A DNA stretch of 64,000 nt from Agarophyton chilense. Lineage: Eukaryota; Rhodophyta; Florideophyceae; Gracilariales; Gracilariaceae. Both the position numbers and the translations under genes were made by a program. Below, piece after piece: positions 1 through 64,000 of this stretch. Where the stretch lies: contig JARGXX010000105.1 in NCBI GenBank assembly GCA_030374765.1, positions 1,054,001-1,118,000 on the forward strand, written 5' to 3'. The notes under the pieces are model-generated. The model made no database searches, had not been told where the DNA came from, and saw only the letters and a program-made list of their open reading frames with translations. Positions within the stretch are counted from its first letter, which is position 1, and each line of letters opens with the position of its first letter.

Positions 1-341
1 TGCGTCGATTTTCTTATGGGCGATGCGGCCGGCTAAAAGATAAGAAACACTTACTAAGCGTGCACCAAAACATGGGTTTTCGGTACGCGTGATCCGTTGA
101 AGAGACTTGTTGTGCCCTCGTCACCAGTACCGGTGTATATCTTCATGGCTGACTGCGAAACGAGATGGTGTAGAAGGTGTTGGGAAAGAGGGATGGGCTC
201 TAGCTTAGTGCAGAGGGCAGAGGTCTTAGGCAAGCTTGCTCCAATTGTCTCTTCCCCCCGTATCTATATATCATTACACGTATTCACGTGATTCGTCGCC
301 CAAAATAAAAATTTAGACTTTTTTCGGGTCGCAGGCGAGCG

Positions 342-345
342 AAAA
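342..345 (-). terminator. Pol III terminator of tRNA-Ala
   Basis: On the minus strand a TTTT run lies four bases past the tRNA 3' end, the usual RNA polymerase III stop signal. A second T-rich stretch does not follow on that strand. Confidence 0.75.
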
Positions 346-349
346 GTTG

Positions 350-422
350 TGGATCTGCCGGGCTTCGATCCCGGTACCTCTCCCATGCTAAGGGAGCACT
401 CTACCAATTGAGCTACAGACCC
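350..422 (-). tRNA. tRNA-Ala (anticodon AGC)
   Basis: Read on the minus strand, 73 nt fold as a complete cloverleaf. The acceptor stem GGGTCTG pairs with CAGATCC and includes the G3:U70 wobble pair, the main identity element for alanyl-tRNA synthetase. The anticodon AGC is at 389-387 in a 7-nt loop closed by CTCCC/GGGAG. The D-arm (TAGCTCAATTGG) and T-arm (GGATCGAAGCC) give the internal A and B boxes for Pol III. No intron is present and CCA is not encoded, as expected for a eukaryotic nuclear gene. It is the only host gene in the window I can name with confidence. Confidence 0.96.
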
Positions 423-2667
423 TTCTCGACATGTTCGAAGCACAGGTTTTTTTCATTTTATAAACACAATTATTTTGGATAAGTTAGATTTAGCTTCTGA
501 AGACTGCGTCTTCTTGTTTTGATTCCCCATCTTCAATCCAATTTAGCTCAAGACGCATGTTTCTATTTCGGGCGCCACCTCTCACTTGAACAATTATTCT
601 CTACATAGCCCGCCCAGAGTCAATTCGCCCTCTAGTTTCAAGCGTACTGTGAATGTATCGTTATGTTTTCTCTTGTATGGACAATCGCCTCCCTTATGCC
701 TTTGTAGTTGAATCTTTCACAAGTCCTGGAATTCAATGTCAATACATTGCTTTTATTTCGAGCGCATGGTCTAATCGTACACGACTCGGAGCCTTCCCGA
801 ATTCTTATTTTTATAGAATGGGAAACGTAGACGCTGTTGCTGCTATTTCACTGTACGCACCAACATTCCAGAAATCATACGATTTCTAGACAGCAGGTCA
901 GTCGGTAGAGAACTCATAGGGAACAAAACATGCGATTCCAATTGATACAAAACCTACAGTTTTTCCTTGTTGGTTGATGTGTAGTATATACTTAGATCAA
1001 TCTAGTTTCTAGTATATGATACCTAACAGTTTTGGAAGAATGAAAACCTGCGCAAAGCCCATAACCTGTCACTTTTCTTTTTTTTACAGCCGCTCTAACA
1101 GTTCACACGATCGAAGCATGAGGCTTTCAGCTTCCGATGGCTGCCAGTAGGTCAAAATAACACTTACGGAAATTTGAAATTGGTCACCGCAACGAGAGCA
1201 GCTTTAATCCAATCTAAAACTATTCCAGGGCGCTTTTTGGAGTTTTTCCATGGCTTTACATTCAAATCTTAGGCTAACATTCTCAACTCTGTTCACATTT
1301 CCTCAGCACTCTGAAGGTCATCACTTCAGATTGGTATACAGCTCTCGCTGTATATTATTTACTACGCTTCATATGAGACTCATTTGAATCTCCATCTTTC
1401 TCAGGATTTATGGATTGGATTTTCGCCGCACGAGGTTTTGCTCTATATTTCCGGGTGAACCATTGCAGAGCTTCAGTTATCAGCAGTCTGCTGGAATGCT
1501 TTCTGAAGTAAAAAAAATCCTCTTCAGGAGAAAACTACACCATCGATAATTTTTGTAAACTTTGTCAATTTTCTTAAATGTTTGTGCCTGGACCTTTTCA
1601 GCACTGTATTCTTCTCTGGCTTCAACCTCAAAGATCACGAACTATCGTCCACAACCTGTAAACAACATCATATTTACTTCATTCTTGCATAATTTATGAA
1701 ATATTTCATCATCTATGGATTCTCGTCGTGTAGTGGGAAACAGAGTACACGACCGCGCACGTCTCATCACATCAGAGAGCGACTATAAACGCTTCTTTGG
1801 CACGCAATGGAAGACAAAACTAGTCAGCTGAAGTGTTAGAAAAGTGGTGGTTGTTGTACATAATTATTTGAGACACACTTTTGTCACGATAGAATTCGAG
1901 CTACCTGGTCGCGATAAATTATGCACTCTCAAAATTTTCAATGTAAAAGCAGGCGATCATATCAAAGTTCGGGAAACTGCTCAAAAAGCCATCATTTTCA
2001 ACGTGGAGATAAATGGTGCTGCTATTACTAGTGAAGTTTCGAACAATGAAGAGCATCATACTGTCACGGATGGAAATCACTGTCACACGATGAATCCGTT
2101 GAGCTTTCCTATTGTGACCAACGGTGATACGCAAGACAGATATGTGAAAGTTCATTCAACGAAATAGACAACGAAAAATGTATCCTTGGCTGTGAATGGT
2201 CCAGTGCAAATGCATCAATGGAAAATCACGGGGACTGTTGGAGATTTTATCTCCGCCATTTATTGGACTCTCTCCATACTATTTCTTCATGGGGATGTTT
2301 CGCCTGACCCCTTTTGAAGAAAAAGTTCGATCTACCAACTCTCAGCTAGAAGAAAAAGGCTTAAAACATACTAAAAAAAGGTGAAATTCTGAAAATTTTC
2401 GGTTTGATGGTGTTTTTGACACGCTTTGAGATTTCAAATAGAAGATCGCTTTGGTCTAAAGACGCATTTTCAAAATATATCGAAGCTCCGCAGCTCGGAA
2501 AGTGTCGCATAGTAGCAGAAGGTTTGATCTTTGAGGTTGTCGATATACTACGCTGACCTTGTAGGTGATTGACACGAGGGATCATCGGCCACGCAGCTCC
2601 GGGCGATCTACCATCTAGGTGTTTTCAGCCTCGTGTAGTGTTGACATGTACTTTCTGGTTGAGTAAT
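423..2667. other. No gene recognised (AT-rich intergenic DNA)
   Basis: All frames are short and broken. The longest open stretch is 1844-2167 on the plus strand (107 codons); it opens with GTG rather than ATG, its product resembles nothing I know, and an antisense frame overlaps it. It may be the relic of an old gene or chance. No repeat copy of this stretch was seen elsewhere in the window. Confidence 0.5.
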
Positions 2668-2927
2668 TGTTAGAAAATGTAATTGTAATTATATTTTTTT
2701 TAGTACAGTAGTGGATTGGCCACCGGGCACTGTAGCCAGTGCTGGCCAGGTCTCTGACACTAGGTCAGAGACCGTGCCTTGCTGGCACCTCCCAGGTGAT
2801 ACGGAGAGTGCAGTCCACTGCATATAGAGAACTGCACCTCCCCCACTCCCCCACCCTATTCTAATAAAGACAGGAACCACTTGGGTCACAACTATAGCTT
2901 TTGGTTAATTGTTTCTCAACTACCACA
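2668..2927 (+). repeat. Possible solo LTR
   Basis: A 260-bp block starts TGTTAG and ends CCACA, the TG...CA termini of an LTR. Inside are a TATA-like CATATAG near 2821, an AATAAA at 2863-2868, and a perfect 10-bp hairpin (2749-2758 pairing with 2764-2773). The five flanking bases (GTAAT and TAGGT) do not match as a target duplication, and no second copy is in the window, so this rests on shape only. Confidence 0.35.
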
Positions 2928-3239
2928 TAGGTTTTACCGCGCGTCGACGCCTACCACGGTATAGGCTAGTTGCCCGGCCGTTTGCCTCTGCGGGTTTACA
3001 CGGTGCCCTGTTACCATCGAGGTTTATCACATCTAACTTCTAAGGTTGAGCGTCACCTCGCTCCCGAGACAAGACAGTAGCAGACCCCAGAGGTGATTGT
3101 ACGACAGAAAGATCATGTTAGAAATCTGTTTGAACATATACGGCAATTCATCGTTTTCAGTGGCTCTGAAAACGATCAAAAATCAGAATAAGACAGGTTG
3201 TCATGCCTTTCTGTCTTTAGGAAAGCTAGAAATGACCAT

Positions 3240-4410
3240 CAGCAAGCGTTCGTAACTCCGTCACACACTTTGTGCGTGGACGAAAGTATATCACGTTGGT
3301 ATGGACTCGGAGGGAACTGAATTGAAATTGGACCTCCACACTACACTGCTCTTGATAAGAAACCTGAAAATGGTTGTGAATTTAAGACAGTGCGTTTTGA
3401 AAGGAGTGAAATTATTCTCAAAATATAAATCACGATGAGAGCTCCGCAATCAGATATACAGCCTTTTGAATCAGAACATGCGCATTGAACAGCTGTTTTA
3501 ATGAGACTTGTTGAAAACTGGTTCGCAACTGATCGAATCATTTGTGCCGATTCATATTTTGCATCTGTTGAAACAGCTGAAGACCTTTTTTGGGAGTGTA
3601 AAAACAGCCACCAGAAGGTTTCCCATGAAAACCCTTTCCAATCTTACGATGATGGCACGAGGCCAGCACGTGTCAATGGTCTCGAAACTGCCTGAATTGG
3701 ATCTAAAGATGATTTCTGTGCTCTGGGTGGACCGCGAGAGGAGATATTTCATCAGCACTTGTAGTAGTACCCAACCAGGAACTCCTATTTCTCGTGAAAG
3801 ATGGAGGACAACTGATGGAATAACAAAGAAAACTTCGCTTTCCATTTCTATTCCAGAGGTTTGTGAGGAGTACTATTCTTGTTGTTCATGAATTAATAGG
3901 CAAAATAGGTCACGTCAAGATGATGTGAATATGGAAAAGAAGCTTGAATTGAAAGAATGGTCTTTTAGAGTGAATACTACTTTACTTGCAATGTGCGTGG
4001 TTGATGCTTGGAATCTGTACAAGGGTGCATATGAAAATAAATTTAGTATCAAACCGCATAGTTTTTGTTGTAGTCTTGCAGACAGATTAATAGATAACAA
4101 TTGGGATGATATTAGAACTACGAAAAGAAAATGTAAGGAGGAAGATGAAATAGAAAACACACACATGCCTGGTACCGGCATTCATTTAATGGAAACCAGT
4201 CAAAAAAGAAGGAAATCGGATGGTTATTTGACGTCCCAAACATATCAAGAACGATGCAAAGTCTGCAAAACCACTTACAAATCCAAATTTGTTTGTTCAG
4301 AATACAAAAAGTACAATGATAAGGAAGGTTTTATATTTCACAGTGAAACCGGTCATGAGTGTTTTATATATCATTTTCATGACATTCATCACATTTCGAG
4401 AAACATTTAG
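3240..4410 (+). pseudogene. piggyBac-like transposase relic (DDE_Tnp_1_7 / PGBD4-like)
   Basis: Conceptual translation across stops gives family hallmarks in order: LCVDESISRWYGLGG (first catalytic Asp, codon 3279-3281), KPENGCE, ICADSYFASVE (second Asp, 3549-3551), FPMKTLSN, WVDRERRYFIST, and SRQDDVNMEKKLELKEW (third Asp near 3919-3924), then a C-terminal segment with a CKVC pair resembling the family's cysteine-rich tail. Frame 3 carries stops at 3318, 3426 and 3486; a frameshift near 3590 moves to the next frame, which is stopped at 3889 and then open to 4410. The family excises and inserts DNA at TTAA. Terminal inverted repeats were not found. The N-terminal half upstream of 3240 is too decayed to align. 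Clearly non-functional. Confidence 0.85.
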
Positions 4411-4547
4411 TCAACAACATTAATGGTTGTGTGTCAACATGCGTTTTTAAGATTTTTTAGAAGCATTTTTTAAAAGTATAAATTAAAAGTTCAAATTACC
4501 TCAAGCCCCCTACTAATTAAATCCACGTTATTCAGCTTGCTAGATAT

Positions 4548-4639
4548 ATTATGGTCTCTGACGAAACAATCACTTTAGCAGATGTCACCTTATTCTGTGT
4601 GCAGTTCAAGTGGACGCAAATGCGTTCTTAGACCATAAT
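4548..4639. repeat. Short inverted repeat pair
   Basis: ATTATGGTCT (4548-4557) and its exact reverse complement AGACCATAAT (4630-4639) bracket 72 bp. It could be a tiny non-autonomous DNA element or a chance hairpin; no flanking duplication is evident. Confidence 0.4.
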
Positions 4640-5622
4640 GTTTTAATCCAGAGCCTGCGTATGGATTATTATTTCTGGAGACTTGACGAAAAATTGACGC
4701 CTCTGCGTTTGGTCGACTAAAGCTTTACTCCACCTCCTCGTGGTGTCGACTGGGCAGCGTAAACTGGCTAACGGAGTAAGTCAGGGAGGGATCCTTGTTG
4801 GAGAGGGAAGTGATCAGGCCTCCGTAGGCCAGTGATCCCTATCAAGTTGGTGTGTTTTTCGGAATTCTTGAAACTTGTTTCAATTTTCTGAGGAAATTAA
4901 ATTATCGCTACTTCGAGGCCGGGCATTGCGGTATGCTGGTGAAAAATATATTTTTTAAGGCTAGGTTCGACGAAATGCAGAGCTTAAGTGTGTTCCCGTA
5001 TGGGTTGTTGTCCATTGGGCTTTTCTGGCGTTGCTCGTGTCAGAGTCCGGAAACGGAATTATGTAAGGTCTTTCCTTAATTGGGTGATCAGGGGTTTTTC
5101 CCACGTGCCCATGTTTATCGTCAGTGCAATCCGGGAGCTTGCGTGAAGGTCGTATCTGGCTGGGGGTTCTGCGTGTTTTTTAATCGAGTCTTATAAAAAT
5201 TTTTGAAGTTGCATATCGGAATTAACGGTTTTCGCGCTATTGGTGTTTAGTTTTTGAAGCGTTTTCTGAAAAACAATTGTTCAAATTTCTGTACCATTCA
5301 CCTTGCGTAATGACGTAAGGCGGGGGTGTTTAAAGCACCAAGGTCTGTCCAGTAGTAACTGCTGGTAGTGTTGTCGAGGCACGAATCTCAGGGACCTGGC
5401 GTATACGAGGCCCGGACCTAATTCCACTTGTATGGGGGTCGGTTGACGGCTGGACCTATTTAGGTCGCGCGCTCTGCCAGGAGCAGTCCTTTTAAAAGCG
5501 CAAGGCTGCACTACGGGTTCAAGTAGTTCCGAGGACGGAATGGGTTGACCGTCCTTAGAGGTGATGGACCTGCTACAAACAAAATTTCAAACTGCGGGGC
5601 TCTCGGGCAGAAAATCGAGGGC
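4640..5622. other. Left flank / leader of the DIRS-like element
   Basis: No coding region is supported here. ORFs are short and lack ATG or known motifs. The stretch presumably contains the 5' terminal repeat and leader of the DIRS-like element that follows, but I could not match it by eye to any sequence on the 3' side (9746-10450), in direct or inverted orientation. Confidence 0.4.
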
Positions 5623-6717
5623 ATGGGGGAAGACGCCTTGGGCGTCGTAAGAGAAGCTTTTCGGGGTAGGCTTTCAGTTTACCTTGGAGAAAAGTCACAG
5701 AGCAAAAATGCTCTCCTTCGTGTAATCAGGAATGAGATTCGGGGAATCCCTAAAGAGGGAGAGACGGACGTCTCGTTCCATTGCATTGAAGATAAAACAT
5801 ACCCACTAAGTGTCGGAGGGAGTGCGTCGAAAGCGGGGTCTTCTAAGGGAGTAGCGAGTACTCGAGTTGTAACCGTCTCGGATCAAAAACCTCGAGGGCG
5901 TTCTAAACGCGTGACGGGGGGCAAAGAGGGTGAGTCCTCGAGTGAATACGAGTCCGAGTCCGCTCCGGATTCTGACTCTGATGAAGAGCCTACTACGCGC
6001 CCCAGTGAAATGCAGAGAATTCTTTCTTTCATGGAGGGGTTGGAGAAGGCGCAGAAACGCATGGCTAAAGACATTAAGGAATTGAAGGAGTCGCGGAAAA
6101 ATTCAAAGAAGAAGTCAAAGGGGGACGATTTTCTTGTCGACATCAGACAGGCGATGGAAGGAGTTGTTGTCGATTCCGGCAATGACTCTGGTTCAGAGTC
6201 CGACGGTGGAGACGAGGAGATTTCGAGTCTTGCGAAGATGGCTTTGAATTCGAAGCGGCAGAAGGCGAACAAAAAATTCTGGGTTGTTTTCGCTAGCAAA
6301 TCGTTTCCTGAACAATATGTTTCGGTTGACAGTCTTGACGGGGAAGATATGCTCCGCAAAGCCCTGACGAATTATCCGACGATCTCTGCGTGGGTTGAAG
6401 CTCGTCATTTGACGGGCATTCGGAACCGCCGGGAAGCTGCAACACTAGCTCGGGTTATCGACTGCCTCATCAGCTCTTTGGGCATTATGCGCGTTAAAAA
6501 TGAGTTGGCGGTGGAGTTGGCAATTCGCAGGTCGGCTGCAGTGACAATGGGTGATAAGACTGGCAACTGGGAAGCGGCCAGAGAACTTGAAGAGGAGCAC
6601 GACGATTTGATAAGCGATTCAATGAAGCGAAGGCTTCACAAATCGGCAAAACTTCGTAAGAAGTTTAAGAAGGATAAGTCTGCCTTGCGGAAACAAGGAG
6701 ACAGGAACGAAAATTAA
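5623..6717 (+). CDS. DIRS-like gag-type protein (ORF1)
   Basis: The frame is open from 5545, but that codon is TTG; the first in-frame ATG is at 5623, giving 364 residues. The N-terminal third is rich in Lys, Ser and Gly. The centre has strongly acidic Ser/Asp/Glu patches (such as DSGSESDGGDEE) next to a Lys-rich helical stretch (ELKESRKNSKKKSKGDD) that could form a coiled coil. The C-terminal third (from about KKFWVVFASKSFPEQY) looks globular, with a basic tail. I see no zinc knuckle, which is usual for DIRS ORF1. Position upstream of the RT and the lack of other motifs suggest a nucleocapsid-like role. It is the only DIRS block here without an internal stop. Confidence 0.7.
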   Translation: MGEDALGVVREAFRGRLSVYLGEKSQSKNALLRVIRNEIRGIPKEGETDVSFHCIEDKTYPLSVGGSASKAGSSKGVASTRVVTVSDQKPRGRSKRVTGGKEGESSSEYESESAPDSDSDEEPTTRPSEMQRILSFMEGLEKAQKRMAKDIKELKESRKNSKKKSKGDDFLVDIRQAMEGVVVDSGNDSGSESDGGDEEISSLAKMALNSKRQKANKKFWVVFASKSFPEQYVSVDSLDGEDMLRKALTNYPTISAWVEARHLTGIRNRREAATLARVIDCLISSLGIMRVKNELAVELAIRRSAAVTMGDKTGNWEAARELEEEHDDLISDSMKRRLHKSAKLRKKFKKDKSALRKQGDRNEN

Positions 6718-6910
6718 TATAAAAACAACGACAGCAACAACAACAACAATTTTTAATTCGACGGGAACGCGGGACGTGCTTCCTATGTCAGGGGCGTCTG
6801 ATATACATGACGGGGATACAAAGAAAGCAAGCGCACGACAACGACAAAAGTGGAGACGCAAGAAGAAAATCCAAAGTATGCTTGAGGGACTTTGAAGTGG
6901 GCTTAATTGC

Positions 6911-8113
6911 TTGTATGCCGGGCATGTCTACCCCTTCCTACCGGTACAAGAGAGGAACGCTGTCCAAAGCCTGGGGAGCAATATCTTGCAAGGCATCGGG
7001 GAGGACTCATACCGCCGAGATTATTTCGTTGCGGAGGAGTCCGTAGGAGAGGTTGACTCTACGTTCGAATACAGTGACCCACACCAATGTGTCTGGCTGA
7101 ATCCGGACCGATTATCGTTGCCAGAAAATGGTCTGGCAGCCTCGGCTGATATTATCTCATTACTACCAGGGGGTATACAGCTACTATATATGACTAGAAA
7201 ATTTATCCGAGAAGATGAAGAGGTGAAAGGAGCTAAGAAGTCGTTTTGCGGAGTGAAGGCGAAAGATTACAATGCTTTGATTAGAGAATTGGTGGAAGGG
7301 GGGTTAGTAGATTTGAGGGAAAGAAAACCGAAAGTTGTAAATGGTGTTTTTGCGGTTCCTAAAAAAGAGGGAAAACAAAGGCTCATAATCGACGTTCGGA
7401 ACGCTAACCTTCAGTTTACTGATCCACCAAAAATCGATCTTCCTAACCGAGGGCATCTGGTGAGATTACACATCCCGGAAGGACGAACGCTTTATGTTGG
7501 AAAGTCAGACATGGACAACCAATACCACCGAAGGAAATTACCAGGATGGATGAATACGTATTTTGGTTTGCCACCAATCGAAGTCGGAAGGAAAGAATTA
7601 TTCCCCGTCATTCTCTCAATGCCCATGGGGTGGTCACACTCCGTCTTTGTGGCTCAGAAAATCCATCTAGAAATATTAGCTCGCCCTAAGCTCTGCATGG
7701 ACGACTGGGTAGCGGATTCAATTTCCGTTGGCGAATATAAATTTGGAGCTTACGTGGACGATTATTTTTCGTTTGGAACAAGCAAAGAGATGTCGGAAAG
7801 AAAACTGCGGGCCGTGATAAAGGAGTCTGAGCGTAGCTCTTTGCCTTCCAAGGCGACAAAAGTATCATGGCCGGCAGAAGGAGGAAGTACGGAAGTCTTG
7901 GGAATTGAAGTCGAGAAAAATGGCGTATTGATGCCAAAACGGGAAAAAATGAGAACGCTGATAACAATTACTGAAAACACGCTGAAAAAGAAGATATGGA
8001 AGGTACAAGAAGTACAAAGCATAATTGGAAAATGGGCTTGGTTTATGCTATTGAGGAGGCCACTCTTTTCGGCCTTCGAAAGAATATATTCCATTACGTC
8101 CTCAACCAAATAA
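6911..8113 (+). pseudogene. DIRS-like reverse transcriptase
   Basis: About 400 codons are open in one frame; the first codon is TTG, so the true start is unclear. RT landmarks: FAVPKKEGKQRLIIDVRNAN (fingers), KSDMDNQYHRRKLPGW (palm motif A), LSMPMGWSHSVFVAQ, AYVDDYFSFG (catalytic YVDD, codons 7751-7762), LGIEVEKNGVLMPKREK, and the DIRS-style LLRRPLFSAFERIYS near the end. A TAA at 8111-8113 separates it from the RNase H that continues in the same frame. The active-site Asp pair is intact, so decay is by nonsense and frameshift. Copying of the element's RNA was its role. Confidence 0.85.
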
Positions 8114-8631
8114 TATGTTGGCGGCAACGTAGTTAGCCGGAAGGAGCTGGAATTATTTTTAAAAATAGCACCGTTGATCCGGATTAATATTTCTACGCCG
8201 TTCAACACAACAATCCTTTGTACAGACGCAAGCATAATTGGTGGAGGAGTAGTTTATACCGAGTGCCGAGATCCTTTGAAAATTTTCGAAGGATCGGATC
8301 GGATTGAATGGATTGAAGAACAGGAGTGGAAAATTGCGATACGACATCGTTGGAAGAAAAACACCCGATACACATTCTAGAGGGCGAAGCAGTCATTCTT
8401 GGTCTGCGTTGGCTTCTTCGAAATCGGAACAATTATCGAACACGGATAATTATGTTTATTGATAACCAGTCGCTTCTTGGAGCTTTGCTAAAGGGACGTA
8501 GCAGTAAGCGAAGCTTTAACCGTATCTGCAGACACGTTGCCGCGTTGGTACTCGTTGGTGACCTAACAATGGATTCTTTTTATGTCCCTAGTGGGGAAAA
8601 TCCAGCCGATGAACCGTCACGGTCTTTTTGA
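8114..8631 (+). pseudogene. DIRS-like RNase H, frameshifted
   Basis: The frame continues from the RT after its stop and encodes ILCTDASIIGGGVVYTE, the first acidic motif of a retroelement RNase H. Near 8340-8370 the homologous reading moves to another frame, which carries HILEGEAVILGLRWLL, MFIDNQSLLGAL (Asp of the third motif) and DSFYVPSGENPADEPSR, the conserved DIRS RNase H ending, before a TGA at 8629-8631. One single-base indel would explain this. The domain degrades the RNA strand in cDNA. It overlaps the recombinase frame by about 50 bases. Confidence 0.8.
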
Positions 8632-9745
8632 TCTAGCTCGCCGGCGGGTAAAACCGGCAACGTTGCAGGGATACCGTAAGAACATTGGTTATTTCCTGGA
8701 GTGGCTGGCGCAACAACCAGTCGCTCGCCGTCGATGTAGGAACGCAGAAGAAGTTTATAAGTTGTTCACGAGGTATTGCATTGATCTTTTTCATGGGAAT
8801 CAACAATTGAAGGCAGGAGGTGTAGCTCAGCCAAAATCAGCGTTGGAATTTTATCTCCCCGAACTCAGCGGGAAATTGGTATTGGAGAATTAAAGTATAC
8901 AAGGCTGGACAGCGTCGCGCCCTAACACTCATTTTGGCGTATGTCCGGAAATCGTTGTATACGGATTGGCATTGGACCTTTTCAGACACGGGGATCCGGA
9001 TCTGGGGGTAGGATTGCTGCTGCTGTTTGATGGGTATCTCAGGCTAGGGGATTTATTGCAGCTAAAAGTATTGGACGTTGCCATGCTGCCACTAACCGAA
9101 AAGCGGTCGCACTATGGGATGCTCAACATTGCGATAGGAAAACGTGGCCATAATGAATCCGTCACGATAAGGCCGTATTTTTTGGCGGTTTTGTTAAACA
9201 AATTAGTTAGAAGAAGGAAGTTGGCAGAAGCAGAAGTTCTTTTCCCGTATCAACCAGCCTGGTTTCGGGCCGGTCTCCGAAGAGCCGTCGAACGTCCAGG
9301 GATTCCGTTCGCGATCACTCCACACATGCTTAGGTACGGCGGGGCGACCACCCACAAGCTTTATGCTGGTCTCGCCGACCAGGATTTAAAATGCCGAGGA
9401 GGTTCGCAAAGCGATAAGAATTTTAAGGGATATATTCAACCACACAAATTATACAACGCGCTCAACGAACTATTCCCGGCCCAACGTCAGTCATTTGAGG
9501 CGGTTTACACCAGGGCATACACATCTTTCAACGTGCCGCCGCCAGATTGGGCTGGGGGTTTGGATTATCATGTGGAAACTGAAGCCGAAAATCGTTTTTC
9601 GTTTAAGTCAGTTCGTCAGAATTCTGCATCCGACTCGCGGAATTCTGACACTCGGAATCAGTTTTCTGAAAAAATCATTACAACAGAAAACTGTCTCCTG
9701 GAATATCAACTTAGAGCTTGGAACCTATATCAGAAGGAAGTTTAG
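8627..9745 (+). pseudogene. DIRS-like tyrosine recombinase
   Basis: Starting at DLARRRVKPATLQGYRKNIG, an N-terminal SAM-like binding domain leads into a catalytic domain with GYLRLGDLLQL (first catalytic Arg), HMLRYGGAT (the His-x-x-Arg box) and KGYIQPHKLYN, which offers the nucleophilic Tyr. An in-frame TAA at 8891-8893 splits the two domains. The C-terminal tail after about 9560 is poorly conserved. Known role: joins circular DIRS DNA to the chromosome by site-specific recombination, replacing the integrase of LTR elements. This is the most diagnostic part of the element. Confidence 0.82.
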
Positions 9746-10722
9746 TTTGGATGGTAGTAGTGGACTTGGTTGTAGGAATTTAATGGGTTTTGGTCTAGGA
9801 TTGGTTTTTGGGGAGTGGGGGTGAGCTGGCTGGGACTTAGTTATTTTTTGGTTAAGTCGCTCGGATGCCATCGCGTGGTAGTTTAAAACACTATAGCTTC
9901 GTATTAAAAATTGAAATGTTGTTGTCAAAAAATGATTTTTTAACCTTGTCAATAGTACTTAGTTAAAAATGCGAAGCGTAATAGTAAGATCGTAGCGAGC
10001 TGTCATGTAGTCAATGAGAGGAAATAATTATTTAGAAATAGTCGAGCTTTTGTAGGGTTTCTCGAGTTACACTGAACTCAGCGAGCTTTGAACCCTGTTT
10101 TTATCAGTCTCCGAGCGGTCGTGAAACCACTGAGCTGCTTCTACTGAAGATAACTGTCTAAAAACAGTACTTTAAAGCAGGAGAAACATGGTTAGAAAAA
10201 TAGTTTTTTACTTAGAAAATAGAATACGCCGCTGCAGTATGCAAACCAGCGATTTTTACTAATTTTTGGGAAAATAGAAACGGCCTCATATGAGGCCAAG
10301 CTGGGCTCATGTGAGGCCAATCCGCCGGGCGTGTAGACACTAGCATCTTCGCTTTTCCATTTGGGTTGCGTTTGGCTTTTTCAGGCTGTAGGACAATAGT
10401 GGTTCATATGCAATACACGATTGCTACCTGACACAATGCCGCCGGCTCTTCAAACTAAATCTCACCCTTGCTCCACCTCGAGACACTGAGGAGAGAGGAG
10501 CAAGCGGGGACACCTTGTGCCCTTTTTATCTCCCTCGTTTCCACCGCGTGTTACAAGCGCATACTAGACATTAGACCCACAGCCCTCTCGTTCTGCATAC
10601 GACTGCTTTCCATAATTATGGGCCCAGCATCAGGAGCTGTTACGTCTTTCAATCCGACAGACCTGCCGAAGTCTAATCCTACGAAGGATCTACAAAAATG
10701 GTACCGCAACGTTTGGCAATGG
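9746..10722. other. 3' flank of the DIRS element, no gene seen
   Basis: The stretch probably includes the DIRS 3' untranslated and terminal region and then older DNA into which Gypsy-1 inserted. No ORF is supported. The only clear structure is the palindrome pair at 10282-10318. Confidence 0.5.
10282..10318. repeat. Duplicated palindrome
   Basis: GGCCTCATATGAGGCC (10282-10297) is a perfect 16-bp palindrome. A near copy, GGGCTCATGTGAGGCC, follows at 10303-10318, 21 bases downstream, so the unit is also tandemly repeated. Confidence 0.8.
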
Positions 10723-11169
10723 TGTGAAGGAGCGATAATAACGGTTGAGCCCGGTAAGCCGTCGGGCCCTGAAGGATATTGCAGGTGAAACGTGTACGGG
10801 TCGACCTCAGGTGGACTCATGTAGATTATTAATTTAATTTAATTAGTGTAATAGAATAACACTACAGTGCTAGGAAGATCTCAGCGCCTCGCCAGTACTA
10901 TTTACTTGGCTCGAGTGACGCTTCTCCCTTAGAATACGGTAGGCACCGTAAGGATACTAAATAACCCCCTTTGGTATATTAGTTCCACCCTTTGGTCTTC
11001 AAGCCATCGTTTCCGTACCTCCAACCTGTAGGACTACGCAGTAAACGCCAGCCCATTGCACCAAGTACTATGGGAGTGCCGCCGTCAAGGATTCGAACCT
11101 TGGGACCCGCTCTACCATGCTACCATCGGTCGAGACCCGTACGCTGACTTAACCTGTCATTGCGTTACA
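10723..11169 (+). repeat. Gypsy-1 5' LTR
   Basis: 447 bp, TGTGAAGG...GCGTTACA, the same length as the right LTR (17790-18236) and the inverted copy (21385-21831). It carries a Pol III B-box-like GGTTCGAATCC on the minus strand (11089-11099) next to an A-box-like motif. Confidence 0.93.
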
Positions 11170-11172
11170 TTT

Positions 11173-11189
11173 TGGTCTCCCGACTTAGA
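11173..11189 (+). other. Gypsy-1 primer binding site
   Basis: TGGTCTCCCGACTTAGA begins three bases after the 5' LTR. The identical 17-mer follows the Gypsy-2 LTR (57000-57016). Its complement would be a tRNA 3' end with CCA, discriminator A and acceptor strand TCGGGAG, implying C1:G72, the signature of eukaryotic tRNA-Tyr. The tRNA assignment is inference. Confidence 0.8.
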
Positions 11190-11639
11190 GACCTCAAGTA
11201 ATAATTGAACGGACCACTGGAACGAAGAATTTTCTGGATTCTAATCTTTGGTTTAATTCCCCAACGGACCAGAAGTACAGAAGCAACCGCCATTATGGAT
11301 GCAGGAAACACACCCAACGGACCCGACCATAGGACTCCTACGTCAGTAGAAGTGCGAGGACAACGCCGGCTATGTCGCCTGACCCTCAGGTTGATACCGC
11401 TAGCGACCGCAGGAGCAAAAGGAGCCAGTCGAAAGAAGTACTGACCCCACTGGATATCCCTGAAAGATTCGCCGAGAACCCACGGTGGTAGAGTGTGTAC
11501 GAAAACGCCTCACCAGGGCCACCTCTAGGCCAGGGACAGCTCAAGGAGAAACTACCAGACAGAATGAATTCGAGAAAACCTGTCCGCAGGTCTTGCCGAC
11601 CTTCTCTGGCCCCGTCTCCGTGAGCTCTGCTCAACCCAC

Positions 11640-13160
11640 GTGGTTTCCATTATGGACGTGCGACTCGCTACAGCGATCGCTGACCATACGGATTACCTCA
11701 TCGCGCGAACCGTCCCTAAGCTATTGGAGTCTGACTCGTTCACAGACTCCCTCCTACAGGCCGTTCAACGAGCTGTCACCCGCCAGGCAGGCAATTTGGT
11801 CCCCAGGACCACCCCACAAAATATTAACCATCCGGTCTCCTTATGGCAACCCCCTACCGAACCCCCAGGAGCGGCGAAATTATCCGCCCCTCGCCGGAAA
11901 TACCATCAGGAAAACCCCATCGTGGGCCAATCTAGGAGCTGAAGAGAAGCTCCGCGTCTAGATGAAAGACAGGTTGCCCATAAGAAGAATCCAAGGGAGG
12001 GACAAGCGAGGAGCATCATAGAAGCTCCGGGTCTAGAGCAGAGACCGCTGGCCCCACCCGACGGATCATACGAGGTACAGCGACCCCAGGGCTCCATCGG
12101 ATGAGACAGAGAGATCGATCTTTTAGGTCCCTACTCCGCTGGAAAGAAAAGAAGTAACCTCATGAGAAAGAAGCACAGAAGAAGTAAAAGAAGAGGCCAT
12201 TTGGACACGAGTGATTCCAAATCGGCCTCGACCGAAACGACCGACTCGGAAGTGGATAAGGCTGCCGTTGGAAACTTCAGACCACTGACAGCCACAAACG
12301 ATCTTTTCCTCAAGGTTCTAGACTACCGGCATTACCGGGTTGCCGACAAGTCTGCGAAATATTCTGGTTCGGTGACTCGCAGAGTCGCCAAATGGGCCAA
12401 ACGGATGCAACTAACCATTACGGACAAGTTCTCGGGTTCCGATCCCATTGCTGTCCTTAGGTTTCTCAGTTTGTTCCGTACGGCCTGCAATCAGAACGGT
12501 GTCCACGAGGGCGCCGCTTTGTACCTTATCCAATTCTTCCTTACAAAACAGGCACGTGACCGAGTGGTTTCGAATATATCTGGCACAACTGACCTCGTGG
12601 ATGCTCAAGACCGTGAACTCCTCAGGTCATACCCTCAGGTTATTTATTACCTCTTGGAAACCTACGCCGCGGATGATGTTATAATGGATGCCCACCAGGA
12701 AGTAACATCTTTTAGGTAGAGCTCCAACATGACCGATTCGGCTTTCGTAGACGACCTATGGAAGAGAACTTACCGATGTGGAAACTTTTTCCCCAAAGGA
12801 TGGCTTAAACGTCACTTCATCATGGGATTGCTCCATGCCATTCGGACACATGTGCTCAATTACCTCACGGAAAACCCGCCATACTCCTTCCAAAGGCTCG
12901 TTACCTACGCCGAGGGTTATGGAAAACCATACAGGATCCCCAGGCGCAACGCTGATATAACCAGAGGACACGCAACTCCATTGCGCAAACCCAACCAAGC
13001 CCCTTTGGTTAGCTCCAAGGAGTCAGACATGGATGCTTCACTCCATTACGCCGATTCGGAAGACGTCCTCGCGGTCAATATCAGTGCTCCTCCGATTGGG
13101 CCCCCATCATACACCTCCAAGGGAACTACAGCGACCACTGGACCACCCACACCTACGTAA
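11640..13160 (+). pseudogene. Gypsy-1 gag, interrupted
   Basis: Two open blocks in one frame (11640-11942 and 12162-13160) encode Gag. The first has a helical ATAIADHTDYLIARTVPKLL segment. The second has a Lys/Arg-rich and acidic linker, then the retrotransposon gag core (KVLDYRHYRVADKSAKYSG, FSGSDPIAVLRFLSLFRTAC, YLIQFFLTKQARDRV). The same core occurs in Gypsy-2 gag, where KVLNYR is followed by a stop. A TAG at 12717-12719 splits the core; 11943-12161 contains further stops. The frame ends at 13158-13160 and no zinc knuckle follows, so the nucleocapsid part is lost. Gag would form the particle and package the RNA. Confidence 0.8.
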
Positions 13161-13229
13161 TCTCCCTTTCTGCCCCGCATGGACGTTTTTTTTGTTCGCT
13201 CCCCAAGGGCCTGCTTCCTCTGCCTGTCA

Positions 13230-14540
13230 CTGACCCAACCTTGTGACTGTACGAGTTATCTGCCTGAGAACGCACGAAAACCCCTCCTAGCCCTAAACCA
13301 ATCCGAATGGGCAAGTCCCCTTTTCCTTGTGGCGAAAAAAGATGGCTCCGTCAGGTTTTGTGTCGACTACAGGAAGCTGAACGCAGTAACCAAGGGGGAC
13401 TCATACCCGATACCCCGCACGGACGACTGTCTGGATTCTTTAGACGAAGCTGTCTTATTTACCACACTGGACGCTAACTTGGAATATTGGCAAATCCGTT
13501 TGGCCGAAGACGCGAGAGCGCTGACAACCTTTACAACCCATGAAGGTTTGTTCAGATTTACTCGAATGCTCTTTGGTTTGAAGAATGCACCAGCCACGTT
13601 CCAACGGGTAATGGACATTATACTGTCCAGAGTCAAATAGAAGTTCGCCCTGGTCTATTTGGATGACGTTATAATATTCTCACGGACCGTAAAGGAGCAC
13701 TTTCGCCACGTGAAGAAGGTGCTAAGAATCCTACAGGACGCTGGAGTAACACTGAAGCTCCGCGAATGCGCTTTCTTCCAGGCCTCAATGGACAATCTCG
13801 GTCACGCCGCTTTGCCAGGAAAGCTAAAGGTGGCCACACGGACAACGAATGCGATTCGCCAGGCTAAGCCTCCTAGGACCCACACGGAACTACAATCCTT
13901 CGTGCGCTTGTGCAACGTTTACCGACGGTTCGTCCAAGGGTTTGCGAAGATTCTAGCCCCTCTCAACGCGATGCTGAAGAAGGGAACACCTTCGGAGTTC
14001 GATGCCCTTACGGACCAGTACGAAGCATTTCAGACCCTAAAGGACAAATGGCTGAACCAACCCATATCGGTCTTACCAAAGCCCAATAGGCCTTTCATCC
14101 TGGACACAGATGCCTCTGATTTCCAGGAGGGTTGTGCACTGCTACAAGAACAGGAGTCGACGAAGGACTATCGAACTATTGACTACTGGAGAAGAACGCT
14201 CACCGGATCGTAGCGAAACTACAGTACGACCAAAAACGAATGTGTAGCCATCGTATACTCCGTATTGACACTCCGTCCGTACCTCGAGGGAACCAGATTT
14301 ACCATTAGGACAGACTATGACTCACTCCGCTGGTTACTCAATATGACCGATGCATCGAGTCGCCTCGCTAGGTGGCGCCTCAGGCTGTCAGAACATGACG
14401 ACGAGATAACCTAAAGGCCAGGCATAGAGCACCAGGCCGCAGATGCCGTGTCCCGAATCATTACCGACGGAATTGATGATACCCCATTGGACGACCTAAT
14501 TCCCACCCACTTTGCAGATGATGGACCTCAATAATACACG
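13230..14540 (+). pseudogene. Gypsy-1 reverse transcriptase and RNase H, with stops
   Basis: RT motifs are read in one frame: WASPLFLVAKKDGSVRFCVD, YRKLNAVT, FTTLDANLEYWQIRL, FGLKNAPATFQRVMD, then after a TAG at 13638-13640, LVYLDDVIIFS (catalytic YLDD) and LGHAALPGKL. The connection domain (LCNVYRRFVQGFAKILAPLN) and RNase H (FILDTDASDFQEGCALL) follow, with a TAG at 14211, more RNase H (RTDYDSLRWLLNM, ADAVSR), and further stops near 14413 and 14532. Homology to Gypsy-2 (61 kb) is plain. The protease and the RT N-terminus present in Gypsy-2 (59585-60700) are absent, so about 1.5 kb between gag and RT has been deleted. Confidence 0.88.
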
Positions 14541-14555
14541 GAAACAGATGACCTT

Positions 14556-16483
14556 ATGGTTAAGGTGCAATCAGAGAACCTTGAGGTAAAGGAGAACGAA
14601 GTATACCTATTGGACTGGGAAACAGTACCGCCCCATTCGGCACCACCTCGGGTTAACGCGGTAGCCCCGGAGGAAAAAGAACTCCTCCCTATAACTATTG
14701 AGGAACTCCTACAGGCGCAGGTCCAAGACGAGTACTGCAATGAAACAGCCCAATCGGTAGGATTCCCAGGATTCCTATTCGACTTTGACCGATTTGGACT
14801 ACTATGTCGCCAATCACCGGTGGATGGCGCACTCCAACGGGTAATACCAACTTCGCTAAGGGCGCGATTCCTATACTTCGCCCATTTCCCTCGCTTGCCT
14901 GGTCATCCTGGAGGCAGATGAATGTACCAGACCCTAAGGAAGTTCTTCTACTGGCCACTAATGGCGCAGGGCCTATGGCAAACCGCACGGAACTGTGCAT
15001 CGTGCGCACAGATCCGAGGGTCTCGCGCCTACCATAAGGCCAAACTGAAGCTCTTCCCCGCCGCAGGTCCAATCGAATTTGTCGCAATGGATATACTTGG
15101 GCCTTTGCCTAAGTCGTCCCATGAAAGACGGTTTGTTTTGGTTATAACCGATAGGTTTACCAAACTTACCCGAGCCCTACCCTTAGGAAAGACAACGGCC
15201 ACGGATGTCGTCACGGCCTTCTTGTCCCACTGGGTATATCCATATGGCATTCCACTATACCTTCTTATGGATAACGGGAGCCAGTTGGTATCCAAATTCT
15301 TCTCGCACGTCTGTGCTACCTTAGGTCTCAGACAAGTGACCACCACGGCGTACCACCCGCAAACCAATGGCCAAGCCAAACGCTTCAACCGCACCCTTCC
15401 GGGCCGATTGGCGCACTACGTTTCGGAGCACCAATTGGACTGGGAAGAATACGTTGAGCCACTGGTTTATGCCTACAACACGCAGTTGCACGCTTCCACA
15501 GGGACAACCCCTTTCGAATTAACACTAACAAGAGGGCCACCGCCAATAGCTGTTGACGTTCTGGAATCGATCATATCCCAGGACAAAGGCGAAGGAATGT
15601 CTCCGACCCAGGCGAAGCGCTACTCGCGCCAACGCATTGACCGCATTCTCCAATCGGCCAGAACTGTACTAACCAAAGCCCAACGGAGCTACCAGTGCAA
15701 TTTCGACAAAGCCGTTTCGAACACACCTACCTTTGGGAAAGGTGATCTGGTTTACCTGGACCGGCCACCGAATGACAGTGAGAAACTAGAGGACACTACG
15801 CGGAAGCTCTTACCCCGCTCTACGGGACCATACAAATCCTTAAGGCCAATGAACACACCAACACTTTACTCATTGACGGCCTACAGGACACTGTGTCTAT
15901 TGACCGCGTGACACGAGCTCCCAGTTCCTCCGGACTACGAACGTCCGAGCCCCCTGGCCCAACGGAAGCACCACGACCTCAGGCCGTCAATCAAGTCTCC
16001 AAACCCCCTAAGGCAGTTCCTTAGGACTCAAATAGCCCCACGGACACGATGGTCAAGGCCAACTACTATGACCCACCGCTCCCAACAGACTCCGATGGAT
16101 TCACCCCTCCGGGCCACACTCTCCTTCCGGAGGATGAACAACAACCGGAATATTGGATAGAGCGCATCATCTCCGCCGATATGGGAGAAGATGGAACTAT
16201 GCGCTATCGCGTCCGTTGATTCGGCTACACACCTGAGGAAGATACTGGGCAAGAGCCTCAAACCATTCCTTCTAATTTTATCACCCGCTATTGGCGCAGA
16301 ATCAGCCACTCGGAGCGCGGCCTTCAGGAGGGGGCAACCATTGGTCCGAATAATCCAACCATTGGCCCGAATAATACCGAAACGTCTCCTAAACCGCCTC
16401 CCGACACGACGGTTCGTCGGAGCACGACGGTTCGTCGTAGCTCCCGCATCAGGGAAGAAATTCAGTCCTTCGGAGACATCTGA
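14556..16483 (+). pseudogene. Gypsy-1 integrase with C-terminal chromodomain
   Basis: The block opens with a zinc-binding region (FAHFPRLPGHPGG ... CASCAQ), broken by a TGA at 14919-14921. The DDE core has Asp at 15090-15092 (VAMDILGPL) and 15270-15272 (LLMDNGSQL). Exactly 35 residues later the catalytic Glu is replaced by Lys (NGQAKRFNRTL, AAA at 15378-15380). A frameshift near 15835 moves reading to another frame, with a Pro-rich linker, short internal duplications (16336-16440) and a chromodomain (EYWIERIISADM...MRYRVR) whose key Trp codon is TGA at 16217-16219. Chromodomains of this clade direct integration to marked chromatin. The last stop is at 16481-16483. Confidence 0.88.
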
Positions 16484-16574
16484 GAAAGAAGCGGGACGCT
16501 CTCAAGATGGGACGCCGTCCCGGGGCGCGCACATTTGAGATACAAGAAAGACCTTGAAAAAGCACAAGAACTAT

Positions 16575-16580
16575 TTTATT
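16575..16580 (-). terminator. Possible poly(A) signal of the Gypsy-1 antisense ORF
   Basis: AATAAA on the minus strand lies 86 nt past the antisense stop at 16666. In Gypsy-3 an AATAAA lies 83 nt past the equivalent stop. Confidence 0.4.
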
Positions 16581-16665
16581 TAACTTTCTCGAGTAACTGA
16601 AAGAAGCCTAACAGCCCTGGGGATGAACTCAAAAATCGCGGAAGCGCTTCGAACACCAACAGGAC

Positions 16666-17502
16666 TCACTGGGGCGGCGCAGAAGTAGCTCCGTCGTCCT
16701 CATTGGCATCTGCAGGAGCGAAACCGGGATCAGGGTCACCCGAGGAGCCAACTAGACCACCCGAACCGGCCCCAGCGAGCCGAGCACAATTCTTCGGCGG
16801 GGACTCTCCGGAAGAACTATTTTCAACATCAGAAACCCCCCGGTCACTAGAATTGAGACTATACCGTGCATCCCGGTCGGCAGTAGCCCTCTGCGACATC
16901 GCCTGAGCATTCTGGTGCAGAAGATTGATCATGGCTGTCTTTAGGTCCTGACCCAGTTGCGCTACGAGCGACGCGCCCAGGAGTAAGCTTTCTTTAGGAC
17001 TGTCGCAATGTCCATCGAGGCATTAATTCCAACGGGACGGCAGAAGGGCATGACGCACTGCCCGCGGATTTCGTCCGATGGTTTGTTCATATCGGCCCCT
17101 GGGGCGCTCATAAGCCACTTGGTATCCCGAGGAGCTCCCTGCTTGGTTGTTAGAAGCCATGGTGCCGCCGCCCACAGGTTGGTCCGCCGAGAAATGGATG
17201 GGGACACCGACGGAAGCGACATGGTCCGGAGGGAGAATGGCATATCCGACGGGCTTATAAGGCGATCGCGGCATCGCGCGCGACGAATTGAGGAATACCG
17301 CGAAGGGAAGAAGGAAAGATGAAACCGAATCGGGCAGGGTGGCTGACGTGACTTCGAATGTACGAAGCGCACACCGTGGTTCACGGCGGACAATGCGCGT
17401 AGGATCGCCCAAGGAATACCGAAAAATAGGAAAAGCGGCAAGGAACCTCCCCCCGGTGCGCGTACAGTACCTTAGGTGAACTAATTGCCAACCTGGCGCC
17501 AA
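16666..17502 (-). pseudogene. Gypsy-1 antisense ORF remnant, downstream of pol
   Basis: Between the pol stop and the 3' LTR the minus strand holds overlapping open frames: 17502-17023, 17441-16962 and 16932-16666 (88 codons, ATG start, acidic Ser/Gly-rich, ending SAPPQ). They seem to be pieces of one frameshifted ORF running toward pol. A segment with PRGRYEQTIGRNP resembles PRGWPPYEMLVGRHP of the long antisense ORF in Gypsy-3 (30867-32804). The gap from its stop to the pol stop is 182 bp here and 179 bp in Gypsy-3. Function unknown; the homology is suggestive, not proven. Confidence 0.45.
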
Positions 17503-17789
17503 GGGTCAGCTCTTACGCACTGGTATCCCCGAGGATGGTGGCGGTGCGACGCCCCGTTGCGCCCACTGGTAACGAGAACAACTAACCCCCGGGGTTTTCA
17601 TAAGACGCTGGCATGTCGGGCACGGCACCTCTAGTGTCCAGGCCATTAGGAAGCTGAGGATCACGACGTTCCAACTCCGAAGGCAAGATTGGAGGTCCAC
17701 CCAAAGGTCCAGTTAGAGCCAGGTCCCCTGGAGCAGTTATGAAACCATCTGGACTTCGTCGTGACGGACGAATCCTAAAAAGTGAGATA

Positions 17790-18236
17790 TGTGAAGGAGC
17801 GATAATAATGGTTGAGCCCGGTAAGCTACCGGACCCTAAAGGATCTTGCAGGTAACACGTGTACGGGTCGACCTGAGGTGGACTCATGTAGATTATTAAT
17901 TTAGTTTAATTAGTGTAATAGAATAACACTACAGTGCCAGGGAAATCTCAGCGCCTCGCCAGTACTATTTACTTGGCTTGAGTGACGCTTCTTCCTTAGA
18001 GTACGGTATGCACCGTTAGGATACTAAATAAACCCCTTTGGTATATTAGTTCCACCCTTTAGTCTTCAAGCCATCGTTTCCGTAGCTCCAACCTGTGGGA
18101 CTACGCAGTAAACGCCAGCCCATTGCACCAAGTACTCTGGGAGTGCCGCTGTCAGGGATTCGAACGTTAGGGCCCGCTGTACCACGCTACCACCGGTCGA
18201 GACCCGTACGCTAACTGAACCCGTCATTGCGTTACA
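17790..18236 (+). repeat. Gypsy-1 3' LTR
   Basis: 447 bp, colinear with the 5' LTR and closely similar by eye. It is preceded by AAAAAGTGAGATA, the likely polypurine tract. Its minus-strand B-box copy (18156-18166) has lost one consensus base. Confidence 0.93.
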
Positions 18237-18384
18237 GATGGGTACATACTATTTCTACTGCTGCCAAGAAGGACACCGATCATCGTTAACAAACAATCTT
18301 TGCAAATCTAGGTCTACAGCTATAGGACAGATCTTCACCTAGTGCTCAGAAATCCGTGGTCGACGAAGCCCAAGAAAATGAATT

Positions 18385-19330
18385 GTTGATAACAAGAAAG
18401 AGGCCAAACTGAAAGCGTTATGCGAAATCGTTGAACATGTCGCAGTCAACCCTCCAATTGCTGTTATTTCTCGTTTGATTTCTTCTTTCAATCGTGTTAC
18501 AAACTGCCGTCGACGCAAAGATGAGCCTCTGGTTAGCTTTGTATCACTTTTCCGCGGCTTGGCTGCTGATCACCTCATGAACGGTAAACTCTCATTCTCG
18601 TCTCCGGTTGGAGAAGTTCTGGAAATAACCCTACTCAACAATGCATCTTTGAGTGAGGAGACGTTCATCAATGCCAAACTACAACTCATCTCCCTCGCCG
18701 AAGCTTGCATGAGAAGTGGAAGTTACACTGGGGATACCCAGCTCTATATTAATCTTTTGAAGGTTCTGGAGTTCGTAAACCACCTCCGTGAAATGCTATC
18801 GAAGCCTCACCTTAAGATTTCGAGGCGAGATAATCACAATATGACGAACGGAAAGCTTTTGGTAACCAAGAGAAAGGTCAATGAAGCGGTCTTTGAGTTC
18901 GAGGGAAATTTTACAGACACTCTCTAAAAGACCAGCCCAACTCCTTCTGTCAACAAGGTCCTTCAACCTTCCCGCAGATGCCGTCTAAACCTGGATGACG
19001 CCGTTACAGTCATACGCAATCTCTCTTCTACCCCTTCGAGCTTTGCTTCTCACTTTACAAGGGAGAACCTCGATAATATCGTGGGTCAGAAAGACCAAAC
19101 AGCCTTAAATGCAAATTTCCCAATCCAACCAAAGCGTACTAACTCACTTGGGAAATAGGAAGGAGGAAAATCCATCATCAGTGTCAAACTGGGCAATGCG
19201 AAGAGGAAACGCACCGATGTCAAGGCCGAGAATGGTGGAAAGTCGTCTTTCTGTTTCGGTTGTGGTGATACCAAGCACATGGCTGGAAATGACTTGTGCC
19301 CAAGTCTCTCAGTTCTGACAAAGAAGGGAA
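18385..19330 (+). pseudogene. Gag-like protein with zinc knuckle (remnant)
   Basis: In one frame, LKALCEIVEHVAVNPPIAVI leads into an ATG-less open stretch 18475-18927 (SFNRVTNCRRRKDEPLVSFV, EVLEITLLNNASLSEETF, LQLISLAEACMRSG), typical of helical gag domains. A TAA ends it at 18925-18927, but the same frame later encodes CFGCGDTKHMAGNDLC at about 19252-19300, a CCHC zinc knuckle (C-x2-C-x4-H-x5-C) that binds packaged RNA. The part between stop and knuckle is degraded. The left limit is uncertain. Confidence 0.6.
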
Positions 19331-19451
19331 AGCTCGAACGCCAACGCAACGATTCAGACGGTATGTCCACCGTTCCACGTCGTGGAGGAAACCTTCCCAG
19401 GAAAGATGCCTCCAGAGAACGAAACTGTGGATCTAACGCGGATTTTACGCC

Positions 19452-21240
19452 ATGTGCCGCCCCATCAAAGCGCAATCATGTCTAAAGTCATGGTTTGGGG
19501 CGCCTTCTGATGTGGTTAGTGGTACGAGAGTTCTTAACCCCATCATTGACATTGGTTGTCCCCGTAGTGTGGGAGGCATCGAATCCGCCTCTGCATTATC
19601 AATTGCAATGGGAATCCAATTTAGCGTTAAAGACGTCGACTGTAACCCCTTTTATCACTGTTTTGGTTCAGAATGTTCAAATCCAAAACTGGTATTTGGA
19701 ATTCGGAGGTTGAAGATCAAAGGACTTAACTATACGGAAGCAGCCATTGAGTTCTACATTACGAAAGGTGACGGTTCTCTGCTACTGGGGAACGATAAAG
19801 TGTCACATTTGGAACTCATGCGTTCAGGCAACACGCTCGTAGTGCCCGTTTTGATCGGAATCTCTTGGGATGACGCAGTTCTGTCAACGTACGTTCTAGG
19901 AGAAGACAATGACCGCCGAACACATTTATTCTTCGTTCCTTCGATAAAAACGTCGTTCAAATATGTCTTCTGTTCTCATTTTTCCTTTCTCTTTAGAAAT
20001 CCTCATCCAATTGCTAAACTATCTGGAAAGGACGGCATGGATAGAACCCATTCCCGTCGCTTCGCTACAAAGCTTCACTGTCAGTCCCATCTATCTACCA
20101 AGGACATGAAAAAGCTTTGCAGTCCAGGCGGGATACTAAATCGGACACTTTCTGGTGAGCTCGAACAGGTCTACAATTCTTGCACTTCATGCAAAAGGTC
20201 TGGCCGCGCATTACATTCTCGAAAGATATTACTCAAGAGGATACTGGGTGAGTTCAACAAGCACCTTCAAATGGATTTCCTATTCATTCGCGAGTTTGGA
20301 AACCTCCCTCCCCATTCTCCATATGAAGGATGTGCCAACCGGTCTCTCTGCCACTGTCTTGATTACTTCGAGGGATATGACAGATACCGCTCGCATGATT
20401 TCCGTTCATTGGTTTGATGTCTTCGGGCCTCCATCAAAGTTATCAGGAGACCCAGATTTAAATAACGACTCCATTCAGCGGTTCTTTGCCGAGAATCAGA
20501 TATAATTTGCACTGTGCCCTGCTCGACGCGACAACAAAATGGAAAGCGTCGAATCGAGCAACAAGACCATCAGTACATTTGTCCAAACGCTGCTTCTCGA
20601 CGAACCTCATCTGAAGGAAACTAGTCAAGTGTATCGCACGGACTTTGAGATCCTCTTAAAAGCCACATTCTTGAAGAATGTGCTGTATGGTAACAAGTCA
20701 GTCAGCAGCTTCGAGCTTGTTCACGGCTACACTCCTTCTGTTTCTGGGTTACCCAAGCAGATACAACCAAAGAAGCTCCTTGCTTCGTACCACGAACAAG
20801 TTTGCAGCCGTGCCGTACACACCTCAATTTGTAGCAAACCATCGTATCCTTTATCACAACACCTTCTGGCACCAAGCACTCCGGTATATGTCTTCAAGAT
20901 AGTTGGAAAACATAGTGCCTGGTACAAGGCACTTGTAGTCAGCACTACTGATCCTATAGTCTCGGTCTCTCCTAGCAAAAATCTCCAGATATCGAAGCAT
21001 CAGATCGCCTACGAAGACTTAAGATTAGTCCTGCGTTCATCCTTTCTACAAGAACTGGGCAAGCAGGAGCTTTGATACTCCTTCTTCCCGGACACTAACG
21101 CCCGAGAAGAACTGATCACAGTCGCTGAAGAACGGAATGATGCCGATTGTTCTTCTCTTCCGCCTCTCCTAGACGAAGAAGTCACAGACTTTCCTGTGCA
21201 GAACATACAAGACCCTTTGAGTTTCGACCCAAACATATCG
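19452..21240 (+). pseudogene. Protease-integrase polyprotein remnant
   Basis: PIIDIGCPRSVGG is an aspartic protease active site (D-I-G in place of D-T/S-G), with GSLLLGND as the later hydrophobic motif. Next come a zinc-binding stretch (HCQSHLSTKDMKKL ... CTSCKRSGRA) and the integrase core start LQMDFLFIREFGNL. A frameshift near 20300 moves to the next frame: PILHMKDVPTGLSATV, FGPPSKLSGDPDLNND (second Asp), a TAA at 20503-20505, then PARRDNKMESVESSNK with the expected Glu. The tail (20700-21070) includes SSFELVHGYTP and a C-terminal DNA-binding-like region. No RT follows. Confidence 0.65.
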
Positions 21241-21384
21241 GACGAATAAAACTTGTGGTCTCTGCATCCGTTCTCTCCATCCTTCTTTGCGTCCAAGTAA
21301 GAAAAAACGGCTGAGAACCAACCCTCAATGTATGTCGGGAACCCTCAACTCTGCCGAGATGTTGGTGACCCCTCGCTTAGGTTC

Positions 21385-21896
21385 TGTAACGCAATGACGG
21401 GTTGAGTTAGCGTACGGGTCTCGACCCGTGGTAGCTTGGTAGAGCGGGTCCTAAGGTTCGAACCCTTGACTGCGGTACTCCCAGAGTACTTGGTGCAATG
21501 GGCTGGCGTTTACTGCGTAGTCATACAGGTTGGAGCTACGGAAACGATGGCTTGAAGACCAAAGGGTGGAACTAATATACCAAAGGGGTTTATTTAGTAT
21601 CCTAACGGTGCATACCGTACTCTAAGGAAGAAGCGTCACTCAAGCCAAGTAAATAGTACTGGCGAGGCGCTGAGATTTCCCTGGCACTGTAGTGTTATTC
21701 TATCACACTAATTAAACTAAATTAATAATCTACATGAGTCCACCTGAGGTCGACCCGTACACGTGTCTCCTGCGAGATCCTTCAGGGCCCGGCGGCTTAC
21801 CGGGCTCAACCGGTATTATCGCTCCTTTACATATCTCTCTCCTTAGGATTCGACCGTCAGGTTGAAGTCCAGATGGTTTCATAACTGCTCGAGGGG
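21385..21896 (-). mobile_element. Inverted 3' end of a second Gypsy-1 copy
   Basis: 21385-21831 is a 447-bp Gypsy-1 LTR in reverse orientation (plus strand TGTAACGC...TTTACA). The 65 bp to its right match the Gypsy-1 internal sequence just before the 3' LTR (17723-17789), including the polypurine tract. It is therefore a truncated element on the minus strand, not a solo LTR. The last 27 bp to 21923 match nothing seen. Confidence 0.88.
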
Positions 21897-21923
21897 ATGC
21901 GTGCACTTCATTTCTCCCGGAAC

Positions 21924-22596
21924 TCACAACGTGAGCGCAGGTTAGGTAAAGGAAAAGGAAGAAGAAGGGGAAAAGACGAGAAGAAGAGAAAATTAAAAGA
22001 AGAGAAACAAAGGAAGGTAGTCAGCCTTGACAATTTACTTCGATCGTTGGCGACCGTCATTGAAAACTATATCTACCTCGCGTGCACTTCCGCCGCCGGT
22101 GCTGACCGTTGGCGGGTCACCCACGTCTCACACCTTGCCACTGTGCGACGAGGAGTTGCGCGCCAAAACAATTTCAAACATCAAGTATATCAAATAAAAA
22201 CTCAAAAAATCATCCAAAGTGGTGCGCCAGTGCCAACCACCCCGCGCAGCCCAGATTCGGCTGTTACGGCCAAACCCCGTATCCAGCCAACATTCGCACA
22301 CTCTCTCCAACTGCATAGCCCGTGCTCATTCAGCGCTCTCGTCCAATCAAATCGCTCCACTTGGGCCGAAGCCCCAACATGCCCCATTAGAACCAGACCC
22401 CTTGTCCATACCATGTTGCATGAGGGCATTTGCAGTAGCCAATCAGATGGCCGTTTCACGTTGAGATTGAGATGAGGCGCATATGCGTTTTTCCGCGGAG
22501 GGTGCCCAAAAGTGCCCATGCTTAAATCCACTTTTTGTTTTCCACTATTTCCAACACTCCAAAGGGCTTGGGGGCACAGTCGACCAAACCTCAACA
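21924..22596 (-). repeat. Copia-A1 3' LTR
   Basis: 673 bp. In element orientation it starts TGTTGAGG and ends CGTTGTGA, so the 3' terminus is GA instead of the usual CA; all Copia-A LTRs here share this length class. Confidence 0.92.
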
Positions 22597-25500
22597 CTCC
22601 TCCTCGACTGCTCGGCCAAGTCCAACACGGTCCACGTTATTGTTGTGAAGACCTGGGCCAAGTGGTTTAGTTAAGAAGTCCGCATCATTGCCTTCACTTG
22701 GAACGTACGTCACATTGATATGACTATCCTTGACAAGTTCCCGAACGAAGTGCAACTTAACGTCAATGTGCTTAGCACGACCCGACGGACAGCGTTCACC
22801 AGTTGCCCAGTCAATGGCGCACTGGTTGTCCGAACGAATGGGCACAGCACCTTTCACTTTCCATCCAATCTCCTTAAGCACACGCTTCAACCAAATAACC
22901 TCCTGACACGCAAGCGTCAAAGCATAATACTCGGCCTCGCCGGTAGACAACGCCACCGAAGCCTGTTTTCTTGCGCCCCACATACATGTCGCTTTGCCAG
23001 GCTTCACTAAGAAACCAGACATTGACTTGCGATCACGCGTGTCCGCAGCGTAGTCAGAGTCAGCGTACGCCTCCAGTTTCACCATGCCAGAGTGATAGTG
23101 CACACCATGTCCAGTTGTACCGCGAAGGTAAGGAAGAACCCGCTTTGCCGCCTTGTGACAGTAGGCCGTGGGCGATTTCTGAAAACGAGCCAAGATTAGG
23201 ACGGGTGCTAATATATCCAACCGAGTTCTCAGTGCCAAGTACAAAAGCGATCCAATGATCTGCTGGTACAGCTGAGTATCCTGGATGGATTTGTCTTTCT
23301 CAGATGTCCACCCGGTAAAAAAAGATTCTACCATAGGGGTGCATGCCGGCTTGGATCGCTGAAACCCGAAACGGCGCAACACGCTTTCCGTGTACAGTGA
23401 CTGACCAAGATACAGCGACACAGGTCGACCATCTGAATCTAAAGTCCATTTGAATTCAACGCCGAGGTACAGATTCACTTCGTCCGCCACACGCAGCTCA
23501 TAAAACGACTTAAGCTCCTCAAAAATCGCATCACGTTCCATGTCAGAAGTTGTGAATATTAGCAAGTCATCCACATAAACTAGCACGAACGCATCCTCAT
23601 TGCTCTCGTTTTGGCGGCGAAACACGCAAGGTGCACTCGGTAACTCTTCAAAACATATGCTTTTCAAATCCTCGCATAGTTTGTTGTGCCATGCCAAGTG
23701 CGCTTGCTTCAGTCCATAGATAGCCTTGAGCAATTTGAAGCATCGCGAAGTCACGCCAGGTATACCTCGAGGTGACATGATCCACACATCTTCCTCAAGT
23801 TCGCCATTGAGAAACGCAGTCTTCACATCCACCTGTACCACATACATGCGCAAGCATAACGTCAGATACAAGAATATGCGAACCAAAGAGAACGAAACAA
23901 CTGGTGCATAAGTCTCCATGTAGTCCTGACCATATGTTTGGTGGTTTCCACCGCCTACAACACGAGCCTTAAAACGTTCAACTGACCCATCAGCATTACG
24001 CTTTACCTTCAGTATGACGTGACTTGGTAGTGGTTGTGAAGCAGGAAAGTCATCAGGTTTCCAAGTTTGCTTCGACTCTAATGATGAAAACTCTTCATCG
24101 ACGGGTGCTTGCCACATGTTACGCTCCTCCGCACTGGCGGACATTGCCTCCTTGAGTGAGGGCTCATCACTAGTAGTGACTTTGACTTGCGATGTACAGT
24201 GAGCAGACCCTGCCATGAAACACCTCAGAGGTTGACGGCGCGTGCACCGCGGGTAGCGTGGTTCCGTATCAGCGTTGGCAGATGTATCAAGGTCATCAGC
24301 AGCACTTTCCCCATCACTTTCGGAATCCTGTGCATCGTCTTCATTGCTGCCGGAGTCTGACTCCGACTGCCTGAGTGCTGGAATCAGGTGCGAGGATCCG
24401 TCATGAACCACCTCCTCCTCAACATTATCGACGGAGAAGGTATCCGAATCGTCATCAATGCTATCACATAATCCCATATCGGAGCTATAGTCAGCATCTG
24501 ACGCACTTTCATCATCCATGTAGTTGGCAAGAGATGATGCACCAGGGAACTTGGATTCATCAAAAGTAACATGCCGTGACTCAATAATACGCGGAGTATC
24601 GTCATTATCAACGACGAGTACATTGTACACACCATGCTCAAGAGTCTCCAAGTACACTCCCTCAAGTGCACGAGACTCGAACTTGGGTCCACGCGGAGTC
24701 CTTAGCACGAATGCAGTGCATCCAAACACACGCACGTGCTTCAACAAAGGTTTATTTCCAGTTACCAGAAAGTAGGGACTGTTGTTAACAGTAGAATGTT
24801 GCACTCGATTACGCACAAAGATAACATGTTTCAGCGCATATGGCCACAAACATTCTGGTAGATCGGCTTGGATCAGCAACGATCGAGCAGCTTCCACCAT
24901 GGTACGATTGATGCGCTCAGCTATAGCGTTGTGTTCGGGGGTGTATGGAGCAGAGAAAGAAGTGAGGCCATGTTCTGCTGCCAAGTTCTCTTGCAGGGCA
25001 ATATATTCTTCTGCACCGTCCGAGTGCAAACTTTTGATATGCACTCCTCCAAGCTGCTTAAACTTTGCCGCAATACCCACAAACACATCACTAAGAGCAC
25101 TGCGATGGATCACCAGACCTAGGAACACATACCGTGAGTGATCATCGAGGAATGTACATGCATATTGAAACTTGTCCGGAAAAGACTTTTCCAGAGGACC
25201 TACAATATCCGAGTGCACAATGTCACCAACCGCGGATGCATGTTCAAAGTGACCTGGGAACGGAAGCTTATGAGCCTTGCCAAGTCGACATGCTCGGCAT
25301 ACCTCCTCCATGTCACATAAGTGCGGCACTCCATCTGCGTACTTGTGTACATGTTGCAGATCACGTTGGTTGATGTGAGCCAGTCGTCGGTGCCACAGTT
25401 GAGTCTCCGTAGACTTAGTCGAAAGCGCAAGTTCCACACCAGCATGCCCTAAAGGTTGAGGCAGTGTGTACATGCGAGATACCTTGTCACGATCACCAAT

Positions 25501-25811
25501 GCCCACCTCAAAACCATTTGACTCTAGCGTCAAACGTACACTGTGACGACCGAAGAGCGACTCAATACCTTGGTCGGCCAAACACCCGGTTGAAACCAAG
25601 TTGTATCCCAGAGCGGGGGTCAGTAGGGCATCACTCAGACGTACGTTCGCATTGTCCAAAGGAATGATCACCTCTCTGCATTGTGTAGATACAACAGATG
25701 TGTTATCGGCAAGCATCACTGTCCTTTTGTCGCACGGTTCAAGTGAACCGGGCACGAACGCACAAACAGAATGGAAGCAATGTACTGTCGCACCGCTGTC
25801 TGCGTAGGTCT
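22591..25811 (-). pseudogene. Copia-A1 pol (protease-integrase-RT-RNase H), N-terminally truncated
   Basis: The open frame in fact reaches 25977, but its first 55 or so residues come from the Copia-C LTR, so it is a chimeric ORF. Genuine Copia-A sequence begins at TYADSGATVHCF, the protease D-S-G. Then follow the pre-integrase LWHRRLAHIN, integrase core (VHSDIVGPLE, LHSDGAEEYIA, NAIAERINRT), RT (VDVKTAFLNGELEED, LVYVDDLLIF) and RNase H (YADSDYAADTRDRKSMSG, STGEAEYYAL, RSDNQCAIDWATG). There are no stops, and the terminal codons TGT TGA lie in the LTR. It lacks gag and a 5' LTR, so it cannot act alone. Confidence 0.9.
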
Positions 25812-26216
25812 TGAATGAAAATGGTCGAGAGCGAAGAGGGAGACGAGGAGAGGAGAGTTGTCTGAGTTTACTTTGAGCGAGGGGGTGGAGAGTATAAGTA
25901 GACTCTCCGACCCAAGCGGTTCCGTTACATTCAAACATTTGAATAGTTACGGCTTTGTGATCTGGAGATGATATCACGGGCTGATCCAGATGTAGACATG
26001 GAGATCTTATACACGTGGACAGCTAGTGTAAACTACTGAGTACTAGGGTGACATAAACACAGACATGAGAGACATCTGCAGTGACGTAGTGACAACTGCG
26101 TCAACATGTCAAAGTGACAAACTAAGTAACGCTTATACTACAAGCACTAAGTGCATTAAGTAAGTAACTAAGAGAAAAAAAGCTAAGTAAATAAGCATTA
26201 CTAACACGCCCCCTCA
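25812..26216 (-). repeat. Copia-C 3' LTR
   Basis: 405 bp; in element orientation it runs TGTTAGTAATG to CATTTTCATTCA. The polypurine tract GAGGGGGCG abuts its start (26217-26225 on the plus strand as pyrimidines). The outer boundary at 25812 is uncertain by about three bases. No second copy in the window. Confidence 0.75.
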
Positions 26217-27296
26217 AACTAGCACCAGAAGTTACAAACAGCCTAATTGACTCCTAGCATTACATGGAATTTTTCAAAGGCCACGCGGAGCAAAGGCTTG
26301 GTTAAAACATCTGCAACTTGATCTCCAGTTGGGCAGTAGGTCATCTCAATGCGTTTTTCGGACACGGCGTTGCGAACAAAGTGATTTCGGATATCGATGT
26401 GTTTGTTGCGAGCATTGATAGAGTTGTTGTGTGCAAAGCTCATGGAGCCCTGGTTGTCCAGTGGAAGGCAAATGGGAGTTGGGGTCTTGCTATGCAACAT
26501 TCCAGATAGCACATTTGACAACCAAATGGCCTCCTTGGCTGCAGAGCAACTCGAGATGTATTCCGCTTCACATGAAGAGAGAGCCACGATACTTTGCTTC
26601 TTGGAGCGCCAGGAGATAGCGCCCCCAGTCATTAGAAATGCAAAGGCTTCAGTGGACTTGCGAGATTCGATACAACCAGCCCAATTGCAGTCTGAGTACC
26701 CAATAATTTCGGAGTCTTTTGTCAGAACGTACGTGATTCCCATATGCTTGGTCCCTCGAACGTAGCGGTAGATGCGTTTGACAGCGTTCCAATGACACAT
26801 AAGGGGCTTCTCGCAATACTGGGAAAGCTTCTCAACTGCAAACCCAATGTCGGGGCGAGTGCAAATCATCAAGTATATGAGACTGCCGATGACGGAGCGA
26901 TAGGGAAAATTCGGGGGAAGAGGATCAGAGTCAGCTCACCATGTCTGCGAGCTAAGTAATTCCATCGGGGTATTCATCGGCTTCGAGTCCGACATCTGAA
27001 AGCGATCCAGAGTCCTGTCGACATAAACTTCCTGGGACAGCTTGAGGGTGCGATTTGACGAATCCCGAGTGACTTGGATGCCAACAAATTCTTGTACTGC
27101 ATTGAGATCCTTCATTTTGAAGTGCTTCTTGAGCTCGGATTTCACTCGCAGAATCTCGGAATCATCGTTTCCGGCGATCAGAAGGTCATCCACATAGAGA
27201 ATAATGAGCAGGATGATGTCCCCAGAGTGGAAAAAATACAAGCAGGGTTCGTAGGAGCTGCTGACAAATTGTAGTTCAAGAGTGAGGATCGAGTGC
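26217..27296 (-). pseudogene. Copia-C pol 3' fragment (RT end and RNase H)
   Basis: One minus-strand frame from about 27296 to 26243 encodes the second half of a Copia RT (IILYVDDLLIAGNDDS with the catalytic pair, FVGIQVTRDSSNRTLKLSQ, NTPMELL) and RNase H (GYSDCNWAGCIESRKSTEAF, VALSSCEAEYIS, LDNQGSMSFAHN, DVLTKPL). A TGA at 26936-26938 interrupts the RT-RNase H junction. The family differs from A and B. Its upstream part is missing; at about 27296 it is fused to a Copia-D piece in another frame. Confidence 0.85.
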
Positions 27297-27648
27297 CTCA
27301 AAAGCATCTTGTGGAACATCGGTGGATTCTTCAGCACCACTTTCTGGTACCTCATCCGGGGGTGTAACCGTGTCAGGATCCTCTTCATTGGGTTCAACTG
27401 GTGCTTGAAAGGTGGAGGTTTGGTCAGATTTCGACTTCACCGAAATTTCAATCTCGGAATAGTTCTCATCACAATGATCAGTAGTCTCATTCAATTCATT
27501 GCGTTCATAAAACTTCACATCTCTCGACACTACCACCTTTCTCTTCTGCTCATCCCACAGCTTGTAGCCATGGGATCCAGCAGTGTACCCAATGAAGATC
27601 GCCTCAACGGCACGGTCCTCCAGCTTCTTTAGCTTATGATCTACCACC
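27297..27648 (-). pseudogene. Copia-D fragment (integrase tail and linker)
   Basis: VDHKLKKLEDRAVEAIFIGY, SHGYKLWDEQKRKVVVSRDV and the acidic linker after it match the Copia-B3/D pol at 54330-54700 almost residue for residue. It is cut on one side by the Copia-C fragment (after the codons for QDAFEA) and on the other by the Copia-B1 LTR (after GTGGTAGATCAT in sense). Confidence 0.88.
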
Positions 27649-28336
27649 TGTTGGCTGTTGACCCTGTGCTGTCACTGAAAACCAAAAGTGCAGGGGAGCA
27701 TGGGCTGTTTTGGAGGGTGCCTCAGGAAAAGCGCATATGCGTGTCAGTCGGATCTCAACGTGAACTCGGGCTGTGATTGGCTACTGCAAATGTGCACATG
27801 CAATGTGGTGTGTACAAGTGGTATGGCACTATTGGGTTTGTCTGTGGTACACGTGTGTACGTGGTCTACTTGTACTACGGTGCACGCTGTTCAACATGTC
27901 CAGCTGGTGTACTATGAAAACATCTCACAAGGTGTAACAAATGTACTTGGAGAAGAGACGTGACATGTGTATTACAGAAGACTTGGTGTACTGTGCTGGA
28001 ACGTGAATGTGTATGGAGGCGAATTGCAAGTAATGTGTGATGGCATATTGAATTTGTTCACACGTCAGTGTAATTATGGGCTGTGCACTGTTGTATTGCC
28101 TTGTTGGGCGCTGCAATGAACATTGACTAGGGTTAATGTCATGCTTGAATATGATTCGTAGTATTGAGTGTCCCTGCTTTGTAGTCTAGGGTTTACTCTG
28201 GGTTGGCGTCTAGTTGGCTGACGTTTTTGAGTTGTATTCAAGTGAGAGATTGAGCGCCTCCAAGTAAATCCGAGCCAGAGCTGGCGAACTTTCCTTTCAT
28301 CCCTCAACCTTTCCTCCAGCATTTCCCTATCCAACA
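27649..28336 (+). repeat. Copia-B1 5' LTR
   Basis: 688 bp, TGTTGGCTGTTGACC...CTATCCAACA, the same length as the LTRs at 42700-43387 and 48637-49324. Confidence 0.93.
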
Positions 28337-28350
28337 GGTTATGGGCCCAG
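28337..28350 (+). other. Copia-B1 primer binding site (half-tRNA type)
   Basis: GGTTATGGGCCCAG directly follows the LTR. It is complementary to CTGGGCCCATAACC, the anticodon stem-loop of eukaryotic initiator tRNA-Met, not to a tRNA 3' end. This is the Drosophila copia mode, in which a 5' half-tRNA primes. Confidence 0.88.
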
Positions 28351-29539
28351 CCCCGCTGAACTATGCCGTATAGTTCGTCTCTCGCCGCTCTCCCGCACCG
28401 CCGTTCACCCGTGTCGCTGTTCTATTCTCTTCGTTTCCGCCGTAGTAGCTGTTTCGTCGGGTGTGTGACCGTATCGTGGGTTGGTGTTGGTATTTTCTTT
28501 CGGTCTTGCGTTCCTCCCTGAGGGCGTTGTGGTGGTAGTGGTTGGACGTTATTATCATGATTGTGTTTGGGTGCTCGTTGTTGCCCGTGTTTGTCGATCG
28601 CTATCCGTTTCGTTTGGTCTCCCTCTCTTTCGTTGTTTTGTGGATCCCTGTGTCGTGTTTGCGGGTTCTGATCTGAGAGGTTGAAGACCGTGTTTGTTGA
28701 AGTCTGGGCCTGGAGTTCTTGGCTCAGCGTTCGTGTGTGTTTGTGTGTTTGGTCTGCATCTTTGCCTGTGCGACGAGCGGTTGATCCGAGGTACTTTTGG
28801 TGATTCCTTGTACTCGGGGACGTTAGCCTGGCGGCTTGAACCAAAGAAGGTGTACTGTCAAGCGGGTTCCCCACTGGTCCTTTTAGGGCGGATAACAGTG
28901 ACGGTCGAAAGATCTGGTTGAACTTTGCGGGTGCATTTGTGGACGGGGTGCCGTAACGCACTGCATTTGGCTGGTTGTTTGAATTTGTGTGTGAGCCCGA
29001 CCTTTGTGGTTGGGCACTTGGACTGTTGTGAAAAGCATCCATCAGGAGCTCTTGATCCGCAGTACGCGGGGAGGCGACGTTTCGAAGGCTGACCTCCTTT
29101 CCAGGATCAGGCCGCGTGCGATCTTCATTGATTGCTCGTTAGAAGCGTATCTTGGTGTTGAAGTAGCTTCGGTTTCGAGGTCGCGCTAGTTCTTGAAAGA
29201 GGCCAGAGAGGGTCAACTTGGTGAAGGCATATCTTCGGTCGTTAACCATCCTCTGGAAGCCTCGTAAGGAGCAACGCGCCTTCTCCTTTTGACGTGGGCG
29301 GAGGTAGACTGCAGAAAACCGTTATCTACCCAGAAGAGCTCTGGGGGCCAGGGGTCCGACCTTTAGGGACGCGGGTATAGGAAGCCCTGCCAGTGCTCCC
29401 GCAGACTATTGTCTGTTCAATCTTGAAGAATTATTTGTTGTTTGTTGTTTTTACTTTGTTGTTGTTGTCTGTTGTTGTTGTTCACTTCCCCGTTGCTGTC
29501 AAGCCATCTCTCTCGGCCTCTTGTGACACTTTGCACAAC

Positions 29540-29909
29540 ATGGATTCGTTCAGTGGGGTGAAAATCGAAAAGCTGGTTGAGGATAACTTCCACGTATGGA
29601 AGCAGAAGATTGAGCTGCTGCTTGCACTCAAGGACCTCGACGGCCACCTCGACTCTGTTAGACCCACTGACGAAGATGAGCTGTCGACTTGGAAAAAGAA
29701 AGATGCCAAGGCCAGAGCTATTATTGGTCTCACACTCAGTGATGAGCATTTAGATCATGTGCAGGACGCCGACAACGCTGCCGATATGTGGAAAGCCATT
29801 TGCGATGTGTTCCAACGTAAGACCCTGCTCAACAAAATCAACGCCCGACGGTCCTTCTACTCTGCCAAGATGCGTGATGATGAGAAAATGCTACAGTTCA
29901 TCAACCATG
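29540..29909 (+). pseudogene. Copia-B1 gag, N-terminal fragment
   Basis: The first in-frame ATG (29540) gives MDSFSGVKIEKLVEDNFHVW, the start of Copia-B Gag, and about 123 residues follow (LLALKDLDGHLD, MWKAICDVFQRKTLLNKIN, KMRDDEKMLQFIN). The open frame upstream to 29393 begins with GTG and translates (TTG)n-type leader sequence, so it is excluded. Reading stops where the Gypsy-3 LTR begins. Confidence 0.88.
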
Positions 29910-30831
29910 TGTAGTGCAACGCCAAGGGCGGCGGAAACACACGAAGATGTCCGAGTCTTCCTCCAAGAAGGGTAGCACGGCGATGGAGCCTCTCCGGAGT
30001 GAACACAACTAAGTCGGGGTGTAAGGCCGAGGTTCACCGGCACGCCAAGCGGGGAGAGTGCGGGATGCTAGAAGGGAGCAGACCAGGTATGAGCTGTATT
30101 CCACGGGAGTGGGCAAGTCTCGAGATCGAGTAATGCACCAACAGGAGTGGCGGTAAACCCGGTAAGCCGGCGCGCGGCACACGCGCGAGCGGCACGAATA
30201 ACCAACCACAAAGCAAAAGAGGGAGCTACCACGAGAGTGGATAAGCGATAAAGGGGGGACCACCCAGTGGGGGCGATCGGGGGCATGGGCCACGAGAGCC
30301 AAAAGAAATATGTAGCAAACCCAATACTGGGGCGGGAACACGGCAGTGGTATGAAAGATATACACGCTAACAGCGGTGAGTCTCCTGTTGACGCAGGGTG
30401 GATAAGTCTACCGTTAGTAACGCGGCTTCACCTCCGTAGAGTGTGGAAGACTCGCGAAAGCGGAAAAAGACTTAGAGCCAAGAACCCTGGTTGGGGAGGT
30501 TTACTGAGTGTCAGGGCGAGATCGCCCTGGCACTATATAGTGTAGAATACTGTAAAGAGCTCCCTAACCTAGTGCAATAAAGCTAAATAAATAGAGAAAT
30601 ATCCAGCTATGCTGTGCCAACCTGTCCTGGGCCACCCGTGGTACACGTGGGTAAGTCACACCCGAATCGGGGCCACGGCGCACGGCCGCCGGTGCACTTC
30701 GCGTACAACGCGTATACACCTGGCTACGCCAGCCCGCTAGTAGCGGTATTACTCATAGATCTCACAAGTATCGCCCGAGGCGGAAAAACAACCAAGTCCT
30801 GGAAAACGGCCCTCACGAGGGTTGCAATTCA
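29910..30831 (-). repeat. Gypsy-3 LTR (inferred)
   Basis: In element orientation it starts TGAATTGCAACC after the tract AGGAGGGGGATA and ends GTTGCACTACA, about 922 bp. It contains an AT-rich TATA-like region (30528-30600). Orientation is inferred from the polypurine tract and from the adjoining pol; the left edge could be 29908. Confidence 0.5.
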
Positions 30832-30866
30832 TATCCCCCTCCTGAGGCGCGAGTACGACATCCGCG

Positions 30867-32804
30867 ATGGTGGGCGAAGCGCCGAGACGAATGCATAAGA
30901 GTGCAACCAGCTCGCTGGGATCCACTTCATCCGATGCCAACAAACGCAGTGCGGCAAAACTCCAGTCTCCTGGCAACAACCGTTCTCAACGTTCCATCTC
31001 AACCGAATCCGCATCCTTGCTTGCCAGTCCTCCGATTCCTCGGCATCGTCTTTCGCTTCGCCGGTCTCCTCTTCCGGTCATCCGGCCTCTTCGCTCACCG
31101 ATGAGCAACCAAAACAATCAACCCAACCGTCTCCCTGCGGGGTACTTCTCCGGCTTGTGGTCCGCTCCGCTTCCGCAAAGCGCGTCATCGGCTGCGCCGC
31201 AGACTCCTATTGCGAACGCGGCTGCTGCTCCGTACGGAATGTTCCCCCCGAGAGGGTGGCCGCCATACGAAATGCTTGTCGGGCGCCATCCTGGGCATCA
31301 TGCGTCCGTTCCCCGGCTTGCGCCGTGGTTCCATCCGATTGCGGTGTTAAACGAAGCGCTCATAGCGATGTACACCGATGGAAACGGGATGCTTCCGGGC
31401 GATATTCCGGCCGTGGAGACAACTTCGTTGGATTGGCGACGCCGCGTAGCGGTTCCGGTCCACGCTGTGGCACGCCGGGGTAGTGAAACCTCGGCTTCCG
31501 CTCATGCTGCCTTCGTCCTTCTTGGCCATCAACGGCTTCGCCGAGCTCCTTTCGAATATCCCTTCCCCGAGGGTCTCGGCACCAACATTCGGCTTTACCG
31601 CACTCAAGGTGAGATTGGTTACGTCGACCGCCTGGCGGGTTTGGAAACACTCTCGTGGAAGGGCATCCCGATAGCACGGCAAGAGGCCATGTGCTGGAAG
31701 CGACCGATTATCCGGGCAGAATTCCGCTACATGCTTCGACTTGCGCGGGCAAACTTCCTTGCCCTGATCCACTTCGAGCGTCGAGCACGATCCCGATTCG
31801 GGTATTTGGTCCCGTATCAGAACATGGAGATCGAACGCCTTCGCGTGGCCGACCGACGTGGTCGCTATGTCCTCATTCCACCGTGGTGGTCGAACCTCGA
31901 GGCCTGCCGGGGCTGGCACATCGAGCTGCCGCCAGTCATCACGTATTACGCTTCGTCCCTCATCGAGGATCCCGAGTCCGGACTGTGGTCCGTGGTGATT
32001 ACCGAATGGGCAGTCCGCGCGGCGGTGTTCATCCTCTGGGGGGTGTATGACCAGTGCAGACTGTGGTTCCTCCCGTTCCGGTTGAGGTCCGCGATTCGCA
32101 GCCTGGACCTGAGCATTCCACTTGGTGGAGTAACCCACGCCGAAGAAGTGGCGGGTCTTCTCGATTACATCGACCAGTTGGACTGGACCACCGTTCCGAA
32201 TGAACAAAGCAGGCGCACCGTGGGTAGCCGGGGTCAGGACCTGTCACCAGGAAGTCGTACTCCCTTGGGAGGTGATTTCGTATACTTTGACCCTTGGGAA
32301 GGGCACGAAATCTCCGCGGAGGAAGCGAACGAACTCCGGTTTGCACCACGCCATATCCCTGAGGGGCATCCGATCGGTTTCGTGGATGCGGATGAATATT
32401 ACCACGTCTACGACGGCGACGATCCAATGGTGGACAACGAACCCGACGACGGGGAAGCGTACGCGGAGGCAGAGGTCGAGGGATCCGAAGCGGAACGTCC
32501 CTATAACGAGGGGACGCCAGCCACGCCTTACGTGTATTTGGATGACCCCGCGGGGGCTGGGTCGGAGTACGCGGTAGCTGGACCAACTCCGGTTCCACCG
32601 GTGAATCTCCCAAGTGGTGCGGCGTCCGCCCCAGGCGATGCGAGCTCCGCTCCGGCGGGTCAAGCGGCCGTGATCTCCCAGTTCCTGCGACAGGTGGGGC
32701 TGGGGACCAACGCAGCGAGTGGCGATGTTGCCACGATGCGCGAGGCCTTGATCACCCGCCTCCAGGGAGGTAACCAACCCGGGGGCCATGAGCCGAACCC
32801 GTGA
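30867..32804 (+). CDS. Unknown 645-residue protein, antisense to Gypsy-3
   Basis: An uninterrupted ORF from ATG at 30867 (alternative ATG 30891) to TGA at 32802-32804. The first 90 residues are Ser/Arg/Pro-rich and disordered. Residues about 90-460 look globular, with many Trp, Tyr and Arg (PPRGWPPYEMLVGRHPGHH, GYVDRLAGLETLSWKGIPIA, RAEFRYMLRLARANFLALIH, WRRRVAVPVHAVARRG). From about 480 it turns strongly acidic (DADEYYHVYDGDDPMVDNEP), then Pro/Ala/Gly-rich, with a short helical end (MREALITRLQGG). I see no zinc knuckle, protease, RT or signal peptide, and I do not recognise the family. It converges on Gypsy-3 pol with 179 bp between the stops. It could be an accessory retroelement protein, a captured host gene, or gag of an unrelated plus-strand element. 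Confidence 0.6.
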   Translation: MVGEAPRRMHKSATSSLGSTSSDANKRSAAKLQSPGNNRSQRSISTESASLLASPPIPRHRLSLRRSPLPVIRPLRSPMSNQNNQPNRLPAGYFSGLWSAPLPQSASSAAPQTPIANAAAAPYGMFPPRGWPPYEMLVGRHPGHHASVPRLAPWFHPIAVLNEALIAMYTDGNGMLPGDIPAVETTSLDWRRRVAVPVHAVARRGSETSASAHAAFVLLGHQRLRRAPFEYPFPEGLGTNIRLYRTQGEIGYVDRLAGLETLSWKGIPIARQEAMCWKRPIIRAEFRYMLRLARANFLALIHFERRARSRFGYLVPYQNMEIERLRVADRRGRYVLIPPWWSNLEACRGWHIELPPVITYYASSLIEDPESGLWSVVITEWAVRAAVFILWGVYDQCRLWFLPFRLRSAIRSLDLSIPLGGVTHAEEVAGLLDYIDQLDWTTVPNEQSRRTVGSRGQDLSPGSRTPLGGDFVYFDPWEGHEISAEEANELRFAPRHIPEGHPIGFVDADEYYHVYDGDDPMVDNEPDDGEAYAEAEVEGSEAERPYNEGTPATPYVYLDDPAGAGSEYAVAGPTPVPPVNLPSGAASAPGDASSAPAGQAAVISQFLRQVGLGTNAASGDVATMREALITRLQGGNQPGGHEPNP

Positions 32805-32887
32805 CGGGGCACGCGATCCCGATGGGGATTTTTCCCTTGTGACTTAGAGTAGTATCCCGAGTGCTCGGTATTCCATCGATAGCTTCG

Positions 32888-32893
32888 AATAAA
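32888..32893 (+). terminator. Candidate poly(A) signal of the 645-residue ORF
   Basis: AATAAA on the plus strand, 83 nt after the stop codon and before the convergent pol stop at 32984. It would let the antisense transcript end without running into pol. Confidence 0.5.
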
Positions 32894-32983
32894 AACCAAG
32901 TGACTTGTGTAACCCAAAACCTTCCTTCACCAGCCTGTTCTCAAGCAAACCTACTTCTCTTTTCTCTTCCACCAAGGTGGGTG

Positions 32984-34600
32984 TTATCCCACCTGGGCTT
33001 TAACAACCGATGCCGGGATTCCCGTCCGCGTTCTGCGGTGATATGACACCACCTTCGAACGTGGGAGATGTTCCATCGGCTCATCCAAATCCCATTCGGG
33101 CCCTAAACCGTACCAACGGACGAGGTATTGAATATGACCATCCGGATGGTATGGGTGCTCCACTATGTGGTCGACCACGAACTTCTTCTCGTAGACTTCC
33201 CGCCCTTGCGGTGTACGCGTTACCGGACCAAACCAGTGTACGTCCGCAGGTGCGTGTGGGCTACTGTGCCCTTCCCCCGAGGGGTCCATGGGTTGGCGTT
33301 GCCTTTCCATCTCCTGGGTAGGGGAACGAACCGGGTTCCGGGTTGCCTTGGCCACTTGGCGGGTTGCCTCCGCCAAGGCGTCATGACGAAGAGCGTCAGT
33401 TCGACGGCTTCGGCCGGAGGCCTTCCCGTGGGGCAATTCTCCCAGTTTTTGGGTCGGAATGCTTTCCGAGAGTTCTCGTGCAGAGGCCACCCTTCGGAGG
33501 AACGCGGACTCATCCCAAGGCTGGGTTTCGTGGTCGCGTTCCGCGAGTCTTCGGGGTGAAATCCGTCGCGACGGTGCTGGACTTGACGCGGGAGGCGGTT
33601 TCATCGCGGGGCGTCGTGCCTTGCCGGGTGAGCCGCCTTGGGCGTTGATTGGCGTTTCTCCCGATCGGGGTGTCGTCTGGTCACGTGACACGTCCGGCTG
33701 ATGGCTGGGAGTACTCCGCGCCGTGCTGCGTTCCGCCTCCTCACGTGAGGGCGTATGAAACGGCGCTGCCGGTATGTCTGCTCGCTTGGGCGACAAAGTA
33801 CCGCGACGGGCGTGCAACTCCGGGTCAACCGTGCCTTCCTCACCAACGGGCGGCGAAGTGCGCGGCGAGGAACCCCTGCGGGGAGCGAGTTCGTCCTCAA
33901 ATATCCCTTTCGAGGGTTCAACTTCACTCGGCGACGAGGTGTTCATTCGGCGACGAGGTGCTTCCGTCCTTGACGGGCACATTCTCCGGGGTGACCGGTG
34001 CGCCTTCGACAACGCTGTCGGGGTCAACCGAGACACTCGGAGTGCGTCCGCCACTGCGCGCGGGTTCTGAACCAGCATCAAGCGTGCTGGGTGTGAATCT
34101 CCCGTCTGCTACGGTGTGCTTGCCCGGCTTAGCCGGTGTGTCCTGCCGTACAGTACGAGGGACCACTTCCGATCGATTCAGCCTAGAGGGGCCTGCGAGG
34201 GCGAACAGCATCCTGCGACAATTTCGGTTTCGCTTCGGTGAGAGGGTTTCCACTAGGTGGTGCATCCTGTCGAGTAGAGTCTCTGTGGGGAGTGCGATCA
34301 GACGCAGATGCGGTGGCACTTCCCATAAGGGATTCAGCAACGGCTTTAGCGCGCAAATGCGGAGATGGCACGTCGGTAGACGGGACGTCCGGATCACCGT
34401 TGTTCTTGCTGGTGTGTCCAGGAGTCCGTGCACCATGGTTGTCATGACATGACGAAGCGGTTTCCGTCTCTCGACGAGAGTTATGAGCCTCCTCCCCCTC
34501 CTGAGACGGAGCGGCATGGGGAGTCGTTGAAACGCCCAACGGGCGGGGGTAGACACCGCGCCGTGGCGTGGGAGAAGAGAGGCCATTCTGGCCTTGGTCC
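32984..34600 (-). pseudogene. Gypsy-3 pol C-terminus with chromodomain
   Basis: From 34081 to 32984 one frame encodes a long Pro/Ser/Arg-rich disordered linker, then a chromodomain: EKKFVVDHIVEHPYHPDGH, YLVRWYGLGPEWDLDEPMEH, SKVVSYHRR. The aromatic cage-type residues (Phe/Val start, Trp-Tyr, Trp) are in place. Upstream, 34539-34183 is open in a different frame with similar low-complexity content, so at least one frameshift or stop (near 34183) lies between. The integrase core itself is not included; the element is cut at 34600. Such chromodomains bind methylated histone tails and steer integration into heterochromatin. Gypsy-2 has a similarly long linker before its chromodomain. Confidence 0.8.
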
Positions 34601-35272
34601 TCACAACGTGAGCGCAGGTTAGGTAAACGAAAAGGAAGAAGAGGGGAAAAGACGAGAAGAAGAGAAAATTAAAAGAAGAGAAACAAAGGAAGGTAGTCAG
34701 CCTTGACAATTTACTTCGATCGTTGGCGACCGTCATTGAAAACTATATCTACCTCGCACGCACTTCCGCCGCCGGTGCTGACCGTCGGCGGGTCACCCAC
34801 GTCTCACACCTTGCCACTGTGCGACGAGGAGTTGCGCGCCAAAACAATTTCAAACATGAAGCATATCAAATAAAAACTCAAAAAATCATCCAAAGTGGTG
34901 CGCCAGTGCCAACCACCCCGCGCAGCCCAGATTCGGCTGTTACGGCCAAACCCCGTATCCAGCCCACATTCGCACGTTCTCTCCAACTGCATAGCCCGTG
35001 CTCATTCAGCGCTCTCGTCCAATCAAATCGCTCCACTTGGGCCGAAGCCCCAACACGCCCCATTAGAACCAGACCACTTGTCCATACCACGTTGCATGAG
35101 GGCATTTGCAGTAGCCAATCAGATGGCCGTTTCACGTTGAGATTGAGATGAGGCGCATATGCGTTTTTCCGCGGAGGGTGCCCAAAAGTGCCCATGCTTA
35201 AATCCACTTTTTGTTTTCCACTAGTTCCAACACTCCAAAGGGCTTGGGGGCACAGTCGACCAAACCTCAACA
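34601..35272 (-). repeat. Copia-A2 3' LTR
   Basis: 672 bp; sense start TGTTGAGG at 35272, sense end GTTGTGA at 34601. The tract GAGGAGGAG lies directly before it in sense and also encodes the last Glu residues of pol. Confidence 0.94.
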
Positions 35273-38200
35273 CTCCTCCTCGACTGGTCGGCCAAGTCCA
35301 ACACGGTCCGCGTTATTGTTGTGAAGACCTGGGCCAAGTGGTTTAGTTAAGAAGTCCGCATCATTGTCTTCACTTGGAACGTACGTCACATTGATGTGAG
35401 TATCCTTGACTAGTTCCCGAACGAAGTGCAACTTAACGTCAATGTGCTTAGCGCGACCCGACGGACAGCGTTCACCAGTTGCCCAGTCAATGGCGCACTG
35501 GTTGTCCGAACGAATGGGCACAGCACCTTGCACTTTCCATCCAATCTCCTTAAGCACACGCTTCAACCAAATAACCTCCTGACACGCAAGCGTCAAAGCA
35601 TAATACTCGGCCTCGCCGGTAGACAACGCCACCGAAGCCTGTTTTCTTGCGCCCCACATACATGTCGCTTTGCCAAGCTTCACTAAGAAACCAGACATTG
35701 ACTTGCGATCACGCGTGTCCGCAGCGTAGTCAGAGTCAACGTACGCCTCCAGTTTCACCATGCCAGAGTGATAGTGCACACCATGTTCAGTTGTACCGCG
35801 AAGGTAACGAAGAACCCGCTTTGCTGCCTTGTGACAGTAGGCCGTGGGCGATTTCTGAAAACGAGCCAAGATTAGGACGGGTGCTAATATATCCAACCGA
35901 GTTCTCAGTGCCAAATACAAAAGCGATCCAATGATCTGCTGGTACAGCTGAGTATCCTGGATGGATTTGTCTTTCTCAGATGTCCACCCGGTAAAAAAAG
36001 ATTCTACCATAGGGGTGCATGCCGGCTTGGATCGCTGAAACCCGAAACGGCGCAACACACTTTCCGTGTACAGCGACTGACCAAGATATAGCGACACAGG
36101 TCGACCATCTGAATCTAAAGTCCATTTGAATTCAACGCCGAGGTACAAGTTCACTTCGTCCGCCACACGCAGCTCGTAAAACGACTTAAGCTCCTCCAAA
36201 ATCGCATCACGTTCCATGGCAGAAGTTGTGAATATTAGCAAGTCATCCACATAAACTAGCACGAACGCATCCTCATTGCTGTCGTTTTGGCGGCGAAACA
36301 CGCAAGGTGCACTCGGTAACTCTTCAAAACATATGCTTTTCATATCCTCGCATAGTTTGTTGTGCCATGCCAAGTGCGCTTGCTTCAGTCCATAGATAGC
36401 CTTGAGCAATTTGAAGCATCGTGAAGTCACGCCAGGTATACCTCGAGGTGACATGATCCACACATCTTCCTCAAGTTCGCCATTGAGAAACGCAGTCTTC
36501 ACATCCACCTGTACCACATACATGCGCAAGCATAACGTCAGATACAAGAATATGCGAACCAAAGAGAACGAAACAACTGGTGCATAAGTCTCCATGTAGT
36601 CCTGACCATATGTTTGGTGGTTTCCACCGCCTACAACACGAGCCTTAAAACGTTCAACTGACCCATCAGCATTGCGCTTTACCTTCAGTATGACGTGAGT
36701 TGGTAGTGGTTGTGAAGCAGGAGAGTCATCAGGTTTCCAAGTTTGCTTCGACTCCAATGATGAAAACTCTTCATCGACGGCTGCTTGCCACATGGTACGC
36801 TCCTCCGCACTGGCGGACATTGCCTCCTTGAGTGAGGGCTCATCACTAGTAGTGACTTTGACTTGCGATGTACAGTGAGCAGACCCTGCCATGAACCACC
36901 TCAGAGGTTGACGGCGCGTGCGCCGCGGGTAGCGTGGTTCCGTATCAGCGTTGGCAGATGTATCAAGGTCATCAGCAGCACTTTCGTCATCACTTTCGGA
37001 ATCCTGTGCATCGTCTTCATTGCTGCCGGAGTCTGACTCCGACTGCCTGAGTGCTGGAATCAGGTGCGAGGATCCGTCATGAACCACCTCCTCCTCAACA
37101 TTATCGACGGAGAAGGTATCCGATTCGTCATCAATGCTATCACATAATCCCATATCAGAGCTATAGTCAGCATCTGACGCACTTTCATCATCCATGTAGT
37201 TGGCAAGAGATGATGCGCCAGGGAACTTGGATTCATCAAAAGTAACATGTCGTGACTCAATAATACGCGGAGTGCCGTCATTATCAACGACGAGTACCTT
37301 GTACACACCATGCTCAAGAGTCTCCAAGTACACTCCCTCAAGTGCACGAGACTCGAACTTGGGTCCACGCGGAGTCCTTAGCACGAATGCAGTGCATCCA
37401 AACACACGCACGTGCTTCAACAAAGGTTTATTTCCAGTTACCAGAAAGTAGGGACTGTTGTTAACAGTAGAATGTTGCACTCGATTACGCACAAAGATAA
37501 CATGTTTCAGCGCATATGGCCACAAACATTCTGGTAGATCGGCTTGGATCAGCAACGACCGAGCAGCTTCCACCATGGTACGATTGATGCGCTCAGCTAT
37601 AGCGTTGTGTTCGGGGGTGTATGGAGCAGAGAAAGAAGTGAGGCCATGTTCTGCTGCCAAGTTCTCTTGCAGGGCAATATATTCTTCTGCACCGTCCGAG
37701 TGCAAACTTTTGATATGCACTCCTCCAAGCTGCTTAAACTTTGCCGCAATACCCACAAACACATCACTAAGAGCACTGCGATGGATCACCAGACCTAGGA
37801 ACACATACCGTGAGTGATCATCGAGGAATGTACATGCATATTGAAACTTGTCCGGAAAAGACTTTTCCAGAGGACCTACAATATCCGAGTGCACAATGTC
37901 ACCAACCGCGGATGCATGTTCAAAGTGACCTGGGAACGGAATCTTATGAGCCTTGCCAAGTCGACATGCTCGGCATACCTCCTCCATGTCACACAAGTGC
38001 GGCACTCCATCTGCGTACTTGTGTACATGTTGCAGATCACGTTGGTTGATGTGAGCCAGTCGTCGGTGCCACAGTTGAGTCTCCGTAGACTTTGTCGAAA
38101 GCGCAAGTTCCACACCAGCATGCCCTAAAGGTTGAGGCAGTGTGTACATGCGAGATACCTTGTCACGATCACCAATGCCCACCTCAAAACCATTTGACTC

Positions 38201-39568
38201 TAGCGTCAAACGTACACTGTGACGACCGAAGAGCGACTCAATACCTTTGTCGGCCAAACACCCGGTTGAAACCAAGTTGTATCCCAGAGCAGGGGTCAGT
38301 AGGGCATCACTCAGACGTATGTTCGCATTGTCCAAAGGAATGATCACCTCTCCGCGTTGTTTAGATGTAACAGATGTGTTATCGGCAAGCATCACTGTTC
38401 TTTCGTCGCAAGGTTCAAGTGAACCGGGCACGAACGCACAAACAGAATGGAAGCAATGTACTGTCGCACCGCTGTCTGCGTAGGTACTCAGGTCATTCGG
38501 CGGAACTATAGTGGTCCTTTCCACAGTTGCACCAGCAATTTCGATTTTGCCAGACTTTCCAGAAGACTTGCTCGAGGCGCTTCTACCTCTACTGCCACCC
38601 ATTCGCTTGGGTTGTGGCGACAGTTTATCGAGGATACTCTGCGGCAAGTGGTTGTCCGGGTTGTCCGGATTCATAAAGCAACGATCTTGTGTGTGTCCAT
38701 CGCGATCACAGAAGTCGCAATGATGTCCATTGCTCGATCCAGAACGATCAAATGATGACGATCTCAAGGCGGCAGCAAGTGCACGAGCAGTAGACTCAAT
38801 GTCGGAGTGACCATCAGACTCCTCATCTTCGTTGTTTGCACTACTGCGGGTACGATTAGTCGATTCAGAATGTCGACCAGATTTTTTCCTGCCCTTCTTC
38901 TTGCGACGTGAACTACGTCCAGACGGCCTTGCAGACACCTGTTTCGCGTTGTATTCATCTATGAGGGTCGTGGCCACGTAGTCCCATGTAAGCTCAGCGA
39001 TATCCTTGGTTCGAAGAGCTGCAGCAGTAGACTCTAGTGTGCAATTGGGATCAATAGAAGCAAGTAACATGGGAGCTTTGTGCGACTCCGGTACTGCCGC
39101 ATCCTTCCCCATGCGCTCTAACTGAGCAAATAACGCCGTGTACTGGTCCACATAGCCTGACATATTCTGACCATTGTATCCCATACGGAATAGTTGAGTC
39201 TGCACAGCAATTCTGGATACAGTACGATTGGACGCATACCTTGCATCAAGTAATGCGAGCATGCGCACCGGGTCGTCGTCGACATCCATGACCACACGAA
39301 GTGGCGCATCACCCAAGGCGCATATTATGATTCCACATGCCTTCTCGCGCTTGGCGACAACTCGAGCGCTATCAATAGCGGTATCCGATGTTGCTTCAGT
39401 AGTTGCTGAATATCCAGAATCGGATTCCACAACGTTCCACACACCTTTAACACGGCATGCAGCACGAAGGCGATGGCGCCATAGGGCATAATCATCACCA
39501 CGCCTTCCATGAAAACGAGGGATTTTCATCCCGGTAGTACTTTCGGATTCCATTTCCGTGTCCGACAT
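35267..39568 (-). CDS. Copia-A2 gag-pol polyprotein, intact
   Basis: 1433 residues from ATG at 39568. In order: a UBN2-like gag (IPRFHGRRGDDYALWRHRL), zinc knuckle C284-x2-C287-x4-H292-x4-C297, protease active site D365-S-G, pre-integrase LWHRRLAHIN, integrase catalytic D562, D625 and E659, RT with VDVKTAFLNGELEED and YVDD at 1106-1109, and RNase H with SDYAADTRDRKSMSG, STGEAEYYAL and SDNQCAIDW. All catalytic residues I can place are present. The spacing D625-E659 leaves 33 residues, two fewer than the usual 35. The last codons TGT TGA fall inside the 3' LTR. Gag and pol form a single frame, so no frameshift is needed. This is the best candidate here for a protein source able to mobilise A-family copies. 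Confidence 0.95.
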   Translation of the reverse strand: MSDTEMESESTTGMKIPRFHGRRGDDYALWRHRLRAACRVKGVWNVVESDSGYSATTEATSDTAIDSARVVAKREKACGIIICALGDAPLRVVMDVDDDPVRMLALLDARYASNRTVSRIAVQTQLFRMGYNGQNMSGYVDQYTALFAQLERMGKDAAVPESHKAPMLLASIDPNCTLESTAAALRTKDIAELTWDYVATTLIDEYNAKQVSARPSGRSSRRKKKGRKKSGRHSESTNRTRSSANNEDEESDGHSDIESTARALAAALRSSSFDRSGSSNGHHCDFCDRDGHTQDRCFMNPDNPDNHLPQSILDKLSPQPKRMGGSRGRSASSKSSGKSGKIEIAGATVERTTIVPPNDLSTYADSGATVHCFHSVCAFVPGSLEPCDERTVMLADNTSVTSKQRGEVIIPLDNANIRLSDALLTPALGYNLVSTGCLADKGIESLFGRHSVRLTLESNGFEVGIGDRDKVSRMYTLPQPLGHAGVELALSTKSTETQLWHRRLAHINQRDLQHVHKYADGVPHLCDMEEVCRACRLGKAHKIPFPGHFEHASAVGDIVHSDIVGPLEKSFPDKFQYACTFLDDHSRYVFLGLVIHRSALSDVFVGIAAKFKQLGGVHIKSLHSDGAEEYIALQENLAAEHGLTSFSAPYTPEHNAIAERINRTMVEAARSLLIQADLPECLWPYALKHVIFVRNRVQHSTVNNSPYFLVTGNKPLLKHVRVFGCTAFVLRTPRGPKFESRALEGVYLETLEHGVYKVLVVDNDGTPRIIESRHVTFDESKFPGASSLANYMDDESASDADYSSDMGLCDSIDDESDTFSVDNVEEEVVHDGSSHLIPALRQSESDSGSNEDDAQDSESDDESAADDLDTSANADTEPRYPRRTRRQPLRWFMAGSAHCTSQVKVTTSDEPSLKEAMSASAEERTMWQAAVDEEFSSLESKQTWKPDDSPASQPLPTHVILKVKRNADGSVERFKARVVGGGNHQTYGQDYMETYAPVVSFSLVRIFLYLTLCLRMYVVQVDVKTAFLNGELEEDVWIMSPRGIPGVTSRCFKLLKAIYGLKQAHLAWHNKLCEDMKSICFEELPSAPCVFRRQNDSNEDAFVLVYVDDLLIFTTSAMERDAILEELKSFYELRVADEVNLYLGVEFKWTLDSDGRPVSLYLGQSLYTESVLRRFGFQRSKPACTPMVESFFTGWTSEKDKSIQDTQLYQQIIGSLLYLALRTRLDILAPVLILARFQKSPTAYCHKAAKRVLRYLRGTTEHGVHYHSGMVKLEAYVDSDYAADTRDRKSMSGFLVKLGKATCMWGARKQASVALSTGEAEYYALTLACQEVIWLKRVLKEIGWKVQGAVPIRSDNQCAIDWATGERCPSGRAKHIDVKLHFVRELVKDTHINVTYVPSEDNDADFLTKPLGPGLHNNNADRVGLGRPVEEEC

Positions 39569-40468
39569 ATTTCAGTCTGTTATCCACGAAGCAGATAGAA
39601 CGGAACCAAACGAAATTAATTAGTAGAGCGAAGCAGAGTGAGCGACTCAATGCCTTGGGAAGTTTAAGAAAAAGGGCCACGAGTAGTGATGAATTCGTGG
39701 CCGAGCTTGCCCGAACGGAGTCTCCCAGCTCAAACGATCGACAGCGAGGACGACAGCGGAGACTTTTGATGTAGCCTGCAACGCTCACCGAGACGCGTCT
39801 CGTACGCGATCACAAGCGGAGCTCCGGTGCTCCCACGCTTGGAGTGTACTCACGGGCAGTGGCAGAAGGCGTACCCGGAACAGACAAACTTCTCGACTTC
39901 GGGTTGAAACATCTTGATTGAACCTACCGAGACTTGCTCGAGGTAGGCGGGCGCACTGGCGGGAGAAACTACCTCCGCTACCCTAAAGGATGATCCCCTG
40001 GACCCTGGTTACTCTCTCCAGGTGAGGTACGCTTTGATTACCTACCGAACTCTGCGCACTTCAGAGTCCGGCGCTTTTAGTCCCTACGAGGCGTCCCAAG
40101 GAGGGGTGTCGTCAAGATACACTTCCCCCAGTTGACCCAAGCTAGCCTCTTGCGGGAAAGTAGCGCGGTCGTGCGGTGTAGTACGGTTGCTCCTACACTT
40201 CCAAGCCCAATTCATCGACCTCCGTACTCTACGGACGGAGAGCAGGATTTGGCAAACTTCCCGGTCTCGTGCCAAGGGGGTACTAACAAACGCGATATGT
40301 TTTCGCCACCAAGGAGGAAGTCCGCAGGGTACACGCCTGTCGCAAAACAAAATAACTTCTTGAATCCAGATGAGCGTTAGTCGTAGATCGCGCACCTGTC
40401 GCAGTAGGGAATCTTCTTGAATCCAAATAAATGTTAGTAGAGCCTGACGTCTGCAAAGAGTCGACGCT
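39569..40468 (-). other. Copia-A2 5' leader
   Basis: 900 nt between primer site and gag ATG, with no supported ORF. It holds short blocks also present in the Copia-B leader: sense GCCAGTGCGCCCGC (39960-39947), a CCTTTAGGG-containing block (about 40001-39981) and GTTCAATC (39923-39916). These may form a packaging or translation element. Confidence 0.65.
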
Positions 40469-40482
40469 CTGGGCCCATAACC
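40469..40482 (-). other. Copia-A2 primer binding site (half-tRNA type)
   Basis: Sense GGTTATGGGCCCAG directly after the 5' LTR, identical to the Copia-B site and complementary to the initiator tRNA-Met anticodon arm. Confidence 0.88.
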
Positions 40483-41156
40483 TCACAACGTGAGCGCAGG
40501 TTAGGTAAAGGAAAAGGAAGAAGAGGGGGAAAAGACGAGAAGAAGAGAAAAATAAAAGAAGAGAAACAAAGGAAGGTAGTCAGCCTTGACAATTTACTTC
40601 GATCGTTGGCGACCGTTATTGAAAACTATATCTACCTCACACGCAGTTCCGCCGCCGGTGCTGACCGTCGGCGGGTCACCCACGTCTCACACCTTGCCAC
40701 TGTGCGACGAGGAGTTGCACGCCAAAACAATTTCAAACATGAAGCATATCAAATAAAAACTCAAAAAAATCATCCAAAGTGGTGCGCCAGTGCCAACCAC
40801 CCCGCGCAGCCCAGATTCGGCTGTTACGGCCAAACCCCGTATCCAGCCCACATTCGCCCATTCTTTCCAACTGCATAGCCCGTGCTCATTCAGCGCTCTC
40901 GTCCAATCAAATCGCTCCACTTGGGCCGAAGCCCCAACACGCCCCATTAGAACCAGACCACTTGTCTATACCACGTTGCATGAGGGCATTTGCAGTAGCC
41001 AATCAGATGGCCGTTTCACGTTGAGATTGAGATGAGGCGCATATGCGTTTTTCCGCGGAGGGTGCCCAAAAGTGCCCATGCTTAAATCCACTTTTTGTTT
41101 TCCACTAGTTCCAACACTCCAAAGGGCTTGGGGGCAGAGTTGACCAAACCTCAACA
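40483..41156 (-). repeat. Copia-A2 5' LTR
   Basis: 674 bp, about 98% like the left LTR by eye. Its outer edge joins Copia-B coding sequence at 41157. Confidence 0.94.
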
Positions 41157-42699
41157 GGTACACCCCAGGGTCTCACGGATACAAGTTGTGGGACTCTGAA
41201 AAGAAAAAGGTGATTGTGTCAAGAGATGTACGGTTTGATGAGTTTTTGGGCTCAGACAACCTGTTTAGCTATGAGGAAGAGGACTACGCAGACATTGACT
41301 TTAGTAATATGTCTAGTCCACATGATACCTCTACATCTGACACATCTAGTGGACCCAATGATGATGACCCTTCTGTGCCTTTGCCTGACTCTGATGATGC
41401 TTCTGACAGCTCTGTTGATGATTCCGCAGCTGATACACTAGTTGAGCCTGTAGTGCATGAGACACAACCTGTTCGTAGGTCCACGCGTGAACGTAGGAAG
41501 CCGAGCTCATGGTGGCGTGCAACTGCTCTACTCACTGCCAGTGATGACACCCCATCGTCATATGATGATGCTGTGTCACGTCCTGATTCCGAAGCATGGA
41601 AAAAGGCAATGAAGAGTGAGTACCAGTCACTAATTGAGCATGACACATGGGACTTAGTGCCAAGGCCAGCAGACAGCAACGTGATTTCGTCCAAGTGGGT
41701 GTATGTGCAGAAGTATGAAGCAGCACCATCTGGTGAACCAACTATCAGGTACAAGGCTCGTATGGTTGCTAGAGGATTCCTGCAGATCGAGGGTGTTGAC
41801 TTTTCTGAAACATATGCACCTGTTGTTAAGTTTACCTCGATCAGGATGATTCTGTCAGTGACTGCTGTACGAGACTTTCAATTGCATCAGAGGATGTGAA
41901 AACAGCTTTTCTGAACGGTGACCTTGAGGAGACAGTGTACATGGAGCAGCCAACAGGTTTTGTGCAGCAAGGTAACGAGGATCTGGTGTGTCGTTTGAAG
42001 AAAGCCATCTATGGGCTACGACAGGCACCCAGACAGTGGCATGCAAAGATATACTCGTTCCTTGTTGAGGAGATGCAGTTGACGCCAAATGACGCAGATG
42101 AGTGTGTGTACAGCGGAAAGATACTGGGATTTGTTGTTCAAATTGCTCTATACGTTGATGACTTGCTTATTGCAAGTCCGAGCATGAAGACAATGGATCG
42201 TGTAAAGGCAGAGCTGTCGTCTCGGTTCCACATGAAAGACCTCCATCAAGCTCGCATGGTACTCGGATTCGAGATCCACCGTGACAGAGTTAAGCGAGAG
42301 TTGTATCTGACTCAGTCTGCGTACACACAAAAGGTCTTGGAACGTTTTGGCATGCACCAGTCCAAACCAGTTGACACTCCAATGGAAGTTGGCATGGACC
42401 TGTCTGCTATTCAGGATGTACTCAGGGAGGTGCCGTACCGTCAGGCAATTGGCTGTCTCATGTACTTGTCTGTAGGAACTCGTCCAGATATCTCATACGC
42501 GGTGTCCAAACTTGCCAAGTATGTTGAGAAGCCTGGAGAGATTCACTGGAAGGCAGTCAAACGTGTGCTTCGCTATCTCAACGGTACTTGTACATTTGGT
42601 CTCACCTACGGCTTAAACACCGATTTGGCACTTCAAGGCTACGTGGACTCTGACTGGGCAGGCGATGTTGCAAACAGCAAGTCTACCAGTGGATACTTG
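41157..42699 (+). pseudogene. Copia-Bx 5' part: integrase tail, RT and RNase H start
   Basis: It opens in the integrase tail (GYTPGSHGYKLWDSEKKK) and runs through the acidic linker, RT (LVARGFLQIEGVD-type motif, KTAFLNGDLEETVYMEQPTG, ALYVDDLLIASPS) to the RNase H start (GYVDSDWAGDVANSKSTSGYL). A 1-bp deletion near 41890 (CAGAGGATG for CAGATGGATG in B2) splits it into two frames. Its left part is removed by Copia-A2. It ends exactly at GGATACTTG, where the Copia-B2 LTR begins. The missing remainder is the inverted fragment at 49325-49787. Confidence 0.92.
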
Positions 42700-43387
42700 T
42701 GTTGGATAGGAAAATCCTGAAGGAAAGGTTGAGGGATGAAAGGAAAGTTCGCCAGCTCTGGCTTGGATTTACTTGGAGGCGCTCAAACTTTCACTTATAT
42801 ACTACTTCAAAACGTCAGCTGTCTAGACTCCAACACAAAGTAAACCCTAGACTACAAAGCAGGGACACTCAATACTACCAATCATATTCAAGCATGACAT
42901 TAACCCTAGTCAATGTTCATTGCAACGCACAACAAGGCAATACAACAGTGCACAGCCCATCATTACACTGACGTGTGCACAAATTCAATATGCCAGCACA
43001 CACTACTTGCAATCCGCCTCCATACACATTCACGTTCCAGCACAGTACACCAAGTCTCCTGTAATACACATGTCACGTCTCTTCTCCAAGTACATTCGTT
43101 ACACCTTGTGAGATGTGTTCATAGTACACCAGCTGGACATATTGAACAGCGTGCACAGTAGTACAAGTAGACCACGTACACACGTGTACCACAGACAAAC
43201 CCAATAGTGCCATACCACTTGTACACACCACATTGCATGTGCACATTTGCAGTAGCCAATCACAGCCCGAGTTCACGTTGAGATCCGACTGACACGCATA
43301 TGCGCTTTTCCAGAGGCACCCTCCAAAACAGCCCATGCTCCCCTGCACTTTTGGTTTTCAGTGACAGCACAGGGTCAACAGCCAACA
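42700..43387 (-). repeat. Copia-B2 3' LTR
   Basis: 688 bp; in sense TGTTGGCTG...CTATCCAACA. The sense polypurine tract GACAGAGGGGGAG lies at 43400-43388. Confidence 0.95.
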
Positions 43388-43407
43388 CTCCCCCTCTGTC
43401 ACTGACT

Positions 43408-46400
43408 TCAATGGTCTAGGTGTCGGACGCCACTGTCTTCACGGAACCTCTCGTGCTTCACACGGCAAAGTGGTCTGTTGAGCATATCGGCAGTCATGCA
43501 ATCGGTAGGGCAGTAGAACAACACAATCGACTTGTCACGTAGAGCTTCTCGAGTAAAGTGAAAACGAATGTCGATATGCTTGGTACGCTTGTTGACAACG
43601 CCATTTCGGGCAAGGTCAATGCACCCTTGGTTGTCAAGATATACAGGCGTTGGTTCAACAAGCAACTTTACCTAATCGTCCACTTCTACTCCAATGACTA
43701 TGCCGATGCCATTCCACAAACGCCTAAGCCAGATGGCCTCTTTGGAACCACTGCACAGACTCACATACTCAACTTCAGCACTAGACAGTGCAACCACTTC
43801 TTGCTGACGTGAACACCATGACACAGAACCTCCAGCTATCATGAACAAGTATCCACTGGTAGACTTGCGGTTTGCAACATCGCCTGCCCAGTCAGAGTCC
43901 ACGTAGCCTTGAAGTGCCAAATCGGTGTTTAAGCCGTAGGTGAGACCAAATGTACAAGTACCGTTGAGATAGCGAAGCACACGTTTGACTGCCTTCCAGT
44001 GAATCTCTCCAGGCTTCTCAACATACTTGGCAAGTTTGGACACCGCGTATGAGATATCTGGACGAGTTCCTACAGACAAGTACATGAGACAGCCAATTGC
44101 CTGACGGTACGGCACCTCCCTGAGTACATCCTGAATAGCAGACAGGTCCATGCCAACTTCCATTGGAGTGTCAACTGGTTTGGACTGGTGCATGCCAAAA
44201 CGTTCCAAGACCTTTTGTGTGTACGCAGACTGAGTCAGATACAACTCTCGCTTAACTCTGTCACGGTGGATCTCGAATCCGAGTACCATGCGAGCTTGAT
44301 AGAGGTCTTTCATGTGGAACCGAGACGACAGCTCTGCCTTTACAAGATCCATTGTCTTCATGCTCGGACTTGCAATAAGCAAGTCATCAACGTATAGAGC
44401 AATTTGAACAACAAATCCCAGTATCTTTCCGCTGTACACACACTCATCTGCGTCATTTGGCGTCAACTGCATCTCCTCAACAAGGAACGAGTATATCTTT
44501 GCATGCCACTGTCTGGGTGCCTGTCGTAGCCCATAGATGGCTTTCTTCAAACGACACACCAGATCCTCGTTACCTTGCTGCACAAAACCTGTTGGCTGCT
44601 CCATGTACACTGTCTCCTCAAGGTCACCGTTCAGAAAAGCTGTTTTCACATCCATCTGGTTCAAATGAAAGTCTCGTACAGCAGTCACTGACAGAATCAT
44701 CCTGATCGAGGTAAACTTAACAACAGGTGCATATGTTTCAGAAAAGTCACCACCCTCGATCTGCAGGAATCCTCTAGCAACCATACGAGCCTTGTACCTG
44801 ATAGTTGGTTCACCAGATGGTGCTGCTTCATACTTCTGCACATACACCCACTTGGACGAAATCACGTTGCTGTCTGCTGGCCTTGGCACTAAGTCCCATG
44901 TGTCATGCTCAATTAGTGACTGGTACTCACTCTTCATTGCCTTCTTCCATGCTTCGGAATCAGGACGTGACACAGCATCATCATATGACGACGGGGTGTC
45001 ATCACTGGCAGTGAGTAGAGCAGTTGCACGCCACCATGAGCTCGGCTTCCTACGTTCACGCGTGGACCTACGAACAGGTTGTGTCTCATGCCCTACAGGC
45101 TCAACTGATGTATCAGCTGCGGAATCATCAACAGAGCTGTCAGAAGCATCATCAGAGTCAGGCAAAGGCGCAGAAGGGTCATCATCGCTGGGTCCACCAG
45201 ATGTGTCAGATGTAGAGGTATCATGTGAACTAGACATATTACTAAAGTCAATGTCTGCGTAGTCCTCTTCCTCATAGCTAAACTGGTTGTCTGAGCCCGA
45301 AAACTCATCAAACCGTACATCTCTTGACACAATCACCTTTTTCTTTTCAGAGTCCCACAACTTGTATCCGTGAGACCCTGGGGTGTACCCAATAAAGATA
45401 GCTTCCACACCACGCTCCTCTAGCTTCTTCAGCTTATGATTCACAACCTTGTACCAGCATCGGCTCCCAAACACACGCAGGTTGCTCACATCAGGCTTCT
45501 GACCATGCCACAGTTCATATGGTGTCAAACTACTTGGAAGAGCTTTGCAAGTCACACGGTTGCGCACATACACTGCAACATTCAGTGCCTCAGCCCAAAA
45601 GTGCTTTGGCAATTTCTTGTGACATAACATCGATCTGACCAAGTCCATGAGTGTGCGGTTGAACCGTTCGGCAAGTCCATTCTGCTGAGGATTGTAAAGC
45701 ACAGTTCGCTGATGCTCAATACCGTGACGTTCAAGTTCTTTGGTAAAACGATGTGACAGATATTCACCACCGTTGTCAGTGCGCAATGCTTTGAGCACAC
45801 TGTCACGTGCCGTGATGGTTTTCACTTGTCTGCCAGTTTGGTTTTGAACAAACTTGAGCCACCTTAGGAACATCTGGAACACCTCATCCTTAGTTTTGAG
45901 CATGTTAAAGAAGCAGAAACGACTGTGATCATCGATGAATGTGACGAAGTAGTGCGAGCCTCCCAAGGATTTCACACTTACTGGACCTGACACATCGGAG
46001 TGAACAAGTTCCAGTACGTGTTTTGCTCGTTCCCCCCCTTGCTTGGGAGTCGGAGCACTGGTTGCTTTTCCTACTACACATGAGCCACACACATCTGAAT
46101 CCTGCGCAACGTCTACATTGAGCCCTGACACAACCTTGTTTCGAGCCATATGCTTGATACCATCCACATTCACATGAGCCATTCGAGCATGCCATAGTGA
46201 CAAGTCCGACACAAGTGCGCTGTTTACATCTGTACACTGGTGTGCAGCAGTGCAAAGGCAGTATAGGCCTTTGACGCGGCGCCCCAAGGCAACCACTTTT
46301 GACCCCTTGTAAACACATACCTTCTCTTTTTCAAACACTACTTTGCACCCCAGATCACAAATCGCCGATACAGAAAGCAAATGGTACCTTAAATTCGGTA

Positions 46401-47433
46401 CATGAACAACTTGCTTCAGCTGGCACTTTCGTTTGGACCCTTCCACAATCAGATCAAGCTCCACACTACCGTGACCAACAGACTCTAGTTTGGAATCATT
46501 ACCGATGCTAACGCCAGAAGACACCTTACTATCATATGTTTGGAACATGGATTCGTCAAAAGTCATGTGCGCAGTAGCACCAGAGTCAACAATCCAGTCA
46601 CTGTTCGTGGCTTTATCAGAGCCAGTAGCAATGAGACATACAAAGTCAGAGTCGTTGCCACCCGTACCTCGCTCATCGCTGAGCTCAGTATTGACAGTTG
46701 GGTGAGCAGCACCGACCTGATTCCTGTTAGCCCCATCACGTTGCTTCTTGAAACAGTTCCTCTGGATATGACCCTTCTTATGACAATAATGACACTCGAT
46801 GTTCTTCCATCGCGACTGCCTGCCAACCAAAGCTGCCTCACTTCCACCAGGCTCCTCCTTGGCACGATCGTTCATTCGCTGCTCTTCTTGCAGCAGACGA
46901 CTCTTCACAAACTCTAGAGTGAGTTGACGATCGCCAATCGTGGTATCAATTGCGACGATGAGGTGCTCGAATCTTTCCGGAAGTCCGCATAGGATGGCCA
47001 TAGCGATGTCCTCCTCCTCAACAACAACGTCCATACACTTCAGGTCCGATGCCAGATGACGTACACGGTTGATGAACTGTAGCATTTTCTCATCATCACG
47101 CATCTTGGCAGAGTAGAAGGACCGTCGGGCGTTGATTTTGTTGAGCAGAGTCTTGCGTTGGAACACATCGCAAATGGCTTTCCACATATCGGCAGCGTTG
47201 TCGGCGTCCCGCACATGATCTAAATGCTCATCACTGAGTGTGAGACCAATAATAGCTCTGGCCTTGGCATCTTTCTTTTTCCAAGTCGACAGCTCATCTT
47301 CGTCAGTGGGTCTAACAGAGTCGAGGTGGCCGTCGAGGTCCTTGAGTGCAAGCAGCAGCTCAATCTTCTGCTTCCATACGTGGAAGTTATCCTCAACCAG
47401 CTTTTCGATTTTCACCCCACTGAACGAATCCAT
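43408..47433 (-). pseudogene. Copia-B2 gag-pol, one nonsense codon
   Basis: From ATG at 47433 (MDSFSGVKIEKLVEDNF), 1253 codons are open and 88 more follow a TAG at 43674-43672; the Bx copy has TCG (Ser) there. In order: gag core, zinc knuckle CHYCHKKGHIQRNC, protease DWIVDSGATAHMT, pre-integrase LWHARMAHVN, integrase (LELVHSDVSGPV, LRTDNGGEYLSHRF, NGLAERFNRT with 35 residues between Asp and Glu), RT (MDVKTAFLNGDLEETVYM, ALYVDDLLIASPS), RNase H (YVDSDWAGDVANRKSTSGYL, VALSSAEVEYVSL). The stop removes the last RNase H Asp (LDNQGCIDLA). The frame upstream of 47433 starts at GTG and is leader. Confidence 0.93.
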
Positions 47434-48622
47434 GTTGTGCAAAGTGTCACAAGAGGCCGAGAGAGATGACTTGACAGCAACAGACGAGTGAACAACAACA
47501 ACAGACAACAACAACAAAGTAAAAACAACAAACAACAAATAATTCTTCAAGATTGAACAGACAATAATCTGCGGGCGCACTGGCAGGGCTTCCTATACCC
47601 GCGTCCCTAAAGGTCGGACCCCTGGCCCCCAGAGCTCTTCTGGGTAGATAACGGTTTTCTGCAGTCTACCTCCGCCCACGTCAAAAGCAGAAGGCGCGTT
47701 GCTCCTTACGAGGCTTCCAGAGGATGGTTAATGACCGAAGATATGCCTTCACCAAGTTGACCCTCTCTGGCCTCTTTCAAGAACTAGCGCGACCTCGAAA
47801 CCGAAGCTACTTCAACACTAAGATACGCTTCTAACAAGCAATCAATGAAGATCGCACGCGGCCTGATCCTGGAAAGGAGGTCAGCCTTCGAAACGTCGCC
47901 TCCCCGCGTACTGCGGATCAAAAGCTCCTTATGGATGCTGTTCACAACAGTCCAAGTGCCCAACCACAAAGGTCGGGCTCACACACAAAGTCAAACAACC
48001 AGCCAAATGCAGTGCGCCACGGCACCCCGTCCACAAATGCACCCGCAAAGTTCAACCAGATCTTTCGACCGTCACTGTTATCCGCCCTAAAAGGACCAGT
48101 GGGGAACCCGCTTGACAGTACACCTGCTTTGGTTCAAGCCGCCAGGCTAACGTCCCCGAGTACAAGGAATCACCCAAAGTACCTCGGATCAACCGCTCGT
48201 CGCACAGGCAATGATGCAGACCAAACACACAAACACACACGAACGCTGAGCCAAGAACTCCAGGCCCAGACTTCAACAAACACGGTCCTCAACCTCTCAG
48301 ATCAGAACCCGCAAACACGACGCAGGGATCCACAAAACAACGAAAGAGAGGGAGACCAAACGAAACGGATAGCGATCGACAAACACGGGCAACAACGAGC
48401 ACCCAAACACAATCACGATAAAAACGTCCAACCACTACCACCACAACGCCCTCAGGGAGGAACGCAAGACCGAAAGAAAAAACCAACACCAACCCACGAT
48501 ACGGTCACACACCCGACAAAACGGCTACTACGGCGGAAACGAAGAGAATTGAACAGCGAAACGGGTGAACGGCGGTGCGGGAGAGCGGCGAGGGCCGAAC
48601 TAGACGGCAGAGGTCAGCGGGG
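47434..48622 (-). other. Copia-B2 5' leader
   Basis: 1189 nt between primer site and gag ATG. Next to gag is a (TTG)n-rich stretch (about 47490-47545). It carries the blocks shared with Copia-A: sense GCCAGTGCGCCCGC (47584-47571), a CCTTTAGGG block (47625-47605) and GTTCAATC (47558-47551). The opposite strand is open from ATG 47931 to 48908 (325 codons, Gln/Thr/Arg/Pro-rich); matching ATG-started frames occur in B1 (29042-28422) and B3 (51180-50014). Confidence 0.7.
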
Positions 48623-48636
48623 CTGGGCCCATAACC
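48623..48636 (-). other. Copia-B2 primer binding site (half-tRNA type)
   Basis: Sense GGTTATGGGCCCAG abutting the 5' LTR; same interpretation as the other Copia sites. Confidence 0.88.
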
Positions 48637-49324
48637 TGTTGGATAGGGAAATGCTGAAGGAAAGGTTGAGGGATGAAAGGAAAGTTCGCCAGCTCTGGCT
48701 TGGATTTACTTGGAGGCGCTCAAACTTTCACTTATATACTACTTCAAAACGTCAGCTGTCTAGACTCCAACACAAAGTAAACCCTAGACTACAAAGCAGG
48801 GACACTCAATACTACCAATCATATTCAAGCATGACATTAACCCTAGTCAATGTTCATTGCAACGCACAACAAGGCAATACAACAGTGCACAGCCCATCAT
48901 TACACTGACGTGTGCACAAATTCAATATGCCAGCACACACTACTTGCAATCCGCCTCCATACACATTCACGTTCCAGCACAGTACACCAAGTCTCCTGTA
49001 ATACACATGTCACGTCTCTTCTCCAAGTACATTCGTTACACCTTGTGAGATGTGTTCATAGTACACCAGCTGGACATATTGAACAGCGTGCACAGTAGTA
49101 CAAGTAGACCACGTACACACGTGTACCACAGACAAACCCAATAGTGCCATACCACTTGTACACACCACATTGCATGTGCACATTTGCAGTAGCCAATCAC
49201 AGCCCGAGTTCACGTTGAGATCCGACTGACACGCATATGCGCTTTTCCAGAGGCACCCTCCAAAACAGCCCATGCTCCCCTGCACTTTTGGTTTTCAGTG
49301 ACAGCACAGGGTCAACAGCCAACA
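48637..49324 (-). repeat. Copia-B2 5' LTR, shared with the flipped Bx fragment
   Basis: 688 bp. To its left is the B2 leader; to its right, in the same orientation, is the polypurine tract and 3' coding end of Bx, so this LTR serves as 5' LTR of one unit and 3' LTR of another. Confidence 0.94.
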
Positions 49325-49787
49325 CTCCCCCTCTGTCACTGACTTCAATGGTCTAGGTGTCGGACGCCACTGTCTTCACGGAACCTCTCGTGCTTCACAC
49401 GGCAAAGTGGTCTGTTGAGCATATCGGCAGTCATGCAATCGGTAGGGCAGTAGAACAACACAATCGACTTGTCACGTAGAGCTTCTCGAGTAAAGTGAAA
49501 TCGAATGTCGATATGCTTGGTACGCTTGTTGACGACGCCATTTCGGGCAAGGTCAATGCACCCTTGGTTGTCAACATATACAGGCGTTGGTTCAACAAGC
49601 AACTTTACCGAATCGTCCACTTCTACTCCAATGACTATGCCGATGCCATTCCACAAACGCCTAAGCCAGATGGCCTCTTTGGAACCACTGCACAGACTCA
49701 CATACTCAGCTTCAGCACTAGACAGTACAACCACTTCTTGCTGACGTGAACACCATGACACAGAACCTCCAGCTATCATGAACAAGT
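49325..49787 (-). pseudogene. Copia-Bx 3' part, inverted: end of RNase H
   Basis: On the minus strand the fragment starts at the codons for LFMIAGGSVSWCSRQQ and runs through VVLSSAEAEYVSLCSG, VEPTPVYVDNQGCIDLA and KHIDIRFHFTREAL to the natural stop at 49345 (VRHLDH) and the polypurine tract. It begins precisely where the plus-strand Bx piece ends at 42699 (GATACTTG then TTCATG). Together they cover RNase H without gap, so they are two halves of one element, the second flipped. Its Ser codon TCG at the B2 nonsense site is intact. Confidence 0.92.
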
Positions 49788-50474
49788 TGTTGGCTGTTGA
49801 CCCTGTGCTGTCACTGAAAAACAAAAGTGCAGGGGAGCATGGGCTGTTTTGGAGGGTGCCCCTGGAAAAGCGCATATGCGTGTCAGTCGGATCTCAACGT
49901 GAACTCGGGCTGTGATTGGCTACTGCAAATGTGCACATGCAATGTGGTGTGTACAAGTGGTATGGCACTATTGGGTTTGTCTGTGGTACACGTGTGTACG
50001 TGGTCTACTTGTACTACTGTGCACGCTGTTCAATATGTCCAGCTGGTGTACTATGAACACATCTCACAAGGTGTAACGAATGTACTTGGAGAAGAGACGT
50101 GACATGTGTATTACAGGAGACTTGGTGTACTGTGCTGGAACGTGAATGTGTATGGAGGCGGATTGCAAGTAGTGTGTGCTGGCATATTGAATTTGTGCAC
50201 ACGTCAGTGTAATTATGGGCTGTGCACTGTATATTGCCTTGTTGTGCGCTGCAATGAACATTGACTAGGGTTAATGTCATGCTTGAATATGATTGGTAGT
50301 ATTGAGTGTCCCTGCTTTGTAGTCTAGGGTTTACTTTGTGTTGGAGTCTAGACAGCTGACGTTTTGAAGTAGTATATAAGTGAAAGTTTGAGCGCCTCCA
50401 AGTAAATCCAAGCCAGAGCTGGCGTACTTTCCTTTCATCCCTCAACCTTTCCTTCAGGATTTTCCTATCCAACA
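49788..50474 (+). repeat. Copia-B3 5' LTR
   Basis: 687 bp, TGTTGGCTG...CTATCCAACA, in the opposite orientation to the LTR at 48637-49324. Preceded by CAAGT. Confidence 0.94.
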
Positions 50475-50488
50475 GGTTATGGGCCCAG
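50475..50488 (+). other. Copia-B3 primer binding site (half-tRNA type)
   Basis: GGTTATGGGCCCAG immediately after the LTR. Confidence 0.88.
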
Positions 50489-51677
50489 ACCCGCTGACCT
50501 CTGCCATCTAGTTCGTCTCTCGCCGCTCTCCCGCACCGCCGTTCACCCGTTTCGCTGTTCAATTCTCTTCGTTTCCGCCGTAGTAGCCGTTTCGTCGGGT
50601 GTGTGACCGTATCGTGGGTTGGTGTTGGTTTTTTCTTTCGGTCTTGTGTTCCTCCCTGAGGGCGTTGTGGTGGTAGTGGTTGGACGTTTTTATCGTGATT
50701 GTGGTTGGGTGCTCGTTGTTGCCCGTGTTTGTCGATCGCTATCCGTTTCGTTTGGTCTCCCTCTCTTTCGTTGTTTTGTGGATCCCTGCGTCGTGTTTGC
50801 GGGTTCTGATCTGAGAGGTTGAGGACCGTGTTTGTTGAAGTCTGGGCCTGGAGTTCTTGGCTCAGCATTCGTGTGTGTTTGTGTGTTTGGTCTGCATCAT
50901 TGCCTGTGCGACGAGCGGTTGATCCGAGGTACTTTGGGTGATTCCTTGTACTCGGGGACGTTAGCCTGGCGGCTTGAACCAAAGCAGGTGTACTGTCAAG
51001 CGGGTTCCCCACTGGTCCTTTTAGGGCGGATAACAGTGACGGTCGAAAGATCTGGTTGAACTTTGCGGGTGCATTTGTGGACGGGGTGCCGTGGCGCACT
51101 GCATTTGGCTGGTTGTTTGACTTTGTGTGTGAGCCCGACCTTTGTGGTTGGGCACTTGGACTGTTGTGAACAGCATCCATAAGGAGCTTTTGATCCGCAG
51201 TACGCGGGAAGGCGACGTTTCGAAGGCTGACCTCCTTTCCAGGATCAGGCCGCGTGCGATCTTCATTGATTGCTCGTTAGAAGCGTATCTTGGTGTTGAA
51301 GTAGCTTCGGTTTCGAGGTCGCGCTAGTTCTTGAAAGAGGCCAGAGAGGGTCAACTTGGTGAAGGCATATCTTCGGTCGTTAACCATCCTCTGGAAGCCT
51401 CGTAAGGAGCAACGCGCCTTCTGCTTTTGACGTGGGCGGAGGTAGACTGCAGAAAACCGTTATCTACCCAGAAGAGCTCTGGGGGCCAGGGGTCCGACCT
51501 TTAGGGACGCGGGTATAGGAAGCCCTGCCAGTGCGCCCGCAGACTATTGTCTGTTCAATCTTGAAGAATTATTTGTTGTTTGTTGTTTTTACTTTGTTGT
51601 TGTTGTCTGTTGTTGTTGTTCACTTGTCTGTTGCTGTCAAGCCATCTCTTTCGGCCTCTTGTGACACTTTGCACAAC

Positions 51678-53561
51678 ATGGATTCGTTCAGTAGGGTGAA
51701 AATCGAAAAGCTGGTTGAGGATAACTTCCACGTATGGAAGCAGAAGATTGAGCTGCTGCTTGCACTCAAGGACCTCGACGGCCACCTCGACTCTGTTAGA
51801 CCCACTGACGAAGATGAGCTGTCGACTTGGAAAAAGAAAGATGCCAAGGCCAGAGCTATTATTGGTCTCACACTCAGTGATGAGCATTTGCATCATGTGC
51901 GGGACGCCGACAACGCTGCCGATATGTGGAAAGCCATTTGCGATGTGTTCCAACGCAAGACTCTGCTCAACAAAATCAACGCCCGACGGTCCTTCTACTC
52001 TGCCAAGATGCGTGATGATGAGAAAATGCTACAGTTCATCAACCGTGTACGTCATCTGGCATCGGACCTAAAGTGTATGGACGTCGTTGTTGAGGAGGAG
52101 GACATCGCTATGGCCATCCTATGCGGACTTCCGGAAAGATTCGAGCACCTCATCGTGGCAATTGACACCACGATTGGCGATCGTCACCTCACGCTAGAGT
52201 TTGGGAAGAGTCGTTTGCTGCAAGAAGAGCAGCGAATGAACGATCGTGCCAAAGAGGAGTCCGGAAGTGAGGCAGCTTTGGTTGGCAGGCAGTCGCGATG
52301 GAAGAACATCGAGTGTCATTATTGTCATAAGAAAGGTCATATCCAAAGGAACTGTTTCAAAAAGCAACGTGATGAGGCTAACAACGCTCAGGAAGCTGCC
52401 GCCCACCCAAGTGTACAACATGCTTACCGCGAAGAGCATGGTTTGGGTGACAGCGACTCTGAGTACGTTTGCGTCGTTGCCAGCGGTACCTCTAAGGCCA
52501 CCAACAGTGACTGGATTGTGGACTCTGGAGCTACCGCACACATGACTTATGACGACTCCATGTTCCAATCGTATGAGAGCAAGGTGTCCCCTGGTGTGAG
52601 TATCGGCAACGATTCCAAGTTAGAGTCTCATGGCCAAGGTTTTGTTGAACTGGATCTGACTGTTGAGGGGTTCACGCGCACGTGCAAGATGAGCAAGGCA
52701 GTGCACGTGCCAAATCTGCGATACCACCTGCTGTCGGTATCTGCAATTTGTGACTTGGATGCTACTGTTGTGTTCGACAAGCACAAGGTGTGCGTGTACA
52801 AGGGCTCTACTCTGATTGCCCAAGGACGCCGCGTCAAAGGCCTGTACTACCTCTGCACGGCAGTGTCACAACTTGGTGATGTGAACAGTGCACTTGTGTC
52901 GGACCTGTCGATATGGTATGCTCGCATGGCTCACGTGAATGTAGGTGGCATCAAGCAAATGGCTCGCAATGGCGTTGTGTCAGGGCTGAATGTGGGTGTT
53001 ACGCAGAAGCTGGACATTTGTGACTCATGTGTTGTAGGCAAGTCTACCAGCGCTGCTACTCCCAAGCAAGGGGGGGAGCGCGCAACCAAGCTGTTGGACC
53101 TCGTTCACTCGGACACATGTGGTCCAGTGGAGGTTGGTTCCTTGGGAGGCTTGCGCTACTTTGTCACATTCATCGACGATCACAGTCGGTACTGCTTCCT
53201 GTACATGCTCAAGACCAAGGATGAGGTGTTCCAGATGTTCGTGAAGTGGCTCAAGTTTGTTCAAAACCAAACTGGTACACAAGGCAAAACCATCGCTGCC
53301 CGTGAGTGCGTACTTCGTTCGCTACGATCGGGCAATGGTGGTGAGTACCTTTCCGAGAAGTTTGCAAAAGAACTTGAGTCACACGGTATTGAACATCAGC
53401 GAACTGTGCCTTACAATCCGCAGCAGAACGGACTGGCCGAAAGGTTAAACCGCACACTCATGGATCTGGTCAGGTCAATGCTTTGTCACAAGAAACTCCC
53501 TGAAAGCTTCTGGGCAGAAGCACTGAATGTCGCGCCGTATGTGCGCAACCGAGTTACATGC
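51678..53561 (+). pseudogene. Copia-B3/D gag, protease and integrase (5' part)
   Basis: Starts at ATG 51678 (MDSFSRVKIEKLVED). Gag and zinc knuckle (CHYCHKKGHIQRNC) match B2 closely up to about 52375; beyond that, protease (DWIVDSGATAHMTYDD), pre-integrase (IWYARMAHVNVGGI) and integrase match B2 only loosely. In the integrase core the second catalytic Asp is Gly (LRSGNGGEYLSEKF, GGC at 53331-53333), while the first (LDLVHSDTCGPV) and the Glu (NGLAERLNRT) remain. The frame is open up to the solo LTR inserted at 53562, after the codons for NRVTC. Confidence 0.92.
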
Positions 53562-54234
53562 TCACCAAATGAGCGCAGGTTAGGAAAAGGGAAAGGAAAA
53601 GAAAGAAAAAGACGAGAAGGAAACGAGAGTAAAAGAAGAAAAACAAATGAAGGTAGTCAGCCTTGGCAATTTAATATGTTCGTCGGCGACCGTCATTGAC
53701 AACTATAACTACCTTGCACGCACTTCCACCGCCGGTGCTGACCGTCGGCGGGTCACCCACGTCCCACAGCTTTCCACCGTGCGACGAGGAGTTGCGCGCC
53801 CAAACAATTTCAAGCATAAATCATAACTAATAAAACCTCAAAAAATCATCCAAAGTGGTGCACCAATACCAACGGCATCGCCCAGCCCAGATTCGGCTGT
53901 TACAGCCAAACCCAATATCCTGCCCCCCTTCGCACATTCTCTCCAACTGCATAGCCCGTGCTCATTCAGCGCTCTCCTCCAATCAGATCGCTCCACTTGG
54001 GCCGAAGCCCCAACACGCCCCACTAGAACCAGAACACTTGTCCATACCACGTTGCATGAGGGCATTTGCAGTAGCCAATCAGATGGCCGTTTCACGTTGA
54101 GATTGAGATGAGGCGCATATGCGTTTTTCCGCGGAGGGTGTCCAAAAGTGCCCATGCTTAAATCCACTTTTGGTTTTCCACTATTTCCAAGCTTCCCAGG
54201 AGGTCGGAGTGGCTGTCGACCTAAATACTCAACA
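53562..54234 (-). repeat. Copia-A family solo LTR
   Basis: 673 bp inserted in the integrase gene of B3/D and flanked on both sides by the 5-bp duplication CATGC (53557-53561 and 54235-54239). In sense it runs TGTTGAG...TTTGGTGA. It is more diverged from the other Copia-A LTRs than they are from each other. It is what remains after LTR-LTR recombination removed the interior. Confidence 0.95.
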
Positions 54235-56006
54235 CATGCAAGGCATTGCCCAGTACCCTGACACCATATGAATTGTGGCATGGACACAAGCCTAATGTGA
54301 TCAATATGCTTGTGTTTGGGAGCAAGTGATGGTACAAGGTGGTAGATCATAAGGTGAAGAAGCTGGAGGACCGTGCCGTTGAGGCGATCTTCATTTGGTA
54401 CACTGCTGGATCCCATGGCTACAAGCTGTAAGATGAGCAGAAGAGAAAGGTGGTAGTGTCGAGAGATGTGAAGTTTGATGAACACAAGGAATTGGATGAG
54501 ACTACTGATCATTGTGATGAGAACTATACCGAGATTGAATTTTCGGTGAAGTCGAAATCTGACCAAACCTCCACCTCTCAACCACCAGTTGAACCCAATG
54601 AAGAGGATCCTGACACCGTTACACCTCCGGATGAGGTACCAGAAAGTGGTGCTGAAGAATCAACCGATGTTCCACAAGATGCTCTTGAGGTGCCACAGCC
54701 AGTGCCATTGCGTAGGTCTACTCGTGTGCGAAAGCCGATTTCGTCCTGATGGCGCCCAACTGCTCTACTCATGGCCAGTGATGACACTCCTAGCTCGTAC
54801 AGCGATGCAATGTCTCGTCTTGATTGCAAGTCGTGGATCAAGGCGATGGACAGCGAGTATGAGTCTTTAATGGAGCATGACACATGGGACTTAGTGCTTA
54901 GGCCAGCAGACAGCAACGTGATATCATCCAAGTGGGTATTTGTGCAGAATTATGAAGCAGGTGCTGACGGTGAGCCGACAGTTCGGTACAAGGCTCGTCT
55001 GGTTGCTCGTGGTTTCCTACAGATCGAGGGCGTCGACTTCTCCGAGACGTATGCGCCAGTTGTCAAGTTCACATCGGTGAGGATGATTCTGTCGCTTGTG
55101 GCAGTGAAAGATTATCACCTACACCAGATGGATGTAAAGGCGGCATTCTTGAACATAGACCTCGACGAGACTGTGTACATGGAGCAACCGGACGGATTCA
55201 TTAAACCTGGAAACGAGGACTTGGTGTGCAAACTGAAGTAAGCTCTTTATGGGCTACGACAGGCACCAAGGCAGTGGCACGCAGAGATATATGCGTTTCT
55301 TGTTGGGGAGATGGGTTTCAAGCCGAACGCCGCAGACGAGTGTGTTTACACCGGAGTGGAGCTGGGAGTCATGGCAATCATTGCTCTGTATGTGGACGAC
55401 CTGCTTAATGCAAGTCCGAGTATGGATGCGATTAAGCACGTGAAAACTGAGTTGTCAAACCGTTTCCGCATGAAGGACCTAAATGAGGCTCGCATGGTTC
55501 TCGGTTTCGAGATTCACCGTGACCGAGCCAAGAAAATGCTGTTCCTGACGCAGTCAGCGTACACGCACAAGGTTCTGGAACGTTTTGGCATGTGCCAGTC
55601 AAGGCCAGTGGACACTCCCATGGACTCCGGTGTGGACCTCACTCAGATTGAGGAACCTTTGACCAGCATATTATACAGGCAAGCGATTGGATGCCTGATA
55701 TATCTTTCTGTGGGGACTCGACCGGACATTTCATTGGCATTGTCCAAGTTAGCAAAGCTTGTCGAGAAACCTGGAGAGACTCATTGGAAGGCAGTCAAGC
55801 GCGTGCTGAGGTAAGTCAATGGCACTCGATTATTCGGACTCACATATGGCTCATGCAATGATACTCAGCTGTACGGATACGTTGACTCGCACTGGGCCGG
55901 TGACACTTCCTCTCGCAAATCCACTAGTGGATTTGTGTTGATGATGTGTGGTGCTCCGGTGTCTTGGAGCTTTCGCCAACAGGAAGTGGTTGCGCTGTCC
56001 AGTGCT
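54235..56006 (+). pseudogene. Copia-B3/D pol 3' part: integrase tail, RT, RNase H
   Basis: A single frame resumes with CKALPSTLTPYELWHGHKPN and runs through the integrase tail, acidic linker (as in the fragment at 27297-27648), RT (LVARGFLQIEGVDFSETYAP, MDVKAAFLNIDLDETVYMEQ, ALYVDDLLNASPS) and RNase H (GYVDSHWAGDTSSRKSTSGF, VVALSSA). In-frame stops: TGA 54327, TAA 54429, TGA 54747, TAA 55239, TAA 55812. The RNase H Asp in VDSDWAG is His here. It breaks off at about 56006 in the middle of RNase H. Confidence 0.92.
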
Positions 56007-56058
56007 GTGCGTATAAACGCTTCTTGCGTCCCCCATGGTTTGCGCTTAACGAGAGGGG
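56007..56058. other. Junction spacer ending in a purine tract
   Basis: 52 bp between the broken Copia-D RNase H and the Gypsy-2 LTR. It ends GAGAGGGG (56051-56058) directly before the LTR, which is what the 3' interior of a Gypsy element would look like, so the LTR may be shared with a lost upstream copy. Confidence 0.4.
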
Positions 56059-56997
56059 TGTGTAGTATTTTACTATGTCGGGGAATCTGATAGGTTGGGT
56101 TTTCGCAAAGTCGCGGTTGGAACTCATGAGTGAGTGTTATCATTAGCATAGTGATATGAAGCGGCACCCCGCATAGGATGCCTAGAGGCAGTATGTCTTA
56201 GTGGAACATGTGGCGTCATCGGTCGAGTGGCTTACCACGGCGCGCGCATAGTTGCCACCCTTCCTAGGGGAATGCCATTTTGGCAACGGGGCATGTAATG
56301 GCGATCCACGTGGAGGGCTTTACACCCTTTCGTAGTAATCTACTATGTCGGAAAATCCGATAGGTTGGTTTTTCGCGAAGTCGCGGTTGGAACCCATAAG
56401 TGAGTGATGTCATCAAACTTGTGATATGAAACGGCACACCACGTAGGATGCCAGGAGGCAGGGTACATTAGTGGAACACGTGGTATCACGAGTGGACTGG
56501 CTTGCAACGGCGCATGTAGTGGCGATCCACGTGGCAGGTTTTACTACCCTTTGTAGCTAGACGTCGATTAGGGACCATACCCATACAGTGGTTTGGCTAA
56601 GTGGCTGACCACTGGGTATTATTTATATATTTACTTGGGCACTCACCCTGGCACACAGTATATAGTGCACCAGAGGTGAGCGCCGACTCCAAGTAAAGGA
56701 GACAACATGGGCATCATGACTATTCTGTTGCTCGCTTAGGATTCCTTAACCGGAGATCCGGACGAGCTATGATAGATAGTCAGCCCCCAACCACTTCACG
56801 AGCCGTCTCGTACCTACGTCCCATCAACGTTTTACAGTTGCACTGTTCACCTTCGCTGGCGAGTAGTGGCCTTACACCCCACTTCCAGCTCGCTGGTGTT
56901 GTAGCTCTACCACCCCTTTTACTTCGTCGCAAGCGACCCATCGGCAGGCCGAACGCTGTCGCAGGTGTCTGCTCTCTCCGTTAGAGCGGATACAACA
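56059..56997 (+). repeat. Gypsy-2 5' LTR
   Basis: About 939 bp, from TGTGTAG to TACAACA, two bases before the primer site. It includes a tandem duplication (56071-56560) and a TATA-like GTATATAGTG near 56660. The start could be 56061; the right LTR is not in the window. Confidence 0.75.
56071..56560 (+). repeat. Tandem repeat inside the Gypsy-2 LTR
   Basis: Two units starting TACTATGTCGG at 56071 and 56341 (period 270). Both contain TCCGATAGGTTGG-like, TCGCGGTTGGAAC, GTGATATGAA and GGCGATCCACGTGG segments. Unit 2 is about 50 bp shorter, lacking a stretch that corresponds to about 56249-56296. Confidence 0.85.
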
Positions 56998-56999
56998 AG

Positions 57000-57016
57000 T
57001 GGTCTCCCGACTTAGA
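57000..57016 (+). other. Gypsy-2 primer binding site
   Basis: TGGTCTCCCGACTTAGA, identical over 17 bases to the Gypsy-1 site (11173-11189). Confidence 0.85.
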
Positions 57017-57212
57017 ACCACTGTGGTCAGCTGCGCTGAACAATTCGTTCCTGGAACGTGGAATCGATATCGATATTTGGAACAAGTGGAATCACTACAG
57101 TTATCGTTTATCAAACCACCTCCGGCAATTGCGGAATTCATCGTGGTTGAACACGTGGTCGAGAAGTCGAAGACACCATTTGGTTCGCACCTGGACTCAG
57201 GTTTGGTCTAGG

Positions 57213-59360
57213 ATGCCGAAGACCCGAAGCCAGTCTAGTACTGGTCGCTTCGGTCCTGCGGGACCATCCCCGAAACCGAGGCTCGCCTCATCTGTTGAAG
57301 CCGGAGAGCCGCTGTATTGTCAAGCGATGTCGCGCTCACGCTCGGTGAATGATGATCTCTCGGATGTATCGGCCCCTGTTGCAGCGGCAGTTACGCCCAC
57401 CACAGAAGCCGTAGTTGACCCTGAGGTCGTTGGACCTCAAGAAGAGGCTGATTTGCGCAGGGAAGCGCGTCGTCTCAAGTCTGAGTCAAGCGCTTCGCGT
57501 GTGCACATGGTTGCGTTGGAATCGCGGATCGCTGCTCTTATCGCTGATGTCGAACAATTACGCAGTGCGCATCAGGCACTCGTTCGTCAAGACGATGGGA
57601 AGCAGGTCTCGGCATCACTGAAAACACTACGTGAGGATTTGAACCATTTACTGGAGAGGTACGGGAATACGCCCGATGCGCTACCCGGCTTAACCGTGGA
57701 TGTAGATGAAGTCCTCACTCGATTTAACCCTCGTTTAGAACGCCTGGAGGCGGCAGTTCATGCGCAGACTGCTGCTAAACCAGTCGTGCTGGAAGAGGAA
57801 GGAGCTCTTTTGGAGGAAGCTCATTCGAAGAAGTCGAAGTCACGACGTAAGAAGCGGAAGTCCGCACGTGATTCGAGTGATGAATCGTCAAGTACGGAGG
57901 GTTTCAGTTCCAGTACTGATGATTCTGATGATTCAGATACGTCAGATGACGACGACAGTGATGATGGTCATCGAATGTCTCGATCTCGGAAGAAGAACAC
58001 GTCTTCGTGGTTAATGAGAAAAAAAGGCTCACCTTACAGAGGATTGAAGGTGCTCCCGTGCACGAATCCGCTTTATCGGAAGGTCCTAAATTACAGGTGA
58101 TACCGTCTGAAGGTGAAGAGCAAGATGCCCTCAGGACGCGAAACCGCGAAGGTGAAGGATCACATCAAACGATTGAAGATCGGCCTTAATGATTTAACAT
58201 TTGATGGAAAAACCCCCATTCTCGTTATCGAGTTTCTCACTCGATTCGTTGCCAAAGCAGACACTCTAGAGATGAGTGAACCACAGGCAGTTGTGTCTTT
58301 ACCACACTTCCTGAAGGGGTTTGCTTTAGAGCAATATCGTTCCGTATGCGGATCATTGACAGCCGATGAAGGCGGCGTTACCTCATGGCCAGAGGCGGTA
58401 CGGTATTTGCTGCGCAGTTACGCGACTTCAAACGCGATACGTCAGGCGATCCTGGACCTAAGGGATGTGACCCAAAAGCCTGAGGAGGGCGAAGCTGAGT
58501 ACAGCTCAAGGCTTAACAAAGCTTCAGTCCGCTGTGGAAACGTCCACTCGACGGAGGACAAGATTACCTTGTACATCGAAGGGCTGGACCCGAGCATCAA
58601 GTCGTTGGTAGCTCGATATCGAGAGAAACATAGAAGAGTCTCCTTTTTGGAGTTAGTTCAGTTTGCGAAAGCTGAAGGAGACGCGGCCAGAGCGCGTGGT
58701 AGCCCCCGTCGTTCAGTGGCTTTTGGAACCTCAATGGGTAAGGAGAAGATCTCCGCCAGAGTTAATCAGCGCAGCAATCTGCTACATCTGGAATCTCCAG
58801 TTGACTCACGAGATTCGTCGTTGGCACCCAAAGAGAGTGACCCCCATGAGGAGGCGGTCCATTTAATGGAATAGACGGACTCTTCTGTACCTACAGTGGA
58901 TCTCCCACACTCGGAGTCTCAGGAAGAGGAAGCCTTAATGGCTATGGAGGGCCGTCGCCCTATGTACCGTCCCTGCACGGTGCCACCACAAGGAGGTTTG
59001 AAGAACGGGAAACCCGGATGGGTGGATACTCGCACGGCATACCGTTTACAACCTATGTTGACCAACCGTCGTGACGGTTTGATTTGTTATTCATGTTATG
59101 GAAAACACCATTTGAGTGCAGAATGCACGCTTCCTGCAAAGGATCTGAGTAGTATCATGACGGATTATGAAGCACTCTCAGAAGAGGAAAGGAGCCGCGT
59201 ACCGGCGGGCATGTATTGGAAAGCCAAAAGTTGGTTTTCTCAGACACCAATGCGTCGGACGGACAAGCCGGTTGCTCACAATGCTGGAGTGTTAGAACCC
59301 GTAATTCCGGTAGGAAGAGGCGCCTTTGAGGCGAATAAGCCAGTGCAACCGGAAAACTAA
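57213..59360 (+). pseudogene. Gypsy-2 gag with two in-frame stops
   Basis: ATG at 57213 (MPKTRSQSSTGRFGPAG); the open frame upstream begins with TTG. An N-terminal disordered part is followed by a coiled-coil-like segment (VALESRIAALIADVEQLRSA), a Lys-rich and Ser/Asp-rich tract (SSDESSSTEGFSSS), then the gag core (KVLNYR, TGA at 58098, then DLTFDGKTPILVIEFLTRFV, LPHFLKGFALEQYRSV, SRLNKASVRCGNVHS). A TAG at 58872 precedes the last part, which has a zinc-knuckle-like CYSCYGKHHLSAEC near 59087. The two stops lie in one frame. Gag packages RNA and forms the particle. Confidence 0.88.
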
Positions 59361-59545
59361 TTGAGGGAGCCCCTAGGGGGTCGGCAATAGTCGATCCCGT
59401 GGTGCTGACCAGGGAGAGCTCGCCTCCCTGCTCCCGCGCTTGGAAGCCCAAGATTCTTTTGAGGCCTCAGAAATTTCCGCCGTACGGAATCAATCCGCCG
59501 GACGGAAAGCGAGTACAGTTTGACTGTGAGTTACATCGTCCTTGA

Positions 59546-60556
59546 AGACGTTATACTTGCCCGTCAATACGGGAAAGTTACCTCATGGTAGTTTCTAAAA
59601 GAAACTATAAGGTCTATGCCGACATCGGCCCTGACAGGAATCTGTTATCTCGTCGATTGACTATCCTGGACACAGGTGCTGGTCCGAACTTTATACGGGA
59701 ATCGGAGGTCGCTCCTGCTGACTTAGAACGTATTCGATACGGTCCTTTACCAGACATCCGGGATGCCAACAAAAATGCTGTGAAGACACTGCGAACAGTT
59801 CGACTCGTGGTGCGTTTAGGACGCTTTGTAGTCCTAGTCGACTTCATCGTCTGTAAGACGTTAGCTGCACCAGTGGTACTGGGATGTGATTATTGCGACA
59901 AGTTTGTCAAAGCCATTTGCCCGCGAAGAAAACTAGTGGAACTAGATGATGGATCAATGGTACCAATTGTTCGCAAGCCAATGCGTCGTTGCCCCGAAGC
60001 ACCTCCACTTCCACCATCTATGGAATACGGGAAATCCCGAGGACGTGTCTCGCCCAGGATTCGAGTAGCGAAGAGTGCCATGCTGAAGGCGCAAACCCAA
60101 ACTTGGGTTCAAGTAAGAACAGAACGACACGAACTCGTGGTAATTCAAACGAATACTCGGATGTACGAATCCCGTGGATTGCTAGTTGCTAATGGCATTG
60201 CTCAGGTTGATCCTGGTAGCCCCTTTTGGATACTAGTGACTAACTTCACCGATAAAGATTATCAGATACCGAAGAATCAGGTTGTTGCAGCAGCTATGAC
60301 TCATCCCATAGTGGTGGTCCCTACTCATAGTTCTACCTCAGAAGTATTGGGATTAACCCATGTCGGTGACACAGACAAAGAACTGCAAACTCCGTCTGGA
60401 CATCAATTGCAAACGGCAAAGGATCAGGAGAGCCTGGTCGATGAGCTAGACTTAGCATATGTGTCGGAACACTACAGAGCGAAGATCAGGTCTATGCTGA
60501 AGAAGTATACATCCATGTGGAGTGGAAAACTAGGAGAGATCTCCGCTACGGAATAA
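59546..60556 (+). pseudogene. Gypsy-2 protease and linker
   Basis: The frame opens after a stop at 59543; the first ATG is 59585. Active site RLTILDTGAGPNFIRESEV (D-T-G) and the later VVLGCDYCDKFVKAI give a retropepsin-type fold, which cleaves Gag-Pol. A linker to the RT follows (SKMVAAAMTHPIVVV-like, then LAYVSEHYRAKIRSMLKKY). A TAA at 60554-60556 replaces the residue before HIDLVPG, so the RT continues in the same frame after one nonsense codon. This region has no counterpart in Gypsy-1. Confidence 0.85.
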
Positions 60557-61921
60557 CACATTGATTTGGTCCCAGGGTTACGACCCATCTCCCAACCACC
60601 CTACAGAGCGGGACCGCGAACTCGCCAAATTGAGGAGGAGAATGTCAGCAAGATGCTGGAAGAAGGAGAATTCGAAGCAGCTCAATCTGCTTGGGCCTCA
60701 CCAGTGGTGCTGGTTCCAAAACCTGATGGTTCTTTACGATTCTGTATCGATTATCGAAAACTGAACGCAGTTACAGTTCGGGATACATACCCGTTGCCTC
60801 GAATGGACGAATGTATTGACAGCTTAGGAGATGCGAACTTGTTCACCACGTTGGACGCCAACTCTGGCTATTGGCAGGTGCCTGTAGCGGAAGAAAACCA
60901 AGACAAAACCGCATTTGCGTGTCACGCCGGTCTCTACCGTTTCAAAAGGATGCCCTTTGGCTTAACGAATGCACCGGCTACTTTCCAGCGTACTCTGGAC
61001 ATCTTGCTCTCAAGATACAAGTGGATGACTTGTTTAGTCTATTTGGACGATGTGATCATCTTTTCTCAGGATGTGGGAAGCCATTTACGGCATGTCGAGG
61101 AGATCCTCAAAGCACTACAGAGCGCAGGTATCACCTTGAAATTCAAGAAATGCGAATGGTTCGCTGGCACCGTCCGGTACTTAGGACATGTGATCAAACC
61201 GGGACAGCTAGCCATTCAAGAGGCACAAACCGCGGCTCTCCGCGAAGTACAACCTCCGTCAACACAGAAGCAATTGCGTTCTTTCCTCGGCTTGTGCAAC
61301 GTCTACCGACGATTCGTGCCGCGATACTCGCATATAGCGGCATCGCCCAACGCAAAGCTGCGTAAAGGACAACCAGTACAGCTGGAACATTTCAGACAAG
61401 CTGAAGCGGAAGCGTTCGACACGCTGAAGACAAAGATTATTACAGCCCCAGTCTTGGCGCTTCCCATCCCCAACCTGCCATACTCAGTGGATACCGACTC
61501 TAGCGAGTACCAAGTAGGGTGTGCCCTTTTTCAAACACACCTGGATGGTGAACGCAAACACATTGGTTACTGGTCAAGATCGCTGAACGCAGCTGAGAAG
61601 AAGTATTCAGTTTCAGAAAAGGAATGCCTTGCAGTGGTTTGGGCTCTATCCACATTGCGACCGTATCTCCAAGGAGAACGATCTACCGTCAACACGGATC
61701 ATTCGTCTCTACGATGGTTACTGTCCATTACAGACCCGTCTGGTCGTCTCACACGATGGCGCTTACGCCTTTCTGAATTCGATTTCGAAGTGAAGTATAA
61801 GAAGGGATTGGCCAATCTCCAAGCTGACGCGCTATCGCGACTCAAAACACTGGCCGATACCCAAGGCGAAATAGATGAAGAGATACCTTGCTTCTACATG
61901 GAGACCCATTCACCATCATAA
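60557..61921 (+). pseudogene. Gypsy-2 reverse transcriptase and RNase H
   Basis: Continues the protease frame: HIDLVPGLRPISQPPYR, WASPVVLVPKPDGSLRFCID, YRKLNAVTVRDTYPLPRMD, FTTLDANSGYWQVPV, FGLTNAPATFQRTLD, CLVYLDDVIIFS (catalytic YLDD), YLGHVIKPGQLAI, then the connection (LCNVYRRFVPRYSHIA) and RNase H (YSVDTDSSEYQVGCALF, YSVSEKECLAVVWAL, VNTDHSSLRWLLS, KKGLANLQADALSRL). 451 codons with no internal stop, the cleanest part of the element. It ends at 61919-61921 before the integrase. Confidence 0.93.
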
Positions 61922-61991
61922 CCGTTCCTGGCATTAGCAGACACTGACCCTTCAGTTCAACTCGAGCGAATCTCGTGCACTGAGCTCCTCA

Positions 61992-63066
61992 ATGAGCAAC
62001 ACGCCGATACGTTTTGTGCGTCGATACGTTCTCGTCTTAACGGGGGGGGAGGAGCTCTCCTTTTCACTCGATTCACGAGGAATACTGTTAAGACATGTCG
62101 AAAAGCATAATCAAATCGTGATTCCACACGTCTTGGAGAGTCGAGTACTCCATCTGGCACACTACAGCAGGCTGTCTGGTCATCCAGGAGAAACGAAGTT
62201 GTTCATGACTCTAAGAAGAGATTTTTACAGGTTTACTTTGGCAATGGACTGCCATGCCACAGTGAGGTTGTGTACAACATGTGCGGAGAATCACGTGAAG
62301 CTTTACAGGAAGCGGAAACCGATGAAGTTATTCCAGGCGAAAGCGCCTTCACAATACGTCAGTATCAACATCCTAGGGGAGTTGATTCGCTCAAGGCGAG
62401 GTTATCGCTACCTATTGGTAATCACCGACCGCTTCTCGAAGCTAGTGAGGACTGTGCGGCTGAAGCGGATAACCGCAACCGTAATCGCACAGGAGTTTAT
62501 CAAACACTGGGTAATTATATACGGACCACCAGAAGTTTTATTATCAGATAATGGGAAGCAATTCGTTGCGAAGTTCTTTCAGAGTGTTTGCCGCATTATG
62601 GGCATTCGAAACGTGTTTACCACGACTTATCATCCGCAATGCAACCAGGTGGAGCGTTTCAACCGCACGCTGATAGCAGCACTACGGCACTACATCGCGG
62701 ACCACCCGAAAGAATGGGACATGTTTACTGATACTCTGTGCTATGCATACAATACGCAAGTGCATACCTCTACAAAGACGGCATCGTTCGACCTCGTGCT
62801 CTCACGTAACCCTCCGGCTTTACCGGTTGCGCTCGACGACGAGACCGAATTGGACGCGCGGACCCCGGCTAAGTACCATCTGAAATGAAGGAATGACCTG
62901 AAGGCCAGAGCGGAAGAAGCCGCTAAAGAGTTATCGAAGACGCGAGCTCGCTATAAGCGAAACTATGACGCCAGAAGGCGAAGAGGAAATCCGGCAATCC
63001 GAGTAGGAGGTCACGTCTTCGTGCGAATCGAAAGACCTGACAAACAGGAAGAATCTCGTCATTAGT
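61992..63066 (+). pseudogene. Gypsy-2 integrase
   Basis: The reading moves from the RT frame (SVQLERISCTELLNEQHADTF) to the next frame across G8 at 62042-62049. Zinc-binding domain (HLAHYSRLSGHPGETK ... CTTCAENH), then the core. The first catalytic Asp is Asn (YVSINILGEL, AAC at 62367-62369). The second is intact (LLSDNGKQF, 62547-62549), as is Glu (VERFNRTL, 62652-62654). One residue is missing between them (CNQ for the usual TNGQ). Stops at 62886 (TGA) and 63063 (TAG) break the C-terminal domain (GHVFVRIERPDKQEE). Non-functional. Confidence 0.9.
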
Positions 63067-64000
63067 TGTTGCCGATAGCGGCTGGACCGTTCAAAGTGGT
63101 GGAACTTGATGAAGACACAGTGGTCATCAAGACAGATGAGGACGTTGAACGTGTATCGCGCGATCGCGTTGAAGTCGCGCCTGACCCGCAAGTGGAAGTC
63201 CAGATATCTGGTAGAACTAAGGAGGCAAGTGCGGCGGAACGTCAAGGCAAAAGCCCAAGTGACTCTGGGGAGAGTGAACCGCCACCAAGGGCTCGAGCGG
63301 AGGAGAAAGCTCCTGATCTCCCACCGCCGGCGGTTGCGTATGCCAATCACGGACAGCTTCCGAAATATCGGAATATGCCCCGTCGCACGCACACACCCGT
63401 AAGTACAGAAATGGAACCTGAAAGCAGGAAAGATGTTTGGGAATTTGGCCCCAAGGACTTGGAAACGAGTGCACGCAAACATGCGCCGTTGCCGCTTCAG
63501 GCTGAACCGTCAGGTGAAGCGCCACTCGCTGTTCCGCCGATATCGGCTCACATCCCTCGTGGAAAGGAAGAAGAAGAGGTATCGCCTCCTGTCGTGGTGC
63601 AAGCACCATCATCCACCCAACAGCGGTCAGAATCGGATAAACCGAAGGAAGTTCATCCACGAATGGAAATGAGAATTAGCAAGAAGTACGCTTCTATGGA
63701 ACCTGGAAAACAGGATAGCTCTTTATCTGAGAAAGGTTCTCAAGGAATGAGTACAGTGCCCCTGCGGGCAGAACGACGGTTAGTCGAAGAGCGAATGCTT
63801 AGCGACGCGGAGACTGCTAACACAGAGACGCTTGGGTCAGCCCTAAGGCATTTCAAACCTGTTAACAGGAGTCTCGCGCCAACAGCGAAAGCATTGGGAA
63901 ACGCCCAGGAATATGTTATGGATCGCATATGTGAACACGGCGGGCATGAAGATACCAGAGAATTACTGTATCGAGTCCGTTGGTACGGTTTTCCTCCTGA
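63067..64000 (+). pseudogene. Gypsy-2 pol C-terminal linker and chromodomain start (cut by window end)
   Basis: In the integrase frame: GPFKVVELDEDTVVIKTDED (end of the integrase C-terminal barrel), then roughly 260 residues of Pro/Ser/Glu-rich linker, then EYVMDRICEHGGHEDTREL and YRVRWYGFPP, the first half of a chromodomain, at the window edge. No stop in this stretch. The long linker before the chromodomain matches the layout of Gypsy-3. Confidence 0.85.

What the first reader, a model, noticed from the sequence alone, without database searches (positions are those of the whole stretch)
29910..34600. Antisense ORF between pol and 3' LTR, seen in two chromodomain Gypsy families
In Gypsy-3 a 645-codon ORF lies opposite to pol between the chromodomain and the LTR. 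In Gypsy-1 the same interval holds broken minus-strand frames. The stop-to-stop gap is 179 and 182 bp, an AATAAA lies 83 and 86 nt after the antisense stop, and a PRG..YE..(I/V)GR.P pattern occurs in both. Shared layout in two diverged elements suggests a conserved accessory gene on the antisense strand. Plant Gypsy elements such as Grande carry antisense ORFs downstream of pol, so the architecture has precedent; this protein looks unfamiliar.
Basis: partly seen in the sequence, partly recalled or inferred. Interest (0 to 1): 0.78.

Follow-up and report, generated by a model that had tools for sequence, protein, structure and literature searches.

The report
Antisense gene in chromodomain Gypsy retrotransposons
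A family of mobile elements carries an extra gene written backwards behind its main genes; the protein appears to be kept by selection across several related families but resembles no known protein, so it looks like a real yet unexplained part of these elements.

Summary
A 645-codon ORF (30867-32804, +) fills the space between pol and the 3' LTR of a Gypsy element read on the minus strand (gap 179 bp; AATAAA 84 nt after the stop). 0 of 1000 resamples reach that length. 67 of 68 scored genome copies face a pol tail. Two other families encode relatives at about 50% identity, with dN/dS 0.25-0.37. Gypsy-1's broken frames come from a shared 1.46-kb deletion that shifts the frame; a long relative (L058) keeps the antisense ORF open and is distantly related to the Gypsy-3 protein (BLASTP E 0.003; 0 of 500 shuffles reach its local score). 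Antisense genes in this place are known from plants and a fungus, but this protein has no convincing Pfam or PDB relative. Function is inferred: an LTR-driven, probably nuclear accessory protein. Against: no RNA data; within-family change is near neutral (also in pol); copies that lost the ORF multiplied; 4 of 5 family-B loci show none; structure prediction failed (pLDDT 30).

The parts
29910..30831 (-). 3' LTR of the Gypsy-3 element (922 bp, TG...CA)
   Evidence: 5' LTRs in L039-L042 start at the same base and end within 3 bases; LTR pairs within four copies 95.9-98.2% identical, one pair aligned in two pieces
30832..30845 (-). probable polypurine tract, next to the LTR
   Evidence: pyrimidine-rich on +, directly at the LTR edge (sequence); assignment inferred
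30867..32804 (+). antisense ORF, 645 codons
   Evidence: relatives in other families; dN/dS 0.25-0.37
32888..32893 (+). AATAAA, 84 nt after the antisense stop
   Evidence: at 83-85 nt in 26 of 30 copies read
32984..34081 (-). end of pol, with sub-threshold chromodomain match at about 33041-33181
34195..34203 (-). site of a deletion of about 98 bp in pol of this copy
   Evidence: other copies align in two pieces that overlap here by 9 bases and lie about 90 bp apart
15962..16483 (+). end of Gypsy-1 pol with chromodomain-like stretch; stop at 16481-16483
   Evidence: tblastn E 7.7e-6, 24% over 123 residues to the Gypsy-3 pol tail
16666..17121 (-). remains of the Gypsy-1 antisense ORF: L058 codons 1-29 at 17121-17035, 512-540 at 17045-16959, 544-642 at 16965-16669; codons 30-511 absent

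Best explanation
The ORF is a real protein-coding accessory gene of a group of chromodomain Ty3/Gypsy elements, placed tail to tail with pol and filling the pol-3' LTR interval. Its ATG lies 36 bp from the LTR, so its mRNA very probably starts inside the 3' LTR, and it may end near the AATAAA in the short gap before the pol stop. The protein has a basic, low-complexity N-terminus, a Trp/Arg-rich core, an acidic stretch and a short conserved C-terminal motif. I infer a nuclear protein that regulates expression or integration of its own element and that can be supplied in trans, since derivatives that lost it multiplied. Shown by computation: coding, conserved between families, antisense, convergent. 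Inferred: LTR antisense promoter, nuclear site, regulatory role, trans action.
For: Length beyond chance. 68 scored copies (of 1982 candidates), 66 covering at least 639 of 645 residues, 25 without internal stop, the window's copy among them. 67 of 68 convergent with a pol tail, 0 on the same strand, 1 without a listed tail. Relatives: L050, 48% over 333-634 and 52% over 79-325 (E 1e-141); L045, 50% over 92-298 (E 3e-57). dN/dS 0.25-0.37 for Gypsy-3 against these, 0.31 between them (a second piece had saturated dS), and about twice as many changes at codon position 3 (90/88/173 in 291 codons of one piece). L058: 642 codons read, all open, of a 698-codon frame, opposite to pol, 189 bp between match ends. 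Distant homology Gypsy-3/L058: local score 94, 0 of 500 full and 0 of 500 block shuffles reach it. In the window no ATG stands in the 257 nt before the start codon; so in 22 of 30 copies. NLS-like PPKKRARL or PPKKRTRL in Gypsy-1-type C-termini, not in Gypsy-3. No transmembrane window.
Against: No transcript or protein data. Within Gypsy-3 the frame looks near neutral: w 0.82 for singletons, 0.77 for doubletons, 0.35 for variants in 3-5 copies (10 N, 12 S), 1.88 for 6 or more (9 N, 2 S); the other five frames give 0.88-1.30 for singletons. Family B: 4 of 5 loci (L046-L049) show no relative at E 1e-3. Gypsy-1 derivatives without the ORF fill all 40 scored places found with the window's DNA. Of 68 long L058-type rows only 2, L058 included, lack an internal stop. 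Gypsy-3/L058 similarity is weak by BLASTP (E 0.003) and hhalign (probability 6%, P 0.006; score 30.4 against at most 24.1 in 20 shuffles); in global alignment 9 of 500 block shuffles reach the full-length score and 124-129 of 500 that of the N-terminal core. 19 of 86 Gypsy-3 pol tails have no scored ORF. 8 of 30 copies have an ATG nearer than 257 nt. L050 has no AATAAA in the 220 nt after its stop. dS between families is 1.2-1.8, against L058 2.3-2.9, so dN/dS is rough. Structure unusable (mean pLDDT 30).
Confidence: 0.6

Rival explanations
1. The protein is a structural or replication helper (second particle protein, chaperone or env-like factor) rather than a nuclear regulator.
For: Fold and function unknown; long conserved core.
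Against: A gag-like region with a CCHC motif lies upstream of pol in one copy, read by eye in a frame fused to another element's pol, though no Pfam gag family matched it; no transmembrane window; antisense transcription would separate it from gag-pol supply.
Confidence: 0.22
2. The antisense RNA is what matters (double-stranded RNA with the genomic transcript, silencing or interference), and the ORF is carried along.
For: Convergent transcription is implied by the layout; such roles are proposed for plant elements (PMC7264820, part 2 read).
Against: An RNA role does not predict dN/dS 0.25-0.37 or excess third-position change in the antisense frame.
Confidence: 0.1
3. A host gene captured recently and carried as a passenger.
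For: No known domain.
Against: 67 of 68 scored copies lie beside pol; relatives sit in the same place in other families at about 50% identity. Searches were capped, so a single-copy host homologue is not excluded.
Confidence: 0.05
4. A chance open frame in non-coding DNA.
For: Near-neutral pattern within the family.
Against: 0 of 1000 resamples; cross-family protein homology and selection.
Confidence: 0.03

Closest known systems
Antisense additional ORFs between pol and 3' LTR (aORF-3R) of plant elements: Grande gene23, RIRE2, Retand
   Same: Same place and strand, present in most copies, role unknown; Grande's protein is nuclear (PMC7264820, parts 1 and 2 of 3 read)
   Different: No TRP28/PF04195 match; pol ends in a chromodomain-like stretch; the interval is about 2.15 kb against 2.9-6.6 kb in Retand (PMC11963269, passages); the ATG is 36 bp from the LTR, which leaves little room for a separate promoter such as Grande's
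Boty / BcGypsy1 antisense gene brtn of Botrytis
   Same: Antisense extra gene in a fungal Gypsy-type element (PMC7264820 part 1; PMC8365987, passages and reference title)
   Different: Protein not compared; its sequence was not at hand
Chronos elements of oomycetes (PMC5348765: passages, section 5)
   Same: Gypsy element with a chromodomain at the end of pol
   Different: Chronos has two RNase H domains; only the Gypsy-type one was found here. 'Antisense' does not occur in that paper's main text
HTLV-1 HBZ
   Same: By analogy: HTLV has an antisense promoter in its 3' LTR (PMC7264820 part 2), and HBZ is a nuclear protein (PMC11963269, passages)
   Different: No Pfam domain at all at E 1 in the Gypsy-3 protein, so no bZIP (that HBZ is a bZIP protein is recalled)

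Membership tests
aORF-3R (antisense ORF between pol and 3' LTR) | lies between pol and 3' LTR | tested here: met
   pol tail ends at 32984, LTR 29910-30831
aORF-3R (antisense ORF between pol and 3' LTR) | opposite strand to pol | tested here: met
   67 of 68 Gypsy-3 copies; 27 of 27 L058-type copies with a listed tail, 41 of 68 having none listed
aORF-3R (antisense ORF between pol and 3' LTR) | present in most copies of the family | tested here: met
   32 of 32 scored DNA copies; 67 of 86 Gypsy-3 pol tails have a scored ORF, the rest unknown. Not so in family B (1 of 5 loci)
aORF-3R (antisense ORF between pol and 3' LTR) | own antisense transcription | not testable with these tools
   no RNA data
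Retand/Grande TRP28 proteins | Transposase_28 domain, PF04195 | tested here: not met
   no match in the Gypsy-3 ORF at E 1 or in L058 and pieces of L050 and L053 at E 10; HMMER filters apply
Chronos | second (archaeal-type) RNase H in pol | tested here: not met
   Pfam on 1480 aa of pol of one copy: only the Gypsy-type RNase H models
Chronos | chromodomain at the end of pol | tested here: inconclusive
   18.8 and 23.0 bits, E 0.0015 and 7.7e-5, in the right place and over most of the model, but under the 25.1 cut-off
env-like aORF | sense strand and transmembrane segment | tested here: not met
   antisense; highest 19-residue hydropathy 1.59
HBZ-like antisense gene | bZIP domain | tested here: not met
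   no Pfam family at E 1

The most novel reading that the evidence does not exclude
An old, previously undescribed protein superfamily encoded on the antisense strand of chromodomain Gypsy elements, older than the split of at least four families, transcribed from the 3' LTR and acting in trans, so that elements which delete it survive as parasites of those that keep it: an antisense regulatory gene arrangement reached independently of plants, Botrytis and HTLV.
Probability: 0.35. Interest if true: 0.72.

Novelty: new variant of a known kind. Interest (0 to 1): 0.52.

Why it matters
Antisense genes in LTR retrotransposons are described mainly from flowering plants, and their function is unknown (PMC7264820, PMC11963269 passages). 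Another protein without known relatives in the same place, under selection across families of a chromodomain lineage, would argue that an antisense accessory gene is a recurrent solution. Long and deleted forms in one genome offer a way to test whether the protein acts in trans.

Tried and rejected
Within-family dN/dS: copies form a near-star burst with mostly singleton changes; the pol tail of the same copies behaves alike (singleton w 1.29, then 0.80, 2.75, 0.63 in rising frequency classes), so this test cannot decide. Two copies (L023, L031, shifted ends) were dropped before that count (28 of 30 used; 30).

Fold: AlphaFold2 on 16 rows gave mean pLDDT 30, so no fold search was run. Pfam and PDB sequence searches found nothing convincing (one PDB hit at E 0.17). 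IMG/VR: two pattern matches, neither a relative. Gypsy-1 in the window was set aside as an independent witness of an intact gene: it is a deletion derivative. L051 was fetched but not tested for a relative. In one search I gave 86 of the 114 rows (the Gypsy-3-like ones, chosen by identity); its second half used a part chosen by eye and is replaced, which used 150 listed rows.

Papers: searches (0 papers; 310, 20 listed; 52, 20 listed; 7; 5; 45, 12 listed; 1) showed no title or abstract start about such a gene in an oomycete or relative; passages of PMC3522703 were seen too. Host: unnamed; oomycete-like is my recollection only.
Full report
What is there. The window is a stretch of nested LTR elements in an unnamed 80-Mb genome. 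The element called Gypsy-3 runs on the minus strand; its left end in the window is a 922-bp LTR at 29910-30831, whose borders are set by 5' LTRs in four other copies (same start, ends within 3 bases); the LTR pairs of these four copies are 95.9-98.2% identical, one pair in two pieces. From the coordinates three of the copies measure 11.9-12.0 kb and one 10.7 kb. One copy (L043/L004) encodes reverse transcriptase, one RNase H, integrase and a sub-threshold chromodomain match; a protease-like motif and, upstream, a gag-like region with a CCHC motif were read by eye, the latter in a frame fused to another element and without a Pfam gag match. In the window copy pol carries a deletion of about 98 bp near 34195-34203 and is cut near 34625 by the LTR of another element, Copia-like by eye.

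The antisense ORF. It runs from 30867 to 32804 on the plus strand, 645 codons, 36 bp from the LTR and 179 bp from the pol stop. No resample of the interval came near (longest 432 of 1000). A protein search of the genome scored 68 of 1982 candidates: 66 cover at least 639 residues and 25 have no internal stop. Set against 86 Gypsy-3-like pol tails (of 114 rows), 67 of 68 ORFs face a pol tail, none lies on the same strand, and one has no listed tail; 19 of 86 tails have no scored ORF, which the scoring cap may or may not explain. All 32 scored DNA copies, the window's included, span the interval.

Conservation. A pol-tail search revealed a related family at 61-67% identity and a remoter one at 43%. 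The interval of the remoter element (L050) encodes the same protein in pieces, 48% over residues 333-634 and 52% over 79-325; L045 of the closer family matches at 50% over 92-298; L046-L049 of that family do not match at E 1e-3. Pairwise dN/dS in open pieces is 0.25-0.37 (two Gypsy-3 copies against three pieces of L050 and one of L045); L045 against L050 gives 0.31 in one piece and saturated dS in the other; third positions change about twice as often as first or second. dS is 1.2-1.8, so these are rough. Within Gypsy-3 changes look near neutral, as in the pol tail, which fits decay after insertion.

Gypsy-1. The window copy has a pol end at 16483 and an antisense stop at 16666. A search with the C-terminal piece of a relative listed 150 scored places of 835 candidates; one, L058, has a 698-codon frame, of which 642 codons were read and are open. 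Its match ends 189 bp from a pol tail on the other strand; of 68 L058-type ORFs set against 150 listed tails, 27 have a tail nearby and all 27 are convergent. Only 2 of 68 long rows lack an internal stop. Window Gypsy-1 and L053, L055 and L057 keep codons 1-29 and 512-642 of L058 (L056: 512-642 by protein, both ends by DNA), with an 11-nt overlap at the junction that changes frame, a net loss of about 1.46 kb. The Gypsy-3 protein aligns to the missing part of L058, so the long form is the older. All 40 scored places found with the window's DNA span this junction, though the query favours such copies. So the ORF can be lost without stopping amplification.

Are the two proteins related? The local alignment (351-624 against 211-527) scores 94; 0 of 500 full and 0 of 500 block shuffles reach it. 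For the core alone (A 121-460, L058 1-350) 0 and 1 of 500 reach the local score. In global alignment 0 and 9 of 500 reach the full-length score, and 124 and 129 of 500 that of the core. BLASTP gives E 0.003, hhalign P 0.006 with probability 6%, score 30.4 against at most 24.1 in 20 shuffles. I judge them homologous but distant.

What it may do. No Pfam relative, one PDB hit at E 0.17, no transmembrane segment, basic N-terminus (+11 in 80 residues), acidic stretch (-21 in 481-560), and an NLS-like stretch in Gypsy-1-type C-termini. With the ATG 36 bp from the LTR, transcription very probably begins in the LTR; TATATA lies 333 bp upstream, and no ATG stands in the last 257 bp in the window (22 of 30 copies; 8 have a nearer one). 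An LTR-driven nuclear accessory protein is the best reading; only the coding and the layout are shown.

Known precedents. Plant elements and Boty carry antisense ORFs here (PMC7264820); Retand proteins share TRP28 (PMC11963269 passages). This protein shows no TRP28 match, and the element is not Chronos by RNase H content.

Noticed in passing
59585-63998 (+): A third Gypsy element with reverse transcriptase, integrase and a pol linker like that of Gypsy-3 (25%, E 1e-8) runs off the window; its pol-3' LTR interval lies outside and was not read.
   Followed up: no
41157-45389 and 46847-52264: Large near-perfect inverted repeats (arms 735, 818 and 2033 nt, 98-99%), probably like elements nested in opposite orientation.
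   Followed up: no
30534-30539, in the LTR: A palindromic TATATA stands for both strands, so one site could serve sense and antisense transcription.
   Followed up: partly
L045-L049: The pol-LTR interval of family-B copies shows short open frames in the pol sense (103-155 codons) where a full antisense ORF might be expected.
   Followed up: no
350-422 (-): A tRNA gene, the only Rfam match in the window at the gathering threshold.
   Followed up: no
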